DNA of 64,000 nucleotides from Kribbella solani (GTDB lineage Bacteria > Actinomycetota > Actinomycetes > Propionibacteriales > Kribbellaceae), in assembly GCF_014205295.1 (NCBI RefSeq), contig NZ_JACHNF010000001.1, positions 3,472,001 to 3,536,000 on the forward strand, in the 5' to 3' direction. Shown here one piece after another: positions 1 through 64,000 of the stretch. Under the pieces are notes generated by a model. That model saw only the letters and a list, made by a program, of their open reading frames with translations, was not told the DNA's origin and did no database searches. The translations under genes and the position numbers were made by a program. Every line of letters starts with the position of its first letter. The first letter of the stretch is position 1.

Positions 1-739
1 ACGGCGCCGCGGCCGCGAAATCCCAGAACGACAACGCACCGTACCGATGCAGTAGCGCCGACACCCGGTGCGTGTTGCTGACGATCCCGGTGACGTTGCT
101 CGCTGCCGAGAAGGACCCGATCTTCAGCGGGCGATCGGCGTACTCGCGCAGTCGTGACTCCAGCTGCCCGATGTCGATGTGACCGTCCTGGTCCTGGCTG
201 ATCATCACCACGTCGGCGATCGACTCACGCCAGGGCAACTCGTTCGAGTGGTGCTCGTACGGGCCGATGAACACCACCGGACGCTGCTCCGGCGGGATCT
301 GATCGGTCAGGTGGTAGGTGTCGTCCAGCTCGGCGGGAATCCGCAGCCCCATCACGCCGATCAGCTTGTCGATCGCGCCGGTCGCACCGGAGCCGCAGAA
401 GATCACCGCGGTCGCGTCGTCGCCGCCGACGCTGGTGTGGATGATCCGCCGGGCGTCCTCACGCAACCGGGTGGTTTGCAGACCGGTCCCGCTCGACTCG
501 GTGTGCGTGTTCGCGTACCGCGGCAGCACCTCGGCGCGGATGAAGTCCTCAAGGAAGGTCAGTGCCCGGCCGGACGCGGTGTAGTCGGCGTACGTCACCC
601 GGCGCGGACCGTACGGCCCCGGCATCACCTGGTCGTCGCCGATCACCGACGCGCGGATCTGCCGCAGCAACGGCGTCTCGGGTGGCATCCCCGGCGACAT
701 CGCTGTCCGGCCGCCGGCCCGCTCCCCCTGGATGCTCAT
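1..739 (-). CDS. Class V aminotransferase-fold protein, partial (C-terminus outside window)
   Basis: The minus strand is open from an ATG at 737-739 to the left edge, giving about 246 residues without a stop. The translation reads as the N-terminal half of a PLP-dependent class V aminotransferase or cysteine desulfurase-like enzyme: a glycine-rich stretch with FCGSGATGAIDKL, an EHHSNELPW motif, and WDFAAAAP at the edge, where family members have the PLP-contacting Asp and His region. The lysine that would bind PLP lies beyond the edge, so catalytic competence cannot be judged. It is divergent from tenA with 93 bp between starts. The long plus-strand reading across the same bases is a GC-rich shadow. 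The substrate cannot be inferred. Confidence 0.75.
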   Translation of the reverse strand, partial: MSIQGERAGGRTAMSPGMPPETPLLRQIRASVIGDDQVMPGPYGPRRVTYADYTASGRALTFLEDFIRAEVLPRYANTHTESSGTGLQTTRLREDARRIIHTSVGGDDATAVIFCGSGATGAIDKLIGVMGLRIPAELDDTYHLTDQIPPEQRPVVFIGPYEHHSNELPWRESIADVVMISQDQDGHIDIGQLESRLREYADRPLKIGSFSAASNVTGIVSNTHRVSALLHRYGALSFWDFAAAAP

Positions 740-832
740 GTAGCCAGGGTAGGTCCGCGGAGTGATGTTCGTCTCGTGTGGCGACGCGGCGCTCTGGATA
801 GGGTCGGTGCCAGTCGACCGCGAGGAGTTGGG

Positions 833-1495
833 ATGACGTTTTCCGCCGAGCTGTGGGACCGCGGTGCCGCCGCCGTGTACGAGCAGATCGTCCGGCACCC
901 GTTCATCACCGGGCTGACCGACGGGAGCCTGAACCACGACGCGTTCCGCTACTTCATCGTCCAGGACAGTCACTACCTGCGCGCGTACTCACGGGCACTC
1001 AGCCTGGTCGCCGGACGCGCACCGGACGAGGACGCGGTCCGCATGTTCGCGCTACACGCCGCCAACGCGATCGCGGTCGAGCAGGAGCTGCACACCTCAT
1101 TGCTGGACTCACTGGGGCTGACAGCCGCTGATGTGGATGCAGCCGGTTCCGGTCCGACCACTACGGCGTACATGTCCTATCTGACCGCGGTGTGCGCCAC
1201 AGGTACGTACGCCGAGGCCGTAGCCGCAGTACTGCCCTGCTACTGGATCTACCGCGATGTAGGTCGGGAGCTACTCAAGCGGTCGTCACCCGACCCGCTG
1301 TACGCGAAGTGGATCGCTACGTACGGCTCTGAGGAGTTCGACGCGGTAGTCGAGGACGTGCTCGCCGTCACGGATGCACTGGACGTAGGCGCCGCGGAGC
1401 GGGAACGTTGTCACCAGCACTTCGCCATGACGTGCCGCTACGAATGGATGTTCTGGGACGCCGCGTACCACAAGCTCGATTGGCCGGTGGGATGA
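833..1495 (+). CDS. tenA: TenA/thiaminase II family protein
   Basis: The product has 220 residues, the usual size of the TenA family, which hydrolyses thiamine or the salvage intermediate aminopyrimidine to HMP. Family hallmarks visible are the N-terminal HPFITGLTDGSL, FRYFIVQDSHYL with an acidic residue in the active-site region, a central VLPCYWIYRDVG containing the typical conserved Cys, and a C-terminal YEWMFWDAAY with the conserved Glu. I chose ATG 833 because GAGGAG lies about 7 bases upstream; the upstream in-frame extension is antisense to the neighbouring gene. Its stop overlaps the start of the oxidoreductase gene by 4 bases, so the two are translationally coupled. Confidence 0.9.
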   Translation: MTFSAELWDRGAAAVYEQIVRHPFITGLTDGSLNHDAFRYFIVQDSHYLRAYSRALSLVAGRAPDEDAVRMFALHAANAIAVEQELHTSLLDSLGLTAADVDAAGSGPTTTAYMSYLTAVCATGTYAEAVAAVLPCYWIYRDVGRELLKRSSPDPLYAKWIATYGSEEFDAVVEDVLAVTDALDVGAAERERCHQHFAMTCRYEWMFWDAAYHKLDWPVG

Positions 1496-3039
1496 AGGAC
1501 TTCTACGACGTCGTCATAGTCGGCGGTGGGCACAACGGTCTCGTCGCCGCCACGTACCTGGCTCAGTCCGGGCTGTCCACGCTCATCCTCGAGCAACGGG
1601 CGCACACCGGCGGCGCAGCAGTCAGCGAGCGCGTCTTCCCCGGCGTGGACGCCCGCCTGTCCCGCTACTCGTACCTGGTCAGTCTGCTGCCCGACAAGAT
1701 CGTCGCCGACCTGGGACTCGCCCTGGAGCTCAGATCACGCTCAGTCGCGTCGTACACGCCCGTGCGGCGTTCTGGACGTGACCTCGGGCTGATGGTCGAG
1801 CGGCCAGAGGGTGCGGCGACCAGGGAGTCGTTCAGGGCGCTCACGGGCAGCGACACGGAGTACGAGGCCTGGACCGACTTCTACGGCGCTGTCGGCACGC
1901 TGGCCGCCGCTGTAGCGCCCACACTGCTCGAACCGCTGCAGCCCGCTGCTGAGCTGCGTTCGCGCGTCGGCAACGCACTGTGGGAGGACTTGGTCGAGCG
2001 ACCGCTAGGCGAGACCATCGAACGCCGGTTCGCCGACGACACCGTACGCGGCGTGGTAGCGACCGACTCCGTCATCGGCACGTTCGCTGGACTGCACGAC
2101 GACTCACTCATCCAGAACAGGTGCTTCCTGTACCACCTGATCGGCAACGGCACCGGTGAGTGGCGCGTACCCGTCGGTGGCATGGGAGCCGTCACCGACG
2201 CACTGGCAGCCGCTGCACGACGTGCTGGTGCTGCCCTGGTCACCAACGCGTCAGTCACCTCGGTAGAGGTCGACGGCGTACGCGGATCGGTCACCTGGCT
2301 CGGCGGTGACGGCGAGCGGTCCGTCGACTGCTCCTGGGTACTCTCCAACGTCGCTCCGTCGACCCTGGCCGAGCTGCGCGGCCAGACCGGCGTCGAGAAG
2401 CCAGAGGGGTCCCAGCTCAAGATCAATCTGCTGCTCCGGCACCTACCGGCGCTCAAGTCCGGTGACGACCCGGCGCGCGCCTTCGCCGGTACGTTCCACA
2501 TCGACGAGGACTACCCACAGCTCGAGTCGGCGTACCAGTCCGCTCTGGCAGGCCGGCTGCCGGCCGTACCCCCGTCCGAGGTGTACTGCCACTCGCTGAC
2601 CGACCCGTCCATCCTCTCCCCCGAGCTGATTGCCTCCGGCCATCACACCCTGACCGTCTTCGGCGTCCACTTCCCGGCCCGTTTGTTTGCCTCCGACAAC
2701 GACTCCGTCCGCGCCGAGGCCACCCGCCGGGTGCTGGCCGGCCTCGAGTCGTACCTGGCCGAGCCGCTCGACGCGTGCATCGCCCGCGACGCCGACGGCA
2801 ACCCGTGCATCGAGGCGAAGACCCCGTACGACATCGAGGAATCCGTCGGCATGCCCGGCGGCCACATCTTCCACGGCGACCTCCAATGGCCCTGGGCCAC
2901 CACCCCCGCCGACGCCGGCCGCTGGGGCACCGAAACCGACACCGCCAACCTCCTCCGCTGCGGCTCCGGCGCCCACCGAGGCGGCGCCGTCTCCGGCCTC
3001 GGCGGCCACAACGCCGCCATGACCATCCTCACCCGCTAA
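1492..3039 (+). CDS. FAD-dependent oxidoreductase, phytoene desaturase/PYROXD2-like
   Basis: A 515-residue flavoprotein. The N-terminus carries the dinucleotide-binding motif VVIVGGGHNGLVAATYLA followed by an acidic residue that would bind the FAD ribose. The C-terminus has GSGAHRGGAVSGLGGHNAA, the second FAD-contacting motif of CrtI-type desaturases. The sequence resembles bacterial NAD(P)/FAD-dependent oxidoreductases of the phytoene desaturase superfamily that are not tied to carotenoid synthesis. ATG 1492 overlaps the tenA stop by 4 bases (ATGA), so translational coupling is expected. The longer reading starting at 1408 lies inside tenA and is rejected. No carotenoid genes are nearby, so the substrate is unknown. 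Confidence 0.85.
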   Translation: MKDFYDVVIVGGGHNGLVAATYLAQSGLSTLILEQRAHTGGAAVSERVFPGVDARLSRYSYLVSLLPDKIVADLGLALELRSRSVASYTPVRRSGRDLGLMVERPEGAATRESFRALTGSDTEYEAWTDFYGAVGTLAAAVAPTLLEPLQPAAELRSRVGNALWEDLVERPLGETIERRFADDTVRGVVATDSVIGTFAGLHDDSLIQNRCFLYHLIGNGTGEWRVPVGGMGAVTDALAAAARRAGAALVTNASVTSVEVDGVRGSVTWLGGDGERSVDCSWVLSNVAPSTLAELRGQTGVEKPEGSQLKINLLLRHLPALKSGDDPARAFAGTFHIDEDYPQLESAYQSALAGRLPAVPPSEVYCHSLTDPSILSPELIASGHHTLTVFGVHFPARLFASDNDSVRAEATRRVLAGLESYLAEPLDACIARDADGNPCIEAKTPYDIEESVGMPGGHIFHGDLQWPWATTPADAGRWGTETDTANLLRCGSGAHRGGAVSGLGGHNAAMTILTR

Positions 3040-3099
3040 CCGATTTCGCATCTCCCCAATCCTCCTGCTACGCTCCTCTTCGTTCGAAAGCAACACCAA

Positions 3100-3176
<77 letters not shown>

Positions 3177-3204
3177 AGCCCTGGTCACGAAGGTGACCAG
3201 GGCT
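3177..3204 (+). terminator. Hairpin terminator after tRNA-Lys
   Basis: A perfect 12-bp stem, AGCCCTGGTCAC (3177-3188) with its complement at 3193-3204, and a GAAG loop follow the tRNA by 4 bases; TTCGCTT follows. A related, slightly imperfect hairpin follows the right repeat at 17312-17337. Confidence 0.8.
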
Positions 3205-3258
3205 TTCGCTTATGTGGAGCCCATGGTTTATCCCATGGTTTTGTGTCCTACCGCACAC

Positions 3259-4740
3259 TCACCCGCCTGTTCCTGTCGCGTCAGTCGGCTCGCCGTGCCC
3301 GGACTGATCGGCGACGTCGAGTGACCGGTTGAGCGCGGTCTCCAGCGCGGCAGCCGCGTCCGGGTTCTTCGCCCGCCGCGCCATGTAGACATCCTGAGTC
3401 AGCGACGGCCGGGCGTGCCCGAGCTGGTCGGCGATCTGGCGTGCGCTCTGCCCAGCATCGTCCAGGATGGTCGCCGTGGTCTTCCGGAACGAGTGCGACG
3501 TGATCCACGCGAGCGCGTCAGCCTGGCTTCCCTCAGCGGCCTCGCTCGCGAGCTCCAGCAGCTCGACGCGGTCGCTGCCACGGACCCGGTACAGGTCGAG
3601 CACCTTCTCAGCGTCGCCCACCTCCAGCCGGACCCGGGCCGTCTCGACCAGGCTCACCCGAGACTGTGGCCAGCTGAGCTTGGTCGCCGTCTCCGTCTGA
3701 GACAGCCCGGCCGCCCGTCGAGCCTTCCGAAGCCGGTTCCCGAGATCGCGGCGCGTCTCGCTGCCGATAGGTGACCGCGCCGCCCGCAGGTCGCGACGTA
3801 CGTTCGTCGGATCGCGGTAGTCGCCGTCACGGTTGGCGAAGATCGGCCGGTCCAACCGGCCGCCGTCCATCAGGCGTCGCCGGAGCATCGCCAGACCCCA
3901 TGCCGGCACTTTCAGAACGCGCTCCCCCGCCCGCGACTTCGTCCTGATCCGCACCAGACCTTCGCCCCTCACACGGATGATCTGGTGCGTGATCTCGACC
4001 TCGCTAGCGGCGAAGTTGACCTGGTGCCCGAGTACTCCCAGCGCCTCGCCGATCCGTACGCCAGTCGCGAGCATGAACGTCGACAGGTCAGGCAGATCGG
4101 CTGCGACGGCTCCTCGGTCAGCGCGCAGCTGCTCAAACCAGGCGTCCCGCTCCTCATCCGTGAGCGCCCGTGCTTTGCGCTTCGACGCACTCTCGATCGT
4201 GTCGACGTCCCTGATCGGATTGAAATCGAGCGCACCGTACCGCGCTGCCAACCCCAGCGTTCCGGATACGACGCTCCTGCACGTCTTTGCGGTCGGCGGA
4301 CCAATCTCCGACTTGATCTTGCCGATCACCTTGTCCAGCAGCGGCGTAGTCAGTTCACCGAGGCGCACCTCCCCGAGCGCGGGGAGCACGTGATTGTCGA
4401 GCTGACGCCGGTAGGTGTCCACGGTGCCGGGCGATCTCTTGCCGTCCCGCACCTTCTCCTCCAGCTTCGCGAACCACATCTCAGCGGCTTTCGAGAATCG
4501 GTCCATCGCATCAAGCCCAATGCCTCGGTTGGCCCGGCGACGATTCTTGAGGTTCTCCTGCAGGTTGTCCTCTGCGACCGTCTTAGTCCGGCCGTTCGCC
4601 TCTACCTGACGCACCTTGCCGTCGAAGTCGCGGTAGTACGCCACCGACCGATACGACGTCGCTTTGCCCTTCTCGTTGGTGACGGCAACGTAGGTGCGAA
4701 TCTTGCCCCAGCTACCCAGCGGGAGGGGTTTCCGTGCCAT
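3259..4740 (-). CDS. Tyrosine integrase of element 1, with an internal XRE-like helix-turn-helix
   Basis: A 493-residue phage-type integrase. An N-terminal AP2-like and SAM-like core-binding region (about 1-190) is followed by the catalytic domain. Catalytic residues are R229 (ATGVRIGE), K268 (RTKSRAGE), H416 and R419 (SHSFRKT), H442 (LGHARP) and nucleophile Y452 (DVYMAR). Between K268 and H416 an extra segment of about 65 residues (roughly 330-395) reads as an XRE helix-turn-helix, with RLRKARRAAGLSQTETATKL followed by SRVSLVE. Start ATG 4740 is preceded by GAGAGG. The gene faces attL, 83 bp away. It should catalyse integration into tRNA-Lys, and excision with the adjacent small protein. Confidence 0.93.
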   Translation of the reverse strand: MARKPLPLGSWGKIRTYVAVTNEKGKATSYRSVAYYRDFDGKVRQVEANGRTKTVAEDNLQENLKNRRRANRGIGLDAMDRFSKAAEMWFAKLEEKVRDGKRSPGTVDTYRRQLDNHVLPALGEVRLGELTTPLLDKVIGKIKSEIGPPTAKTCRSVVSGTLGLAARYGALDFNPIRDVDTIESASKRKARALTDEERDAWFEQLRADRGAVAADLPDLSTFMLATGVRIGEALGVLGHQVNFAASEVEITHQIIRVRGEGLVRIRTKSRAGERVLKVPAWGLAMLRRRLMDGGRLDRPIFANRDGDYRDPTNVRRDLRAARSPIGSETRRDLGNRLRKARRAAGLSQTETATKLSWPQSRVSLVETARVRLEVGDAEKVLDLYRVRGSDRVELLELASEAAEGSQADALAWITSHSFRKTTATILDDAGQSARQIADQLGHARPSLTQDVYMARRAKNPDAAAALETALNRSLDVADQSGHGEPTDATGTGG

Positions 4741-4753
4741 GTCTGCGTTCCTC

Positions 4754-4975
4754 TCAGGCTGCGGTCTTCTGGGATTCGAACCAGGCCACGACGTCGGCCG
4801 GGTCGTAGCGCAGGTGCTTACCGATCCGCACACCAACCGGCCCATCGCCGGTCAGCCGCCACTTGTAGATCGTCTTCACTGAAATCCGGAGGTAGTCGGC
4901 GACGTCATGCACCGTCCAGCGGACAACGTGCTCACCGATCCGGGTCAGGTTGAGTTCCGCGATTCCCTCGGTCAC
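4754..4975 (-). CDS. Excisionase-type MerR-like HTH protein of element 1
   Basis: A 73-residue protein with the helix-turn-helix typical of actinobacterial recombination directionality factors: WTVHDVADYLRISVKTIYKWR, a winged turn GPVGVRIGKHLRYDPADVVAWFE. It starts with GTG and ends 13 bp before the integrase start, so both are probably cotranscribed. The likely role is to bind att DNA and bias the integrase towards excision. Function is inferred from family and position. Confidence 0.85.
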   Translation of the reverse strand: MTEGIAELNLTRIGEHVVRWTVHDVADYLRISVKTIYKWRLTGDGPVGVRIGKHLRYDPADVVAWFESQKTAA

Positions 4976-4992
4976 TTGTGATGCCCTCCCGG

Positions 4993-6294
4993 TCAGGCGC
5001 AGTTGATGCGGTCATCGGTGATGTCGGGTACAGCTCGGGGGACCCAAGGCGTACCAGCCGTACCAGCCTCGTTTTGCCTGGTCAGCCCCAAGGAGGCTTG
5101 GTTGCCTGGTACGGCTTGAGCCGTACCAGTGGTGGAAGCCTCATCGGGGCTGACCTGCGATGTTGAGGCTGGTACGGCTGGTACGGCTTCCCCACCGGCC
5201 TGTTTTGGCTCGGGGCAGTAGCGGTTCCAGGCGTCGGCGAAATCGCTGCGGTGGTAGCCCTTGGCCTGTCCGGTCGGGAACCGGATGGTGTCGCTGCGGA
5301 TCTCGAAATCGCGCAGCAGGTTGCCCATCCGCATCGCGGTGAGTCCGGCCGCGCCCATCGTCGCCCAGGGCGCTTCGGCATCGCTGCGCAGCCGGTCGAG
5401 CAGGATCTGTGTTGGCAGCGCGTCGGCGTCTTGGAACGCCGTGCGGCAGTCGGCCAGCAGCCGGGTCGGGATGGAACCCTCGTCGCCCGCGTCGCGGTCG
5501 CTGGTCAGCGCTACGGCTGCCTTCCTGGCAGCGCGGGGCCACTGCCCACCTGCCAGGTCGGCAACGGCAATCATCGGCTCCCAGGTGTCGGCCGCGCGGT
5601 CCTCCAACGGCATGTCCGGGGTAGCTGCCCGCAGACCCTTGATGTGGCCGGAGAGCCAGTGGTTGAGGCGCTGTCGCAGCTCATCCAGCTCGGGACCGTC
5701 GCGGCCGACACGGTATGGCGCGACCTTCTCCCCGGCAGCGCGTCGGCGCATCCGGATCACAGCCGCCCGGTCCTCGATCGTGTCGGGCATCGCGCCGATC
5801 CCTGCCAGCGCGGCCATAGCGAATGTGGCGATCTTTTCCACGGACTTGGTTCCGGCGTCGTACCGCAGCGCGGGGCGGCCGCGCTGGTGACCGGCGTTCA
5901 GCAGCCCGCGCAGGTCTTCGTTCTCCCCGGCCTTGGGGCCAAAGATCGTGTCGGCCTCATCGATCAGCAGCGTCGGCGGATCACTCGGCGCAACCCCGAT
6001 GGATCGGTAGACCGCTGACGGCGACGCGTTCACAGTCATCAACGGCCGGTGGCTCATCCCTTCCACCATGTCGAGCAACCGCGACTTTCCGCAGCGCCGT
6101 TCGGGCGCCCGGATGACAAGCCGGGGCGCGCAGTTCCAGGCGGGTACGGCGTGCGTCGCGGCGATCCACAGCACGACAGCGATCGCGGCGGACGTGCTCG
6201 GCAGAACCACGTACCGCGCGATGGTGTCGGCCACGTCGTCCAGCAGCTCCGCGCCGTCGATCGGCTCGGGTGCGGTGTCGGTTGGGGAGGTCAT
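4993..6294 (-). CDS. DUF3631-type ATPase/helicase-like replication protein
   Basis: A 433-residue protein with a P-loop (RAPERRCGKSRLL, about residues 66-78) and Walker B (PTLLIDEADTIF), a strong match to the DUF3631 family found fused to or beside primase-polymerases in AICEs and plasmids. It probably supplies the ATPase or helicase function in element replication. Its start overlaps the primase-polymerase stop by 4 bases. The C-terminal 60-70 residues are low-complexity and rich in Ala, Val, Pro and Thr; the DNA encoding them contains six copies of GTACCAG (see repeat entry). Confidence 0.82.
   Translation of the reverse strand: MTSPTDTAPEPIDGAELLDDVADTIARYVVLPSTSAAIAVVLWIAATHAVPAWNCAPRLVIRAPERRCGKSRLLDMVEGMSHRPLMTVNASPSAVYRSIGVAPSDPPTLLIDEADTIFGPKAGENEDLRGLLNAGHQRGRPALRYDAGTKSVEKIATFAMAALAGIGAMPDTIEDRAAVIRMRRRAAGEKVAPYRVGRDGPELDELRQRLNHWLSGHIKGLRAATPDMPLEDRAADTWEPMIAVADLAGGQWPRAARKAAVALTSDRDAGDEGSIPTRLLADCRTAFQDADALPTQILLDRLRSDAEAPWATMGAAGLTAMRMGNLLRDFEIRSDTIRFPTGQAKGYHRSDFADAWNRYCPEPKQAGGEAVPAVPASTSQVSPDEASTTGTAQAVPGNQASLGLTRQNEAGTAGTPWVPRAVPDITDDRINCA
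5051..5184. repeat. Cluster of six GTACCAG/CTGGTAC heptamers
   Basis: Exact heptamers occur at 5051-5057, 5060-5066, 5106-5112(c), 5123-5129, 5169-5175(c) and 5178-5184(c); most extend to the decamer GCCGTACCAG. Some are paired at 9-bp spacing. They lie in the 3' part of the DUF3631 gene. They could be iterons of a replication origin inside the replication gene, or simply codon repeats for the Ala-Val-Pro-rich tail; the presence of both orientations argues weakly for a DNA role. Confidence 0.45.
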
Positions 6295-7163
6295 GCGGCG
6301 ATCCCTTCGTCACGGAAGCCGTCAGCGATAGCGGCTCGAATGTCGCGGGCGGTTTGCTCGGCTTGCTGCCCCACATCAGTAAGTGCGGCGATCGCGTCGG
6401 CACGGGTGATAGCACCGGCCGCGACCATCCGCGCCACGCCTCGCGCAGCGCCGTACAGCGTCGTTCGGCGCTTCCCCTCGCCCGCGTTGCGGACGGCGTT
6501 CAGCGTCGACGTGAGCAGTCCCTCAGGGTTGGAGATGCCCCCCGCTCGGGTGGTCCGGATCGGCCCGGCCGGGTGGCTGGTGGAAATGGCCGGCGGGGCG
6601 GGTAGGCATGCGTCGATCAGCGCGGGGGGCATCTCGCTCGGGTCGCACAGTCCCTCGCCCCACCGGTAAGGCTGGCGGGTGCGGTGGTGGATCGACGGCG
6701 GCAGCACTACGTACCCGCCGTCAGCCTTCACATCGATCCCGGGCCGGTTCGGCATCGGCCGCGAAGGGATTTCGCGGCCGGGGTGGCGGTAGTACAGGTG
6801 CTGTCCGAAAGAGCCCGTGACGACCCACAACGTGCGCGGCACCAGCTGGCCCGTGACCAGGTCGGCAAGGCTGTCCGCTCCCCCATGGGCCGGGTCCACG
6901 TCGACCACTACGAGCCCAGACGTAGCCCCTGTGCGTACGGCGAGCTGGCCGCCCGGAACAGCGCCCACGATCAACCTCACGCGGTCCGGGTCGGTGCTGG
7001 CGGCGTAAAACCCGTGGCAGGTCAGATGCCCACAGGTCGCCGGATCGTGCGGGTTATCTCGGCAGTCGTTGCAGTTGGCAACGGGCCGCTTGGAGCGACC
7101 GAGCATGAACACCGGCCAGCCACGATCAGCGGCAGCGACGGCGGCGGTCAGCAGGTCATTCAT
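6291..7163 (-). CDS. Bifunctional DNA primase/polymerase (prim-pol, AEP superfamily)
   Basis: A 290-residue protein. The N-terminal 200 residues match the prim-pol domain of archaeo-eukaryotic primase type: ADRGWPVFMLGRSKRPV at the start, the metal-binding acidic pair in LVVVDVDPAHGG, HLYYRHP, and DVKADGGYVVLPPS. It would prime and extend DNA during replication of the excised element. ATG 7163 has GAGAGGAG upstream. It overlaps the downstream DUF3631 gene by 4 bases, forming a primase-helicase unit like the replication pair of several AICEs. Confidence 0.87.
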   Translation of the reverse strand: MNDLLTAAVAAADRGWPVFMLGRSKRPVANCNDCRDNPHDPATCGHLTCHGFYAASTDPDRVRLIVGAVPGGQLAVRTGATSGLVVVDVDPAHGGADSLADLVTGQLVPRTLWVVTGSFGQHLYYRHPGREIPSRPMPNRPGIDVKADGGYVVLPPSIHHRTRQPYRWGEGLCDPSEMPPALIDACLPAPPAISTSHPAGPIRTTRAGGISNPEGLLTSTLNAVRNAGEGKRRTTLYGAARGVARMVAAGAITRADAIAALTDVGQQAEQTARDIRAAIADGFRDEGIAA

Positions 7164-7186
7164 CGGAGATCTCCTCTCGAGGTGGG

Positions 7187-7609
7187 CTAGGCGGCGGTGA
7201 CGTGTTCGTACGCGTACATGCACGTGTCACAGAGCGGGTCGTGAGTGGGCACGCAGTAGGCCTCGACGCGCCCGCATTTGCGGCAGGTGCGGCGTGCCTG
7301 CATCGCCTTGTCGAGCGCGTTGAGCTGTGCCGGTGACGGGACGCGGGACGGGCGGGCGAGGTCGAGCCGGTACAGCCACGCCCACCGCTTGCCGTTGCGC
7401 CACACGAGCAGCGCGTACGGCTCCTGTCCGCCCGGTGACATGCGCATCGCCCGGAGCTGGCGGCGGGTGGCTAGCCCTGCGGGTGCCCACCGGAACTTGA
7501 ACACCGGAGTGCCGTAGTAGTCCCAGCCGAGCGCCTGTTGGCCGTTCCACAGCTCGACCCAGCACGACTTGGCCGGGTGGAGGCTGAGCCCTGCCAGCGC
7601 GGCGCACAT
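7187..7609 (-). CDS. RRQRL-type zinc-binding small protein
   Basis: A 140-residue protein with a C-terminal zinc ribbon (CRKCGRVEAYC and CDTC, about residues 109-129) and an internal TRRQLR motif. It resembles the family annotated in actinomycete AICEs as RRQRL motif-containing zinc-binding protein, found between replication and transfer genes. The biochemical role is unknown. Its ATG shares one base with the stop of the upstream gene (TGATG), so it is cotranscribed and coupled. Confidence 0.65.
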   Translation of the reverse strand: MCAALAGLSLHPAKSCWVELWNGQQALGWDYYGTPVFKFRWAPAGLATRRQLRAMRMSPGGQEPYALLVWRNGKRWAWLYRLDLARPSRVPSPAQLNALDKAMQARRTCRKCGRVEAYCVPTHDPLCDTCMYAYEHVTAA

Positions 7610-7986
7610 CAGCGGTCGCCTTTGCTGGTCTTGCTGGTGGTGTTGGTGCCCGCGCCACGGGTGGCGCGGATGCGGTTGATGATGTGGCGTCCGAGCCGGA
7701 CCCGCAGCCCGGAACCGTCACACCTCGGGCAGTGCCGGAACGCGTTGCCGAACGGGGACTTGAACTTGCCGACGCCCTTGCACTTGCGGCACTTGCCGAA
7801 CGGCCAGACAGCACAGGTCAGCAGGTAGAACGCGGCGGCAGCGGTCACGATGAGTGTCACCGTGGCGGCCTGCTCGACGGTGTGGAGGGTCGCGGCCAGA
7901 TCGGCCGACAGGGGCAGCGAGGCGCTACCCTGCCCGCTACCGTGGGTAGCGGCGGTGAGGGTAGAGGTAGCGGCGGCGGACAGCAT
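7609..7986 (-). CDS. Small membrane protein with DnaJ-like zinc motifs
   Basis: A 125-residue protein with one predicted membrane segment (about 40-62, VTLIVTAAAAFYLLTCAVW) followed by two CxxCxGxG-like motifs, CRKCKGVG and CPRCDGSG, which probably bind one zinc ion. GGAGG lies 6 bases before the ATG. It sits in the AICE transfer operon next to the translocase, so a role at the membrane during transfer is possible. The first 20 codons overlap the GGTAGCGG repeat cluster. No family function is known to me. Confidence 0.6.
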   Translation of the reverse strand: MLSAAATSTLTAATHGSGQGSASLPLSADLAATLHTVEQAATVTLIVTAAAAFYLLTCAVWPFGKCRKCKGVGKFKSPFGNAFRHCPRCDGSGLRVRLGRHIINRIRATRGAGTNTTSKTSKGDR

Positions 7987-8130
7987 GGGAAGCCTCCAGA
8001 GGGCTGTTTTTGGGCGTGCGGAGCCTGAGCCGCGACCCGCTACCTGCGGATATACGGCCTGGTCAGATCTGGGTTGTGGGGTAGCGGGACGGGTAGCGTT
8101 GCCGCTACCGGTAGCGGCAACGCCGCTACC
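7922..8130. repeat. GGTAGCGG/CCGCTACC octamer cluster, candidate clt (TraB recognition) site
   Basis: Eight exact octamers occur at 7934-7941(c), 7945-7952, 7966-7973, 8037-8044(c), 8080-8087, 8102-8109(c), 8110-8117 and 8123-8130(c); 7922-7929 and 8092-8099 differ by one base. The section 8096-8123 is a perfect 28-bp palindrome. The cluster lies between the FtsK-like gene and the next transfer gene. Streptomyces TraB proteins are known to recognise clustered 8-bp repeats (TRS) at clt loci, some near or inside transfer genes, so this is a good candidate. Confidence 0.7.
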
Positions 8131-8160
8131 TAAGCCGTCCCGCCACCCCTGCCGGAATGG

Positions 8161-10371
8161 TTACGCTCCGTTGATGTTGCTGCGGCGGTCGATCGCAGCC
8201 CGGATGTCGTCGGCGCGGGCACCCTTGCGGTTCACGCCGTCGCGTTTCACGTCGCGGCTGGGGACCTTCAGCGCGCGGGCCTGAGCCGAGATCGCGTCCG
8301 GCGTGGTGCCGTCGTACTGCTCGGGCATCTGCTCTCCGAGCCGTCCGGCGATCGCCTCCCAGTGCGCGGCGGTGTCGGCACCGAGCACGGTGAGGATGTC
8401 GGCCAGCACGTCCCGGCTGGTCCGCTCGATCTGTTCCCCGGCCGCGTCGCCGGTCAGCAGGTTCAGGTTCTCGCGCAGCTTGCGGGCGGCGGTCAGGATG
8501 TGGTCGGCGTCCTTGGCGTCGGCCAGGAAGGTCCGCACGGTCGGGGTGTCGTCGCTTGCTCCGTACAGGTAGCCGACTCCCCGGAACTTGTCCCCGACGG
8601 GCAGCGTGGAGGCGTCGAAGCCTTCCTGGTAGGCGTCGCCACCGAGCACGGCCATGGACACGTCGCGGTTACCGCAGCGCAGCGCGAACCGCAGCGTGTG
8701 GTTGTCCCGGAACCGGTTGAACAGCCGCGCCACGTCGCCCGCGCCGACGCCGGACGGCTTCTGCGACGCCGACACCAGCCACACACCAGCGCTCGGGCCG
8801 ACCGCCTGAATCATCGACAGCTTGCGGGCGATCTGCTTGTTGATCTCCTGGTCTTCGGTCTCGAAGTACTTCTGGAACTCCTCCATCACCAGAATCCACA
8901 CGCGCAGCTCGGGGTAGCGGGGATCGCGGGCCAGGGCCTCGGTCAGTTTCCCTTCCTCGCACACGTCGACCGGCAGTGTGGTGAGCAGGCTGTTGACGTT
9001 GTCGATGTGGGTCAGGATCTCGTCCAGCGCGGCCAGCAGGTGCCCGATCGGGTCGGGGTCGTTGACGTTGGGCACGTCACCGAAAACGATGCGGTGGGCA
9101 ACCTTTTTGAAGCCGAGCCAGTCCGGGGAGTTCTTCCCGTCGACAATGACCAGCTTCACGAACGGGTCCAGAGCGGCATGCAGGGCGACCATCCGGGCGG
9201 AGAACGTCTTGCCCTTACGGGGCTGAGCACCGACCAGCAGGGAGAACCACGGCAGCGACAGCCCGACCAGGCGACCACGCTCGTCCAGCCCGAACCGGAC
9301 CGGCTGCCAGATCGAGCGGCGCTTGCCGTCGAGCATGTCGGTACGCCCGGCCGGTTCAGCCAGCGGGTCCGTGTCGGCCACGAACAGCTTGTGGCGACGG
9401 CTGGACGAGTCGTCCGGGGTCAAGAACACCTGCCGCACATGGACATCCAGGCCGGAAGCGATCTTCTCTTTCGCGCCGACGACCTGCGTCCAGCCCAGAC
9501 CCCACGGCAGATCGATGACAACCTCGGTGCCGGTGTTGCTCGCGTCGCGGGACATGGTCGAGCCGAAGTTGACCTGCTTGTCGGTCTTGTCCGGGTTGCC
9601 CAGTCCGGCGGCGTAGTAGGCGCGCAGCACGATGTCTGAGTTGAGCTTGCGGTACCGGGGCGCGACCACAGCTGTCCCCACCAGCGTCTGACCGGCCGGG
9701 CGGCCGTAGTGCGCCAGAACCGCAGTCAAACCAGCCAGCACCGCCGCTACAGCGGCCCCAGGAGCCATGTTCAGCCCAACCAGCGCACCAACGGTCACGG
9801 CGATGTTCTGCACGGCCAGCACGCCACCACGCCACAACCGGGTTGCCTTGAGCTGACGGTGGATCCGCTCCCACTCCTTCAACGCGCTCTCGTCGGCCGC
9901 CTTCTGCTCCAGCGCGAACGAGTTCGGCACCCACCACCACCGCACCTGCGTCCCAATCAGCCGCGACAGGCCACGGCCCGCGAACCACAGGAACTTCGTT
10001 GCATACCAAGGGGATCGGACCGCGTGGAACGCCGTCACGTGCCCGGCCCGGCCGCCAACGCGGCGCATCGTCGCGGGCAGCGCCTTCGGCCGCAGATGCA
10101 CCGGCACGATCGGCACCCGCTCACCCGACTGCACCGGCAGCGGCAGCGTCCGCTTGTCCACCGGCACCAGCACGTTCCCCGTGGCCGGGTCGTCGTCGGT
10201 GTCGCCGTCCAAGGCGACCTCGTAGGCGGTGTCCATCCGCTCAACCTCGGCAGGCGACACCGGCACCAGCGCGCCGGCCAAATCCTCCGGGGCCTGCGCG
10301 TCGTCGCGACGGGCGCGGCGCGCGTCCAGGTCGATCGGGTCAGGCAGCTCGTTGTTCATCGGCTCGGTCAT
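8161..10371 (-). CDS. FtsK/SpoIIIE-type conjugal DNA translocase (TraB/TraSA-like)
   Basis: A 736-residue protein. The N-terminal 240 residues include two hydrophobic segments (near GGVLAVQNIAVTVGALVGLNMAPGAAVAAV) and the centre carries an FtsK-type ATPase with Walker A GAQPRKGKTFSAR and Walker B LRVWILVMEEFQKY. The C-terminal 90 residues end with a helix-rich segment that could be the DNA-recognition winged helix. In AICEs this single protein moves double-stranded DNA between mycelia. The ATG has GAGAAG upstream. The Spd-like gene ends 2 bp before this start, so they form one operon. Confidence 0.88.
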   Translation of the reverse strand: MTEPMNNELPDPIDLDARRARRDDAQAPEDLAGALVPVSPAEVERMDTAYEVALDGDTDDDPATGNVLVPVDKRTLPLPVQSGERVPIVPVHLRPKALPATMRRVGGRAGHVTAFHAVRSPWYATKFLWFAGRGLSRLIGTQVRWWWVPNSFALEQKAADESALKEWERIHRQLKATRLWRGGVLAVQNIAVTVGALVGLNMAPGAAVAAVLAGLTAVLAHYGRPAGQTLVGTAVVAPRYRKLNSDIVLRAYYAAGLGNPDKTDKQVNFGSTMSRDASNTGTEVVIDLPWGLGWTQVVGAKEKIASGLDVHVRQVFLTPDDSSSRRHKLFVADTDPLAEPAGRTDMLDGKRRSIWQPVRFGLDERGRLVGLSLPWFSLLVGAQPRKGKTFSARMVALHAALDPFVKLVIVDGKNSPDWLGFKKVAHRIVFGDVPNVNDPDPIGHLLAALDEILTHIDNVNSLLTTLPVDVCEEGKLTEALARDPRYPELRVWILVMEEFQKYFETEDQEINKQIARKLSMIQAVGPSAGVWLVSASQKPSGVGAGDVARLFNRFRDNHTLRFALRCGNRDVSMAVLGGDAYQEGFDASTLPVGDKFRGVGYLYGASDDTPTVRTFLADAKDADHILTAARKLRENLNLLTGDAAGEQIERTSRDVLADILTVLGADTAAHWEAIAGRLGEQMPEQYDGTTPDAISAQARALKVPSRDVKRDGVNRKGARADDIRAAIDRRSNINGA

Positions 10372-10372
10372 G

Positions 10373-11245
10373 TCACTTCTCCCCGTTCTCGCGGGTGTGG
10401 ATCAGGTGGGCCAGCGCGGCACCCATGCCGAGCACAGCGACGGGCAGGCAGGCAACGGCAGTGGTGATGGGCCACGGCGCGGCCGTAACGCCAGCGGCCT
10501 CCAGCAGGTGATAGGCGACCTGCCCCAACGCGCCCAGACCAAGGGCGGACAGTGCGGAGACCTTGGCGAACCGGCGCGCCTTGGCCGGGACCCGGCCGGA
10601 CAACCACACCCGCAGCGCGAACGCGGCATACGTCTCGACACCGATCGGAAGCGTGATCGCAGAGTTCAGCGTGAACCCGTCCGCGATGCCGGGCAGCGGG
10701 TGCACGACCCCGAACCCGGTCAGCTCACCGAGACCGACCCAGCCGGACCAGACCGCGACGAACGCGGGCAGCGCCAGCAGCAGCACCGGCCACGATCGGA
10801 CGGGGCGCATCTCAGCCCCAGCCTCAGCGTCGGTGTCCGGAGTCGCCTTGGGAGCCGGGGAGATGCCCCCGCGCCGGATCAGCCGCGGGAACCAGCCCAG
10901 CCATCCCGCACGGCGCGCCGGAACCAGGGCTACAGGCGGCGCGACCTGCGAAGACTCCTCGTCAACAGACTCAAGAGCCGTTGCCGCGACCTTGGTTTCG
11001 GTGGTGGTCTCGTTCGGGTCCGGCACCGAGTGCAGCCGGGTCTCCGGACGGTCCTCGGTCCGGTCGGCGATGTGCTCGTCGGTCAGGGCAGCGTGGACGG
11101 CCTTGGCCTTGTCCTTGCCGATCCGCAGGTGCTTCATCAGCCGGTTCTGCGACGGGACCTCGCCCAGCTCGGCAGCGAGACGGCGGGCGTCCGGGATCAG
11201 GTCCTCTACCGGGACCGGGTACGACGTACGAAGCGGGGTACTCAT
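10373..11245 (-). CDS. Spd-like membrane protein of the AICE transfer operon
   Basis: A 290-residue protein. A soluble N-terminal part (about 1-60, LIPDARRLAAELGEVPSQNRLMKHLRIGKDKAK) looks like a winged-helix segment, then a charged linker, then four hydrophobic segments between about 150 and 285. The C-terminal half resembles DUF2637/Spd proteins that help intramycelial spread of Streptomyces elements. It overlaps the upstream 71-residue gene by 4 bases and precedes the translocase by 2 bp. Role is inferred from family and position. Confidence 0.65.
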   Translation of the reverse strand: MSTPLRTSYPVPVEDLIPDARRLAAELGEVPSQNRLMKHLRIGKDKAKAVHAALTDEHIADRTEDRPETRLHSVPDPNETTTETKVAATALESVDEESSQVAPPVALVPARRAGWLGWFPRLIRRGGISPAPKATPDTDAEAGAEMRPVRSWPVLLLALPAFVAVWSGWVGLGELTGFGVVHPLPGIADGFTLNSAITLPIGVETYAAFALRVWLSGRVPAKARRFAKVSALSALGLGALGQVAYHLLEAAGVTAAPWPITTAVACLPVAVLGMGAALAHLIHTRENGEK

Positions 11246-11457
11246 CGCGCCTGACCTCCCGTCAGGTGGCTAGCAACCCAGCCGCCCGCGTGGGGCAGCG
11301 TGTCGGTGGTGTGCAAGACGTGATCGCCGCGCCAGACGATCCACGCCGTCCCCAGCGCCGTACGGGGCGAGACGACCTGCACCAGGTCGTATCCCGCGAC
11401 CTTCCACCAGCCCAGATCGACCTGCACGAGGTCCGCCAGAGCCGTACCGGCGGTCAT
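11242..11457 (-). CDS. Small hypothetical protein, AICE transfer operon
   Basis: A 71-residue protein (MTAGTALADLVQVDLGWW...). Both ends overlap neighbours by 4 bases (ATGA at 11454-11457 and 11242-11245), which supports it as a true coupled gene. It is rich in Trp and Val, with no cysteine pair or membrane segment. I recognise no function. Confidence 0.6.
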   Translation of the reverse strand: MTAGTALADLVQVDLGWWKVAGYDLVQVVSPRTALGTAWIVWRGDHVLHTTDTLPHAGGWVASHLTGGQAR

Positions 11458-11702
11458 GCCGCGCCCTCGGTTTCCGGGTCGCGGTCGCCCAACTCCCGGC
11501 CGATCTCCAACACCCGGCGCTGCGCCCGCCGAACCCGGCGGGTTTCCAACGGGGACGCGTACGGACCAGCGTTGATGAACGCGATCTGTGCATCCAAGAG
11601 GTCCAGCTCGGCCGCGATCAGCGGCCATTCCAGCTCGATACCGGCCAGGTCCGCTGCCGAAGGTTCCTGGCTAGCGACGGCCGACAGGTGGATGATGCTC
11701 AT
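11454..11702 (-). CDS. DUF6284-like small protein
   Basis: An 82-residue protein starting at ATG 11702 (MSIIHLSAVASQEPSAADL). Its EPSAADLAGIELEWPLIAAELDLLDAQI segment resembles small DUF6284 proteins that occur beside AICE transfer genes; family assignment is from memory of the pattern. It is probably the first gene of the minus-strand transfer operon. The 237-residue reading that extends upstream crosses the promoter region and is rejected. Confidence 0.6.
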   Translation of the reverse strand: MSIIHLSAVASQEPSAADLAGIELEWPLIAAELDLLDAQIAFINAGPYASPLETRRVRRAQRRVLEIGRELGDRDPETEGAA

Positions 11703-11874
11703 TGGGTTGTGCTCCTGTTCGTGAAGGGACTGGACCGGCCCTGACGCCTCGGCGGTTGCACCCGCCGGGGCGTCGCTCTGTCGGGCCTGACCAGAACATG
11801 AAGCGAAACTAAGGTGCGCACCACGGTAGCGCTTCAGCGAAGGTTGCGCAAGCGAGGTGCGATACCCTGGTTGG

Positions 11875-12111
11875 GTGACTGATCTACGTGACGAGTTGAA
11901 GTCGGCGACGCTGCGGTATCGCGAGACCGAGGCGGCCCACGAGCAATCCCGGACCGAGATGCTGACCGCTGTCCTTGCGGCGCTCCGGGGCGGCGTACCC
12001 CCTACTGAGGTGGAACGGTTGTCGCCCTTCACAGCGGCGTACATCCGCAGAGTTGCCCGCGCGGAGGGCGTCCCGCCAGCGGCGCCAGGGCCTAAGCGGG
12101 TGAGCTCCTGA
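11875..12111 (+). CDS. Small putative DNA-binding protein, probably leaderless
   Basis: A 78-residue protein starting at GTG 11875 (VTDLRDELKSATLRYRETEAAHEQSR). It is helical, with a C-terminal segment VLAALRGGVPPTEVERLSPFTAAYIRRVARAEGV that has the spacing of a helix-turn-helix. TACCCT at 11863-11868 is a -10-like hexamer only 6 bases before the GTG, so the mRNA may be leaderless. It lies divergent from the transfer operon, as regulators of AICE transfer do. Function is inferred. Confidence 0.55.
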   Translation: MTDLRDELKSATLRYRETEAAHEQSRTEMLTAVLAALRGGVPPTEVERLSPFTAAYIRRVARAEGVPPAAPGPKRVSS

Positions 12112-12251
12112 GTGGTCGGCTCGTTCATGCGTCCAGCGTCGGCGCGAAACGATCGATTGATGTGCACTCGGCAGGCTGCGCACTTTTGTGCGCGTTATCC
12201 GGTCCAATCGGCGGTTGACTAGAGGGACCACATCAACGAGGGGAAGTGCAG

Positions 12252-13445
12252 ATGCACGTAGGTGAGCGCATCGGGGCCTACCGCAAGCGACGCGGTATGT
12301 CGCAAGACGCCCTGGCGGGACTCATCGGAATGTCGCGCTCCTGGCTGTCGCAGGTCGAGCGTGGGATTCGTGGTGTCGATCGACTGTCCACCCTGAACGA
12401 CCTAGCAACCGTCCTGCGGATCGACGTAACCGACCTGATCGGCCGTGACTGGGTTCTCGCGCCGGACGCGCCAGAGCACGTGAAGGCCGTCGACGCCGTC
12501 CGCAGCCAACTGGCGAGCTATCACCACCTCCTGGGCGAGCCCGCAGCTCCGTGGCCGCTCCCACAGCTCCGAAACGGCGCTGTGCAGGTCCACCAGGCCT
12601 ATCAGGCCGCGAAGTACCACACGGCGACGGCGATGCTTCCAGACCTCATCCGGGCCGCCGACGCGTACGACGGCTACCAGGGCCGCGACGGCAGGGAGAC
12701 CCACCTTGCGCGATGCTCGGTCTACTCGGCCGCCGCCAAGCTCCTCACGAAGGTGGGTGAGCACCAGCTCGGGTGGCTTGCCGCCGACCGCGCCACCCAC
12801 GCAGCTATGGCTGCCGAATCCAAGGCCGCACAGGGCCTCGCGGCGTATCAGGTCGTCTGTGCACTGCTCCGCAGCGAGCGCACCGACGACGCGGAAAGGA
12901 TCGCGGTCCGATCAGCCGAAGGTCTCATGTCGCTGACCGGCTCGGACGCGCCCGACGCGGTGTCACTCGCCGGTTCCCTGTGGCTCATCTCCTCCGTCAT
13001 CGCTGCGCGCCGCTCAGACCGTGCGACGGCGACCGACCGGCTGACGACGGCCGGACAGCTCGGAGACCTCCTGGCGCACGACGGCAACCACTGGTGGACA
13101 GCGTTCGGCCCCACCAACGTCCTCATCCATCGCGCCTCTGTCGCAGCCGAGTTCGGGGAGCCGTCCAACGTGCTGCGGGTCGCTACGGAAATCGACCTGG
13201 ACACTATGCCGGCCGGACTCCAAGGCCGCCGATCCCGCCTCCACATCGACCTGGCATGGGCGCAAACCCAAGCCAAGAACGACATGGAGGCGATCCTGCA
13301 TCTCCAGGCAGCCGAGCGCGTAGCTCCCGAGTCGATCAAGTACCACACCATCGCCCGCGAACTGGTACGCGAACTCCTCCGCCGCTCCCGCAAACCCAGC
13401 CCGTCCCTGACCGCTATCGCTACCCGCGCAGGAGTACTCGCGTGA
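12252..13445 (+). CDS. XRE-family transcriptional regulator with TPR-like C-terminus
   Basis: A 397-residue regulator. The N-terminal XRE helix-turn-helix (about 1-65) reads GERIGAYRKRRGMSQDALAGL with SRSWLSQVERG as recognition helix. The remaining 330 residues are helical repeats like those of large actinobacterial XRE proteins. I prefer ATG 12252, 6 bases after GAGGGGA, over the in-frame GTG at 12246. Its stop overlaps the flavoprotein start by 4 bases. The pair is divergent from the transfer operon and may control it. Confidence 0.82.
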   Translation: MHVGERIGAYRKRRGMSQDALAGLIGMSRSWLSQVERGIRGVDRLSTLNDLATVLRIDVTDLIGRDWVLAPDAPEHVKAVDAVRSQLASYHHLLGEPAAPWPLPQLRNGAVQVHQAYQAAKYHTATAMLPDLIRAADAYDGYQGRDGRETHLARCSVYSAAAKLLTKVGEHQLGWLAADRATHAAMAAESKAAQGLAAYQVVCALLRSERTDDAERIAVRSAEGLMSLTGSDAPDAVSLAGSLWLISSVIAARRSDRATATDRLTTAGQLGDLLAHDGNHWWTAFGPTNVLIHRASVAAEFGEPSNVLRVATEIDLDTMPAGLQGRRSRLHIDLAWAQTQAKNDMEAILHLQAAERVAPESIKYHTIARELVRELLRRSRKPSPSLTAIATRAGVLA

Positions 13446-13987
13446 CCGACCGAACCCTGTACATCGTCGTCTGCGGTGCGCCCCTCGCCTCCCGTACCGC
13501 AGACGGCGTCAAGGCCGCCCGAGCCAACGGCTGGGACCCCTACGTCATCCCCACCGAAGCGGCAATGCCATGGCTCGCAGACCAGGACCTTGGAGATGCG
13601 CCCGTCATCACCGGCAATCGCACCCCAGACGAGCCGAGGCGCACCCCACCGCCCGACGCGATCGCCGTCGTCCCGATGACCTTCAACACCCTCAACGCCT
13701 GGGCGAATGGCAACGCACACACCTACCCGCTAACGACTCTGTGCGCAGCAATCGGGGCCCAAACTCCTACCGTCGCGGTCCCATTCGCGAAACAGGACCT
13801 CGCTGGTCATCCCGCCTGGCTCGCCTCACTCGCAGTCCTTCGGTACGCAGGGATAAGCGTCATTGACCCATCCAGCGGCGCAACCAACTCCATCGACCCG
13901 GTTGCATCAGGGACGGGAGCCGAGACCGCGGAGAGGTTCGATTGGGCTTGGGTGCTTGGAGTTCTGAATTCGGTCGGGAATCGCTAA
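13442..13987 (+). CDS. Flavoprotein (phosphopantothenoylcysteine decarboxylase-like fold)
   Basis: A 181-residue protein with a Rossmann-like flavin fold: TLYIVVCGAPLASRTADGVKAA at the N-terminus and AIAVVPMTFNTLNAWANG, which matches the FMN-binding PxTxNT-type motif of the HFCD family. Such flavoproteins accompany XRE regulators in Streptomyces AICEs and chromosomes. It starts with GTG overlapping the regulator stop and ends 4 bp inside the 3' end of the convergent membrane-protein gene. The reaction is unknown. Confidence 0.75.
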   Translation: MTDRTLYIVVCGAPLASRTADGVKAARANGWDPYVIPTEAAMPWLADQDLGDAPVITGNRTPDEPRRTPPPDAIAVVPMTFNTLNAWANGNAHTYPLTTLCAAIGAQTPTVAVPFAKQDLAGHPAWLASLAVLRYAGISVIDPSSGATNSIDPVASGTGAETAERFDWAWVLGVLNSVGNR

Positions 13988-15255
13988 CCTCCGGGCCGAA
14001 GGCGAACTACTTCCTCAACAATCTTCGCAATCAGGGTCGAGTCCGGCGCACCCGACTTGGATTCCTTGATCTGCGGTGCAGACCCGTTGGCTTCCCACGC
14101 CCGCCCGAACATCCGTTCCATGAAAGCCAGCTTTGCAGCCTTTACAGCTTCAGGGTCATCGACATCAGCCAAGAACGGACCAACAGCGCGCAACTCCAAC
14201 TCGACACGCTTGTTCATGTTCGAGCGCGAGAGGGCGTGGGAACCAAACTGAAATGCGACTCCAGCTGCGGTTGCCGCGGTCAAGGTCAAGCCGAGCTTGA
14301 GGGCGACGAACTGCCACGAGGGCTTCGCATTCATGTCAATTCGACCAACCGTCCGAACGAGATAAACCGCGACAACCACGAGCAGTACAAAGCCTAAGAA
14401 GTAGGCCAGGACTCCCGAGATCCATTCCCTAGTGGCGTACGATCCATAGTCGCGCGCGAGCACAGCCGCGGCAGCTTTGCCCGACACCTTCTCGACGTCA
14501 TCCCTAAGTACCTTCACGGCATCAAGCTGCTTATCTGCGTCACCTTGGATCTCTTGGAGTTTGTCCATTGTCGGCTTAGCGGATGACAGCAGCGCTTTGC
14601 TCTGATCGCTCAGCCATTTCTCATAGCGTTCCTCGCGTTCCGTCTGCTTTGTCGTGAAGGCATCATTGTTCTGCGTCAGAGCAATATCGAGCCGAGTTTC
14701 ATCCGTCGAGATCTTCGTTCGTAGCGACTCGACCTCAATGGCAAGGGTAGCAAGTGAGTCACTTAGCGCCTTAGCTTGCTCGCTGTCGCTAGCATGCAGC
14801 TCAACCGCTTTCTCCCTCTCCTCCGAAATCTTCGTGGTGAGATCGACTATTGAGCGATCGACAAGCTCCCGATACTCCAGGAAGGTTCGGGCCGCCTGGG
14901 TGGCTTGCGAACTCTTAGGGACTGGCGGCAGAGCACCAATCGCATTCTGTATTCCATCGACATAGTTCGCAGCGTTCTGCAGGTGGCCAACATTCGCATT
15001 AGCGTTATAGTTGCGAATCTCACCCATCATCGCGTTGAATGCGGATTGCACAGCCGCGAAGGTTTGCGAGGAATACGGAATGGTGTCGGAAGCATCTTGA
15101 TGTGCCTTTAGCACGCTAATTATGTAGCGGACGTGCCTCAACGCTCCCGCCGCCGGTTCCCCTCCCGCCGACCGCTCGGTTGCCTCGGCGACCAGCTCCT
15201 CGGCCTGGCCTAGCGCCACCCAAATCTCAAGCGCCTTGAACGCGGTCTCATCCAT
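13984..15255 (-). CDS. Coiled-coil membrane protein, cargo of element 1
   Basis: A 423-residue protein of unknown family. Residues about 110-270 are strongly charged and helical and likely form a coiled coil (for example ISEEREKAVELHASDSEQAK). Two hydrophobic segments follow, near 292-315 (GVLAYFLGFVLLVVVAVYLV) and 330-355. The C-terminal 70 residues are soluble. ATG 15255 is preferred; the longer reading adds 14 unlikely residues. Base composition is lower in GC than neighbouring transfer genes, suggesting separate acquisition. A surface-sensing or defence role is possible but unsupported. Confidence 0.65.
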   Translation of the reverse strand: MDETAFKALEIWVALGQAEELVAEATERSAGGEPAAGALRHVRYIISVLKAHQDASDTIPYSSQTFAAVQSAFNAMMGEIRNYNANANVGHLQNAANYVDGIQNAIGALPPVPKSSQATQAARTFLEYRELVDRSIVDLTTKISEEREKAVELHASDSEQAKALSDSLATLAIEVESLRTKISTDETRLDIALTQNNDAFTTKQTEREERYEKWLSDQSKALLSSAKPTMDKLQEIQGDADKQLDAVKVLRDDVEKVSGKAAAAVLARDYGSYATREWISGVLAYFLGFVLLVVVAVYLVRTVGRIDMNAKPSWQFVALKLGLTLTAATAAGVAFQFGSHALSRSNMNKRVELELRAVGPFLADVDDPEAVKAAKLAFMERMFGRAWEANGSAPQIKESKSGAPDSTLIAKIVEEVVRLRPGG

Positions 15256-15520
15256 ACCCGACTGCCCCTCCCGAGCGTCTCGCCTGTACCTCCCCACCGA
15301 ACGCTAGCGGTTTGCCCCGGCGCAGCCGAAGAGGCTGGCTGGCGAGACACGGCACGAGCGTCGACAAGGCAAAGGGAATCAGCGGATTCGACGCTCCTAG
15401 CTCGGCCTCGGTGCCCATGCTCGGGCGCGCCGAACAGCCCCCAGCCGCTGACTCGTAACGCAGCACCCGGCTGTGCCGATGAAGCTGGCAGTGGGATGCA
15501 AATGACCGGGGGGAGCCGTT

Positions 15521-16051
15521 GTGGAGCAGATGAAAGGCAAGGCGCGCTTTCGCTGGGAAGTGGCCCGGCTCAGCGCAACACCCGTGCACGTCCACGAAGC
15601 TGTGACAATCGAGCTGCCGCACGATCCCGCCACTGTGTGGAACTTCCTCGAAGATCCACAGAGCTCGATCCTGCTATCAGACCGCACGTCTCGCGCCGAG
15701 CGCCTGTCCGGGACACCGCTCGGATTGGGTGAGATCCAGCTGTTCATTCAGGAGAGCGATTCGGGTCGGGTCGGCAGCATGCTCGAGGTGGTGGCCTACG
15801 ATCCGGGGCGGCGGGCTGTCACTCGTGACATTTCAGGTGGCCCGCGTGGCGGTGGCGAGTTGCTGGTGGAGCCGCTTAGCGCTGGCTGTCGAGTTACCCA
15901 AAGCCATTGGGTCACATTGCCGGTGGGCACTTCCAGTCGCACAGCCAAGGTCACGCGCCAGGTCTTCCGTGCACATCTGGACGACTTCGGGAGACGGCTG
16001 CAGCGCGTAGACAGCAGCGTCATCGCGCGATGGGCGCCATCAGGCGTTTGA
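15521..16051 (+). CDS. SRPBCC-family (START/Bet v1-like) protein
   Basis: A 176-residue protein with a typical SRPBCC pattern: VHVHEAVTIELPHDPATVWNFLEDPQ at the N-terminus, alternating strands in the middle, and a long C-terminal helix (TRQVFRAHLDDFGRRLQRV). These proteins bind hydrophobic ligands. GTG 15521 has GGGGGAG about 6 bases upstream. It stands alone in the cargo part of element 1, 265 bp from the divergent coiled-coil gene. Ligand unknown. Confidence 0.7.
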   Translation: MEQMKGKARFRWEVARLSATPVHVHEAVTIELPHDPATVWNFLEDPQSSILLSDRTSRAERLSGTPLGLGEIQLFIQESDSGRVGSMLEVVAYDPGRRAVTRDISGGPRGGGELLVEPLSAGCRVTQSHWVTLPVGTSSRTAKVTRQVFRAHLDDFGRRLQRVDSSVIARWAPSGV

Positions 16052-16175
16052 GGCCAACCAGTCCGGCCCGATGAAATGGGCAGCGGATGCGGGACCGCCA
16101 AGGGCTCGTAAGTGATCGGGGTTCAGGCGTAACCTCGATCCGAACCAGTCGACCGTTATGTGTGGAGGGGCACAG

Positions 16176-16361
16176 ATGGCAGACGAGAAGCCGACCGATC
16201 AGCCAGGACAAGAGTCTGTGGAGCCAACTGGAGCGACAGTCGAGCGCGTCGGGATGACCGCCGGCGGTCCGCCGGACATCCGCGGGCTGGATGACCAAGA
16301 GGGCGTCCCGGAAGTAAGTCCTGGTACAGAGATCGAGAAGGACGGACCGCCTGACTTCTAG
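16176..16361 (+). CDS. Small acidic hypothetical protein
   Basis: A 61-residue, proline- and glutamate-rich polar protein (MADEKPTDQPGQESVEPTG) preceded by GGAGGGG at 16164-16170. It ends 11 bp before the DUF6338 gene, so they are probably cotranscribed. No motif is recognised and it is probably disordered. Confidence 0.5.
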   Translation: MADEKPTDQPGQESVEPTGATVERVGMTAGGPPDIRGLDDQEGVPEVSPGTEIEKDGPPDF

Positions 16362-16372
16362 GCGAACTGAGC

Positions 16373-17113
16373 ATGCTTCCCAACAGCACTCTTAGCGTTG
16401 TCTTGCTTCTGCTCCTTGTACTGCCAGGGATCTTCTTCGAGTTGATCAGCGAACGTCGGCGCGCTGCGCCGGTCGAGACAAGCTTGCGAGAGTTCGGCCG
16501 GATTGTGCTCTATAGCATGCTGTTCACGTTCATTGGGCTGCTACTCGTGGCCATCGTTAAAGCGATCGCGCCGTCGTCGCTGCCAGACGGGGAGACCTTA
16601 CTCGGGGGCGGGCGCAAGTACTTCGCATCCAACTATCGACAGCTCCTGTTCGGAATCGGCCTGCAACAGGTGGGCGCGCTGGGTTCCGCGTGGGTCACCA
16701 ACTCGGTGCTCAAGAGACGACCGGGCGCGGCGAACATCAAACCGGCGAGCGCATGGGTACACGTCTTCCGAGGCTCAGTGCCCCCGGGCGAGATCCCGTA
16801 CGCACGTGTCGTCATGCAGAACGGCGATGTCTACGTCGGCGCCGTCAAGCACAGCTCTGTCGAGATCGCCCAGTCCGACCGCGAGTTGGTACTCGCTCCG
16901 CCGCTGAGATACAAGCGCAACGGCGAGGACGACAAGCGTCTGCCTGCCAAGTACCAGAGGGTTGTCCTTAGGGGCACCGAGATCTCGGCTATCGCAGTTG
17001 CATACGGCAAGGAACTCGTAGCCGTTGAGGCAAAGCCGCGACGTGGCCTGCGAGAACGTCTGAAGGCTCTTCGAGCAGGTGGAGATTGGGTCTCAGGAAT
17101 CCTCGACCGCTGA
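16373..17113 (+). CDS. DUF6338-family membrane protein
   Basis: A 246-residue protein. Two N-terminal membrane segments (about 5-24, and 43-65 around IVLYSMLFTFIGLLLVAIV) are followed by a soluble domain with HVFRGSVPPGEIPYARVVMQNGDVYVG, which matches DUF6338 as I know it. Such proteins occur in mobile elements and defence-rich regions of actinobacteria, without assigned function. It is the last gene before the right repeat of element 1. Confidence 0.7.
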   Translation: MLPNSTLSVVLLLLLVLPGIFFELISERRRAAPVETSLREFGRIVLYSMLFTFIGLLLVAIVKAIAPSSLPDGETLLGGGRKYFASNYRQLLFGIGLQQVGALGSAWVTNSVLKRRPGAANIKPASAWVHVFRGSVPPGEIPYARVVMQNGDVYVGAVKHSSVEIAQSDRELVLAPPLRYKRNGEDDKRLPAKYQRVVLRGTEISAIAVAYGKELVAVEAKPRRGLRERLKALRAGGDWVSGILDR

Positions 17114-17269
17114 TGTGCTGTGGCCCGCACCCCCACGCTTTACCCCATGGGATTGATCGGGAAGCAACGAGTACCAACGACTCCGAACCGCCGTCGCGCT
17201 CAGCGCTCCTTCCCAGGTCACGGGCAACATCGGAGTAGCAACGAGCACCAAACGCCAGCCCTGTAAGGG

Positions 17270-17310
17270 AATCAGCGGGTTCGGGGTTCGAGTCCCTGGC
17301 GGCGCACAAA
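17270..17310 (+). repeat. attR: right 41-bp direct repeat of element 1
   Basis: An exact copy of 3136-3176, carrying the 3' half of the tRNA-Lys from the anticodon loop on. The 5' part of a tRNA is absent upstream, so this is an attachment-site remnant, not a gene. The second integrase gene starts 240 bp downstream, so it may also serve as the left end of a second element. Confidence 0.93.
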
Positions 17311-17311
17311 T

Positions 17312-17337
17312 GCCCAGGTCACGCAAGTGTCCTGGGC
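17312..17337 (+). terminator. Hairpin after the right repeat
   Basis: GCCCAGGTCAC (17312-17322) pairs with GTGTCCTGGGC (17327-17337) with one mismatch and a GCAA loop, followed by TTCTTC. Its position relative to the tRNA 3' end equals that of the hairpin at 3177-3204, so it was probably the tRNA terminator before element 1 arrived. Confidence 0.7.
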
Positions 17338-17550
17338 TTCTTCATGTCTGCGACGCACTCAATACGCACTCAAATGCCGCGCGCAGCCTCCAAGGTGATC
17401 CGCACACAGCCGCCTCGCCGACCCTGATCGCGGTTCGTGTGCCCATAACTGTGCGTGACATCACATCGTTTCGCATCGTCGCCGAACTCGCCGGATCAGG
17501 CCACCCACCAACGTTGAGCCTCCAACCACTACACCGGTTGGAGGCCTGAC

Positions 17551-18981
17551 ATGGCGAAGCCACCGATCCCCCTCGGCTCCTGGGGCGAGATCTCGACCTG
17601 GGTAACGTCGACCGACGACAAGGGCAAGCCGATCAAGTACAAGTCGCAGGCCAAGTTCCGCGACCACGACGGTCGTGTGCGCCAGGTTTCGGCGTACAGC
17701 AAGACCAAGACGGCGGCCGAACGGGCCCTGTTGAAGAAGCTCCAGGACCGCGCCAGGACCAACCAGTCCGGCGAGCTCACCGCGATGTACAAGGTCAACC
17801 GCCTCCTCGACCTGTGGGAGAAACGGTTCGAGGGACTGATTGCCGACGGGAAACGCTCACCCACTTCCCTCGTCACCTATCGCCGCGTCCTCAAGAACCA
17901 CATCCGCCCGGCCCTCGGCGAACTCCGCATCGGCGAAGCCACCACCCCACGCATCGACGCCGTCCTCGCCAAGATCAAGAAGAACGCAGGAGCACCCACC
18001 GCCAAGACCTGCCGCGCCGTCCTGTCCGGCTCCATGAAACTCGCCGTCCGCTACGGCGCACTCTCCATCAACCCCGTCCGCGAAGTCGACACCATCGAAG
18101 GCATGCCCAAGTCCCAACCCCGAGCCCTGACCGGCGAAGAAGTCACCCTCCTCAGAACAAGCCTGGCCACCAACGAACCGGCTATCCAGGCCGACCTCCC
18201 CGACCTGACCACCTTCATGCTCGGCACCGGTGTACGCATCGGCGAGTCCCTCGCCGTCCTCTGGTCCCAGGTTGATCTGGACGCCGGCACTGTCGAAATC
18301 ACCCACACCATCGCCCGCATCCCCGGCGAAGGTCTCGTCCGCAAGATCACCAAGTCCAGAGCCGGCGAACGCGTCCTCAGCCTGCCCCAATGGGCCATCG
18401 CCATGCTCCGCACCAGACACGCCGCCGGCATCCGCCTCGACGAGCCGATCTTCGCCGACGCCCTTGGCGGCTACCGCGACCCTTCCAACACCCGTCGAGC
18501 CCTCCGCACCGCCCTCTCGCCTGTTGGCAGCACTGCTCGCCGCGATCTGGGCGAAAGCCTGAAGACCCTCCGCCGCCAGACCCACCTGACCCGCAAGGAG
18601 GTCGCCCACCAACTCGACTGGCCCCAAACCAGAATCGAACTCATCGAAACCGGCCGCATCAAAGTCGACCACCAACTCATCAAGACCCTCGTGGCCACCT
18701 ACGACATCCAGCTAGACCACCACCACGCCCTACTGGCGCAACTTCACGAAGCCGCCCAGCCAGCCGAATCCGACAAACTCGCCTGGGTCCGCTCCCACGC
18801 CCTCCGCAAAACCACCGCCACCGCCCTCGACGACGCCGGCCACACCGCCCGCCAAATAGCCGACCAACTAGGCCAAGCCAAAGTCTCCATCACCCAAGAC
18901 ATCTATCTACACCGCCAAGCCGCCAACCCAGCCGCCGCCCAAGCCCTCGAACACGCCTTCGACGACCCGGATCTCCCTTGA
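17551..18981 (+). CDS. Second tyrosine integrase, paralogue of element 1 integrase, with internal HTH
   Basis: A 476-residue integrase aligning without gaps with the first over 450 residues. Catalytic positions match: R229 (GTGVRIGE), K268 (ITKSRAGE), H416 and R419 (SHALRKT), Y452 (DIYLHR). Position 442, His in the first, is Gln here (LGQAK). Residues about 330-395 again form an XRE-like insert (SLKTLRRQTHLTRKEVAHQL). The close kinship suggests the same tRNA-Lys target. It lies on the plus strand, reading away from the repeat at 17270-17310. The ATG at 17551 is followed by the shared PLGSWGEI start region. Confidence 0.92.
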   Translation: MAKPPIPLGSWGEISTWVTSTDDKGKPIKYKSQAKFRDHDGRVRQVSAYSKTKTAAERALLKKLQDRARTNQSGELTAMYKVNRLLDLWEKRFEGLIADGKRSPTSLVTYRRVLKNHIRPALGELRIGEATTPRIDAVLAKIKKNAGAPTAKTCRAVLSGSMKLAVRYGALSINPVREVDTIEGMPKSQPRALTGEEVTLLRTSLATNEPAIQADLPDLTTFMLGTGVRIGESLAVLWSQVDLDAGTVEITHTIARIPGEGLVRKITKSRAGERVLSLPQWAIAMLRTRHAAGIRLDEPIFADALGGYRDPSNTRRALRTALSPVGSTARRDLGESLKTLRRQTHLTRKEVAHQLDWPQTRIELIETGRIKVDHQLIKTLVATYDIQLDHHHALLAQLHEAAQPAESDKLAWVRSHALRKTTATALDDAGHTARQIADQLGQAKVSITQDIYLHRQAANPAAAQALEHAFDDPDLP

Positions 18982-19286
18982 ACGAGGACAGATTCCGGTA
19001 CCTGATGATTTGTGATCCGAAGGTTGCGAGCGTGCCGAACGGCCATCCTGGCTCCAGCACGTCGCTCGCCAGCCGTAGCATCGCGCGTGCGGGAAGCCGG
19101 CGCCCGCGACGGCGCCGGACCGGTAGGGCTGCGGGTTGGTCGAGCGTTGCTCACTCGTCCATGCCGCCTACGGGACGCACGGCAACCGGCTATCGCATAC
19201 TTCACCTGGTTCGGCTCCAGGTGAGCCCGGTCGTCTGCCGCAGGCACGCCGCCCCCGAACGGCGGATACGCCGGGGGCGGTCCAAG
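18982..19286. other. Intergenic, no gene seen
   Basis: About 300 bp between the second integrase and the 2H phosphoesterase gene. Readings here are extensions of the neighbours in other frames. A GGGGGCGG stretch at its end could be part of the ribosome binding site of the next gene. Nothing else recognised. Confidence 0.4.
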
Positions 19287-19925
19287 ATGGCTCGCATGAC
19301 GGATGTGACGGAATTGCGCGACCACTGGTATTGGCGTCCCGGCTGGAGAGCTGGCCGGTCCTTCTACACCTGGCACATCACGTTCGCCGACTCGCCTGCG
19401 GTCGTGGACCTGGGCCAGCAGTACGCGGCCGCGCTGGCCGACCTGCCGGAGTACGACCCGATCCCGTTGCGGTGGCTTCACCTGACCATGCAAGGCATCG
19501 GCTTCACCGACGAGACCGAGCGCCGCACAATCGACCAAATCGTCGAAGCAGCGCGAGGCCGGCTCGCCGCGATCCCGCCGGTTGACATCACCATCGGCCC
19601 TGCCCAGATCGACACCGAAGCACTTAAGCTTCCCGTCCAGCCTGTCGAAGCACTGACCGGGATCCGCGACGCGATCCGGACGGCTATCGCCGATGTACGC
19701 GGCGAGGACAACGTCACCGAGTCGCCGGACTACCGGCCACACGTCTCCATCGGCTACACCAACACCACCGGCCCAGCGCGGCGCGCGGTCGAGTCCCTGG
19801 CCCGCCACACGCCCCGGACCACGCAGATGACCGTGGAGGCTGTCGCGCTGATCGATCTGAACCGCGACCACAAGATGTACCAATGGACCACCGTGGCCGA
19901 AGCCCAACTCGGTGGCCACCGCTGA
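19287..19925 (+). CDS. 2H phosphoesterase (2'-5' RNA ligase superfamily)
   Basis: A 212-residue protein with the two HxT/S catalytic motifs of the 2H superfamily: HLTM (about residue 67) and HVSI (about residue 153), each flanked by hydrophobic strands. Members hydrolyse or ligate 2'-5' or cyclic phosphate bonds in RNA and nucleotides. ATG 19287 is preferred; ATG 19296 is an alternative. It is not in an obvious operon. RNA repair or cyclic nucleotide cleavage are both possible. Confidence 0.78.
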   Translation: MARMTDVTELRDHWYWRPGWRAGRSFYTWHITFADSPAVVDLGQQYAAALADLPEYDPIPLRWLHLTMQGIGFTDETERRTIDQIVEAARGRLAAIPPVDITIGPAQIDTEALKLPVQPVEALTGIRDAIRTAIADVRGEDNVTESPDYRPHVSIGYTNTTGPARRAVESLARHTPRTTQMTVEAVALIDLNRDHKMYQWTTVAEAQLGGHR

Positions 19926-19978
19926 CCCTCGGGAACGCGGACCCGAACCAGAGGTGGCCACCGGTGGTGGTGTGGAGG

Positions 19979-21049
19979 TTAGGGATGGTCACCGGGCGAA
20001 AGCAGAACCAGTCCGCAGTCGCAGATGTATCGAGGCGGCCCGGGCAGGTTGGCGTACGGCGGTAGGGCATCGTCGCGATAGATGTCATGTCCGCGCCGCG
20101 TCGTCGAGACGAGGACCCGCTCTGAGCGCGGAGGCCGGATGCCCCCGGGAAAGAGCATCACCCGGCCACGCCTGACATCAATCGCCGGCGCAGTGATGGC
20201 CGTACGCGCCGTGGAACGCGCCGGTCGGGAAGTTCGGTTGGGCACAGGCATGACACGCGGGCCAGACGTGCCGGCACCTTCGTTGTCTCTTGCTGCCGCG
20301 GCGGCCGCTGCGATCTGCGTGAGCAGCCACGCCGGTGGGTGAAGGCCGTCGCTGGCCAAGGTCATGTCCGGCAGCGGCACCGTGATCGATGCGGTGCGGT
20401 CACCCGGCTCGGGCGGCCAGCGCAGCGGAACATCGTCGCGGGCCGCGACACCAACCTGGACACCGACCGCTGCGTTGTCGAGGTCGAGGGTCCAGCCAGG
20501 CAGTCCATCGGCGTAAACCACGTGCGGAACCCCTGTGCCGGGATGCCACAGCCAGACGTCGACCAGGCCAGCAGCCACGTAATCGCAGTGCCGGGCTCGC
20601 CATGCCTGATCGGCGAGTGGCTGCTGCTGAACTTCGATCGCGAGCCGTTCGCCGGCACGCAACGTGACCTGGACATCTGTGCGCCGGCGGCGATCAAGCG
20701 TCCAGTGTTCGATGGAGACCTTGGCAACGTCGGGTTGCGATCTCGCCCAAGTCGCGACGAGTTGTTTGGCTTCGGCGTGCCACCAACTCTCGGGACCGTG
20801 CCCGCCGATAGGGGCTTCGTGCGGCGGGTGCGAGAAGTGATGCCGTCGTGCCCCACCGATGCGGCCCTTGACGATCAGGGGCACCTCGCGGGGCTCTCGA
20901 AGATCGAGACCTTCGTGGCAGAGCAGGCACACCAGGCTGCGGTCGCCGGAATACCCTTTCGCCTTCCAGTACTCGAGCGGCTGACTGGTGATCTGCACCT
21001 CGTGGCCGGTGGTCAGATCGAGACCGATGACCAGCAGGTCCTTCGGCAT
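19979..21049 (-). CDS. CoiA-like competence/nuclease-family protein
   Basis: A 356-residue protein resembling CoiA: an N-terminal CLLCHEGLDLREP zinc-type pair, HHFSHPP, ESWWHAEAKQLVATW, RRRTDVQVTL and LAIEVQQQPL, the last two matching the D-x(n)-ExQ core of a PD-(D/E)XK-like nuclease. The C-terminal tail has another Cys pair (CDCG). CoiA acts in natural transformation of Firmicutes, but homologues in actinobacteria lack that context, so a DNA-processing role in mobile DNA is more likely. It is convergent with the 2H gene. Confidence 0.65.
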   Translation of the reverse strand: MPKDLLVIGLDLTTGHEVQITSQPLEYWKAKGYSGDRSLVCLLCHEGLDLREPREVPLIVKGRIGGARRHHFSHPPHEAPIGGHGPESWWHAEAKQLVATWARSQPDVAKVSIEHWTLDRRRRTDVQVTLRAGERLAIEVQQQPLADQAWRARHCDYVAAGLVDVWLWHPGTGVPHVVYADGLPGWTLDLDNAAVGVQVGVAARDDVPLRWPPEPGDRTASITVPLPDMTLASDGLHPPAWLLTQIAAAAAAARDNEGAGTSGPRVMPVPNRTSRPARSTARTAITAPAIDVRRGRVMLFPGGIRPPRSERVLVSTTRRGHDIYRDDALPPYANLPGPPRYICDCGLVLLSPGDHP

Positions 21050-21714
21050 CTACGTTCCCTTTCGACGAAGAACGCGCAGATGCCGGACAGCAGGACACAA
21101 CCCCGCCAAGACGCAGCTCATCGTCGCGTCCGTCCGCCACCGTGCGCATGGACAGATGCCCCGACGAGAAAGTCGTCAACGAGAGTCAGAAAATCGAAGG
21201 GAAAGCCGCAGCCGTTAATAGGCGAGTGTTATGAAAGTGGCACTCAGATGGCCGAAATCAAATTCTGTGGTGTGCGCGGCGAAAGAGTCAGCTATAGATA
21301 TCAGTCAAAGTAAGCCGTGTTCTGGGGCGAACTCAGACTACCGCACCAAGGCCCTAGAGGCTCGGTCAGACAGCATCGGCGGCGTGTGACGCCCTTCCCG
21401 ATGCCAGCCGGGAAAGGGCCGAAAAGTCCGGCGCCACGGTTGCAGACATGACACTCGACGATTGACTCCGTCGAGCGTGGGTGCAGCGTTGCCGAGGACA
21501 GACTCTCGTCACCCGGACGACAGTTGGGGACCTCGGTCATGGACCTGCCTGAGCTCGATCGCGCGTGGCTGCGCACGATCGAGGTGCTGCGTGGCGGCTG
21601 GCCCGTCGTTACGACCGCCCCATCCAATGACGTACGGCGTTGTGGCCCGCGATACCCGTGCGGTGCATCCGCCGAAGCGTCGCCTCGGAGGAGCCTGTCT
21701 TGGCCATCGCAGAC
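21050..21714. other. Intergenic, no supported gene
   Basis: About 660 bp between the CoiA-like gene start and the PPC gene end. The part around 21215-21310 is notably lower in GC and could hold the promoter of the CoiA-like gene. Short readings on both strands have no recognisable protein features. Confidence 0.4.
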
Positions 21715-22173
21715 TTAGTCAAAGGTGAGTAGTGGCACGTTGTAGAGGTTGGGTTGGCGGGGGCGGGTGAAGGTGGGAGCGGTTACCTCGACAAGGTAGA
21801 GCTCTGTAAGGAACTGGATCTTGGCGCCTAGAAGGTGGCTGGTGTGGGCGGTTGCCGAGTTCGCCTTTAGGCCGACTGAGACGTGGATGTGGGGTAGGAC
21901 GGTGCCGGTCTGCTCGTCGTAGGCGAGGGAACCGCCGCCGATGGCTTCTACGTTTTCGAGGTGGACGGAGCTCCAGACCGGGGCGTCGGGGTCTTCGAGT
22001 TTCTCGCAAGTGCCGACCAGTTGGGCGTCGCGCATGCCGGCGATGAACATGGGGATGAAGCCCTGGCGTACGTCGTACTCGGCGCAGAACTCGGCCAGGG
22101 CCGGGTAGAAGTCGTCACCGTGGTCGAAGTGGACGGCGAAGGTGCGGCCCAAGGTCAGTTCGGCGGCGCGCAA
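21715..22173 (-). CDS. PPC/PCC (DUF296) domain protein
   Basis: A 152-residue protein covering one PPC domain: TFAVHFDHGDDFYPALAEFCAEYDV at the start, GFIPMFIAGMRDAQLV, and LPHIHVSVGLK with the HxH metal-binding motif. In bacteria the stand-alone domain is a trimeric, often zinc-binding protein of unknown role; in plants it is tied to AT-hook DNA-binding proteins. I chose TTG 22173, 6 bases after GAGGAG; no ATG or GTG fits better. It follows the regulator gene by 2 bp, so they are cotranscribed. Confidence 0.75.
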   Translation of the reverse strand: MRAAELTLGRTFAVHFDHGDDFYPALAEFCAEYDVRQGFIPMFIAGMRDAQLVGTCEKLEDPDAPVWSSVHLENVEAIGGGSLAYDEQTGTVLPHIHVSVGLKANSATAHTSHLLGAKIQFLTELYLVEVTAPTFTRPRQPNLYNVPLLTFD

Positions 22174-22175
22174 GG

Positions 22176-23628
22176 TCAGCTCCTCTGGAGGTCGTTGAGG
22201 TAGGCAACGTATCGAATCGCGGTGTTCAGGCCGCGCGTGGACAGGAGGCGGCTGCGTGGATGCACGATGTCGTCGACCCCTGCGACGGCGAGTTGCTCGC
22301 AGCGGCGGTGGAACCAGGGCCAGGGGATGTTGAGATAGCTGGCGACCGCGGCCAGGCGGCGTTGTGGGGTCGACTCGGCGACCAGGGACTCCGCGGCGAC
22401 CGAGGCTTCCACATCGCTGAATACTGACCGACGCGACGGAGGTGCGCTCGCGTCGACGTACCAAAGACCGGATCCGCCTAGCCAGTTCGCGACCATCGCG
22501 TCACCGGCGAGCACGAATCCTTCAACCTCCGCGTGCTCGGGCTCAGGGCTGAACTCGACGGTGATCCCGAAGACTTCCATCAAAGCCACCGCGAGCAGAA
22601 GAAGCACACGCTCGTACCGGGGCGACGCCGCCACGTCGAGTTCCGAGACGCGCAAGGCCCTTCGCATCTGCGGGAACCAGCGCGATGTACGGCGGAGGTA
22701 CTCGTACTTGTGCCGCCACAACAGCCACGACGCCGCCTCCTCGCCGCGGTTCTCGCGCGTCCAGAAGAACGGCTGCCCCGACAACCGATCCAGGTTGCGC
22801 GTGATGTGGCGTGCGCAGAACCGTGACCCCAGCCACTGGCCGGCCACCGCGTTGAGCGTCGGAACCTCGCTCAACGCAACATCAGAGGTGCGGCGGCCGT
22901 CGTGATGGGCCAAGCGTCCTTGGCTGCTCACCAGTTGCGCGTCGTCGGCGAGCAGGGCGACATCGGTGTTCGTTGCCGCCCAGATGATGCCCGTCGTGAG
23001 GTCGTCGAGGAGTGCGGCCGTCGAGATCGGCTGCGGTCCCGTACGGCGGCCCGCGCGGTCGACGAAGCGGCGCCCGTCCAAGGCGTAGAACCGCCGCTCA
23101 TGATCGACTGCGATGACCAAAGAGCGGCGGTCGGGCCGACTCAGTGGCGCGCCCGCGTCCTTGCCCGGGTCGACCAGTAGCCAGCCCTCCCCCGGCAACT
23201 CCACCTCGCGGTAGTGCGCGGCGATCCACACCCGCGTACGACCGGCCGCCCGGCACGCGCACCGTCTCTGACTGCGCGGCCGGCCAGTGATCGGTGGTGA
23301 GATCCAGGAGCGAGACCGGCTGTACCGGCAGTTGCTTCGTGGCGACCCGGCGCTTGTAGAAACCCAACTCCGACGGCTCCGACTTGCGCAAGATCGAGCA
23401 CAGCGCCATCCGGACCTCAGCGGAGGGCCAGGTGTACCAGCCACACTCCCAGTCCGAGATCGACTTCGCGGTCACGAGCATCGTCTGTCCAGTCGCGCGG
23501 TAGATCTCGGCGCTGACCAGATCAGCAAGCTTTCCCTGCGACATCCCGCCACGCGCGGCGCGCAGCAAATCATTGCGCCGCCGCGGCTGCGTACTGCCCT
23601 CGAACGCGAAGCTCGGCCTGCCCGTCAT
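22176..23628 (-). pseudogene. XRE-type regulator gene interrupted by a frameshift
   Basis: Two readings in different frames together make one protein of about 480 residues. The first starts at ATG 23628 after GAGGAGG and carries a helix-turn-helix (GMSQGKLADLVSAEIY, SISDWECGWYTWPS) and RVPGGRSYAG. The second continues from VWIAAHYREVELPGEGWLLVDPGKD to the stop at 22176 and contains helical regions. The frame changes near 23215-23250. It may be a real mutation or a sequencing error. The downstream PPC gene follows by 2 bp. The start region is divergent from the XRE-DUF5919 gene, sharing 126 bp. Confidence 0.6.
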
Positions 23629-23694
23629 GACCCTCCTCGGGAGTCTCAGGGCAAGCCTGCCCGCCACCCGCCGGACAGCGTCACGGCATAACGA

Positions 23695-23740
23695 GACATC
23701 TCCAGACGTCTTGGTTCAGCTCAAAATGTCCCGAAATGTC
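23695..23740. promoter_or_regulatory. ATGTC repeat operator upstream of first XRE-DUF5919 gene
   Basis: GACAT at 23695-23699 and GACGT at 23705-23709, then ATGTC at 23726-23730 and 23736-23740. Each pair is spaced exactly 10 bp, one helical turn, and the two pairs point in opposite directions. The same paired ATGTC motif recurs upstream of the second DUF5919 gene (26335-26383). A -10-like TAGGTT at 23742-23747 lies 7 bases before the GTG start. Confidence 0.5.
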
Positions 23741-23754
23741 TTAGGTTAGGACTC

Positions 23755-24498
23755 GTGCCAAACGAACGACTGCGTGCCGCGATGGTGGAACAGGGCCTTA
23801 CCCATCATGCACTCGCTGAGGAGCTCGGCGTCAACGTCAAGTCCGTCGAGCGCTGGGTCGTGGGCGCCATCGTCCCGTTCCCGCGCAATCGCCACCGCCT
23901 GGCGGTTCGGCTCAGTCGTGACGAATCGTACCTGTGGCCGGACGCCCTCACTCGGGACCGGGCCGCCGCGCTGGCCGAGAGCGAAGTAGTCCGCATCTAT
24001 CCACACCGCGCGGACGTACCCGCGGACGAGTGGCGGCAGCTGTTCGAGGACGGCAACGAGGACATCGGCATCCTCGTGTACGCCGGGCTCTTCTTGGCGG
24101 AGGATTCGGGACTGCAGCGTGTGCTTCGGAAGAAGGGCAAGGCGGGCGCTCGCGTACGCATCTTGCTCGGCGATCCGGACGACGTACACATCGCCGAACG
24201 CAGCGAAGAAGAAGGCATCGGCGACGCCATCGCCGCAAAGATCCGCAACGCTCAAGTGCTGTACGGCGGGCTGCTGAGCGCACCTGGTATCGAGTTTCGC
24301 CTGCACCGTACCGTCTTGTACAACTCGATCTATCGCGCCGACGACCGACTCTTCGTGAACACCCACATCTACGGACTGCCAGCCGCGCAGGCACCGCTCT
24401 GGCAACTACGCAAAATCCCAGGCGGCGAACTCGCCGGCCACTACCTGGACAGCTTCGAACGAGTCTGGGCCGACGCAACCCCGATGACCGAATCCTGA
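23755..24498 (+). CDS. XRE-type regulator with DUF5919 (phospholipase D-like) domain, copy 1
   Basis: A 247-residue protein. An N-terminal helix-turn-helix (about 1-60, LTHHALAEELGVNVKSVERWVVG) is followed by a domain of about 170 residues that matches DUF5919, a phospholipase D-like fold region (YAGLFLAEDSG, RVRILLGDPDDVHIAERSEEEGIGDAIAAKIRN, FRLHRTVLYNSIYRADD). No paired HKD motif is seen, so it may sense rather than cleave phosphodiesters. GTG 23755 is close to a -10-like box, suggesting leaderless mRNA. It precedes the NUDIX gene by 16 bp and is about half identical to the protein at 25574-26317. Confidence 0.8.
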   Translation: MPNERLRAAMVEQGLTHHALAEELGVNVKSVERWVVGAIVPFPRNRHRLAVRLSRDESYLWPDALTRDRAAALAESEVVRIYPHRADVPADEWRQLFEDGNEDIGILVYAGLFLAEDSGLQRVLRKKGKAGARVRILLGDPDDVHIAERSEEEGIGDAIAAKIRNAQVLYGGLLSAPGIEFRLHRTVLYNSIYRADDRLFVNTHIYGLPAAQAPLWQLRKIPGGELAGHYLDSFERVWADATPMTES

Positions 24499-24514
24499 CG
24501 ACAACGGAGTCCTG

Positions 24515-24991
24515 ATGCCGCGGCGAATCGACTACTACGACGATCCGAACGCGCCCACCGCGAACAGCATGGTCCCGTCGGTCAACGTCGTGATCGAGAA
24601 CGACGTCGGCGAGATCCTGATGATCGAACGCTCCGACAACGGCAACTGGGCACTGCCCGGCGGCGGAATCGATCTCGGCGAGTCGCTGTCACAGGCCGGC
24701 GTGCGCGAAACCAAAGAAGAAACCGGCATCGACTGCGAAATCCTCGACGTACTCGGCATCTACACCGACCCCAAGCACATCATCCTGTACACAAGCAACG
24801 GCGAAGCCCGTCAGGAGTTCTCGATCCTGCTGCGCGGCCGAGCAACCGGCGGTACGCCCACACCGAGCAGCGAGAGCACCCGAGTCCGCTGGATCGCCCA
24901 GACCGAACTCGACACCCTCCAGATGAACGCGACAATGCGCCGCCGGATCAACCACTACCTGGACCCCAACGCAACGCTCTACTTCGACTAA
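24515..24991 (+). CDS. NUDIX hydrolase
   Basis: A 158-residue enzyme with a complete Nudix box: G50, E56, RETKEE at 64-69, G71 (GX5EX7REUXEEXGU). It hydrolyses a nucleoside diphosphate linked to another group; the substrate is not predictable from sequence. It follows the XRE-DUF5919 gene by 16 bp and is probably cotranscribed. Its 3' end overlaps by 4 bp that of the convergent HD gene. Confidence 0.88.
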   Translation: MPRRIDYYDDPNAPTANSMVPSVNVVIENDVGEILMIERSDNGNWALPGGGIDLGESLSQAGVRETKEETGIDCEILDVLGIYTDPKHIILYTSNGEARQEFSILLRGRATGGTPTPSSESTRVRWIAQTELDTLQMNATMRRRINHYLDPNATLYFD

Positions 24992-25527
24992 GCCGCCAAG
25001 CGGTGCTGCACGTTCAGTACCGCCGTACGTAGAGCTGGGCTCGATCGCTGCACCGAGCGGTGTACGACATGCTCACGCGGGTAACGGCTCAGGATCTCGT
25101 TCAACCGTTCCTCGACACCAACGGGAACACCGTCGACGGCTGATGTCAGATCGCAGTACGTCAACGCATCAAGCAGACTCCGATCTGGTACCGCGAACTC
25201 GCGCGCGAGATCCACAATCCCGCGCTCCTCAGCTTCGACGAGAGCGCCACTGTGATGAGCGACCAGCTGACAGAGGACTGGAGCGGCATCAAGTTCGTCC
25301 CGCAGGTACCTGGCGCCGTCGAGCGGATGAAAGTCGGCCGAGCACACCGCTGACGAATAGCCGATGTCGTGCAGGTAGGCCGCGACCACGATCAGCTCGG
25401 CGTCCATACCCAAGATGCCCGCCAAACCCCGCGCTCGTGCCGCCACACCTTGCGTGTGTGACCACCGTCGAGGCAACTCGTCGGCCAAGAGCCGACCAGC
25501 CAACAACTCTGCATCCGTCGCACTCAT
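24988..25527 (-). CDS. HD-domain phosphohydrolase
   Basis: A 179-residue protein with a metal-binding HD pattern: RWSHTQGVAARARG, AAYLHDIGYS, FHPLDGARYLRDE and LVAHHSGAL, followed by DALTYCDLTSAVDG. This matches small HDIG-type hydrolases that act on nucleotides or related phosphates. I chose ATG 25527; the longer reading has an implausible Arg/Ser-rich N-terminus. It is downstream of the second DUF5919 gene (46 bp) on the same strand, mirroring the DUF5919-NUDIX pair. Confidence 0.82.
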   Translation of the reverse strand: MSATDAELLAGRLLADELPRRWSHTQGVAARARGLAGILGMDAELIVVAAYLHDIGYSSAVCSADFHPLDGARYLRDELDAAPVLCQLVAHHSGALVEAEERGIVDLAREFAVPDRSLLDALTYCDLTSAVDGVPVGVEERLNEILSRYPREHVVHRSVQRSSPALRTAVLNVQHRLAA

Positions 25528-25573
25528 CACCCGCACGACATTACGACGGCCCACCACCACCGCAACAGCCTGG

Positions 25574-26317
25574 TCAGCCGACTGACTGCGGCGAACTCTT
25601 CGCCCAGACCGCCTCGAAGCTTGCCGCGTACGAGTCGAACATCTCGCTCTGGGCAGACTGACGGTAGTGATATACCGGCGATCGCGCCGCCGGAACCCCG
25701 TACGCATGCTGATTGACCAGCAGATCGCCATCCGAGCGATAGATCGAGTTGTACAAGACCGTGTCATGCAGCCTCAACTCGACTCCCTCCTCCCGCAACA
25801 TCGGCCCGAGCAGAGCCAACGAGTTGCGGATCTTCGCGGCCATCGCCTCGCCGATCTCCTCCTCCGCTCCCCGCTCGATCACGTTCACGCTGTCGGGCGC
25901 TCCAAGCGCAATCCTGATGCGTACGGTGCGACTCTTCTCCCGGAGCAATCGCACAATCCGGGCGTCCTCCGCAAGGAACAGCGCGCTGTACGCCAAGATG
26001 CCGATCTCCGACTCGGCCGACTCGAAGAAGGACAGCCAGCCCTTCTGGCCGATGGTCGTACGGCGCGGGTAGATGCCGGCGATCTCGGCCGACGAGCGGC
26101 GCGACTCGGCGAGCTTCCGGAGCTCGGGCCAGAGGACCTCCTCGTCGACACCTAGCAGTTGGGTCAGCGCCGCGCGGCTATGCGGATGCGGCAAATTGCC
26201 GCGTACCCATCGGTCCGCGGTCTTCGGGTCGACGTGCAGCGTCGCCGCCAGGTCCTGCGCAGTGAGGTTCGCGCTGTACAGAGCGCGTCGGAGCGCCTCG
26301 TTCACTTCGATCGCCAA
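25574..26317 (-). CDS. XRE-type regulator with DUF5919 domain, copy 2
   Basis: A 247-residue paralogue of the protein at 23755-24498, about half identical across the whole length: helix-turn-helix LTAQDLAATLHVDPKTADRWVRG and the same core RLHDTVLYNSIYR. TTG 26317 is used as start; GTG 26305 is an alternative. The two copies point at each other and enclose the NUDIX and HD genes, each pairing one regulator with one nucleotide hydrolase. It is likely autoregulated through the ATGTC repeats upstream. Confidence 0.78.
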   Translation of the reverse strand: MAIEVNEALRRALYSANLTAQDLAATLHVDPKTADRWVRGNLPHPHSRAALTQLLGVDEEVLWPELRKLAESRRSSAEIAGIYPRRTTIGQKGWLSFFESAESEIGILAYSALFLAEDARIVRLLREKSRTVRIRIALGAPDSVNVIERGAEEEIGEAMAAKIRNSLALLGPMLREEGVELRLHDTVLYNSIYRSDGDLLVNQHAYGVPAARSPVYHYRQSAQSEMFDSYAASFEAVWAKSSPQSVG

Positions 26318-26334
26318 CTCTTACCCGACAGTAG

Positions 26335-26383
26335 ATGTCTGTAAATGTCTCTCGGAGGCTAGCATGAAATGTCCGTAAATGTC
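26335..26383. promoter_or_regulatory. ATGTC repeat operator upstream of second XRE-DUF5919 gene
   Basis: Four ATGTC copies at 26335-26339, 26345-26349, 26369-26373 and 26379-26383: two pairs each with 10-bp period, within GTAAATGTC contexts. The same arrangement stands before the paralogous gene at 23755. Confidence 0.5.
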
Positions 26384-26457
26384 CTGGATCGCGGTTCTGC
26401 TGTCCGTGTCCTTGCGGCGAGGCTTGAGCCACGCTCGACAACGCCGTCGGGCGGTCA

Positions 26458-26760
26458 GTGAGTCTGATCGAGGGGACCGGATTGATGCGGCGCGGAGAGC
26501 TCTATCGGTATCGAGATCCGTCGGGAGTCAGTGGTACGGGCGTGGTCGCGCTGGTCGTCGAGTTCCCGCCGAACGAGGACGGCCGGCAGTGGGTAGCCGT
26601 CAAGTGGCTCGGGCCGCACCCGTGCATGACGTTCTGGCCGAGTGTCGACGACCTGCTCGAGATTCACGGGCACTTGGGCGCGTCGGAGATCCGGTGGATG
26701 GACCCTGACCCGTTCGATCCGGATGACAATCCAATGCTCGCCTACTCGGGTCGCCCCTAG
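26458..26760 (+). CDS. Hypothetical protein
   Basis: A 100-residue protein (91 if ATG 26485 is the start) with a GELYRYRDPSGVSGTGVVALVVEFPP start and a compact mixed alpha/beta pattern ending in SEIRWMDPDPFDPDDN. No family is recognised. It is on the plus strand, divergent from the XRE-DUF5919 gene. The next plus-strand gene starts 143 bp later. Confidence 0.5.
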   Translation: MSLIEGTGLMRRGELYRYRDPSGVSGTGVVALVVEFPPNEDGRQWVAVKWLGPHPCMTFWPSVDDLLEIHGHLGASEIRWMDPDPFDPDDNPMLAYSGRP

Positions 26761-26902
26761 ACCGGCGAGGCCGGCGTGCGAGCCGCACCCCCGCGCCGGT
26801 CGCGCCTTCCAACTCCTCGTCGCATCCACCCGAGGACCTGTCCCTGCCACCGCTTCCCCTGTCGGTGGCAGGGCCAGCATTGTCTGTGCCCTGGAGGGCC
26901 CT

Positions 26903-27172
26903 GTGTACAAGGTCGACACCACCCCCGTCGTGCGGGTGCGAAGGCCTCCCAAACGAGAGCCGCCCGATATTCCTGCAGGCCAAGCATTGGCTCCGGACGA
27001 TCTGCACAAGGGCGACAGGATTCACCACTTCGACTATGGCGACGGCACAATCCACGCCGTCACCGCCTGCTGGCTGCACATCACCTGGGACAACCCAGCC
27101 GAAACCCTCGACTATCACTCTCTAGGCATGGCGCGATTCCTCATACGGCTCGGCCCTACGGACGGCGCATGA
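26903..27172 (+). CDS. Small hypothetical protein with CarD/DUF3553-like strand pattern
   Basis: An 89-residue protein starting at GTG 26903, 5 bases after GGAGGG. The segment KGDRIHHFDYGDGTIHAVTACWLHITWDNP resembles the small beta-barrel of CarD-like or DUF3553 proteins, but the match is weak. It overlaps the next gene by 4 bases (ATGA), which supports both. Confidence 0.5.
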   Translation: MYKVDTTPVVRVRRPPKREPPDIPAGQALAPDDLHKGDRIHHFDYGDGTIHAVTACWLHITWDNPAETLDYHSLGMARFLIRLGPTDGA

Positions 27173-27354
27173 CCAGCGAACCACGTGATGACGGCCCGCT
27201 TTGCCGCGTACGCGCTTGGCTCGGCGAGTACCTCATTCTCGACTACGCCGGTGCGTCCGACGACGCGGAGAAGTTCGCGGACACCGTACGCGCACAACAT
27301 AGGCGCCTGATCGTGACTATCGAGCCAGTCGCAAACCCAGCCAACAAGCGCTGA
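27169..27354 (+). CDS. Small hypothetical protein
   Basis: A 61-residue protein (MTSEPRDDGPLCRVRAWLGEY) coupled to the preceding gene by a 4-base overlap. No recognised domain. Charged and soluble. Confidence 0.45.
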   Translation: MTSEPRDDGPLCRVRAWLGEYLILDYAGASDDAEKFADTVRAQHRRLIVTIEPVANPANKR

Positions 27355-27492
27355 GATCCCGGCCAGAACACCAACTACTCGCGGCATCAACCGCGCAGTC
27401 ACCGGCATCCCGCGGGCGGTGATCCACGCCAACATCGGCCGGCACGGGGGCGACTCAGGCGCTGTCCTCGTCGCCATGTCGCGAGGCTCGCT

Positions 27493-27705
27493 TCATCGGT
27501 CCCATCGCTCGTCAAGCAGATGATCGTTGAGTTCGGCGAACCAGGCGATCACGTCGCTCGCCCGGTACCGCAGGTGCCGACCGACCTTCTTTCCCCGCGG
27601 CCCATACCCCAACGTCCGCCAGCGATAGAGCGTCCGCTTCGGGATGCTCAAGTACGCCGAGACCTGATCGACGTCCCACAACGGATCTGCATCAGGTACC
27701 GGCAT
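27493..27705 (-). CDS. Excisionase-type MerR-like HTH protein, second element
   Basis: A 70-residue protein with LWDVDQVSAYLSIPKRTLYRWRTLGYGPRGKKVGRHLRYRASDVIAWF, the same architecture as the excisionase at 4754-4975. ATG 27705 has GGAGG upstream. It is the last gene of a minus-strand operon with the coiled-coil, ArdC-like and 428-residue genes. A role in excision of the second element is likely, although it lies 9 kb from that integrase. Confidence 0.75.
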   Translation of the reverse strand: MPVPDADPLWDVDQVSAYLSIPKRTLYRWRTLGYGPRGKKVGRHLRYRASDVIAWFAELNDHLLDERWDR

Positions 27706-28030
27706 CAGAACCTCCAAGCCTCTCCCCCGCAGCAGCACGGCGCTCCCGCTCCGACTTCACAACCCGCCGCAGCTCACCAACTGACCAGCCAAGAATCTCC
27801 GCCGCTGCCTCAGCAGAGCGGCAGACGCGAGCCAGCTCGGCCGTCTCGGCCGCCCACCTCGCCTCGGCCTCCGCCAGCCGCTCGTCGTACCGCTCAATCG
27901 CGACCGCCTTCGCCTCGATCGCCCGGTCCAGTGACGCCCGTGCCCTGAGCGTCCGACCCGTTGCGGTCTCGATCCGCGCCTGACGTTCACGCGCCCGCCG
28001 CAGCGCGGCGACCCGCTCGCTCGCTCCCAT
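27692..28030 (-). CDS. Small coiled-coil protein
   Basis: A 112-residue protein almost wholly helical and charged (RRARERQARIETATGRTLRARA), with a C-terminal helix-turn-helix-like end (AEILGWSVGELRRVVKSERERR). It overlaps the excisionase-like start by 14 bp and follows the ArdC-like gene by 9 bp. Proteins of this type are common in actinobacterial conjugative elements; the role is unknown. Confidence 0.6.
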   Translation of the reverse strand: MGASERVAALRRARERQARIETATGRTLRARASLDRAIEAKAVAIERYDERLAEAEARWAAETAELARVCRSAEAAAEILGWSVGELRRVVKSERERRAAAGERLGGSDAGT

Positions 28031-28039
28031 GTCGAGACC

Positions 28040-29080
28040 TCACCGCGCCGGACCATCGAGATCCGGCATCAGGAACGCTGAATCGAGCGGCCGAGCCGGC
28101 ACCGGACCGAGAGTCGTCCGATCGTTCTTCAGATACCGGTCAGTCGAGTCGATCAGCCGCCTCGCCACGTTGACGACCCGAGCACCGGTCGCCTTGATAG
28201 CACTCGCAGGGTCCTCCGAATCGACCTGCCGCGCCCACTCCGCGAGGTACTCGAACGATGCGGCACCAGTAGGTAGACCATGATGCGCCAGGACCACGTA
28301 CGCGACCGACTCCGCCTCCACCTCGCGAATCCCACCCCACATCTCAGCGCCCCTGTCCTCGCCATCCCTGACCAGGCCGAGGCCCGCCCGCAAGGCGGCC
28401 GGCGAATGCAACCGGACATGCGCGAGTTCGTGTACGAGCCGCGCGACCGCCCGGAAATCGTCAAGGTGATCCGCGATCACAATCCGCTTGGCCACATGAT
28501 CAGTCAGACCTTCGTACATATCACCGGCCGGCCTCACATCGACGGTAAAGCCATCCGCCGCCGCCTCGCGAACCACGGCGGCCCACACGCCCTTAGCCAC
28601 TGACCTATCTGCGGCAACAGGTGCGCGAGGAAGCCAGATCGGCGGGCCAACGGTTTGAGTCACGTCGAACACAGCACTGACCCCGAAGCCGATCACCTGG
28701 TGGTCGACCAGACCCCTGGCTGGCTGCAGGCTCGTCGCCGGTGTCGTCCGTGCGTGAACCGGCTTCAAGATCCGGATCGCCTGGGTTGTATTCACGCGAC
28801 GCCCGAGCTTGTTCCAGGTACGCCAGTGCGCGACCCAACTCGCCTGCGGCATCTGCAGATTGATCAACACGACATTGCCAAAGCCGTACGCCGGAAACAC
28901 CGCCGCAGCGTCCAACCACCTTGCCCAGTCAGATCCCGACGCCAACTTGCTCACTTCTGCATCGAGTACCCGATGAAGATCCTCCGCGCCCACCTGTCCC
29001 TTGCCCACAGCAACCTCCCGCTCAGATCGGTTGCCCTGTTCAACGTCCAGGCTCGGCGAACTCCCATCCTTGATCGTCAA
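28040..29080 (-). CDS. ArdC-like antirestriction/ssDNA-binding zincin protein
   Basis: A 346-residue protein. The N-terminal half matches the ArdC ssDNA-binding domain (LASGSDWARWLDAAAVFPAYGFGNVVLINLQMP, WNKLGRRV). The C-terminal half is a zinc metallopeptidase-like domain with LVHELAHVRLH and the third ligand region REVEAESVAYVVLAHHG. ArdC of IncW plasmids is known to protect incoming DNA from restriction. TTG 29080 is the furthest start; other starts are possible. Its 5' end overlaps the upstream gene by 41 bp. Confidence 0.8.
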   Translation of the reverse strand: MTIKDGSSPSLDVEQGNRSEREVAVGKGQVGAEDLHRVLDAEVSKLASGSDWARWLDAAAVFPAYGFGNVVLINLQMPQASWVAHWRTWNKLGRRVNTTQAIRILKPVHARTTPATSLQPARGLVDHQVIGFGVSAVFDVTQTVGPPIWLPRAPVAADRSVAKGVWAAVVREAAADGFTVDVRPAGDMYEGLTDHVAKRIVIADHLDDFRAVARLVHELAHVRLHSPAALRAGLGLVRDGEDRGAEMWGGIREVEAESVAYVVLAHHGLPTGAASFEYLAEWARQVDSEDPASAIKATGARVVNVARRLIDSTDRYLKNDRTTLGPVPARPLDSAFLMPDLDGPAR

Positions 29081-30326
29081 TCCCGGACAAATCCAAGTCC
29101 CGGAACCGCGCCGGCATCCGCTTCATCGGCTCAATTGCACTGCGAGAAACAGCAGCCGTTCCCGCAAGGCGCCGCGCAACCCCGCTAGCCGTCTCCAGAT
29201 GATCGACAAACCTCGCCAGGTCATCGATCACATCGCTGAAACAGGTCATGCGATCCGTACGCACCCAGTAGGGCTGCAGCAAACGTGCCCCACCGGTCGG
29301 ACGCCGAAGATACGTCAACTCAACTCGCGCCGCGTCCGACCGCGGTACGAACAGCCGACCCGACCAAATCATCCGATGAACCGTCCGTTCCAAATGCCGC
29401 GCGACCTGCACCGCTGCCCAGAGCAGCTCGTCAGCCGCGTCCATCAGCTCAGCCGACCTCCATTGACCATCGCCGAGCACTCGGTCGACTACGCCCTTGA
29501 GATCGAGGAACGCCACCTCATCAGGCGAATCGCTCCGCCTGCCAAGATCAGACAAGCGCCGCCGCAAGTCCGCATCAACCCGAACCGCAGCACCGTCGAG
29601 GCTCCCCAACGCCTGACGCAGACTCTCCAGCTCAACCCGCTGTTCGAGATCGAGGCCGGAAGAACGCGCCGACAACAACAGGCTGGCGACGTACCAACCC
29701 TGGCCGCCGATCGTACGCAACTGCGCCGTCGTGGACCGCAAATCCCGAGTCAACACCACCTCATGGGAAACCTCAGCATGCGCACGTTCCCATCGAGCCG
29801 CCCTCGCACCAACCATCGAAAGCGCACCACCCACAGGAGCCGGCCCCGCGGCAAGGACGCCGATGCCACCAAGCCCAGCGCCACGTACGTCAGCTCGCGC
29901 GATCTCGGTCAACTCCCGCATAACCCGTCGCAACCGCGACGGCCCCCGAGCCCGGACCCTCACGCTGCGCTCGACGACTCGCGCCCCCATCAACGCGACC
30001 GCCGCAACCTCAGCCGCCGCCGCAACCCGATCCTCGCGATCGCTCAAGACAACCGCAGACAACGAATCCTGAACCGCAAGCAGATCCGCGCCTGCCCCGA
30101 TCGCCTGCGCCAATCGACCCAGACAATTCTCCGACCGCTCAACCGCCGCCGGCCCTCCCGCCCCTGCCTTGAGACACACGCCCAGCCGACACAGATGATT
30201 CCGAGTCGCAGCTAGAACCGCATCCCAATCAGCCAGCACCTCGGCCTGATCCACGTACACCCCACGCTGGGCGCTGACGGCAATCCGCCTCGCCGTACGC
30301 AACAAATCCTCATACGTCGCCCGCAT
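29040..30326 (-). CDS. Large protein of duplicated pair, copy A (unknown function)
   Basis: A 428-residue helical protein (MRATYEDLLRTARRIAV...). It has regions rich in Ala and Arg, LTRDLRSTTAQ near residue 215, and GRLFVPRSDAARVELTYLRRPTGGARLLQPYWVRTD near 350. A second, frameshifted copy lies at 47403-48696. In both places it follows a small gene with exactly 17 bp overlap. The pair belongs to the conjugation-type operon with ArdC and may act in DNA transfer or maintenance; no known family is recognised. Confidence 0.7.
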   Translation of the reverse strand: MRATYEDLLRTARRIAVSAQRGVYVDQAEVLADWDAVLAATRNHLCRLGVCLKAGAGGPAAVERSENCLGRLAQAIGAGADLLAVQDSLSAVVLSDREDRVAAAAEVAAVALMGARVVERSVRVRARGPSRLRRVMRELTEIARADVRGAGLGGIGVLAAGPAPVGGALSMVGARAARWERAHAEVSHEVVLTRDLRSTTAQLRTIGGQGWYVASLLLSARSSGLDLEQRVELESLRQALGSLDGAAVRVDADLRRRLSDLGRRSDSPDEVAFLDLKGVVDRVLGDGQWRSAELMDAADELLWAAVQVARHLERTVHRMIWSGRLFVPRSDAARVELTYLRRPTGGARLLQPYWVRTDRMTCFSDVIDDLARFVDHLETASGVARRLAGTAAVSRSAIEPMKRMPARFRDLDLSGIDDQGWEFAEPGR

Positions 30327-30657
30327 CGCGGACCCTCCGCACATCAGCCGCCGCCGTACGCACCGCATCCCCCAGCGCCAACCGCCAACTCAAGTCCTCG
30401 ATCGACACCTCAATCCGATCAACCAGCCCCGCCGCCTCCTCCAACAGCGCCACCGGATCACCATCAACATCCCCCTCGTACCGCACATACGGCACAATCC
30501 CCAACAACTCACACAACCGATACCGACTAAACGCCGTCAAAGCCCAACGCCCATCCTCCGCCCCCACCTCAAGCCCCTCAACAACCGCCTCAGCCCGCCC
30601 CACCAACTCAACAACCCGCCGCCGCACCTCGTCGCGATCCGCCGCCTTGCCGTCCAT
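30310..30657 (-). CDS. Small protein of duplicated pair, copy A
   Basis: A 115-residue protein starting at ATG 30657 after GGAGG. Conserved core shared with the copy at 48680-49009: RWALTAFSRYRLCELLG, and DLSWRLALGDAVRTA near the C-terminus. The two are roughly 40-45% identical by eye. Function unknown; always partnered with the larger gene downstream. Confidence 0.7.
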   Translation of the reverse strand: MDGKAADRDEVRRRVVELVGRAEAVVEGLEVGAEDGRWALTAFSRYRLCELLGIVPYVRYEGDVDGDPVALLEEAAGLVDRIEVSIEDLSWRLALGDAVRTAAADVRRVRDAGDV

Positions 30658-31640
30658 GCTGCCTCCATTGGCCCCCCGTATCCGAAGCCCAGGAACGTTC
30701 GCCCTGTGCATACAGCCTCAACGGATGCCGGGGACAACTTTGTCCGTCTAAGTCCACTACGCACCCCTCGAAGATTGTGTAGATCTCTTCCAGCCTGGCG
30801 GGGCCTTGGCACAGAACCCTGGATATCGCTTCTGACCTGCAGTTTTGTCTCTCATCGACGATCAGCAGTTGTCAGCGTTTCGCAGCCTCTCACGGAGCTG
30901 TGACGGAGCAGGACCTTGCCTACAGCAACAGTCTGATCGTCGCAGGCATGGCGCACCGGATCTCACATCCCCGACAACCAAAGGGTCGCCTACCTTGTCC
31001 ACGACCTCCTCTGGCAGGGACTGCGGGCAGACAGTGCCGGATCCGGTGCGCCCGCCAGCACCGACTGCAGCATTGGCCTGAGCGGGCGGCTCGATCGCGA
31101 AACAACGGTTACGCCTGACAGGTCTGGGCGACCGACAGGAGCAGCGCCTGAGAGCAATCGCCTCGCTATGGCTCGGACTCCGTTCATTCATCGAAGTAGT
31201 AGCGAGGCGCAGGAGCGGTACCCCTAACCTCGCTTTACCATGCCAGCCTTCTCGTCGATTCGCATCACCGGTCGAAAGTTGCCGTTGACCTGCTAACTCT
31301 CCAATGGAGAGTGCTCGTTGTGTACTGGCGCTACTCAACCCGTGTCGTTCATTCCGATGAGTAAAACCCTGAGTCCTCCGACATGCCGGCAGCTTTGCGC
31401 CACGCCGGGCGTTACCTGCGTCCGGCAGTCATTACTCCCTTGGTGACGCCGACAAACTGCCTGATGTCAGCTGAATCGCTGGCCGCAGGCGCCAGCTTTG
31501 TTCTTGGCCGAGCGGAGGAGACGAGACACGCGCTCGACACTGTGCAGTTGGAAGTTGGTGCGAACGCTGTCGGTTCCTCGCTGCGCAACAGCTCATCGGA
31601 GGCTGCTCACCGAGTTGATCTCAGGCACAGCACCATTCCA
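30658..31640. other. About 980 bp without a supported gene
   Basis: Short readings exist on both strands but none has a ribosome site, family match or coupling. It lies between the duplicated pair (copy A) and the 3' end of the pPIWI-RE gene, so it marks the left border of the defence island. It contains the perfect 17-bp palindrome ACTCTCCAATGGAGAGT at 31296-31312. Confidence 0.4.
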
Positions 31641-34364
31641 TCAGTTACCGCCCGGGGCTTCCGACGAGGCTTCGTCATCGTGCGGGAGGAGGTACATCTG
31701 AGTCTTTCGCGCCAGGTGCAGCGGTAGCGGCAGCGCCAGCGTTGATCGCCGGTCCGGGGCCCGACGCAACTGGTGGACCAACGCGGCCCATTGCTCAGTC
31801 TCCCCTGGACCGTCGGTCGGCAATGCGGCCACAGTGATTTCCAGCAGGCCGGGGTTCGAGGCGTTGCGTCCAGTGTCGATGACCACCGCGCCGACCTTGT
31901 TGATCCGGGTCGCCAGCTTCGAGGCATCGACCGCTGCATTCTTCGCGGTGTCCGCCTTCTCCGCGGAGCTCAGGAATACTCGGTCACCGGCTTGATGATC
32001 CGCGTCGAGCCACACGCCCGTCGCAATGCCGTGATGGCCGTCTTGCTGGTCGATCGCGTACCACTGGGACGTCTCGTCCTGTTGCTTGTCGCGGACCCGC
32101 ACGTGACACAGCCGATCGCCGTACAAACCGATGTCCTGCCCCGGACCGGAGGAGAACCCCAGGAGATCCTTCTCGAGACGACCGTTTTGTAGCCACGTCC
32201 ACAGCGGGCGGGAGTTCTGCGCGTGTGTCAGGAGCAGCACCCGGCGATCGCGGAGGCTGTAGAGCATGGCTTTGACGAAGTTCTCCGCATCAGCCTGCTG
32301 TGTCGCCAGATCGGGCACCCAGGTCGTGTCAGGCTCCTCCTGGTCGAACTGCCCGGGGATCTCCGCGGACCGGGCCAGGTCCAAGAGCAACTGGCGATGT
32401 GGAATCCACCGACCGCTTCGCCGGTCGAATCCGGTGGCAAACCCGTTCTGGTCCACTTTGATCGCGATCGGAACCGTCTGGCGTTTCCCGGTTGGTCCGT
32501 CAGCCCGGCGCTTCACCATCCACAGAGCGACGTACTCGAGGTCCTCCGGGAATCCCGACAGGCTGTGGACGGGGACGACGGAAGTGCCCATCTGCCGGAA
32601 GACGTCACGCCAGGCCTGCGCGGCCCTGATTGTGACGCTCTTCGCGCCCGCGTTCTTGTACTTGCCGCTGGGTACCTGTACGAACTTGGTCAGCCGCCCG
32701 GCGTCGGCAAAGCCCAAACGTACGGCGAACTTCGGATCGGTCAGCGGCAAGAACGACTTCGCGTGGCCGATCTCCACGACAGTCGCCAGGACTCCCGACC
32801 GGCCGTCGCCGGCGCATTCCGACCGTACGGCGTTCCGGCGACACTTGATCGCTTCGCTCAATGTCGCCCGTCGCGGCTTGGGGCTGGCGAACTCGAGCGG
32901 AGAGACAATTTCGCCGGCCTCAGTGAGATGCAACTGCACCGAGAGCTCTGCTGACTGCCACGCACGGATGATCCCGTCCCCACCGGATCCCTCCAGGCCC
33001 AGCACGTCGGCCAGCTGAGCGACGAGCGCGTCGCGGGTTCGGGGATGCTGCCACCGGGCTTCGAGGATCAAGGGTTCACCTGCGAGCAATTCGCTCAGCC
33101 GGCACCGCAGCGCCGTCGAGCGTTTGGCTACTTGCTCGGCCTTGAACGCGTCCTTCCGTTCCTGTGGCCACGCGCTGTTCGCGGTCTTCGGCAGATTGAG
33201 CGGAACCGTCGAGTGAACCGTCGGCCGAAGATCCGGAACGCGACGCAGGAACGGGACCAACGCATCCACGATCCAGTCGTTCAACGGGGCCCTGTCCCGT
33301 GCCATCAAGCCGGCACCGACACCGTGCTCCCCCATGTGCGTCGAGTGCACCACAGCTGCCCGGAGACCGGCCGTCTCGTCGATCCACGTGTCCGGAGCCT
33401 GACGGAGTACCTCGGGATCAGGGAACGAACGGGCGAGGCTCAACCGGCTGAGCATTCCCTCCGGCCCTCCCTGCAGCCACCGATTGGTCTGCGTCCGGTA
33501 GTCCTTGATCATCCTGCTGACACTGAGCCGGTCCGTTGGCGGCGCGCCTCGCAACCAGGAGTCCTCGTGCGCGAGCACGACGGAGACTCCCGTGCGGTAC
33601 GGCATCGGTACAGCGCCGCCAGTTCGCCACCGCCGGACGCCGGTCCGGACGTGCAGCCGGAAGTCGTCCCGGAAGGGGATCGTCTGCACGGTCACAGAGA
33701 TGACGAAGGAGAAGAGCCATTCACCATCCTCGTCATGATGTGGCCGCGGCGGCCACGACACCAGCTCAGCTCCGCGCGCGGTCGAGGCGATACGAAAGGA
33801 CAGCTGAACCCCTTCAAACGTGTACGGCTCGAGTCTCACCACCTGTTGGGCGATGACGTCCGGGAGGAGCTGGTAGAGGCGCCGATGCGGATCTGCTGTG
33901 TCTCCGAGGGTGATGTCGCGTCCCAACAGATCGACGTCTGTCGGCTGCCACTCGAGCTCGTCCACGCCCAACGCCTCGTCTAGCGCGATCGCCGCATCGA
34001 GAAGCTCTGGATACTCCTCTCGCTGTCGTGGCGTGTGAAGGTCCCGGATCCAGGCACGGACCAGCTGCAGCAGAAGGCCGCGCGGGAACCTCTCCCGGGC
34101 GTACAGCCAGGGCTCGTCGTCGGCAACGGTCGCGCTGCGAGCCACACAGACCAGCTGCGGAGCAACGGCGCGCAGGACTTCGTTGAGTCTCTTGATCGGC
34201 ACTTGGTGGAGATTGTCCGGGTTTGTCCTGCCGATCCGGTAGAAGTCGAGCAAGTCTTTTCGCCAATGGTCCGGGAACGTCAGGCTCTGGAACTCCTGCA
34301 CAAACCGGTCGCCAGCCCGGTCCGGCTCGAACGCGGACAACCGGATCGCCGAGTATCTGGGCAT
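31641..34364 (-). CDS. pPIWI-RE family argonaute-like protein
   Basis: A 907-residue protein starting MPRYSAIRLSAFEPD. Length, the N-terminal region, the central MID-like part and the C-terminal RNase H-fold (PIWI) region match the pPIWI-RE family described by Burroughs and colleagues (2013), with conserved Arg and Glu residues. Recognisable stretches are WLRGAPPTDRLSVSRMIKDY, VHSTHMGEHGVGAGLMARDR and a C-terminal GRNASNPGLLEITVAAL. These proteins are predicted to use nucleic-acid guides against invading DNA. ATG 34364 has GGAG upstream, 14 bp after the helicase stop. It is the last gene of the minus-strand operon. Confidence 0.85.
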   Translation of the reverse strand: MPRYSAIRLSAFEPDRAGDRFVQEFQSLTFPDHWRKDLLDFYRIGRTNPDNLHQVPIKRLNEVLRAVAPQLVCVARSATVADDEPWLYARERFPRGLLLQLVRAWIRDLHTPRQREEYPELLDAAIALDEALGVDELEWQPTDVDLLGRDITLGDTADPHRRLYQLLPDVIAQQVVRLEPYTFEGVQLSFRIASTARGAELVSWPPRPHHDEDGEWLFSFVISVTVQTIPFRDDFRLHVRTGVRRWRTGGAVPMPYRTGVSVVLAHEDSWLRGAPPTDRLSVSRMIKDYRTQTNRWLQGGPEGMLSRLSLARSFPDPEVLRQAPDTWIDETAGLRAAVVHSTHMGEHGVGAGLMARDRAPLNDWIVDALVPFLRRVPDLRPTVHSTVPLNLPKTANSAWPQERKDAFKAEQVAKRSTALRCRLSELLAGEPLILEARWQHPRTRDALVAQLADVLGLEGSGGDGIIRAWQSAELSVQLHLTEAGEIVSPLEFASPKPRRATLSEAIKCRRNAVRSECAGDGRSGVLATVVEIGHAKSFLPLTDPKFAVRLGFADAGRLTKFVQVPSGKYKNAGAKSVTIRAAQAWRDVFRQMGTSVVPVHSLSGFPEDLEYVALWMVKRRADGPTGKRQTVPIAIKVDQNGFATGFDRRSGRWIPHRQLLLDLARSAEIPGQFDQEEPDTTWVPDLATQQADAENFVKAMLYSLRDRRVLLLTHAQNSRPLWTWLQNGRLEKDLLGFSSGPGQDIGLYGDRLCHVRVRDKQQDETSQWYAIDQQDGHHGIATGVWLDADHQAGDRVFLSSAEKADTAKNAAVDASKLATRINKVGAVVIDTGRNASNPGLLEITVAALPTDGPGETEQWAALVHQLRRAPDRRSTLALPLPLHLARKTQMYLLPHDDEASSEAPGGN

Positions 34365-34377
34365 AGCGTGCTCCGTA

Positions 34378-37300
34378 TCACCGAGGAAACAATTGAGACA
34401 AAGCCGAATGGAGGGGGGCATAGAGGGTGCCTACAAGATGGCGGTCGAGCGGTGACACGCCGCTGGCGTTGTCAGGATCGAAGTACGGGTCCAGAACTTC
34501 GCGCATGGACACCAGCAGACTGGAGTCCCTGGTGTCAGGCAGATCAGATCCTTCCGCGGCACGTTCGGCGAACGGTGCGTCGACGAAGACCACGCGGGCT
34601 GGTACGCCGCCACGGACGAGGCGCCCGACCACCTGCCAGATCACCACTAGCTGGTCCCACGTGAAGCTGACCCTCTCGGTCGGTGACAGCCGTCGCCAGA
34701 CCACCGGTTGACTCAACAACTGGCGCCATCGTCGCCTGGCCCCGGTACGGAACTGCCGTCCCACGACGTCCAGGTCTCCGGCAGGTTCGACCTGATCCGC
34801 GAATTCCGGGGACCGGACGCGCCGCGAGGCCCAGTCGTTGATCGCCTGGATGGCGAGGCCGATGTCGTCCGGCCGCGGGTGCGGGCGAGCGAGAAAGATG
34901 GCCGAGCCGATGGCTGCGACCCCGCCGTCGAGGATGTTGTGCCCGCGCTCGACTGCCAGCAGCGGCGCGACGAGCAGCTCGGTATTCGTGGCGGCGAACT
35001 CCGCCACGTCACCTCGGGCCAGGGACCGTACCTCCTCGCCCGGTCCCGCGATTCGATGATCCTGCTCAGCATCATCCGGTACCAGCCTGCAGACGTTGCC
35101 CTCCCAGCGCGGGATGCGAGCAAGGATCGTAGCGGCCCGGCGCGCCTCGTCGTACGATCCGGTCAGCACCAGCAGACGGCGACGACGTGGATCTTCGATG
35201 GCAGCGAGCTCCTGCTCGAAGGGACTGGGGGTCCCGTCGGCACCGCGTTTGGCCAACTGGTTGAGCATCTGCTCCAGGAAAACTGGTCGCAGGTGCGGCT
35301 TCGCGCCGGACAACTTCAACGGCCGGCCGTCCTGCTGCAGGAAGCGCGTCGTGAAGACCGACCGGCCAACCGCCTCCAACTCTTCGCTGCGCGGCGTCAG
35401 CAGCGCTCCGACCTCGGAGAGAATGTGGTACCGCGTCGATGTCCCGGCCCAGCTTGTTCCCGACATCAGCAAGACATTCGGCGCCGGCAGCCCATCTGCC
35501 AGCGTCAACTCGGGCAGCTGGAGCAGCAGTTCCCGCCCGTTGCCGGCGCAGCGGAAGAACCGAAGTTCTCCGCTTCGCGAGTCGACCTTGCTTTCGCTGT
35601 CAGGGATGAACTGGAAGCCCAGGATGTTGCCCATCGGCGACTCGGGCACGAGCGGCCGGTAGTCGTCGGGCGGGCGACGGGCGAGCACGTTGCTCGAGGC
35701 AGGAAAATCGAGCGCAGCCTCGACTGCGGGCCACAGGTCCGTGAGCAGGTCGAGACGCGTGTGCAGTGCGGACAGGATCAACGTGAACTCGAACCGCAAC
35801 GCTTGCTCCGACATTCTTTGCGTCGTGAGGTCGGCGTCCCTCCCGGCGCTTGTCAGCAGCTGAACCAGTGCTGGTTCGACGAGGCTGCGAGAGTCGCGCG
35901 TCCGAGTGGTGTGGAGCAGTCTGCGGGTCAGGCGGACCAATGCATCCACCCGTTCATCGGCGTGCTCGCGCTCACCGAGTGGGTCGTCCCGGAACTTGTC
36001 CAGCACCGAGGTGAGATTCGTTCGCGCATCCGAAGACTCCGGCTGCGGCTCTGCTCCGTTCTCCTCGTCACCAAGTGACTGACCGATTTCGTCGTCCCAC
36101 GCCGGACGATCTGCCTGCGGTGTATCCGCCGCGTCGGCTTCGTACTGCTCACCGAACCACTCGTCGAGCAGCTTGTACTGCAATGTCCATGGGTTGAAGT
36201 AGTCGGCCTCGACCCAGTTCCGCAGATCCCGATTTCGAAGCAACATGTGATAGATCCGGTCAGCAGCTGCCGCGACAGTGTGCAGTGCGGTTGTCCACCG
36301 CATCACCGTATCGTCGGACAGTTGGAGTCTCCCTTGCTCGGCCAGTCGGGCGATCTTGTGCTGCTGGATCTCGTCCAGCCACGAGTTCGGTGACCTGCCG
36401 ATGAGGACTGCGGCCGGCGCGAACATGCTGTCCAGCTGCTGCTGCACCCTGTCCACCTCGTCGACCACGATCAGATCGCTACGCCGGCAGGCGGTCTCGA
36501 GATACCGGACGCGCTCCCCGTTCTGGTGTGCAGGTACGGCGCTGTGCACGAGCCCTGCCGGAGTCGCGACCCAGATGTCCGCGCCGACGAGTTCGCGCGC
36601 GGCATGGTGCCGAGGACAGCGCTGCCAGAGCGGACAGCCGTGACGCTGACGTCCGTTCGGTCGCGGAACTGTCTGTTCCTCTGCGAGCACGGTGAGACTG
36701 CGCGGAGGGACACGGACCGCGGGATAGAGCTGCACACAGGGCGAACTCGAATAGCGCAGCGGCACCGCAGCCTCCACCCCACGCAGAGCGTCGAGCGGAC
36801 ACGCCGTACTGAGGTAGTCGAAGCCCGGGGCATCCTGATTCAGCAGTGGGCCGTCGATCGCGGCAGACCGTCGGTGCAGCCGTTGCAGGTGCTGCTCGCG
36901 GGTTGTTGCCCCGAGCACCGGCGCGGCCCGGAGCCCGAGTTCGGTGAAGAAGGCCACCAGTCGCAGGGCTTCGGCGACATCCCCGACCACCAGCGTGGTT
37001 CGCATCCCACGGCGTGCGGCCCAGACGGCCAGAATGTCTCGCAGGGTGCTCTTGCCCGCACCAACCATGCCGATGAGGTGGAGCATCCGATCCACCGTCA
37101 GGATCTTCGACTTCTCGAACTCCTCGGTGCCCCGGACGAACAGCTCGCACCGTCGTAGACGCTGGGACCACAGATCGTTCGCCGGCTGTCCCGGCGCGGC
37201 CAGCGTGTTGTCGATCCACTGTGCCGTTGCGAGCAACTCGTCCAGGTCGACCCGCAGCGGTTTCCCGCCTTCGCGTGGCCCCTCGGTGAGATCATGACCT

Positions 37301-37845
37301 CGCGCTGCACCGCCCGGCAATTCTGGTGGCAGGATCACCGAGCTCCAGCTCTTCTCCTCGCTGAAGCGCCAGGACCCTGCTGTTGCCAGCGGCAGATCCC
37401 TTGTCTGATAGGGCGGCGCCGAACTCAGCGCGTTCTCATAGGCGGCCCACCGACCGGCCGCGATCGACGGCCTGCGGGGCTCAGCGGGGCGATTCTGACC
37501 GACGATATCGTAGCCTCGCACCACCGGATCCAGGTCGACATACTCGTCGATCGCCTGCATCCAGCTGCGCGGACGCCGCAACGGCCAGAGCAGCATGCGT
37601 GCGATCCGCAAGATCCGTGCGGCATCGTCGGTCGGCACGTATCCGGCCAAGGCAGCGAACGGATAGCCACCGAACAGCACCCAGCCCGCACCGACCGGCT
37701 GATCCGGCGTCAGTCGCCGCATCAGATAGAGCCCCAGTTCCACCTCGCACAAACGGGCGGCCGTCCTCGCAGGCTCCGGCGCCTCAGACAGAGCACGAAT
37801 CAGCTCCGGCAGCAGGTCGGCTGTCCAACTGGTTCGGTTACGCAT
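34378..37845 (-). CDS. DinG-like helicase of the pPIWI-RE module (pPIWI-RE_Z)
   Basis: A 1155-residue superfamily 2 helicase. Walker A GMVGAGKST is at 259-267, DEVD at 462-465, and a C-terminal QVVGRLVRGG is motif VI. Between the two Walker motifs are C349, C370, C404 and C410 (HGCPLWQRCPRH), which could hold an iron-sulphur cluster as in DinG/XPD. This is the helicase partner of pPIWI-RE, expected to unwind target duplexes or R-loops. ATG 37845 overlaps the stop of the upstream gene by 8 bp and is preceded by GAAGGGA; the longer reading lies in that gene. Confidence 0.85.
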   Translation of the reverse strand: MRNRTSWTADLLPELIRALSEAPEPARTAARLCEVELGLYLMRRLTPDQPVGAGWVLFGGYPFAALAGYVPTDDAARILRIARMLLWPLRRPRSWMQAIDEYVDLDPVVRGYDIVGQNRPAEPRRPSIAAGRWAAYENALSSAPPYQTRDLPLATAGSWRFSEEKSWSSVILPPELPGGAARGHDLTEGPREGGKPLRVDLDELLATAQWIDNTLAAPGQPANDLWSQRLRRCELFVRGTEEFEKSKILTVDRMLHLIGMVGAGKSTLRDILAVWAARRGMRTTLVVGDVAEALRLVAFFTELGLRAAPVLGATTREQHLQRLHRRSAAIDGPLLNQDAPGFDYLSTACPLDALRGVEAAVPLRYSSSPCVQLYPAVRVPPRSLTVLAEEQTVPRPNGRQRHGCPLWQRCPRHHAARELVGADIWVATPAGLVHSAVPAHQNGERVRYLETACRRSDLIVVDEVDRVQQQLDSMFAPAAVLIGRSPNSWLDEIQQHKIARLAEQGRLQLSDDTVMRWTTALHTVAAAADRIYHMLLRNRDLRNWVEADYFNPWTLQYKLLDEWFGEQYEADAADTPQADRPAWDDEIGQSLGDEENGAEPQPESSDARTNLTSVLDKFRDDPLGEREHADERVDALVRLTRRLLHTTRTRDSRSLVEPALVQLLTSAGRDADLTTQRMSEQALRFEFTLILSALHTRLDLLTDLWPAVEAALDFPASSNVLARRPPDDYRPLVPESPMGNILGFQFIPDSESKVDSRSGELRFFRCAGNGRELLLQLPELTLADGLPAPNVLLMSGTSWAGTSTRYHILSEVGALLTPRSEELEAVGRSVFTTRFLQQDGRPLKLSGAKPHLRPVFLEQMLNQLAKRGADGTPSPFEQELAAIEDPRRRRLLVLTGSYDEARRAATILARIPRWEGNVCRLVPDDAEQDHRIAGPGEEVRSLARGDVAEFAATNTELLVAPLLAVERGHNILDGGVAAIGSAIFLARPHPRPDDIGLAIQAINDWASRRVRSPEFADQVEPAGDLDVVGRQFRTGARRRWRQLLSQPVVWRRLSPTERVSFTWDQLVVIWQVVGRLVRGGVPARVVFVDAPFAERAAEGSDLPDTRDSSLLVSMREVLDPYFDPDNASGVSPLDRHLVGTLYAPLHSALSQLFPR

Positions 37846-38941
37846 GGGTTCCCTTCCAGACCGCCTTCGCCTCACGAACGAATGCCCGATGTCCCCAGAT
37901 CTCCAGATCCGGCGTTGCTCGTAGCGAACGCCGCGCGATCCGCACGTAGGACCGCCGGGCTTTGAGGCGATGATCCGGCACCACAACGAACGCGCGGTCG
38001 TACGGCGGGTCGCTGTCGAGGCTCCTCGTGTTCCGGCCGAGGAGCGCCGGATTCGCCCAGTCTTTGACGTCCACCGCCCAGACCTGGCCGTCAGGCATGG
38101 TGATGCGCAGGTCGTAGGCGTCGTAGTTCGGCCACAATTCCGGCTCCATGACGGCCAGGTCAGCAGCGAGCGCCAACTCGGCCCGCCCCGGCATGGTCAC
38201 GAAGAGGCGCAGTGGCCGGGTCAGCAGCCGCACTCCACCGCCCTCATCCACTGGATAGGTGGTTCCGGGACGAATGGTGCCAGCAACACGGCATCGCGGA
38301 TTTTCGCACCACCACAAGCCGTCGTTGGTTGGTACCAGCAACAACTCGCAGCATGAGCAGGCCGCAAAACTCGAGTTGCGCTGCAATCCGTCAGGTGCCG
38401 GAAGGTAGACCCTCTCCAGCAACCCATCGACCGGAGTCAGCTCGGGGTGCAAAGCGATCTCCGACAGCTTCGCCTCCGAGAGCACCGGATGCTCGATCAG
38501 GAGCCGCCGGAAGGCGACGTACGACGCCGGGCGCCCGGCTGATCTGCAACTGTCCAATGCACTGTGGATCAGCGCCCGGTCGATCTGCTCGACGGCAGCG
38601 TCGGGCGCATCAACGGCCCACTCGTAACAGAGATCGGTCGGCACCCATGCTTCGGGATCGATCAGTAGGTCGTCCGGATGTGCCAGGTCAGCCGGGAGAT
38701 CAAGCGGCCAGTCGACGACCGGCCGCTCACGGCACCACGCGAGTAGCTCAGGAACCGAAAGAGGCGGCTCCGCACCCCGCAACAGACATGCGAGCACGGT
38801 CCGATCCAGAGCGCGCTGCACCTCGGGCGGGTAGGGCAGCCTGAACAGGCCCGGGTCCTCGATCTGGTCGAGATCGATGACGGCGCCAGCGACGGTACGC
38901 AAGAGGGTGACACCTTCATGCGGCGCTTCGATGACATTCAC
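37838..38941 (-). CDS. Restriction endonuclease-fold partner of pPIWI-RE (pPIWI-RE_Y)
   Basis: A 367-residue protein. C195, C197/C198, C212 and C217 form a zinc ribbon, and the C-terminal domain has D277 (AYDLRI) with DVK at 291-293, the PD-(D/E)XK active-site pattern with Asp in place of Glu. This is the nuclease of the three-gene pPIWI-RE module. The start is GTG 38941, overlapping the upstream nuclease stop by 4 bases (GTGA), with GGAG 9 bases upstream. Both ends are coupled to neighbours, so all four genes form one operon. Confidence 0.82.
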   Translation of the reverse strand: MNVIEAPHEGVTLLRTVAGAVIDLDQIEDPGLFRLPYPPEVQRALDRTVLACLLRGAEPPLSVPELLAWCRERPVVDWPLDLPADLAHPDDLLIDPEAWVPTDLCYEWAVDAPDAAVEQIDRALIHSALDSCRSAGRPASYVAFRRLLIEHPVLSEAKLSEIALHPELTPVDGLLERVYLPAPDGLQRNSSFAACSCCELLLVPTNDGLWWCENPRCRVAGTIRPGTTYPVDEGGGVRLLTRPLRLFVTMPGRAELALAADLAVMEPELWPNYDAYDLRITMPDGQVWAVDVKDWANPALLGRNTRSLDSDPPYDRAFVVVPDHRLKARRSYVRIARRSLRATPDLEIWGHRAFVREAKAVWKGTHA

Positions 38942-40542
38942 TGTTCTTGCTCCGCTCTCGGGAGCTGCCGTTCTGGGCACCATCGGGAGTACTCGCATCG
39001 GTCGCAGTGATCACCCGGTCGGGCTTGCGCAGTCGTGTCCGCGTGCCAGGGACCGGCGTACTGCCGGACGATTGCCCGGGCACGACCGATGACATCGGGA
39101 CGCGTCGGCTGGATCAGTTCGAGGTCAGAGCCACCCGGTCGCAAGATCTCGAGCTCCACGCGCGACCTTCGCGGTTCGTCACCCAGCAGACCTTCGGCGA
39201 GAATCAGTACGGCGAGAGCAACCTGGGGGTAGGTCTCCATCAGGTCAGCGCCGACCCGCGGAGATCGATAGGTGGTCGTCTTAACCTCGCGCCACACCCA
39301 GCCGCCGCGATCCTGGTAGAGGAGATCAGGTGTTGCGATGACGACGGCGTTCGCCCGCGGGTCGTAGACGGTGAGCTGACGCTCGGAACGCACGCTGTCC
39401 GGATCCGAATACCGGAGTGGACAGACAGCCGCGTGCATCGCGATCATCGCCGCGCCGCGTTCGGCCTCGCGGCCGGACACCGACCATCTGCCTCCGATCC
39501 AGTCCGACGGATCCGGAGGAACATCCCCGGTGGTGCACTGGACTCTGGGCGTCCGTTCGTGAAGTTGTTCGATCCAGGCATGAACCGCGCGCCCGCGGAC
39601 GACAGCTCCGCTGTTCTCGATCGACTTGTCCGACGGCAACCGAAGCTGCCGGAAGTGCGCCTTCGCGGGGCACAGACTGTGCAGGCGGAGATCGGTGACC
39701 GAGACGGTTCGCCGGGCGCGGTTGGGCTCGTCGACACCGAGGATCCCAGGACTCTTTGTCAGCGCCCCGCACTCACCGGTCAGCGAACAGTCCTTGCAGC
39801 TGGCTCCCGGCCGGCGTTCTGTGGCCTCCACCGACCGCCGCAGCGCCGGAGCCGCGTACTGCTCGTACTGCACCCGGGCATCCTCTGGCGTCCCGTCGAA
39901 GAGGACCTCAGGCTCACCACCGAGGCAGCCGAATTCGACCACCCGGACCCTCCGCGGCTGGGGAAAGGCCTGCACATCATGCGCTTGTCCGTACCGCGGT
40001 CGGTCGGCACGCCCTCCGAACGCGACGACGTACGCCGCCATGGCGACCTGCGCGAGATCACGCACGCGCCGACCGGCCGCACCGAAGGTCAGCAGCCGCA
40101 ACTCCCGCACGCTTGCGTCGAGCGAGGCGTACCCCCGCCCCCAGGCCCGCAACTCGTAGAGATCGTCAGACCTGACCTGGCGGACCCACAACTTAGGGTC
40201 AGGAACCAACGCAGGGGTGACCGGTGAACTCGAGGCGGCGGAGAGGTAGTTGGCGACAGCCTCCTCGACGAAGCGTCGATGCCCGACATGCACAGGTCTG
40301 CTCGACTTCTCGCGGGCCTCCCCGAACTCGATCCGGTCCAGTTCGGCCATCACCGGCCCCAGCGCGAAGCCTTCGAGGTCGCGCGCGGACGAGACCCTTC
40401 TCGGCAAGCGAAGTGCCGGGCGCGCCTTGACCGCGCACAACAGCGGGCAGTCTTCAGCGCTCTCCTCGGCCGCTCCTGCGAAGACCCTGATCAGCCGCGC
40501 CGATCCGGTCGCGCCCGCCGGTATCGGCCAGTCCGTAGCCAT
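38938..40542 (-). CDS. AddB/Cas4-like PD-(D/E)XK nuclease with predicted Fe-S cluster and duplicated half
   Basis: A 534-residue protein, first gene of the pPIWI-RE operon. The C-terminal half is a RecB/Cas4-type nuclease: C291 (SLCPAKAHF), H321, D406 (ATPDLLY), E419 and K421 (REVKTTT), then C513, C516 and C522. One Cys before and three after the core is the AddB/Cas4 4Fe-4S arrangement. The N-terminal half has a weaker copy (about 120-260), with RELRLL and C249, C252, C258. It should be a DNA exonuclease or end-processing enzyme. No Cas1, Cas2 or CRISPR array is present. Confidence 0.8.
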   Translation of the reverse strand: MATDWPIPAGATGSARLIRVFAGAAEESAEDCPLLCAVKARPALRLPRRVSSARDLEGFALGPVMAELDRIEFGEAREKSSRPVHVGHRRFVEEAVANYLSAASSSPVTPALVPDPKLWVRQVRSDDLYELRAWGRGYASLDASVRELRLLTFGAAGRRVRDLAQVAMAAYVVAFGGRADRPRYGQAHDVQAFPQPRRVRVVEFGCLGGEPEVLFDGTPEDARVQYEQYAAPALRRSVEATERRPGASCKDCSLTGECGALTKSPGILGVDEPNRARRTVSVTDLRLHSLCPAKAHFRQLRLPSDKSIENSGAVVRGRAVHAWIEQLHERTPRVQCTTGDVPPDPSDWIGGRWSVSGREAERGAAMIAMHAAVCPLRYSDPDSVRSERQLTVYDPRANAVVIATPDLLYQDRGGWVWREVKTTTYRSPRVGADLMETYPQVALAVLILAEGLLGDEPRRSRVELEILRPGGSDLELIQPTRPDVIGRARAIVRQYAGPWHADTTAQARPGDHCDRCEYSRWCPERQLPRAEQEQ

Positions 40543-40549
40543 GCACTCA

Positions 40550-40609
40550 GTGAAGCATTCTCTGTGAACAATGTCCACACGAACCATCTGATTGATATGC
40601 TTCACAGAG
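40550..40609. promoter_or_regulatory. Bidirectional promoter region of the defence island with inverted repeats
   Basis: The 89 bp between the two divergent operon starts contains CTCTGTGAACAAT (40560-40572) on plus and its near-copy CTCTGTGAAGCAT on minus (40597-40609), 24 bp apart. A further GTGAAGCAT lies at 40550-40558. The symmetry suggests one operator controlling both operons. No regulator gene is encoded within the island. Confidence 0.55.
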
Positions 40610-40631
40610 GTGCGGACGGGAAGGGCAGACC

Positions 40632-41906
40632 ATGTCGTTGGAAGTGCTGGGCGGCAACTACGCGCTGCGACGAGTCCTCGGGTCCGGAGCCGTCGCGACC
40701 GTTTACCTCGCGCACGACATCACGCTCGAGCGATCAGTCGCGATCAAACGGGTCAGCCCGGAGAACGCGTCGCCGCAGCACGAGCAGCGGCTGCGGCGGG
40801 AGGCACACGCGATGGCGGCGCTGAGCGGATGCCGTCAGGTTCCGCAGATCCATGCGCTTGGCGACGCGGACGGCCGTATGTACCTGGTGCTGGAGTACAT
40901 CGACGGTTCGACCGTCAAGGAGTACATAAGCCGGCATCACCCAGTGGCAATCGACGCCGCAGTCTCGATCATCACCCAGGTCGCTACCGCGTTGGCAGCG
41001 GCTCACGCACAAGACCTCATCCACCGCGACATCAAACCCGCGAATCTCATGATCGCGGTCGACGGGACCCTGAAGGTCCTCGACTTCGGCGTCGTCGCGG
41101 TGTCCGATCCGGAGGCCGTACGGCTGACCGAGACCGGACACACGCCCGGCACGACCGCCTATATGGCTCCCGAGATCGCTCATTCCGGCATGGCGGGGCC
41201 GGAGGCAGACCTGTACTCGCTGGGTTGCGTTCTCTTCGAACTCCTGACCGGCCAGCTCGTCTTCAACGCACCGACACCCCAGGCGATGATGCAGAAGCAC
41301 ATCGAAACAGTCCCGCGGTCTGTACACCAACTTCGCGCCGATGTGCCGAACTGGCTCGGCGACCTGACCGCCCAACTGCTGGCCAAGCTTCCGGCACACC
41401 GGCCGGCACAGGCCCTTGACGTGATCGACATTCTCGAGCCGCACCTCCCCGTGTACGGCTCGGGCGCTGATCGGCTATGCGGCAGTCCGGATCCGACGAG
41501 GCCGTTCCGTGAGCCGTTCCGGCCAATCGAGCAACAGGTCGACCCGCCGTTGCAGGTGCGACGCGCCCGACGACGGCAGACACCCATGCGGCGAACCGAT
41601 CTCGTTGACGCGCTTGCGGAAGCCAACGCCCTGACCAGCGCCGGCGATCTGCCCGGAGCCCGGCAGGTGATCGACCAGTGCCTTCGCTGGGCCAGCGGTC
41701 AGCTCGGTAGCCTCGACCCGCAGGTCCTGTCGTTACGCCTGAGCAGGGCGCACCTGCTACTCGTGATGGATGCCGCTGCAGACGCGTTGATCAGCTATCA
41801 GGAGCTTCGGCCGGACCTCGTTCAGCGATTCGGGCCACACAGCTCGGAGGTCCAGGCCGCCGACGACGGCATCGCCGCCTGCTTAGACGTGGAGGACGGA
41901 TCGTGA
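40632..41906 (+). CDS. Serine/threonine protein kinase, cytoplasmic, with TPR-like tail
   Basis: A 424-residue protein. The kinase domain spans about 10-270: glycine loop GSGAVATVY (18-25), K39, HRDIKPANLM (131-140), DFG (151-153), APE (179-181). All catalytic residues are present. There is no membrane segment, unlike PknB-type receptors. The last 100 residues form helical repeats (ALTSAGDLPGARQVIDQCL) like TPRs, suited to protein binding. GAAGGG precedes ATG 40632. It overlaps the methyltransferase start by 4 bases. It could sense infection or regulate the downstream enzymes by phosphorylation. Confidence 0.88.
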   Translation: MSLEVLGGNYALRRVLGSGAVATVYLAHDITLERSVAIKRVSPENASPQHEQRLRREAHAMAALSGCRQVPQIHALGDADGRMYLVLEYIDGSTVKEYISRHHPVAIDAAVSIITQVATALAAAHAQDLIHRDIKPANLMIAVDGTLKVLDFGVVAVSDPEAVRLTETGHTPGTTAYMAPEIAHSGMAGPEADLYSLGCVLFELLTGQLVFNAPTPQAMMQKHIETVPRSVHQLRADVPNWLGDLTAQLLAKLPAHRPAQALDVIDILEPHLPVYGSGADRLCGSPDPTRPFREPFRPIEQQVDPPLQVRRARRRQTPMRRTDLVDALAEANALTSAGDLPGARQVIDQCLRWASGQLGSLDPQVLSLRLSRAHLLLVMDAAADALISYQELRPDLVQRFGPHSSEVQAADDGIAACLDVEDGS

Positions 41907-43984
41907 ACGAGAACACCCCGACTACCGTGACGGCGACGGGAATCGCGCGGATCGCCGGGGTCGGGCGAGCTGCGGTCAGTAACTGGCGACGCCGGTACGC
42001 CGACTTTCCACACCCGGTGGCCGGAACCCCCGGGAACCCTGTCTTCGATCTAGACGAGGTCAGCGTCTGGCTCGACGAGCAGGGCAAGGGGTCGAACGTC
42101 CCGGCCTTGGAGCTGGTGTGGCGCAGGATCGAAGCCAGAGGATCTGGACACGTCGCCGAGTCCCTTGCACAGATCGGGACGGTTCTGCTTGTGGACACCG
42201 ACGACTGGCCAGAGGCACCGCTCAGTGCCGACGCGCTGCGCGAGCAACTGTCGACGACGCAAGGACCCGACGCAACATTGTTGTCGGAAGGCCTGCCGGA
42301 CAGTTGGACGTCTACCGACGAGGACCTCCTCAAGTCGGTAGCGTCGCTGACCTCAGAGTATTCAAACGCCGATCTCTTCGAGCAACTGCACGAGCGGTAC
42401 GTCTCTTCTCGGTCGTCGATGAGCGTCGAAGAGACAACCGACGCAACCGCTGAGCTGATGCTCACCCTAGCTACCCCCGGAGCCGGGCCTACGGTGTTCG
42501 ACTTTGCCTGCGGCACCGGAACCCTTCTCAGAACCGCCTGCGCACGCGCGATGGCGAGCGGCCACGCCGTGCGAGTGTTCGGGCAGGACGCCAGCAAGGC
42601 CCACGCCAGGATTGCCTTCGCTCGGTTGGCATTGCTTGCCCAGCAAACCAACAGCCCGATCGAACTGAGGATCCGGGCAGGCGACTCGCTGACTGCTGAC
42701 GCCGATCCCGGGCTGACGGTCGATACGGTTGTGTGCAACCCGCCGTTCGGTATCCAGGACTGGGGGCACGAGCTCCTCGCAATCGACGAGCGCTGGGAGT
42801 ACGGCGGCCTTCCGCCGCGCACCGAACCCGAACTCGCCTGGGTGCAGCACGCACTGGCCCACCTGAAGCCCGGCGGCCGCGCTGCTCTTCTCATGCCTCC
42901 AGCGGCGGCGAGCAGATCCGCGGGCCGTCAGATTCGGACCGAACTGCTCCGCCGCGGCAGGCTACGAGCTGTCCTCGCCCTTCCCGCCGGAGCCGTCCGC
43001 GGCACGAGCGTCGGACCGCACCTGTGGCTCCTCGAGCACCCCACGGCCGAGCCCGACAACCACCAGGTCCTGCTTGCCGACCTCACGAACGAGGAACATC
43101 TGCAGACGGATCAGCGAAGCACAGCGGCTGCTGCATGGGAATCCGGATCGAGCAGCGGAATCTCGCACGATGTAGCGGACTGGTTCTCGGTTCTCGATCT
43201 CCTCGAGGGCCAGGTCGACCTGACTCCGGGGCGCAGACTCCGCCGACCGCCACCCGCACGAGCGGACAGCGAGTCCGTCATCAAAACTCTTGATGAGCTG
43301 CGGTTCCAGACGGCGAATGTCACCGCTCTGCTCCCGGAAAGCCTACGGCCATCAGCGGCAAGCGCCGACAATCTGCAACTCATGTCCGTGGGCACGTTGC
43401 TACGTCATCGTGTGGTGGCGCTGCATCGCGGCCGTGCACCGCAGGTCGACCTGACGAGCGGACCGGCCATCGTATCGCAGGATGTGAGCAGGGGCAAAGG
43501 TCCAAGCGGGCGAGCGTCGGCCGATGGACTCCTCATCGCTACGAACGACATCCTGATTCCCGCGATCGCCGAAGGAGTCGTCGCCCGGGTGGCAACACCT
43601 GACCAGATCGGAGCGCTCCTCGGATCGGGCGTTCATCTGCTCAGGGTCGACCCCGCGCAGCTCGATCCCTGGTACGTGGCCGGCATGCTCGCAAGTCGGA
43701 GCAACGCCCATCAGGCAGGAATGGTCCTGACGCCGACCCGAGGGACGACTCGGGTCGACGTGAAACGACTACAGATCCCTTTGCTGCCACTCCAGCGCCA
43801 GCACGAGTACGGCACCGCGTTCCGGCAATTGACAGCCCTGGAGAGCCAACTTTCCAGGACCCAGGCGGCCGGCGCCGAGGCACTCCGCGCTCTGGCTGAC
43901 GGCCTGACCGAGCTTTCATTGGATCCGCAAGACCTGAGTCGATTGAGTCACGATCCAGATCACAAGGAGAACGGATGCATCTGA
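41903..43984 (+). CDS. N6-adenine DNA methyltransferase with N-terminal HTH and C-terminal specificity-like region
   Basis: A 693-residue protein. Residues 1-60 form a helix-turn-helix (ARIAGVGRAAVSNWRRRY, then FDLDEVSVWLDE). The HsdM-type methyltransferase core has motif I VFDFACGTG (198-206) and motif IV NPPFG (279-283). The last 200 residues resemble type I specificity regions (ILIPAIAEGVVARVAT, LLPLQRQHEYGTAFRQL). No separate HsdR or HsdS gene is near. It starts with GTG in a 4-base overlap with the kinase gene and overlaps the next gene by 10 bp. It may mark host DNA for this system. Confidence 0.85.
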   Translation: MNENTPTTVTATGIARIAGVGRAAVSNWRRRYADFPHPVAGTPGNPVFDLDEVSVWLDEQGKGSNVPALELVWRRIEARGSGHVAESLAQIGTVLLVDTDDWPEAPLSADALREQLSTTQGPDATLLSEGLPDSWTSTDEDLLKSVASLTSEYSNADLFEQLHERYVSSRSSMSVEETTDATAELMLTLATPGAGPTVFDFACGTGTLLRTACARAMASGHAVRVFGQDASKAHARIAFARLALLAQQTNSPIELRIRAGDSLTADADPGLTVDTVVCNPPFGIQDWGHELLAIDERWEYGGLPPRTEPELAWVQHALAHLKPGGRAALLMPPAAASRSAGRQIRTELLRRGRLRAVLALPAGAVRGTSVGPHLWLLEHPTAEPDNHQVLLADLTNEEHLQTDQRSTAAAAWESGSSSGISHDVADWFSVLDLLEGQVDLTPGRRLRRPPPARADSESVIKTLDELRFQTANVTALLPESLRPSAASADNLQLMSVGTLLRHRVVALHRGRAPQVDLTSGPAIVSQDVSRGKGPSGRASADGLLIATNDILIPAIAEGVVARVATPDQIGALLGSGVHLLRVDPAQLDPWYVAGMLASRSNAHQAGMVLTPTRGTTRVDVKRLQIPLLPLQRQHEYGTAFRQLTALESQLSRTQAAGAEALRALADGLTELSLDPQDLSRLSHDPDHKENGCI

Positions 43985-45840
43985 GCAGACTTCGCGTCCA
44001 GGGCCTACGAGCCACCGCGCTCGGGGACCTGGAAGTCAACTTTCCTGGACGGTTCAGCGTGCTGATCGGCGCGAACGGCGCTGGCAAGACAACCGTGAGC
44101 GAAGCTCTCTATCTCAGCCACCACAAGACGTTTCCCAACGTGCAGCCCCCTTCGGCATCGACCCTGGGACCGCCGGAACGCACAGTTGAGGTCGACTACT
44201 CTTTCGCGTCCGAGGGATTAGTCGAGGGACCGCTGGGGGCAAGCCTCCAGGCGCAGAGCGGCCGCAACGCCCCTGGAACTCTGGCCGCCAGCTGGTCCCG
44301 AACTCTTCGCCGCAATCTGGGGAGAGTACGAGCCGAGACAATCGTTGGGGATCAGGCCGAGGACGCATTCCTGCTGGTGTACCTCCCGGCGTCACGCAAT
44401 CCACTCGACGAGCTGGCCCGACGGGAGGCAAGGATCCTCGTCGAGCTACTGCGAGCGCAGCAGCAGAACAGAGGACGAGGTCGCGACCTGACATCGCTCC
44501 GCTCCCGTGCTTCCGTCTTACTGGAGCAACTTGCAACGGACGGACTGCTGACGGGCCTGGAGGATCGAGTCGGCGAGCATCTCCGAGCACTTTCGGCCGG
44601 TGTGAGCAGGAACTGGCCCTACATCCGTGGTCAGGTGGTCGACGACCGGTATCTTGCGCGCGTACTGGAGCTCATGCTTGCCACCATCGAGGGCCGCGAG
44701 CACGCGTTGCCCCTGGAGGCTGTCGGACTCGGCTACGTCAATCTGCTGCACATCGCCGTGACGCTCGCGGCCATCCCGGACTCCCGTCCGGCAGAATCAG
44801 CCGGGGATCAACAGGAGGAACCGGAGCAGTCGACAGAACTCGAGAACGCCGAGGAACGACTCCGCCAGGCCCAGGCCGAGAGCGAAAGCCGTGAGGACTC
44901 GTTCTTCCCGGACGGCCCGTTCCACGTCACTTTGGTGATCGAGGAGCCGGAGGCGCATCTCCACCCACAGCTCCAGCATTCGTTCACCCGCTACCTCCGC
45001 CGTGAGGTCCAGCGCCGGCCGGAACTTCAGGTCATCCTCTCGACGCACGCCACCGACGTGATCACCTCATGCGATCCCGAGGAGATTGTCGTCGTACGAC
45101 GCGATCGATCCGGCCGGAATCTCTCGCGGACCATCGCCGCCTTGCCGATCACAGACCGAGAGGACGTGTTGCGCAAGACCCGGCTGCACCTGGATGCCAG
45201 TCGCTCGGCGGCGCTCTTTGCTGAGCGACTGCTGCTCGTCGAAGGGGTGACCGAGGCAGCGGTCATCCGTGAGTTCGGCTGGATCTGGGCTGGCGACGAC
45301 CCGGACAAACAGGCCTTCGTCGACGCTTTGAGCATCGTCGCGATGGGGACGAAGGTCGGCGCATGGGCGGTCCGGCTGCTCGCCACCAGGAACCACGAGC
45401 TCTGCAACCGGATCGCGGTGCTGCGCGACACCGATCTCGCGTTCGACCAGACGCCTAGCCAGCCGGCCTGGGCCGATGAGCATGACCCCGACGTCGTGCT
45501 CATCGCGCAGAGCCACCCAACGCTCGAGCCCGAGTTGACCGACGGCAACGAGGCGTTGGTCGCCGATGCACTGTCGGAGCTGGACGGACTGGACGTGCCG
45601 GCCCAGGTGACGGCGGAATCGGTGCATGAGCTCTTCCGCAGCGCGCGTAAGCCCAAGGATGCTCCTGCGACGCCTGCAGGACCTGCTGCGAGGCGCAAGG
45701 GTGAATTCGCACTCGCGCTAGCCGGGCAACTGAGAGATGCACGCACCACCGGAACAGCGGTCAGGGTGCCCGAGCCGATCGAGAAAGTGCTGGACTTCCT
45801 CTACATGACGGCGGACTCAGACATCACGGTCGGGTCATGA
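43975..45840 (+). CDS. OLD-family ATPase-TOPRIM nuclease, GajA-like
   Basis: A 621-residue protein. ABC-type ATPase: Walker A GANGAGKT (32-39), Walker B VIEEPEAHLHP (321-331), switch STHATD (356-361), split by a helical insertion. TOPRIM: VEGVTE (422-427) and RDTD (484-487), with an acidic tail. This is the layout of class 2 OLD nucleases including Gabija GajA, a sequence-specific DNA nicking enzyme activated by nucleotide depletion. GajA is about 580 residues, so the size is close. It overlaps both neighbours, and the following gene is a UvrD-like helicase as in Gabija. Confidence 0.85.
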   Translation: MHLSRLRVQGLRATALGDLEVNFPGRFSVLIGANGAGKTTVSEALYLSHHKTFPNVQPPSASTLGPPERTVEVDYSFASEGLVEGPLGASLQAQSGRNAPGTLAASWSRTLRRNLGRVRAETIVGDQAEDAFLLVYLPASRNPLDELARREARILVELLRAQQQNRGRGRDLTSLRSRASVLLEQLATDGLLTGLEDRVGEHLRALSAGVSRNWPYIRGQVVDDRYLARVLELMLATIEGREHALPLEAVGLGYVNLLHIAVTLAAIPDSRPAESAGDQQEEPEQSTELENAEERLRQAQAESESREDSFFPDGPFHVTLVIEEPEAHLHPQLQHSFTRYLRREVQRRPELQVILSTHATDVITSCDPEEIVVVRRDRSGRNLSRTIAALPITDREDVLRKTRLHLDASRSAALFAERLLLVEGVTEAAVIREFGWIWAGDDPDKQAFVDALSIVAMGTKVGAWAVRLLATRNHELCNRIAVLRDTDLAFDQTPSQPAWADEHDPDVVLIAQSHPTLEPELTDGNEALVADALSELDGLDVPAQVTAESVHELFRSARKPKDAPATPAGPAARRKGEFALALAGQLRDARTTGTAVRVPEPIEKVLDFLYMTADSDITVGS

Positions 45841-47330
45841 CGCAAACCGCTGGGACCTCGCTGACTGTCGAGCAGCGGCTCGCTGCTGGCGTTCTGGAAT
45901 CGCGCCTCTTCATCGAGGCGGGTCCTGGCACGGGTAAGACAACCGTCGCAGCTCAGCGATTCGGTGTCCACCGCTTCGATCCGAGGGCACGTACTGACAC
46001 ACGGGCTGTGGTTGCAGTCAGCTTCACCAGGGCGGCGACGCTCACACTGGCACGTCGCGTCAAGCGATTCTGGGGATCCCGCGCACTCACGTGGCCACAT
46101 CGGATCGTGACCCTCGACACGATCATGTCCGATCTGGTCGGCGACCTGTTGCACGCCGGGCTCCTCCGCTGGCCGAACGGCCACAAGGATCTCCAGGTCG
46201 AGGACAGTTGGGCATCCTTCAGCGGCACCACGCGGAACAGGACGGCGTACCGGCTGACCATCGAGCACGGACAGGTCGTCATCCGACGCTATTTCACGCA
46301 GTCGCACCACTACACAGTCCCCGCGACGGTGAGCCTGCCTCTCTTGGACCAGGGAATCTGTACGCATGACGACGTTCGTGACGTCCTGAAGCAGGCCATC
46401 GCGGACCCTACGGTCGCCGCCCATGTGCGTGCCCGTCTGGCCACGAGCACTCGGGCGCTCATCGTCGACGAAGTCTTCGACGCCAACGACCTGGACATCG
46501 CGATCATCGAATTCGCTGTCGAGGCAGGGATCGCGGTCACCCTGGTCGGAGATCCGTGGCAGGCTCTGTATGTCTTCCGCGGCGCCCGGCCAGACGTCGT
46601 GCCCCTCCTACTCGACCGCCACGAGTTTCGCAGGCTGGCCCTCACCGAGTCGTTCCGTTGGCGCGAACCATCGCAACGACAACTGGCCGAGGACCTCCGC
46701 GCCGGGCGTGGAGTCACTCTCCCGATCAGCGATGACACCAGTGCGGTCGACGTCGTCCTGGCCCTGCAGTGGAAGCCGATGTGGGAGCTCGGTCCAGAAG
46801 TCCTTCCGCTGGCATTCCACGGTTTCAAGGGTGGCCAGGAGGAAGCAGCCGCGACCCTGCTGCTGAACCACGCGACCAGGAACATCTTCAGCCTGGACGC
46901 GACATACCTCAACGACAGCCTGACGGCACTGGCGATCTCTGACCGCGACCTCCCCCGGCGCATCGAACCCGCACTGCAGGCGATCATCGAGACACTCCGG
47001 CCGGGAACCAGGGCAAGTATCCGTGCCGCGTACGTGCAACTCAGCGAGCTTGTCGCAGCCATCTCTCCAAGACGTCTACGCAAACCGCACGCCAGTCACA
47101 CAGGACGACTTGCGCTTATCCAGGAGCGACTTGGCTTCGCAGGCCGCCCGGTCCCGGGTCTCACGACGCACCAGGCCAAGGGCAGGGAATGGGACACAGT
47201 CGGAATCAGATTGTCCCCGGATGAGCAACGGCGCCTCGCCAACGGCCTGAGCGTCGAGCGCGACACCGATCGGCAACTGTATGTCGCGTGCACTCGCGCT
47301 TGCCTACGCACCGCTGAGATCTCCCCCTGA
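45837..47330 (+). CDS. UvrD/PcrA-like superfamily 1 helicase, GajB-like
   Basis: A 497-residue protein, the same size as GajB. Motifs: Q motif LTVEQRLAAG, Walker A AGPGTGKTT (28-36), Walker B VDEVFDAND (210-218) in place of the usual DEFQD, motif III GDPWQALYVFRGA (238-250), motif IV ESFRW, motif V THQAKGREWDTVG, motif VI YVACTRA near the end. It starts at the ATGA overlap with the OLD gene. GajB senses nucleic-acid ends and relieves or supports GajA; a similar pairing is inferred here. Confidence 0.83.
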   Translation: MTQTAGTSLTVEQRLAAGVLESRLFIEAGPGTGKTTVAAQRFGVHRFDPRARTDTRAVVAVSFTRAATLTLARRVKRFWGSRALTWPHRIVTLDTIMSDLVGDLLHAGLLRWPNGHKDLQVEDSWASFSGTTRNRTAYRLTIEHGQVVIRRYFTQSHHYTVPATVSLPLLDQGICTHDDVRDVLKQAIADPTVAAHVRARLATSTRALIVDEVFDANDLDIAIIEFAVEAGIAVTLVGDPWQALYVFRGARPDVVPLLLDRHEFRRLALTESFRWREPSQRQLAEDLRAGRGVTLPISDDTSAVDVVLALQWKPMWELGPEVLPLAFHGFKGGQEEAAATLLLNHATRNIFSLDATYLNDSLTALAISDRDLPRRIEPALQAIIETLRPGTRASIRAAYVQLSELVAAISPRRLRKPHASHTGRLALIQERLGFAGRPVPGLTTHQAKGREWDTVGIRLSPDEQRRLANGLSVERDTDRQLYVACTRACLRTAEISP

Positions 47331-47402
47331 GTCTGCAGGTCGACCGCCTTGCCGCTCTTCGAGTACATCCCGTAGTGGATGCTCAGCAGGATTGACAGCC
47401 GA

Positions 47403-48696
47403 CTATGACGGCCGGAAACGGCATGTGGAACACCACCGTGATGGCGAACTGCCACCGGGACAGATCGAGCAGGGCCCATGGCGAGTCCTCAGGCGTCGAT
47501 CACGGGTGCGTCGGCGGCTGCCTTGGTGAAGCGCGGCGGCGCCGATGGCGAGCAGGGCGATGATGACGATCTGCACGGATTCGACGGCGGCGAATGCGTG
47601 TGGGGTGTTGTGCTCGGCGCGCACGAGGTACAGCGTGCCGAGGGTGGACACGCCGAGGGCGAAGCACGACGCCAGATTCGTCCGCACCCACGACAACTGC
47701 AGATACTTGAGCCGCCAGGCACCAGGTCGCGCGTGAAACTCACGATCGCGCTTGCCGAGTTCGGGCTTTGGGACGAACAGCCGGCCATGCAGGACCAGCC
47801 ACGCCACCGTATTCTGCTGCACTGCGGCCACCCGGACTGCTGCATGCATCAGCTCGTCGATCACGACCGCCTGGCGATCGGGGAGTAGCTCACGCGGCCC
47901 CTTCAACCGTTGCCCATCGGACAGCCGGCTGCGCAGAGCATGCTCCATATCGCCGGCGGCCTCGCTGTTCGTACCCGACTGATTCATCAGGTCCGTCAGG
48001 TGAAGGCAGTAGCCAATGACAGTGCGCACCTGTGCTGTCGTCGACCGAAGGTCGCGGGACACCACACCGCCAGGGCGAGTTGCATCGTGAGTCGATTGCC
48101 AGTGCGCGGCTAGCAGAATGACGCGGGACTGTTCATCGACAGTCGCCGCGACGTGTTCGCGCCCGCCGGACATCTCGGTCAGCTGGTGCATGCGGCAACG
48201 TTGTCGCGAGCCCAAGCAGTGCGCCTATTGTCGGCGATCCGGGCACACGGTGGAACTCGAGCTTTTCGAGCACATCGACCAGATGTCCGAGCAACAACCG
48301 CTTGGTCTCAATATCACCGCTCCGCTGACTCGCGAGCCTCGTAACCGCCGCGCGCGCCGCCAGCGCAGTGATCGACGCAACCTCGGATCGGGCCACGACC
48401 AGCCACTCATCCTCGAACGCGTCGCTCGTGCTTCTGTTCTGCGATGCGAGAAGATCGGCTCCAGCACCGAGCGACCTAGCGAGTACGCCGAACGGGCCTT
48501 CCGCCCTGGCGCCGCTGGCTCTCGCGTAGTCGGCGGTCGACAACTCGAGACGTAGCCAGCGGAAGTGATGGCGAGCCGCGCTCAACGTCGCCTGCCAGCC
48601 GGCGATCAGGTCCGTGTCGTCATCGACAGCGAGGTTGTAGGCAACGACCGCGTCCCGTCTCGCGACTCGCAGCAGGTCTTCATACGTCGAGCGCAT
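47403..48696 (-). pseudogene. Large protein of duplicated pair, copy B, frameshifted
   Basis: The first reading (48696 to 48133) begins MRSTYEDLLRVARRDAV, clearly homologous to copy A at 29040-30326. Homology then continues in a second frame (about 48230 to 47403) from CRMHQLTEM through VSRDLRSTTAQ and LVLHGRLFVPKPELGKRD to WVRTNLASC. The readings overlap by about 100 bp. The C-terminus has two possible membrane segments (FALGVSTLGTLYLV and VQIVIIALLAIGAAAL) not seen in copy A. A single-base indel or sequencing error is the simplest explanation. Confidence 0.6.
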
Positions 48697-49009
48697 CCCG
48701 GACCATCCGGGTGTCCTCTCCCGCCGACCTCAAGGCATCCGCCAGGGCAAGGCGCCAGCTCAGCTGGTCGATCGGTACGTCGAGCAGGTCGACTTCGCGA
48801 GCCGCTTGGTCGAATAGCCCGGCGGGGTCGGCCTGCAGTTGCCCGTCGTACGGCTCGTATGGCGCGCCCAACAACTGGACACAGCGAAACCGGCTGAAGG
48901 CCGTCATTGCCCAGCGTTCGCCCGGTCGTGTTGCCTCCAGCATCTCGACAATCGCGTCGGCCTGAACGACCAGTTCAGTCACGCGTCTCGGAACTTCGAA
49001 GTAGTTCAT
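48680..49009 (-). CDS. Small protein of duplicated pair, copy B
   Basis: A 109-residue protein homologous to 30310-30657: RWAMTAFSRFRCVQLLG and QLSWRLALADALRSA are shared. It overlaps the downstream large gene by 17 bp, exactly as in copy A. It lies at the right border of the defence island. Function unknown. Confidence 0.68.
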   Translation of the reverse strand: MNYFEVPRRVTELVVQADAIVEMLEATRPGERWAMTAFSRFRCVQLLGAPYEPYDGQLQADPAGLFDQAAREVDLLDVPIDQLSWRLALADALRSAGEDTRMVRDALDV

Positions 49010-49333
49010 GGAATCCCTTCCGTCACAGTGAAAGATGCGCCGAACCTGCAGGTTCTCGATGCGCTGCAGCCAGATCTGTGGACAACCGCCTCGGATCCGA
49101 TGCCGCGCGGGACTTCTGTAGGTTCAACGTTCGGGGCAGGCCTTCAGCTTTGTGCTGACTCAGGACCACACGTCAGCCTGCCGGTGGGCGTGGCTGACGG
49201 ACCTCAGACCGTTCACACATCTTGCACTTGAGGAGGCGGTGTTTGCCTCTCACGGGACAGATGCGGCCTGTGCTTTCCGTTGAGCGTGTGTGCGAGGGCT
49301 TCTAGGGCAGCGGGACGGCCATCGGGTTGGTGG
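49010..49333. other. Intergenic upstream of relaxase, candidate oriT
   Basis: A 324-bp gene-free stretch. It contains an 8-bp inverted repeat, CGTCAGCC (49171-49178) and GGCTGACG (49192-49199), with a 13-base spacer. MobF-family origins of transfer usually lie close to the relaxase gene and have an inverted repeat beside the nic site, so this is a candidate. No nic consensus can be assigned. Confidence 0.4.
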
Positions 49334-52300
49334 GTGGCCGTGCTGAGTATTCATCGGTTGACTGCTGGGGACGGCTACAAGTATCTGTTGCGGCACATTG
49401 CGTCGGGCGATGTTGATCGGCGTATGGTTACGCCGCTCACGGCGTACTACACCGCGTCCGGATACCCGCCTGGGCGATGGATCGGCAGTGGTCTCGCCGG
49501 GCTCGGGGATGGCGGGCTCGAGACCGGAAGCGAGGTCACTGAGGATCAGATGGCGGCGCTTTTCGGGCGGGCTGAGGACCCGGTGACTGGTCGTTCGCTT
49601 GGCCGGCCGCACGCGGTCTACAAGAGCCCGTCGGAGCTCGTCCGGGAGCGGATCGCTGACCTCGACCCGGCTCTCACCGTGGCTGAGCGCGAGGCGGCGA
49701 TTGGTCGGATCCGGCATGAGGAGATGCGGCGCAAGTCGAGGCAGGCGGTGGCTGGCTTTGACCTGACGTTCTCCCCTGCCAAGTCTGTGTCGGCGCTCTG
49801 GGCTACAAGCGATGTCGGCGTACAGGAGCAGATCGTCGCTGCTCATCATGACGCTGTTCGGGATGTCGTTGCCCTCATCGAATCCCAGGCGGCGTTCACC
49901 AGAACCGGCTCGGGCGGAGTCGCGCAGATCGATACGCGCGGTCTTATCGGTGCGGCGTTCGATCACTGGGATACGCGCAGCGGCGACCCGCAGCTACACA
50001 CCCACGTCGTCGTCGCCAACCGCGTGCAGGGGCCGGATGGAGCGTGGCGGACGCTCGACGGCCGAGTCCTGTACCGCGCGGCTGTGGCGATGTCCGAGGT
50101 CCATAACGTCTTCCTCGCCGATAATCTCAGTCGCCGACTCGGCATCAACTGGGAACTGCGCGAACGTGGCTCCCAGCGCAACCCGGCCTTCGAGATCAGC
50201 GGCATACCCGACAAACTCATCGCAGAGTTCTCCGCCAGAACCGAACAGATCGAAGCGAACCTCTCCACCCTGCTAGACGGCCGCGAAGGCTCGATTCATC
50301 CACCTAGCCGCCGCGAAATATACACCCTGCGGCAACAGGCAACCCTGATGAATCGTCCACCCAAGCACGCAGCCAATCCCCTGGCAGACCTGATGGCCCA
50401 CTGGCAGAAGCGCGCAGAACTGGCTATCGGCCGCGACGCGCTTGCCAGCATCGAAAGCACGCTCCAGCAGGCCAGCGGCTGTCACCTCGGCGCTGCTGAC
50501 CTGAGTCCAGAAACCATCGAGGCGTACGGCGCGGCCACCGTTCTGACACTGCAATCCAAGCGCGCGACCTGGACCCGCTGGAACCTCCTCGCCGAAGCTG
50601 CCCGGCAAACACGGCTGCTCCGACTCAGCTCAGCCGCCGAGCGCACGACCGTACTCGAAAGAATCATCCAATCCGCCGAGCAGTACTCCATCAATCTGAC
50701 CGCCCCAGAACTCATCCCGACACCGGCCACACGAGCCGACGGCGACAGCGCCTTCACCGTCCACAACGGCCAGATCTACACCTCCCCCGTGATCCTCGGC
50801 GCCGAGTCAATCCTTCTCGAACTCGCCCACGACTCGACAGGCCCAACGATCGACCACGACGCGATACGGACGGTGGATCTCGGCCCTGACAAGATCCAGG
50901 CGCTCCATCGGATCGCCACCAGCGGGCAGAAGGTCGAGGCGTTGATCGGCCCGGCCGGCACCGGCAAGACCAGACTCCTGGCAGCCCTGACGGCCAACTG
51001 GACCGCGGCCAACGGCGACGGCTCCATCATCGCGCTCGCACCATCGTCGGCCGCCTCGACCGTCCTCGCCGACGCGATCGGTGTCCCGACCGAGAACATC
51101 GCCAAATGGATACACGAATCCCTGGGCCTCGGCGCCGAGCAGCGAAACGAACAGATCCGGCATACCGCCCACGCAGCACACCACGCCAACCAAACCCGGC
51201 GCCGGCGACGCCACCAACGACTCGCCATCCACCTCGCAGCCCTCCACACCGACCGCGACCGATGGCAGTTCCGCAAGAACCAGCTCGTCATCATCGACGA
51301 AGCCTCCATGGCCGGCACCATCGACCTCGCCGCCCTCGCCCGCGCCGCCGACACCGCAGGCGCCAAACTGCTCCTGGTCGGAGACGACGCCCAACTCTCC
51401 GCCGCCGACACCGGCGGCGCCTTCCGCCTCATCGCCCACGCCACCCAAGCCGCCGAACTCACCGACGTGTGGCGCTTCACCACCACCTGGGAACGCGACG
51501 CCAGCCTCGCCCTCCGCCACGGCGACCCGTCATCCATCGACGTGTACGACCACCATCATCGACTCACCGCCGGATCAACCGACGCGATGGAAGACGCGGC
51601 GTACAAGGCGTGGCTCGCCGACACAAACAGCGGTCAGACCAGCCTTCTTATCGCGGCCGACAACGCCACCGTCGCGCGTCTCAACGCCCGCGCCCAGCTC
51701 GATCGCATCACCACCGGTCACGTGGAACCCGGCGGCGTCGAACTCCACACCGGCAGCCACGCCGGCCTCGGCGACCAGATCGTGACCCGCCTCAACAACC
51801 GCCGCATCCCCTACGGCACCAGCAACTACGTCAAGAACGGCGACCACTGGACCGTCATCCACCGCTGGCCAGACGGCTCCCTCACCGTTCAGAACGATGC
51901 CGGCCAAACCGTGTCCCTTCCCAGCAGCTACGTCCGTACATCCGTCGAACTCGCGTACGCCACCACTGCCCACCGAGCCCAAGGCACCACCGTCGACACC
52001 GCCCACCTCGTCGTCACCGACCAACTCACCCGAGCCCTCATGTACGTCGGCATGACCCGCGGCCAACACACCAACCACGCCTACATCGCAACCCACCACG
52101 CCGCGTCCGACCTCCACGAACCCCACCCAGAACAAACAATGCAAGACCTCCTCGAAGCCATCCTCCACAACCCCGGCATCGAACAAGCCGCCCACGAAGT
52201 ACTACGCCAACAACTCGACAACGCCACCAGACTCGACCGCCTCGTCCCAATCCACGAACACCTCTGCCAACAAGACGCCCGCACCCGCTACCACGAAGCA

Positions 52301-52963
52301 GCAACACGCAGCGGCCTCAACGCCAGCGACCAAACCGCCCTCGAAGCATCACCCGCGTACGGCGCCCTCGTCGCCGAACTCCGCCGCGCCGAATCCATCA
52401 ACCTCAACCCAGCACAACTCCTCCACCAATCCATCAACCAGTCGCCCCTGCACAACGCCGTCGACCTCGCAGCCGTCCTCCACACCAGAGTCGAACGCCT
52501 AGTCACCAGGACCATTCACCGCACCGGCAGCCAACCACCCCTGATCGCAGGCCTTGTAACGCCAGCGCACGACGTCAGCGATCCCACCCTGATCACCCAA
52601 CTGCGCGAACTCGAGATCCAAATCGGCTACCGCGCCGACCAACTGGCCAGAAAAGCAGCCGATGAAGGCGTTGCCTGGCATCAAATGCTCACCTCGCACG
52701 TCCGCCTACCAACCGAAGTTGAGCTGGCGCTGACCCGGGAAATCGCCGCCTACAGAGAGCTGTACGGCGTCCACGCCCCAGCCCCTCTCGGCGCCCCACC
52801 ACCCGAACAAGCAATCGTGCAAAGCAAGCAATACAGCCGCCTCGTCGCACAGCTGGCCACAATCTCCACGACACCGTCCGAACGCAGGTCGGCAAACACC
52901 ACGCACACCGCTCCAGCGGAAGGTGCAGCCAGCAACCCAATCGACGAGGGCTGCGTGCCATAA
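49334..52963 (+). CDS. MobF-family conjugative relaxase-helicase (TrwC/TraA-like)
   Basis: A protein of about 1209 residues. The N-terminal relaxase domain has the catalytic tyrosine pair at 38-39 (LTAYYTASG) and the metal-binding HTHVVVAN motif (about 222-229). The helicase domain has Walker A GPAGTGKT (539-546), LVIIDEASMA and, near the end of the core, YATTAHRAQGTTVDTAHLVV. It nicks oriT and unwinds DNA during conjugation. GTG 49334 or 49340 fits the family start (LSIHRLTAGDGYKYL); no strong ribosome site decides. Third codon positions become strongly C-rich in its second half. Confidence 0.9.
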   Translation: MAVLSIHRLTAGDGYKYLLRHIASGDVDRRMVTPLTAYYTASGYPPGRWIGSGLAGLGDGGLETGSEVTEDQMAALFGRAEDPVTGRSLGRPHAVYKSPSELVRERIADLDPALTVAEREAAIGRIRHEEMRRKSRQAVAGFDLTFSPAKSVSALWATSDVGVQEQIVAAHHDAVRDVVALIESQAAFTRTGSGGVAQIDTRGLIGAAFDHWDTRSGDPQLHTHVVVANRVQGPDGAWRTLDGRVLYRAAVAMSEVHNVFLADNLSRRLGINWELRERGSQRNPAFEISGIPDKLIAEFSARTEQIEANLSTLLDGREGSIHPPSRREIYTLRQQATLMNRPPKHAANPLADLMAHWQKRAELAIGRDALASIESTLQQASGCHLGAADLSPETIEAYGAATVLTLQSKRATWTRWNLLAEAARQTRLLRLSSAAERTTVLERIIQSAEQYSINLTAPELIPTPATRADGDSAFTVHNGQIYTSPVILGAESILLELAHDSTGPTIDHDAIRTVDLGPDKIQALHRIATSGQKVEALIGPAGTGKTRLLAALTANWTAANGDGSIIALAPSSAASTVLADAIGVPTENIAKWIHESLGLGAEQRNEQIRHTAHAAHHANQTRRRRRHQRLAIHLAALHTDRDRWQFRKNQLVIIDEASMAGTIDLAALARAADTAGAKLLLVGDDAQLSAADTGGAFRLIAHATQAAELTDVWRFTTTWERDASLALRHGDPSSIDVYDHHHRLTAGSTDAMEDAAYKAWLADTNSGQTSLLIAADNATVARLNARAQLDRITTGHVEPGGVELHTGSHAGLGDQIVTRLNNRRIPYGTSNYVKNGDHWTVIHRWPDGSLTVQNDAGQTVSLPSSYVRTSVELAYATTAHRAQGTTVDTAHLVVTDQLTRALMYVGMTRGQHTNHAYIATHHAASDLHEPHPEQTMQDLLEAILHNPGIEQAAHEVLRQQLDNATRLDRLVPIHEHLCQQDARTRYHEAATRSGLNASDQTALEASPAYGALVAELRRAESINLNPAQLLHQSINQSPLHNAVDLAAVLHTRVERLVTRTIHRTGSQPPLIAGLVTPAHDVSDPTLITQLRELEIQIGYRADQLARKAADEGVAWHQMLTSHVRLPTEVELALTREIAAYRELYGVHAPAPLGAPPPEQAIVQSKQYSRLVAQLATISTTPSERRSANTTHTAPAEGAASNPIDEGCVP

Positions 52964-53116
52964 CGGTCCAGGACTTCTACTCCCGCGGGCAGACTGATGA
53001 CCGGACAAGCACGCGTCGGCGCACGCGACGTCCCTGCCTTGCAGAGCCCGCAACTGTCGGACAGCTCTAAGTCGTCGTGCCCCCACACGCGAGGATCCAC
53101 CGCGCCCACCCGAGGA

Positions 53117-53566
53117 TCAGGACAGCCAGCGCCGATCGCCCCGACGGGCCTCCATCTGGCTCGGCTTCCAGAATCCCTTCTTCGGGCGTACCTCCCAGTC
53201 ACCGTCGAGCACAGCTGCCAGGAAGTCGTAGAGCTCGGATGCCGGCACACTCTCGAAGACATAGTCATCAACCATCACCCGAGCGTCTTCGAGTCCATCG
53301 CGGACGGACACAATGATCGGCTCAATGCGATCCGTCGTAACGTAGAAATCCGAGACTTCAGGGGCGGGCTCGACGATCTTCTCCTCCCACAAGAGACCCG
53401 GGTGGGTCTGCGACAGGCGAAGCAAATCGTCGAGGAACCCGCCGCGTGTCAACGCCATGGCCCATGCCAGAGGTCGAACTTCCAGCCGTTGAGCTTCATT
53501 CTGAAGACCGTCCTTGCTTTCATACCGCTGACCTTGACCGATCGCCGACTCCAGCCGGTCGCCCAT
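53117..53566 (-). CDS. Hypothetical protein, possible immunity-like
   Basis: A 149-residue acidic protein (GFLDDLLRLSQTHPGLLWEEKIV..., ELYDFLAAVLDGDWEVRPKKGFW). No family recognised. It lies downstream of the RHS toxin and its candidate immunity gene on the same strand, 456 bp away, and could be an orphan immunity gene. Start ATG 53566 has only a weak ribosome site. Confidence 0.5.
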   Translation of the reverse strand: MGDRLESAIGQGQRYESKDGLQNEAQRLEVRPLAWAMALTRGGFLDDLLRLSQTHPGLLWEEKIVEPAPEVSDFYVTTDRIEPIIVSVRDGLEDARVMVDDYVFESVPASELYDFLAAVLDGDWEVRPKKGFWKPSQMEARRGDRRWLS

Positions 53567-53955
53567 CGTTCTTGCCGGGTCAATTCAGGACTCCGGGCTT
53601 CGACGAACCCCGAGTACTTGTTGCCAAATCAGTGCACGTCGAACCATGAAGTCGACCTAGTTGCGCCCGCGCCAGAAGGCCAGGAGCACGCCCGCGTCCA
53701 ACCGCATTCTGGATGCCTCGGTCAAGCCACACCTCACCGGCATGTCGCAGCATGTCGAGGACGGTTCGGCGTACAAGTACCGGCGCCACTCGAGACGAGA
53801 CCGTCACGCCGGGAACGCCAGCACGCCATCATTCTGACCTCCAGATGCCCAGAGCACTCGCCAGACGAACATGCACACCCACTTGCTGAAACCATGCAAC
53901 CTTCATCTACAACTCCGCCGTTGGGCCAGGTGGACAACTGACACATCGAAGTCAG
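53567..53955. other. Gene-free stretch, possible remnants
   Basis: Nearly 390 bp between the hypothetical gene and the terminator of the immunity gene. Short readings on either strand have no family match. It could be decayed toxin or immunity cassette DNA, as is common downstream of RHS genes, but nothing seen proves this. Confidence 0.35.
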
Positions 53956-54004
53956 GTAGGAGGTTGGCGCCACCGTGCGCAAGATGGCGCCACCCTCCTC
54001 CTAC
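53956..54004 (-). terminator. Hairpin downstream of the candidate immunity gene
   Basis: GTAGGAGGTTGGCGCCA (53956-53972) pairs with TGGCGCCACCCTCCTCCTAC (53985-54004), allowing small bulges, with a 12-base loop. It stands 19 bp after the stop of the minus-strand gene ending at 54023. Confidence 0.6.
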
Positions 54005-54022
54005 ACGCAACCGAACAGTCGT

Positions 54023-54676
54023 TCAGTCTTCCTCGCGGACGATCCGGACTACCCACCTGGCGGCCGTGGCCGATGTCTCCATATCAAGGACGCTGTCCAT
54101 CCCCTCGTCGGACAACAATTCCTCGAGGTCCTCCTCATAGCGACGAAACAACTCAGGCAGCTGTGCTTCTTCAACGTCCGGCGGAAAATCCCGGGTGATC
54201 ACAAAGCAATCCCCGGGCTCCTCGTCATACGGCGCCGGATCCTCGATCAACGGCTTCAACGGAACCGTCTGGAGCCCAGCAGCCTCACCAGCCCTCGGCA
54301 ACTGCCCGAACTTCTTCCGCTCACCAACAAGCGCGAACGCCTCGAGCACAACCGGTCTGAGGTGATCCTTGATCTCCCCGACCGAGGCAGTCTCCAACTC
54401 AGGCCACACCAGCGACAACGACGGCGTGAGCAAACGTCCTGTCTCACCGATCTTGCGCCGCGCCCGCCCGCGCTTGTCGGAGCGATATTCCAGATGTATC
54501 GCGACCCGCTCATAGCCGCCCTGCGCTAGCCAGCGGCCGCCATCAAACTCCGACAGCAACTCGGTCTCCAACTCCCGAAGCGCCGTCCAGGCCCGAGTGT
54601 CCGCGACACCGGAGAAGTCAGGCCCGTCTTCTCCGTAACGAGGACCACCGACCAGCTGTAACCATGCGATCGTCAT
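54023..54676 (-). CDS. Candidate immunity protein for the RHS toxin
   Basis: A 217-residue, acidic protein (MTIAWLQLVGGPRYGEDGPDFSG...). Its ATG overlaps the toxin stop by 4 bases (ATGA) and has GGAAGAG upstream, the tight toxin-immunity arrangement seen in polymorphic toxin loci. The acidic C-terminus (RRYEEDLEELLSDEGMDS) would suit binding the very basic nuclease tail. No named immunity family is recognised. Confidence 0.65.
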   Translation of the reverse strand: MTIAWLQLVGGPRYGEDGPDFSGVADTRAWTALRELETELLSEFDGGRWLAQGGYERVAIHLEYRSDKRGRARRKIGETGRLLTPSLSLVWPELETASVGEIKDHLRPVVLEAFALVGERKKFGQLPRAGEAAGLQTVPLKPLIEDPAPYDEEPGDCFVITRDFPPDVEEAQLPELFRRYEEDLEELLSDEGMDSVLDMETSATAARWVVRIVREED

Positions 54677-57600
54677 CTGCAACTCTTCCATTGACCTGGT
54701 GGACAGGTGCCGTGTCGCCGCCAGTAGGACGCGATGCTTCCATACTCCCACAACCGCGCAGAGGACTTACTCCGGAAATAGCGGATCCTTTTACCAACTT
54801 TACATCTTGAGCGCATCATGTACTGGCAGCCAGCGAGTTGCTCATTTGGCCGGCCGCGGTAGTTGGTCTGCGAGGTGATTCCGTATTTCCAAGTGTGCCA
54901 GCGGCCGCGGTGGCGATAGTAGATGGTGTAGCCGTACGACTTGCCCTGATAGTTGTTCTTCTTCTTGTTCTTGGACTTACCCTTGGCCTTCTTTGGGTAA
55001 CTCGGACCTTTTTGTTTGGCTCCCCAGCGGGCACGCCCGCCTTGGGCTGAGCCACGGGCTCCGCCCTTGCCGTAGCCGCCGTTGGAGCTGCCCGCGCGGC
55101 CCGCGCTGCTTCCACCCACGCGGCCACCGCCGCTCCGACCACCGGCGACTCCAACAGAGCAGTGACAGAACTCGCCATCGGTGTCGGTTTCGTTGATCGG
55201 GTCGAGAGGATATGTGTACGCGGTCGGGTTGCCGCCTTCGACAGGGTCCAGGGAGGTGAACAATCCGGTGACGGGATTGTAGAGCCGAGCACCCATCAGG
55301 ATGATGCCGGTGTCGGTGGCGGCGCGTTGTTCTGTACCGAGCCAGCCGTAGCGGATCGAGCCGGTTGTGGCGCTGTTGGTCTGGTTGGCATTGCCGTACT
55401 CGTCGAAGCTGTTCCAGCCCTCGATCGCGGTCGCCGGTGCCGCCCCCGGCAGGTCGACAGTTGTCACGACGTCGCCACGAGGACCTGCGATGGCGAGTGC
55501 GCCTGTCCCGTTGCCGTCGACGATAAGGCTGAGATCGTTGCCGATCAGCTCGGCATAGCGCTGCGTACTGGCGCCTGTGGTGATCCAGGTCGGGTTATCG
55601 GAGGCGTCAGTGTAGTGCCGAATGCTTTCGCTTGATCCGGAGCTGCCGGTAGTCGCTTCCGTCGAGCGCCGCCCGGCAGCGTCGAGGGTGTATGTGGTGG
55701 AGGTTCCGTTCTGGGTGACGGAGCGGGGTGAGTCGTCGTCGTAGTATCCGATCGTTACCGGTCCATCCACAGGATTCGATGCGTCGCTCGCCGGCACGGT
55801 CGTCGTCCGGCCAAGCTGGTCGTAGCTGTAGTTCCCGGCGCCGTTTGCTCCGTTGACAGGCCGATCGGCTGTGTCGAAGACCCGGCTGACGCTGGTGCCG
55901 CCTCCGGCCGGGCACACGCCGTCCGGTCCCGAGGTCGCGGTGAATTTGGCGTTGCGGTTGCCGTTGCGGTCGAACCCGTAGGTGCGGGTTACGCAGGGCG
56001 TGGCAGTGGGATCGGTAATGTCCACGCCAGTGGCCGTCGCTGTTCGGTCTCGGACCCGGGTGAGGCGGCCGACGGAGTCGTAGCTGTAGGACCGGTCGTA
56101 TGGGATCGCATCGCCCGCTTGGCCCCGGAAGGCGGACCCCTCTGGGGTCCATTCGTGGCTGACCCGGCCGTTTGCCTCATTGTCAACCGACCATGACATC
56201 CATGGCCCATTCGGCTCGACGCTCGTCGAACCGTCGGCACTGGTAGTCGTCACTTGCCCGGTGTAACGCAAGCTGACAGGCTCACCCGCATTATCGAGCT
56301 CATGATGCTGAGTGATGCCGCCTGGCAGTTTCTGGGTCATGAGAGCACCATCGGCGTCGTAAGCGCCTGACGATGACCAGGTCGAGCCCGCAGCCGTCAC
56401 CTCAACCTTGGTTGCCAGACCGCGGCGTTCGGTCTTGCCCGCGGCGTCGACGCCATCGTACGTGTAGCGGGTCGAACCATTGGCATCAGTGATGGTGGCT
56501 ACCGCGCCACTCGCATCGTACACAGTGGTCGTTGGCTGCTCACCGGACGGTTGATACGTGGTCGGGCGCCCCCAGCCGTCATAGCCTGTGGTCACCGTCC
56601 CGCTGACTGAGCCATCACCCGCGATCGAGGAGACCATCGTAGGATCTCCGGTCGCCGCGTCGTACGTGGTGACTTTCTCATTGCTGGGCGTCGATCCGGT
56701 GAGACCGACGATCGCTGTCTTCACTGACTGAACCCGGCCGTCCAGCAGATGCTTCGTGGTGGTCGTCCTAGTTACGGCGCCGGACGATTCCACCACGACC
56801 TTCGGGGTGAGCAGGTAGTTGAAGGCCGTGGTCGTCGTGACCGGCAGCGTCGGTGTCGAACCTGCCGACGAGGTGGGTTGCGCAGCGACGTAGGACTTGC
56901 AGATCAGGCCTGCCCACTGTGGCTTGCCGCCGCAATCAGCGAATGCCGGATTGGCCGCCGTCGTGTAGTAGACCGTTCGAGTCGTGCCCGCATCCGCGCC
57001 GCTGGACTCGGCCTGCCGTGTCTCGATCGTCCGGCCTTCGGAGTCGTACCGAGTCACGTGCACCTGATCACCGGTCGTTTCAGACCGCGGCCCGGCCGGA
57101 TTCGCGTCGAATGACACCGTGCCGGCCAGACCGAGTGCCCAACCGTCCGGCTCACCTGTAACGGCTGCGGTGTAGTCCGTCAGGGTGCGTGAGATCACCT
57201 CCTCTGCGCCCGTACCGGGATCGAAGGCCGAAACGGTCTCAGTGGTAGCTGCGCGGTACGGCAGGCTGGTGTCAGGGTTGATGCCACCGTTCGGAGCACC
57301 TTCGTCGAAGCTCGTCCGGGTATGCACCCGACTCCATTGGATCGAGCCGTCCCTCAGCGCCGCGTACCGTGCTGGGCCGTAGGTGTCGGTGACCAGCGTC
57401 CCGGCCGGGGTCAAGATCGTGTCGCCCGCGGAATTCTTGATGTCAGAGTTGTAAATCGTCAGGCTGGCCAACTGATCGACAGTAGCCCCGGCCGGCATGT
57501 TGTTGTCGATCACCAGCCGCAGCGCCCGCTCATCCAACTCACGGATTTCGTTGCCTTGGGCGTCATAATCGGTGGAGGTGTACTGCCAGTCGCCAGCCCC

Positions 57601-60600
57601 GTACTTCGCTGTATTGATCGCATAGCCTGCGCCGTCGGTGTACTGCAACTCGGCGTACTGCCAATCGTCCGCCGACGGCGACCCGGCAGGCTGACGCTCA
57701 GGCCCGAATACCGCGAACCCGTTGGTGGGAATGGCTTTCTGATTCCAGCGACCAACCGATCCGGCCGACAGATCCGGAAGTCCTGGCCCGGTCAGCGGAA
57801 CGTCGTAGACGAACTTCGCCAACGTCGCCGTACCACCCGCTGGGTCGCCAGCTGGACGCTGCCGTGTCACGCTGTCGAGCTTCGCGCGCTGATCCACCGT
57901 CACGTACTGCAACTGATACGGGACCTGACCAGCTGGCTTGACCGAGGTCAAATGGTTCTGAGCGTTGTAGCCGTACTCCGTGGACAAGTTCGACCGTGGG
58001 TCGGTCACCTTCGTCAACAGACCGTTGCTGTCATACGTGTACGCGGCGACCTTGACCGAATCCATTCCCGCCCCGCCGGATTTGTCGGGATTGTAGATAT
58101 CAAGCCATGCCTCGCTCAGCCGAACCTGAGATGCGCCGATCGTCGTGTAGACGAACCGCAACGCCCGGCAACCTGGATTCAGCGTGCCCGTGGCTGGACA
58201 GGTAACTCCCGGCGGAGCGGGAGCCATGATCCTGATCACGCGGCCATTGCCGTCGTAGGAATAGGTCGTCTTCGACGCGATCCCTGGCTCAGCGATACCA
58301 GCCGGACGGAACGAGACCGCATTGCTCGCAGTCGGCGCCGCTGCAGGCGTCCAGGTAGTGACGGTCCCGTCGTCCTCGATCAGGGACAGCACCGTCGATA
58401 TCCCCGAACCGGTGACTGTGAACCGGGAACCGTCGAGTTCGGTGTCTTCATCCGCGGGCTCCCAAACCCCGGGCGCTAGCGCGGCCGTCGTCCGCCGCTC
58501 TCCTGTCGGCGATTCGAAGACCAGCCCAGAGCCGTCCCCACCGAGCAACGCGATGGTCCCGTCGATCCGCGTCGAGTCGACCACTTCGAACCCTGCCCCG
58601 CCCACGTCGGTGCCGTCGAACTGCGCGGTCCAGCCTGGACCGAAGACACCCGTCAAGGAGTTCAGCGCACCCGCGTAGGTGGAATGCGAGCGGGACAACA
58701 TCAAACTTCCCGAGTAGCCGGGGACCGAGATGTCGGTCTCATCCGTGTTGAACTCGCCCGTCCACAACGCGACCTGCCCAGGACCTGCGCCGGAGGTCGG
58801 GTAGCCGTTGCCGAAGGCATGCGGTACGCGCTGCACTGTCGTATCGGGGGTTTGGGACCAGGTGCATTGGCTGGAGGAGGCGTAGGTGAAGCAGACCTGG
58901 ATGTCCAGTTTCACCGGGACGCGCTCGTTGAGGGTGGTGGGTTGGATTCCGGCGGTGTCGGGGTCGGAGTCGAGGGAGTTGTCGATCTTGGCGTTCATGG
59001 TGCCCCAGACCGTGTTCACCGTGACACCGGCCGCGCCGTTGTCGGTGACCGGGAGCGCGGTCGCGTCCTCGGTCCAGCCGACCGTGTCATGCGCAGCGCC
59101 GCCATAGCCGGAGGTGCGCCACCGGACCTTCGCGGTCACGGTCGATGACTGGCCTTTCGGCGGACCCGAGGCGGTGATCCGGATCGTGTTCGCCGTCGTG
59201 ATCCGCAGCTCCGCCGTCGGCGAGGTCATCGCGGAGCCGCCCCAGCCGAAGCTGTACGAGCTCGATGAAGAGAGCGTGCCGGCCGGGGTTTCCGCGGTCG
59301 CGGTGATCCGGTGCAAGCCCGGGGTGTTCTTATCGAAAGTCACCGTGGTCTTGGCGACCGCGGGATCGCTCGACGGGGTGATCTTGATCTGGCCAGGTGC
59401 ACCGCCGGCGAAGTTCGTGGGCAACGGCTGGCCGTCGGCGGTGATCCGGACGTAGCCGGGCGCGTTGTAGCCGGTGCCGGTCGCGGTCACCGTACACACC
59501 ACGTTCGCCGCCGGCGGGTTGTCCTGCCAGGAATTGATCACGTACGGGGACGGGCACGACACCACCGGGGCGGCCGGTGTCGCGGCGCCGATCCGGAGCC
59601 GGGTCTGGTAGCTCGTCCAGGGTCCGTCGACACGGCCGTCGTTCGCCTTCGCCCGGATATACAACAGTGTGTTGTCCGGGAGATCCGTGGCTGGGCGGCA
59701 GCCGGCGGTCGTGCCGGAGGCGTACACCGACGACGTACAGGTCCCGACCACGGTGTTCGAGCCGGTCATGAACTCGAACACGTACTTCACCGTGTTCCCG
59801 TCCGGGTCAGTCGCCTTGGTGCGTACCCAGGGCCGGCGCGTCGGCGAATACATCGACGACGTGGACTCGCCCGGCGCCGCGTAAGCAACGGCCTCAGTGG
59901 TCTCCACCGTCGCAGGCGCGTTCGGGGTCCGGTTCCAGGTGAACGAAATGTACGGATCGGCCGGGCCACCGGAAGCGTAGAACCGCTTCCAGGAGTTCAC
60001 ATCCGCCTCATTCGCCGCGACCAGCGCCAAACCACCGGTCGGGTACGACGCGGTCGACCAGGCCTGCGCCAGGCTCGTCATCGGGATCTCGATCCGGCCA
60101 CCGGGGCAAGCGGAGGAGAAGCCCTTGGTGGTGTTCAGCGACCCGTACACCGCACCCAAGGTGGGCTGGTTCGCCCAGCGGGTCGCGGTCGACACCGGCT
60201 GCACCGCCCGGACATTCACCACCGTCGGGGTACAGGACACGCCGCCGTACTGCCACACCGACAAGAACGACGACAACACGTCCTTGCCCGCGAACGGCGC
60301 CGTCGCGAAGTTCATGAACGTCCGCTCCGTCTTCGTACCATTCATCCCCACCCGCAGATCGATCGTTCCCGACAGATCATCGGGATACGCCGACTGCACC
60401 CAGGTGTCGAAACTCGGCCGCGTCGTCGACACCTCGTAGGTCGGGTCCACGGTCACCGGGAACACCCGGGCGGGGTCCATGAACCAGGCCGGGTCCGGGG
60501 TCAGTACCAGGATCGCCTTGCCCGGGGTCGCCTGCTCGACCGACATCTTCACCGGCACGTTGTTCACCGGCATCTTCGTATGCTCATCGGTGACCCCGTC

Positions 60601-61341
60601 CCACATCTGGCCCACCGGGATCCGCGACCGGACAACGTTCTTCGCGTCGACGAACTCGACCGCGCCATCCTTGTTCTGGCGTGCGGTCAAACCCTTCGTC
60701 CGCAACGGAATCCGCCACACCGGCGCGGTCGCCGGCCGTTCCTTCACAACCAGGTCAGTCTCGAAACCAGTACGGCGCGCATCCAGCTTTAAATCCACGC
60801 CTGGCTGCACCTCGGCGTACGTCGCGGTGGTTCCGTCGATCGACGGCTCAGGAAGCTTCCACGGCGCCATCCACTCCACCTGACGACCCGCCCCAGCAGT
60901 CGCCGACGCAAAGACACCGCCAGCGGCCGCAGTCCGCTTGCCCAGGTGCAGACCGAACCCGTGGCCGAGAGGCGCGACCATACCGTCGGTACCCTTGGCC
61001 AGCGTCAGATCGATCGACCGCCACGCACCTTTAGCGTCCTTGAACCGGACCGGCGCCGCATGCGCCTCAGTCGTCATCGTCCCATCCGGGTTCGCCCACG
61101 TCGACGACGTCTCCGACCGCAGCGACTCCACCTCGACCCGAGAACCCTGCGACCGCGCTGACACCACCGCCGACACCAGATCCGGCCGCGAATCCACCTT
61201 CGCCGCTTGCGGCTTCGGATCGGCCGCAGGAGCAGCAACCGCCTTCTCTTGCGCCTCCAACCCCGTCACCAGCAATGCGAACGACACCACGATTGCCACC
61301 GCACGAGACAGCTGCACGCGGGCACGCCGAGAACGAGACAT
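54673..61341 (-). CDS. Secreted RHS/YD-repeat polymorphic toxin with GIY-YIG-like nuclease tail
   Basis: A 2222-residue protein. A Sec-type signal (basic start, then AVAIVVSFALLVTGLEAQ) is followed by a carbohydrate- or peptide-binding-like N-terminal region with a jelly-roll and fibronectin-type pattern, then many YD repeats (YDAQGNEIRELDERAL, YSYDSVGRLTRVRD). The core ends with GNPTAYTYPLDPINETDTDGE, the usual RHS boundary. The remaining 155 residues are Gly- and Lys-rich, then carry YTIYYR, WKYGITSQTNYRGR and RLWEYGSIASYWRRHG, which fits a GIY-YIG nuclease with its Arg and Glu. ATG 61341 has AGGTGGGG upstream. It probably kills competing cells. Confidence 0.88.
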   Translation of the reverse strand: MSRSRRARVQLSRAVAIVVSFALLVTGLEAQEKAVAAPAADPKPQAAKVDSRPDLVSAVVSARSQGSRVEVESLRSETSSTWANPDGTMTTEAHAAPVRFKDAKGAWRSIDLTLAKGTDGMVAPLGHGFGLHLGKRTAAAGGVFASATAGAGRQVEWMAPWKLPEPSIDGTTATYAEVQPGVDLKLDARRTGFETDLVVKERPATAPVWRIPLRTKGLTARQNKDGAVEFVDAKNVVRSRIPVGQMWDGVTDEHTKMPVNNVPVKMSVEQATPGKAILVLTPDPAWFMDPARVFPVTVDPTYEVSTTRPSFDTWVQSAYPDDLSGTIDLRVGMNGTKTERTFMNFATAPFAGKDVLSSFLSVWQYGGVSCTPTVVNVRAVQPVSTATRWANQPTLGAVYGSLNTTKGFSSACPGGRIEIPMTSLAQAWSTASYPTGGLALVAANEADVNSWKRFYASGGPADPYISFTWNRTPNAPATVETTEAVAYAAPGESTSSMYSPTRRPWVRTKATDPDGNTVKYVFEFMTGSNTVVGTCTSSVYASGTTAGCRPATDLPDNTLLYIRAKANDGRVDGPWTSYQTRLRIGAATPAAPVVSCPSPYVINSWQDNPPAANVVCTVTATGTGYNAPGYVRITADGQPLPTNFAGGAPGQIKITPSSDPAVAKTTVTFDKNTPGLHRITATAETPAGTLSSSSSYSFGWGGSAMTSPTAELRITTANTIRITASGPPKGQSSTVTAKVRWRTSGYGGAAHDTVGWTEDATALPVTDNGAAGVTVNTVWGTMNAKIDNSLDSDPDTAGIQPTTLNERVPVKLDIQVCFTYASSSQCTWSQTPDTTVQRVPHAFGNGYPTSGAGPGQVALWTGEFNTDETDISVPGYSGSLMLSRSHSTYAGALNSLTGVFGPGWTAQFDGTDVGGAGFEVVDSTRIDGTIALLGGDGSGLVFESPTGERRTTAALAPGVWEPADEDTELDGSRFTVTGSGISTVLSLIEDDGTVTTWTPAAAPTASNAVSFRPAGIAEPGIASKTTYSYDGNGRVIRIMAPAPPGVTCPATGTLNPGCRALRFVYTTIGASQVRLSEAWLDIYNPDKSGGAGMDSVKVAAYTYDSNGLLTKVTDPRSNLSTEYGYNAQNHLTSVKPAGQVPYQLQYVTVDQRAKLDSVTRQRPAGDPAGGTATLAKFVYDVPLTGPGLPDLSAGSVGRWNQKAIPTNGFAVFGPERQPAGSPSADDWQYAELQYTDGAGYAINTAKYGAGDWQYTSTDYDAQGNEIRELDERALRLVIDNNMPAGATVDQLASLTIYNSDIKNSAGDTILTPAGTLVTDTYGPARYAALRDGSIQWSRVHTRTSFDEGAPNGGINPDTSLPYRAATTETVSAFDPGTGAEEVISRTLTDYTAAVTGEPDGWALGLAGTVSFDANPAGPRSETTGDQVHVTRYDSEGRTIETRQAESSGADAGTTRTVYYTTAANPAFADCGGKPQWAGLICKSYVAAQPTSSAGSTPTLPVTTTTAFNYLLTPKVVVESSGAVTRTTTTKHLLDGRVQSVKTAIVGLTGSTPSNEKVTTYDAATGDPTMVSSIAGDGSVSGTVTTGYDGWGRPTTYQPSGEQPTTTVYDASGAVATITDANGSTRYTYDGVDAAGKTERRGLATKVEVTAAGSTWSSSGAYDADGALMTQKLPGGITQHHELDNAGEPVSLRYTGQVTTTSADGSTSVEPNGPWMSWSVDNEANGRVSHEWTPEGSAFRGQAGDAIPYDRSYSYDSVGRLTRVRDRTATATGVDITDPTATPCVTRTYGFDRNGNRNAKFTATSGPDGVCPAGGGTSVSRVFDTADRPVNGANGAGNYSYDQLGRTTTVPASDASNPVDGPVTIGYYDDDSPRSVTQNGTSTTYTLDAAGRRSTEATTGSSGSSESIRHYTDASDNPTWITTGASTQRYAELIGNDLSLIVDGNGTGALAIAGPRGDVVTTVDLPGAAPATAIEGWNSFDEYGNANQTNSATTGSIRYGWLGTEQRAATDTGIILMGARLYNPVTGLFTSLDPVEGGNPTAYTYPLDPINETDTDGEFCHCSVGVAGGRSGGGRVGGSSAGRAGSSNGGYGKGGARGSAQGGRARWGAKQKGPSYPKKAKGKSKNKKKNNYQGKSYGYTIYYRHRGRWHTWKYGITSQTNYRGRPNEQLAGCQYMMRSRCKVGKRIRYFRSKSSARLWEYGSIASYWRRHGTCPPGQWKSCR

Positions 61342-61956
61342 GACACCCCACCTAACGCCGGCCTCGGACAAGCACCGATGACTAGGCGGGTCATAGGGCT
61401 GGCCAGCAACCCCCATATCGCCCAAATTCACAACCGCGTTACACCAATTGCAGGAACATGCACTCCACTTGCGAAATTTACGCCAACCAGATAGAGGTTG
61501 AATTTAAATCAGCAAAAGATACAAAACCAAACTGACACCTCATTAGATCTATTGGCAATAAATCTAATGAGGTGTCCGTCACGACACCTCCGTGTGGTGC
61601 GTCCCAGGCGCCGTCATGCTGACATTGAGCGTCAACATGCTTCTGACCGGTCAGTGAGTGGTTCGAGTGCGGCCATAGAAGTCGCTCAGGTCGCGGGGGC
61701 AGCGATAGCGAGGGTAGGTCTCGGTGGAAGGCGAGGGACCGAAGGGCCTGCGTTGTCTTGTCCGAGCTTCGCCTTCACTGTTGATCGGACCCGGTTCAGG
61801 GCGACGGCCAGCCAAGAGACCCCCGGATCCGTACGCCACGCTAGGACCGACGATCAACTAACTCCCGCAGACACCGCTCGCGAACGTGCGACCGCCACCT
61901 CGCAATGATGCTCGATCCGCCATCCGTGTTTGAAGACGCCTCATGTCGAGGTTGGT
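61342..61956. other. Intergenic, AT-rich promoter region of the RHS gene
   Basis: About 600 bp without a supported gene. The part 61420-61580 is far richer in A and T than its surroundings and contains the inverted repeat described separately. The 136-residue plus-strand reading here has no family features. Confidence 0.4.
61534..61576. repeat. Perfect 15-bp inverted repeat upstream of the RHS gene
   Basis: GACACCTCATTAGAT (61534-61548) and its exact complement at 61562-61576 are separated by 13 bases that contain a further ATTG/CAAT pair. It has no T-tract and lies 190 bp upstream of the toxin start, so it is more likely an operator or cruciform than a terminator. Confidence 0.65.
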
Positions 61957-63000
61957 TCAGAGCTTCTCTGCGATGGCGACCAGAGACGCGATCAATCCGA
62001 CGATGAGGGAGGCCGGAGCAAGCACCTGCCGCAGGGGCCACCGAGAGTAGGCACGGTCGTTGATCAGCGACGCCGGTTGGAGCGCCGATCGCCCGAGTAG
62101 GGTGACGTCGCCGAGGATGGCGAATCGAATAATGCGGGTGATCGTCACGCTGGTTCTGGCGTCCGCAGCATTGTCGGCCAAGGAGTGAAGGTCTTCGACC
62201 AAGAACTGTGCGCTCTGCCTGAACACAAGGGGATCCACTCCTGGGATCTGTCGTGATCGCTGCTTGACCAGGCGGTAGATGCACAGACGGGCTCCCTCAA
62301 ACGCTCGCTGTTCAGGTGTCCGTCCTTCGTGCCAGATGTACGTCGCGGACGAACGGACACCGAGCCATCGCTCCAGCGGCAATACACCCCACGGTCGGGG
62401 TTGATCTGGCGCACAGACCTCACCGAGGCACAGCAACAAGCTGTCACAGACGCGGAGCCGGCCGTTGAGGAAGATACAGCCAAGAAGCGGAACAGCAGCG
62501 ACCACGGACGCCCAGAACCCCGCCTCATAGACTGCCGAATCAACCTGATGCCATGTGGCCGGCAGCAAGAAAATGACCGGCGCTGCCAACGTCACCAAGC
62601 AGGCCCAGGCGCGGAGATCTGCAGTAGTGCGGGCTTGACGAAGATCTCGGATCCTGCGCTGCGTCACGCCGTGCTCGCTAAGCCAGCCCAGCGGGACCGC
62701 ATCGGCTCCGCGGCTTGATCGGTAGACCCGCACCAGCGCGCCGACAGCATAGAAGAGGATCACCCCCAGCACGCCTTCCGCGAGCCAAGGAGCAGCGAGA
62801 GCAATGTATCCAAGCGTTACTGAGCAACCCAATACATAGTAAAAGGTCACTACCGCAAGGATCGGGATCGGCACGTCGCCCGTACGGTCGAAACGATGAA
62901 TGAACGGCGGTATCAACAACCCGACCATCGCCACCAAGAAGATGAAGGTCAGGAACGTACCAGCCAAGATGAGCACAAGGAAGTCAAGTTCGGTCTTCAC
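61957..63000 (-). CDS. Multi-pass membrane protein, unknown function
   Basis: A protein of about 347 residues (GTG 63000 start, VKTELDFLVLILAG). Predicted membrane segments lie near 5-30, 45-65, 70-90, 130-150 and 165-185, with one more at the C-terminus (APASLIVGLIASLVAIAEKL). The middle soluble part (GVRSSATYIWHEGRTPEQRAFEGARLCIYRLVKQRSRQIP) resembles proteins annotated as DUF6545/MAB-type regulators only weakly. It sits between toxin and coupling-protein genes; other GTG starts upstream are possible. Confidence 0.6.
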   Translation of the reverse strand: MKTELDFLVLILAGTFLTFIFLVAMVGLLIPPFIHRFDRTGDVPIPILAVVTFYYVLGCSVTLGYIALAAPWLAEGVLGVILFYAVGALVRVYRSSRGADAVPLGWLSEHGVTQRRIRDLRQARTTADLRAWACLVTLAAPVIFLLPATWHQVDSAVYEAGFWASVVAAVPLLGCIFLNGRLRVCDSLLLCLGEVCAPDQPRPWGVLPLERWLGVRSSATYIWHEGRTPEQRAFEGARLCIYRLVKQRSRQIPGVDPLVFRQSAQFLVEDLHSLADNAADARTSVTITRIIRFAILGDVTLLGRSALQPASLINDRAYSRWPLRQVLAPASLIVGLIASLVAIAEKL

Positions 63001-63055
63001 AGGGGCGTACTCTCCCACGAAGGAGCAGGCGCCTCGATCTGCCGAGTTGCCCGGT

Positions 63056-63436
63056 TCACCCGACCTCTGGCTCTGGTCGATGGACCGTCCGACCACAACC
63101 TAGCAACGAACTCCAGTCGCGCAACCGGCGTAGGGCAAGCGTCAAGTCGCGGTGGAAGGCGAGAGGGTCGGAGGGGGCGGCGTCGGCTTGGTAGCAGGCT
63201 TCCCAGAAGGTGCGGAGGGCGGAGAGTTCTTCGATGATGGCGCCGTGGTGGGGCCAGCAGGGTGGGATGACCTTGTGGTCGAGGTTGTAGCGGGTGGTGG
63301 CCCAGGTGATCCAGGTGGCGAGGGTTTCTAGTTCCTCGGTGGTGGAGGCGGGGTCTAGGTCGCGCCAGCAGATGACGTAGGGGTCCGTGGGTGCGGTGAA
63401 GGCGAGGGCTCGGGCGAGTTCGTCGTCAGGGTTCAT
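63056..63436 (-). CDS. Small conserved-looking protein beside the coupling protein
   Basis: A 126-residue soluble protein starting MNPDDELARAL, with Trp-rich segments (YVICWRDLDPASTTEELETLATWITWATTRYNLDHKVIPPCWPHH). It follows the coupling-protein gene on the same strand by 46 bp. Similar short genes sit downstream of TraD/TraG-like genes in actinobacterial conjugative elements. Function unknown. Confidence 0.6.
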   Translation of the reverse strand: MNPDDELARALAFTAPTDPYVICWRDLDPASTTEELETLATWITWATTRYNLDHKVIPPCWPHHGAIIEELSALRTFWEACYQADAAPSDPLAFHRDLTLALRRLRDWSSLLGCGRTVHRPEPEVG

Positions 63437-63482
63437 CGCAGGTTCCACGACGCGTCTTCGAACTCCGGCGGTGCGTCTGGGC

Positions 63483-64000
63483 TCATCGGAGGGTGGCTTT
63501 GCCGATGCTGTCGCGGATTTGGTCAGCGTCTGCGCGGTCAGTCCATGGGGTCATCGTGAGCAGGATGGGTGGGGCGGTGCGGGCCAGCAGTACACCGGTG
63601 CCGAAGGGCAGGGTGCGGATGACGTCGGGCGGGAGGATGGGGATTCGGCGGGTACTGGTGGAGGTGGTGCGGCCGCCGTCGGGGCCGCGGCTCCAGTTGC
63701 GGACTTCTTCGTCGCGTTCGCCGCAGACTGCGGCGAGGTCTTGGAGGTCGCGGGGTTGGGCGGAGCCGCCGAGGATAAGCCTCAGGGTCGCGGCGTCCCA
63801 CATCGCGGCGGCGGCTTGTTCGCCCCAGCGTTCGCGGGCTTGGGCGAGGGATTGGATGACGACGAGAGTGGAGATGCCGGAGCCGCCGCCCTCGGCCATG
63901 AGGCCGGGCAGGGATGGTACGGCGCAGAGGTTGGCGATCTCGTCGAGTACGAGCGCGAGTGGTGGTTCTAGTCGGCCGCCGGGGTTGTGGGCGGCGAGTT
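63483..64000 (-). CDS. Type IV coupling protein (TraG/VirD4-like), C-terminal part, partial
   Basis: The reading is open past the right edge; 172 C-terminal residues are inside. It shows Walker B PLALVLDEIANLC, then LPGLMAEGGGSGISTLVVIQSLAQARERWG and MWDAATLRLILGG, the typical C-terminal ATPase motifs of TraG/TraD/VirD4 proteins. It would link the relaxase-DNA complex to a type IV secretion channel. This shows that the element encodes single-strand conjugation in addition to the AICE-type system on the left. Confidence 0.85.
   Translation of the reverse strand, partial: LAAHNPGGRLEPPLALVLDEIANLCAVPSLPGLMAEGGGSGISTLVVIQSLAQARERWGEQAAAAMWDAATLRLILGGSAQPRDLQDLAAVCGERDEEVRNWSRGPDGGRTTSTSTRRIPILPPDVIRTLPFGTGVLLARTAPPILLTMTPWTDRADADQIRDSIGKATLR

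Follow-up and report, generated by a model that had tools for sequence, protein, structure and literature searches.

The pPIWI-RE three-gene system was described by Burroughs, Iyer and Aravind in 2013 as a predicted restriction system, in which a REase with domain Y, a DinG-type helicase with a Cys-rich region and the pPIWI-RE protein are encoded in strict order by close or overlapping genes (PMC3702460); the parts of that paper covered here describe pPIWI-RE contexts as stand-alone or triad only, and note no associated methylase. PsPIWI-RE of Pseudomonas stutzeri, encoded beside a DinG and a nuclease, cleaves with D525/D610 (PMC10991935). In the literature covered here, partly in excerpt, we met no experiment in which a pPIWI-RE system was tested for defence against phages or plasmids; PMC7641849 was dropped as a PIWI-RE lead, as its "PIWI-RE" text matches mean "Piwi-related". 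Gabija, in the sections drawn on here, consists of an OLD-type ATPase-TOPRIM protein with a Glu and a DxD motif, followed by a UvrD-like helicase, with overlapping genes (PMC10781630). In Pgl/BREX type 2 (excerpts of PMC4365076) and, judging by its NCBIfam and PADLOC models, in MADS, a Ser/Thr kinase is paired with an N6-adenine methyltransferase; according to excerpts of PMC12839542, BREX can be accompanied by TOPRIM/OLD nucleases that act as backup effectors.

The locus described here lies in a window of 64,000 nucleotides from Kribbella solani and consists of two divergent operons, in which adjoining genes overlap or abut. The minus-strand operon resembles the 2013 triad and the PsPIWI-RE neighbourhood; compared with the triad, the window adds a fourth gene, for an AddB/Cas4-like nuclease, ahead of it, and a divergent kinase and methyltransferase, which are followed by a Gabija-like pair. 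The ORF list together with Pfam and PADLOC bears out the eight genes with the strands, order and tight operons given in an earlier note on this DNA, and the residues it had named are present (kinase K39, methyltransferase NPPF, the GajA-like TOPRIM site and DVK of the pPIWI_RE_Y protein). Gene content, recurrence, orientation and residues can be read directly from the sequences. On balance, we favour the view that the locus is a composite: a pPIWI-RE core with a divergent control arm and an added, independent Gabija-like cassette, on a probable mobile element.

The pPIWI-RE module

The first gene of the minus-strand operon encodes the AddB/Cas4-like PD-(D/E)XK nuclease (38938..40605; PDDEXK_1, 6e-21, Pfam), with conserved cysteines; its D427, E440, K442 and C312/C534/C537/C543 are kept in 84/84 other rows. 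If the nuclease starts at ATG 40542, as is likely, the intergenic region between both operons (40543..40631) measures 89 bp, as the earlier note had it; the longest nuclease ORF, however, begins at GTG 40605. No consensus promoter or terminator was found in this region. Next comes a 386-residue protein (37838..38998), here called REY, with pPIWI_RE_Y (1.7e-52), a zinc ribbon and a REase domain (9.8e-33, both Pfam), in which the DVK residues are D310-V-K312. It is followed by a DinG-like SF2 helicase with pPIWI_RE_Z (1.2e-43, Pfam; 34378..37986, an ORF of 1202 aa with a likely start near 37845), which has a Walker A GAGKS at 309-313, DEVD at 509-512 and conserved Cys 396/417/451/457, and by the pPIWI-RE protein itself (31641..34421, 926 aa). 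The strict order REase-Y, DinG-type helicase, pPIWI-RE of the triad is thus kept, with genes close or overlapping. All four proteins also match PADLOC Ppr models (1e-98 to 1e-248) within the one operon: PprPDDEXK at 7.2e-125, PprRE at 4.1e-98, PprDinG at 4.6e-248 and PprPIWI at 1.1e-212. From their shared name we infer that the four models form one set, the comparison being with models and not with PADLOC system rules; among the matches listed, there is no kinase or methyltransferase model of that name.

The pPIWI-RE protein has pPIWI_RE_X (3.9e-100), MID_pPIWI_RE (8.9e-21) and RNase H-like PIWI (RNaseH_pPIWI_RE, 1e-62) domains, all above the Pfam cut-off, and its structure model has an Argonaute fold by Foldseek. 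In contrast to PsPIWI-RE, positions 630-636 of modelled RNase H strand 1 are without an acidic residue in the clade of the window protein (81/81 relatives), and because the core of this strand lacks one, the window protein is probably a non-slicer. Glu or Asp is found at the ends of the strand in some relatives, at 637 in 17/81 and at 629 in 2, and these may use a shifted catalytic residue. The reading of D657 as a catalytic Asp that only the window has was rejected, as the model places it just past strand 2, outside strand 1. Of the PIWI-domain Arg and Glu that give the family its name, E861 is kept; R772, present in 81/81 others, is Cys in the window and may or may not be the Arg in question.

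The lineage of the window pPIWI protein joins clades with both kinase and methyltransferase at 79/84.7 only, an unstarred node, and a tree in which it joins the kinase-less clade instead is also acceptable (p-AU 0.31). The FastTree analysis of DinG covers 82/86 loci; L145 was removed by hand for its broken frames, and L106, L114 and L149 have matches shorter than 900 residues. A careful DinG tree was made with 31 of these rows and two triad-type outgroups. An apparently close relation between the window and L145 was discarded, the high identities coming from short pieces of this frame-broken locus.

The divergent kinase and its partners

The first gene of the plus-strand operon encodes a Ser/Thr protein kinase of 424 aa (40632..41906; Pkinase, 3.5e-49, Pfam) with intact catalytic residues (K39, HRD131 and DFG151) and a TPR-like C-terminal region that gives a weak match only. 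To place it, we used a scan of 80 loci seeded with the Cas4/AddB-like nuclease and blind to the kinase, with counts taken from L082-L161 only; L138 and L049/L050 are one contig, and the contigs of L095 and L055 have equal lengths. The tblastn searches for kinase, methyltransferase and Gabija genes used few queries, with thresholds of E 1e-5 and 50 bits; diverged members may escape them. A divergent Ser/Thr kinase lies within 1 kb of the Cas4-like nuclease in 47/79 loci and within 4 kb in 52/79, these loci being non-independent because they are related to one another; just past the other end of the module, a kinase was found in 1/73 loci. The same searches gave no upstream kinase on the module's own strand in 80 loci, and no kinase match within 4 kb in 27/79. 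The base rate in the own genome is 16 kinase genes in 7.85 Mb. In a smaller class draw (394 genomes), a kinase adjoins 5/7 four-gene modules and 0/5 modules without the Cas4-like nuclease. Our searches of open-licence PMC papers gave no report of a kinase beside a pPIWI-RE module, and the kinase partner is the new part relative to the known four-gene module.

Across the 37 module-linked rows compared (window, types B, C and D, and other), the kinase Lys, the catalytic Asp and the DxG Asp are kept, and all but one retain the full HRD. In the kinase tree, for which 10 type-B loci were picked by hand and the own genome supplied 12 of its 15 other kinases, 9/10 type-B and 15/17 type-C rows fall into one starred clade (96); kinases linked to a module or a methyltransferase form a group (86, unstarred) that excludes those 12 from the own genome. 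The companion of the kinase is an AfsR-like STAND regulator or, in the window, an HTH-methyltransferase-TRD protein. The window kinase and methyltransferase branch outside both the type C and the type D clades, and may have been recruited separately.

The methyltransferase protein (41903..43984, plus strand, 693 aa) combines an HTH, an N6-adenine methyltransferase (N6_Mtase, 1.8e-34, Pfam; NPPF279 intact) and a TRD-like region of HsdS type, and its model matches type I M/M-S and type IIG enzymes by Foldseek. As in type I restriction-modification, an HsdM-like methyltransferase is thus joined to an HsdS-type TRD; no HsdR subunit was found by Pfam among 28 proteins scanned (8 of the island and 20 flanking). 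Kinase and methyltransferase are both present in 18/75 loci, in two arrangements, so the earlier observation of this pair beside pPIWI-RE is borne out as recurrent. The idea that methylation marks self, also put forward in the earlier note, lacks general support, because motif IV, though intact in the window, is degenerate in most pPIWI- or kinase-linked relatives (10/15 type-C and 4/4 distinct type-D, with a match of at least 400 residues required). In type C, conservation is highest in the HTH (67%), compared with 55% in the core and 42% in the C-terminus. Self-marking by hypervariable TRDs was considered too and set aside: the C-terminus is just moderately more variable than the core (0.42/0.55 in type C, 0.59/0.71 in type D, 0.72/0.77 in kinase-linked proteins without pPIWI), a difference that speaks clearly neither for the idea nor against it.

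One explanation for such neighbours is plain juxtaposition in a defence island, with the pPIWI-RE module, the kinase-methyltransferase pair and the Gabija pair independent and sharing only an element and a divergent promoter region. The upstream slot does hold other genes in relatives: a divergent Wadjet JetABC in L096, LeoABC-like genes on the module's strand in L113, a PDC-M23B/HamB-like helicase in L149 and a four-gene operon with an SF1 helicase in 14/80 loci. Several of the kinase-less loci have other defence genes upstream, which makes the neighbours exchangeable to some degree; pairs of kinase and methyltransferase are also found with no pPIWI module close by, as are all seven other close GajAB copies fetched (7/7). 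Nonetheless, a single gene type, for a catalytically intact kinase, is placed divergently time and again, in 52/79 loci against 1/73 at the other end, and most type-B and type-C kinases share one starred clade despite differing pPIWI modules, so that we regard mere juxtaposition as rather unlikely.

The Gabija-like pair and its carrier

The last two plus-strand genes encode a GajA-like OLD-family ATPase-TOPRIM nuclease (43975..45840, 621 aa; GajA profile, 3.5e-44, PADLOC) and, directly downstream with a 4-bp overlap as expected for Gabija, a GajB-like UvrD/SF1 helicase (45837..47330, 497 aa; GajB profile, 2.8e-36, PADLOC). The former has E423-G424 and D485xD487, with E423, D485 and D487 invariant in 7 rows. 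The pair is nonetheless distant from Gabija in sequence (PDB GajA, E 6e-4; GajB, 8e-5), and its helicase box is DEVFD where that of Gabija is given as DEXQD in the part of PMC10781630 covered.

The earlier note had proposed that this pair and the other six genes may act as a single system, in which the methyltransferase marks self, the kinase signals and two nuclease-helicase sets attack. The overlapping genes, the short divergent region and the intact methyltransferase motif of the window fit such a system. So does a second genome of the genus: G000 and G035, the two nuclease-positive genomes among 97 relatives, both have GajAB beside the module, and their GajA proteins group as sisters (89/91) and, at 81% identity over 450 columns, are nearest to each other; the adjacency of GajA and pPIWI has therefore persisted or recurred in Kribbella. 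A standalone GajAB in L173 also has a two-ORF relative of the window methyltransferase ~0.9 kb away. Against this, a search for co-occurrence of the families by tblastn gave no GajA or GajB match beside the module in any of the other 80 loci, and no pPIWI module was found in the stretches fetched around the seven other close GajAB copies, a set of close matches that does not extend to the weak GajA matches G018:C4 and G044. Of 139 plasmid records, a minority was inspected. Moreover, the two GajAB-adjacent pPIWI modules, of the window and G035, belong to different lineages (sister grouping, p-AU 1.8e-5), and in G035 GajA has three frame changes and GajB one, whereas all four genes of the pPIWI module are open. 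We thus consider a single eight-gene system very improbable; from these sequences, the Gabija-like pair looks like a separable, added defence cassette. The least probable reading takes the plus-strand operon for a stand-alone system akin to MADS or Pgl/BREX type 2 (kinase, N6 methyltransferase, ATPase and nuclease/helicase) that does not depend on the pPIWI genes: kinase-methyltransferase pairs do exist with no pPIWI module close by, and the kinase, methyltransferase and ATPase match MAD6, MAD2 and MAD3 weakly, but at 162/460, 32/720 and 33/420 bits these are far below the NCBIfam cut-offs, the 28 scanned proteins have no PglZ domain (Pfam), and the order kinase-methyltransferase-GajA-GajB is absent from every other locus fetched.

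Absent from the earlier picture, the island sits between repeats of a tRNA-Lys end 86 kb apart. The 3' end of tRNA-Lys (3136..3205, plus strand) is the first of three direct repeats; the second (17270..17339, plus strand) is the probable left boundary of the island-bearing element, and the third lies at genome position 3575094 (103094 in the window frame). A phage-type integrase (17551..18981, plus strand) adjoins the left-boundary repeat, and a TrwC-type conjugative relaxase/helicase is encoded at 49280..52963 (plus strand). The carrier is a probable mobile element at tRNA-Lys.

A proposed kinase-gated pPIWI-RE system

Returning to the composite with its control arm, we tentatively suggest, as a possibility somewhat short of even, that actinobacterial pPIWI-RE systems are kinase-gated: the divergent kinase would, via a DNA-binding partner, activate a PIWI restriction complex that binds a guide but does not slice. 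Depending on the lineage, this partner would be an AfsR-like STAND regulator (in one) or a pseudo-methyltransferase with an HTH (in others). What concerns activity, guides, phosphorylation or phage resistance is inferred here. In the mechanism that we favour for the locus itself, the kinase would respond to infection, or to the state of the complex, and gate the module by phosphorylation; the HTH-methyltransferase protein, as a regulator or sensor, would recognise specific DNA, and the window copy may methylate too. The pPIWI protein would bind a guide or an RNA:DNA hybrid without slicing, the DinG-like helicase would open DNA or track along it, and the REY and Fe-S-type PD-(D/E)XK nucleases would cut it; Gabija would work separately, as a backup.

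The recurrent kinase partner provides a concrete, testable control input for pPIWI-RE systems. We suggest that the kinase, often with a methyltransferase-like or AfsR-like protein, is a member of the system, and that Gabija, Wadjet, Leo and others are passengers, a division that helps experiments to include the appropriate genes. Should most of the methyltransferase-like proteins be readers without activity, the customary view that a methyltransferase marks self wherever it stands in a defence locus would have to be taken with caution. If kinase gating is true, phospho-signalling would be built into an Argonaute-family immune system, and most lineages would have made a DNA reader out of a methyltransferase.

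Gene content of the island and fold of its pPIWI protein

The eight open reading frames described in the earlier note (31641-47330) are confirmed, and Pfam and PADLOC match every one of them. The minus-strand operon is transcribed in the order AddB/Cas4-like nuclease, REY (pPIWI_RE_Y with a REase domain), DinG-like helicase, pPIWI. PADLOC models match all four proteins (PprPDDEXK 7.2e-125, PprRE 4.1e-98, PprDinG 4.6e-248, PprPIWI 1.1e-212), which we take as one catalogued set; REY-DinG-pPIWI is the same triad as the pPIWI-RE triad of Burroughs et al. 2013, as laid out in that paper (PMC3702460). The plus-strand operon consists of a Ser/Thr kinase, an HTH-N6-methyltransferase-TRD protein, a GajA-like and a GajB-like protein, and the gap between the two operons is 89 bp if the nuclease starts at 40542.

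The model of the pPIWI protein (34421-31641; pLDDT 81.8, pTM 0.84) matches Argonautes (4kre, E 3e-13; TM-score 0.40-0.46). Its first RNase H strand is modelled at residues 629-637, and at 630-636 neither the window protein nor any of 81 relatives carries an acidic residue; at the ends of the strand, Glu or Asp occurs at position 637 in 17/81 relatives and at 629 in 2/81. PsPIWI-RE, according to PMC10991935, needs its catalytic residues D525 and D610, whereas the clade studied here has no acidic residue at 630-636. Given the strand order of the model, this suggests that the clade probably binds guides without slicing. Two substitutions occur only in the window protein: Cys for Arg at 772 and Lys for Gln at 579, with Arg and Gln present in all 81 relatives.

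Recurrence of a kinase beside pPIWI modules

A scan of a species-genome collection with an alignment of seven Cas4-like nuclease copies, which is blind to the kinase, yielded 121 loci with 10-kb flanks, of which 80 were kept. All four module proteins were matched in 77; in the other three (L114, L147 and L149) the pPIWI match is absent, L114 and L147 being short loci. Upstream sequence, i.e. at the nuclease end, reaches 1.5 kb or more in 79 loci; in 47 of these a divergent kinase match lies no more than 1 kb from that of the nuclease, and in 52 no more than 4 kb, counts that do not represent 79 independent events since the loci are related to one another. Within 1.5 kb past the pPIWI end a kinase was found in 1/73 loci (L100), and across the 80-locus scan no upstream kinase match lay on the module's own strand. 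From the 16 kinase genes encoded in the 7.85 Mb of the window's genome, we estimate chance adjacency at below 1%. In a separate draw of 394 class genomes, some of which recur among the 80 loci, pPIWI_RE_Y was present in 12; in the loci fetched from it, the kinase is adjacent in 5/7 four-gene modules vs 0/5 modules without the Cas4-like nuclease.

The upstream neighbours fall into several arrangements. Type B (32 loci) combines the kinase with a convergent Trans_reg_C-BTAD-NB-ARC-TPR protein, the AfsR architecture, its domains being read from one member (example locus L104:6087-9047); such a kinase with a convergent AfsR-like protein resembles the AfsK-AfsR pair. Type C (13 loci) has a divergent kinase and a methyltransferase convergent with it, and type D (5 loci) a methyltransferase followed by a kinase, both divergent from the module; in 2 loci the kinase has no partner. 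Where the upstream stretch is 5 kb or longer (75 loci), kinase and methyltransferase are both present in 18. Type A (14 loci) has an SF1-helicase four-gene operon and no kinase, and the remaining 14 loci include a lone methyltransferase (L083, L086), Wadjet JetABC (L096), LeoABC-like genes (L113) and a PDC-M23B/HamB-like helicase (L149). The type-A operon, e.g. L082:4918-9888, is divergent from kinase-less modules and encodes, besides the helicase, proteins of ~500, ~370 and ~300 aa for which confident Pfam or PADLOC matches are absent; it is a candidate unnamed system.

In DinG trees, types B, C, D and the kinase-less clade are separate. The careful DinG tree groups the window with C and D (79/84.7, unstarred), and the AU test does not reject a position with the kinase-less clade (p-AU 0.31). 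In the kinase tree, a single starred clade (96) takes in 9/10 type-B and 15/17 type-C rows. The kinase of the window groups (86, unstarred) with others linked to a module or a methyltransferase, its nearest neighbour being that of type-B locus L122 (83); the 12 own-genome kinases included fall elsewhere. The window methyltransferase sits on a long branch that falls in neither the C nor the D clade. From these placements, the kinase association is either old or recurrent, and the window's kinase and methyltransferase may have an origin other than the C or D pair.

The methyltransferase as partner of the kinase

The methyltransferase model (mean pLDDT 82.9, pTM 0.62) consists of an HTH, the methyltransferase, a TRD and a long C-terminal helix, and Foldseek matches it to type I M and M-S and type IIG enzymes. 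The canonical form of motif IV is [NDS]PP[FYW]. The window copy has NPPF, as do 5/15 type-C partner proteins; the other ten have SPPT (4), NPPS, NPPA, VPPS, NVPT, DLPA and YPPT, and none of the 4 distinct type-D copies is canonical (NPPS, DLPS, NLPF x2). The motif is HPPF in 10/10 kinase-linked copies with no pPIWI module nearby (L066-L069, L071-L073, L078-L080) and NPPF in 5/5 copies for which no kinase was matched (L062-L065, L070). This tidy rule has exceptions: kinase-less L075 and L077 have HPPF, kinase-less L074 and L076 SPPF, and kinase-linked L178 DPPF. The ten HPPF loci come from Streptomyces-type group genomes, where the methyltransferase lies ~0.8 kb from a related kinase.

In type C the HTH is the best-conserved part (67% vs 55% for the core and 42% for the C-terminus), and the kinase residues are conserved almost throughout. 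We read this combination as a putatively active kinase next to a protein that binds DNA but in many copies would have lost the ability to methylate; the window copy may methylate. Type-C and type-D proteins in which motif IV is SPPT or NLPF are predicted to be inactive.

The Gabija-like pair, the probable mobile setting and the proposed composite locus

The earlier note had proposed that all eight genes may form a single defence system. A kinase beside the pPIWI module is recurrent; membership of the Gabija pair is not supported, with matches in 0/80 pPIWI loci. The window, where kinase, methyltransferase, GajA and GajB are all transcribed away from the module, represents another arrangement of single occurrence, so that the eight families in this order were seen once, in the window itself. 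The pair satisfies Gabija sequence criteria and is distant from solved GajA/GajB. The box of Gabija GajB is described as DEXQD, whereas the window helicase (45837-47330) and 6/7 relatives (L171, L173-L177) have DExFD or DExYD; L172 has no pattern match. In these seven other close copies (L171-L177; two on Streptomyces plasmids), no pPIWI module was matched in stretches of 14-22 kb. At L173:4317-8130, two ORFs akin to the HTH-methyltransferase are divergent from a standalone GajAB, starting ~0.9 kb away.

The exception is G035, a genome from the window's genus: its GajA-GajB pair precedes a pPIWI module by ~0.3 kb, both being encoded on one strand, and the 27 kb fetched gave no match to a kinase or methyltransferase. 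Its module belongs to the kinase-less clade, grouping with the window being rejected (p-AU 1.8e-5). Its GajA is fragmented, the frame changing three times, and the frame of its GajB changes once, possibly through sequencing error; all four pPIWI genes are open. The two pPIWI-adjacent GajA, that of G035 represented by its largest piece, are sisters (89/91). This counts against separability, since the pairing may have been kept while one side was replaced.

The 70-base end of a tRNA-Lys gene (3136-3205) is repeated at 17270-17339 with 91% identity, and again at genome position 3575094-3575161 (103094 in the window frame; 91% over 68 bases), which suggests two elements of ~14 kb and ~86 kb integrated in tandem at one tRNA-Lys gene. 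Integrases lie beside the first and second left boundaries (3259-4845 and 17551-18981), both with an HTH_31 domain right ahead of the C-terminal catalytic match. The island is within the second interval, whose gene annotation covers the portion inside the window, as is a TrwC relaxase (from 49280). Close to the relaxase is an RHS-repeat protein of 2252 aa (54673-61431), possibly a polymorphic toxin borne by the same element.

The locus is best read as a composite, probably mobile, of a kinase-linked type of pPIWI-RE module and a separable Gabija cassette. What is new here is the linkage of a kinase to the pPIWI-RE module, the mechanism of which is putative.
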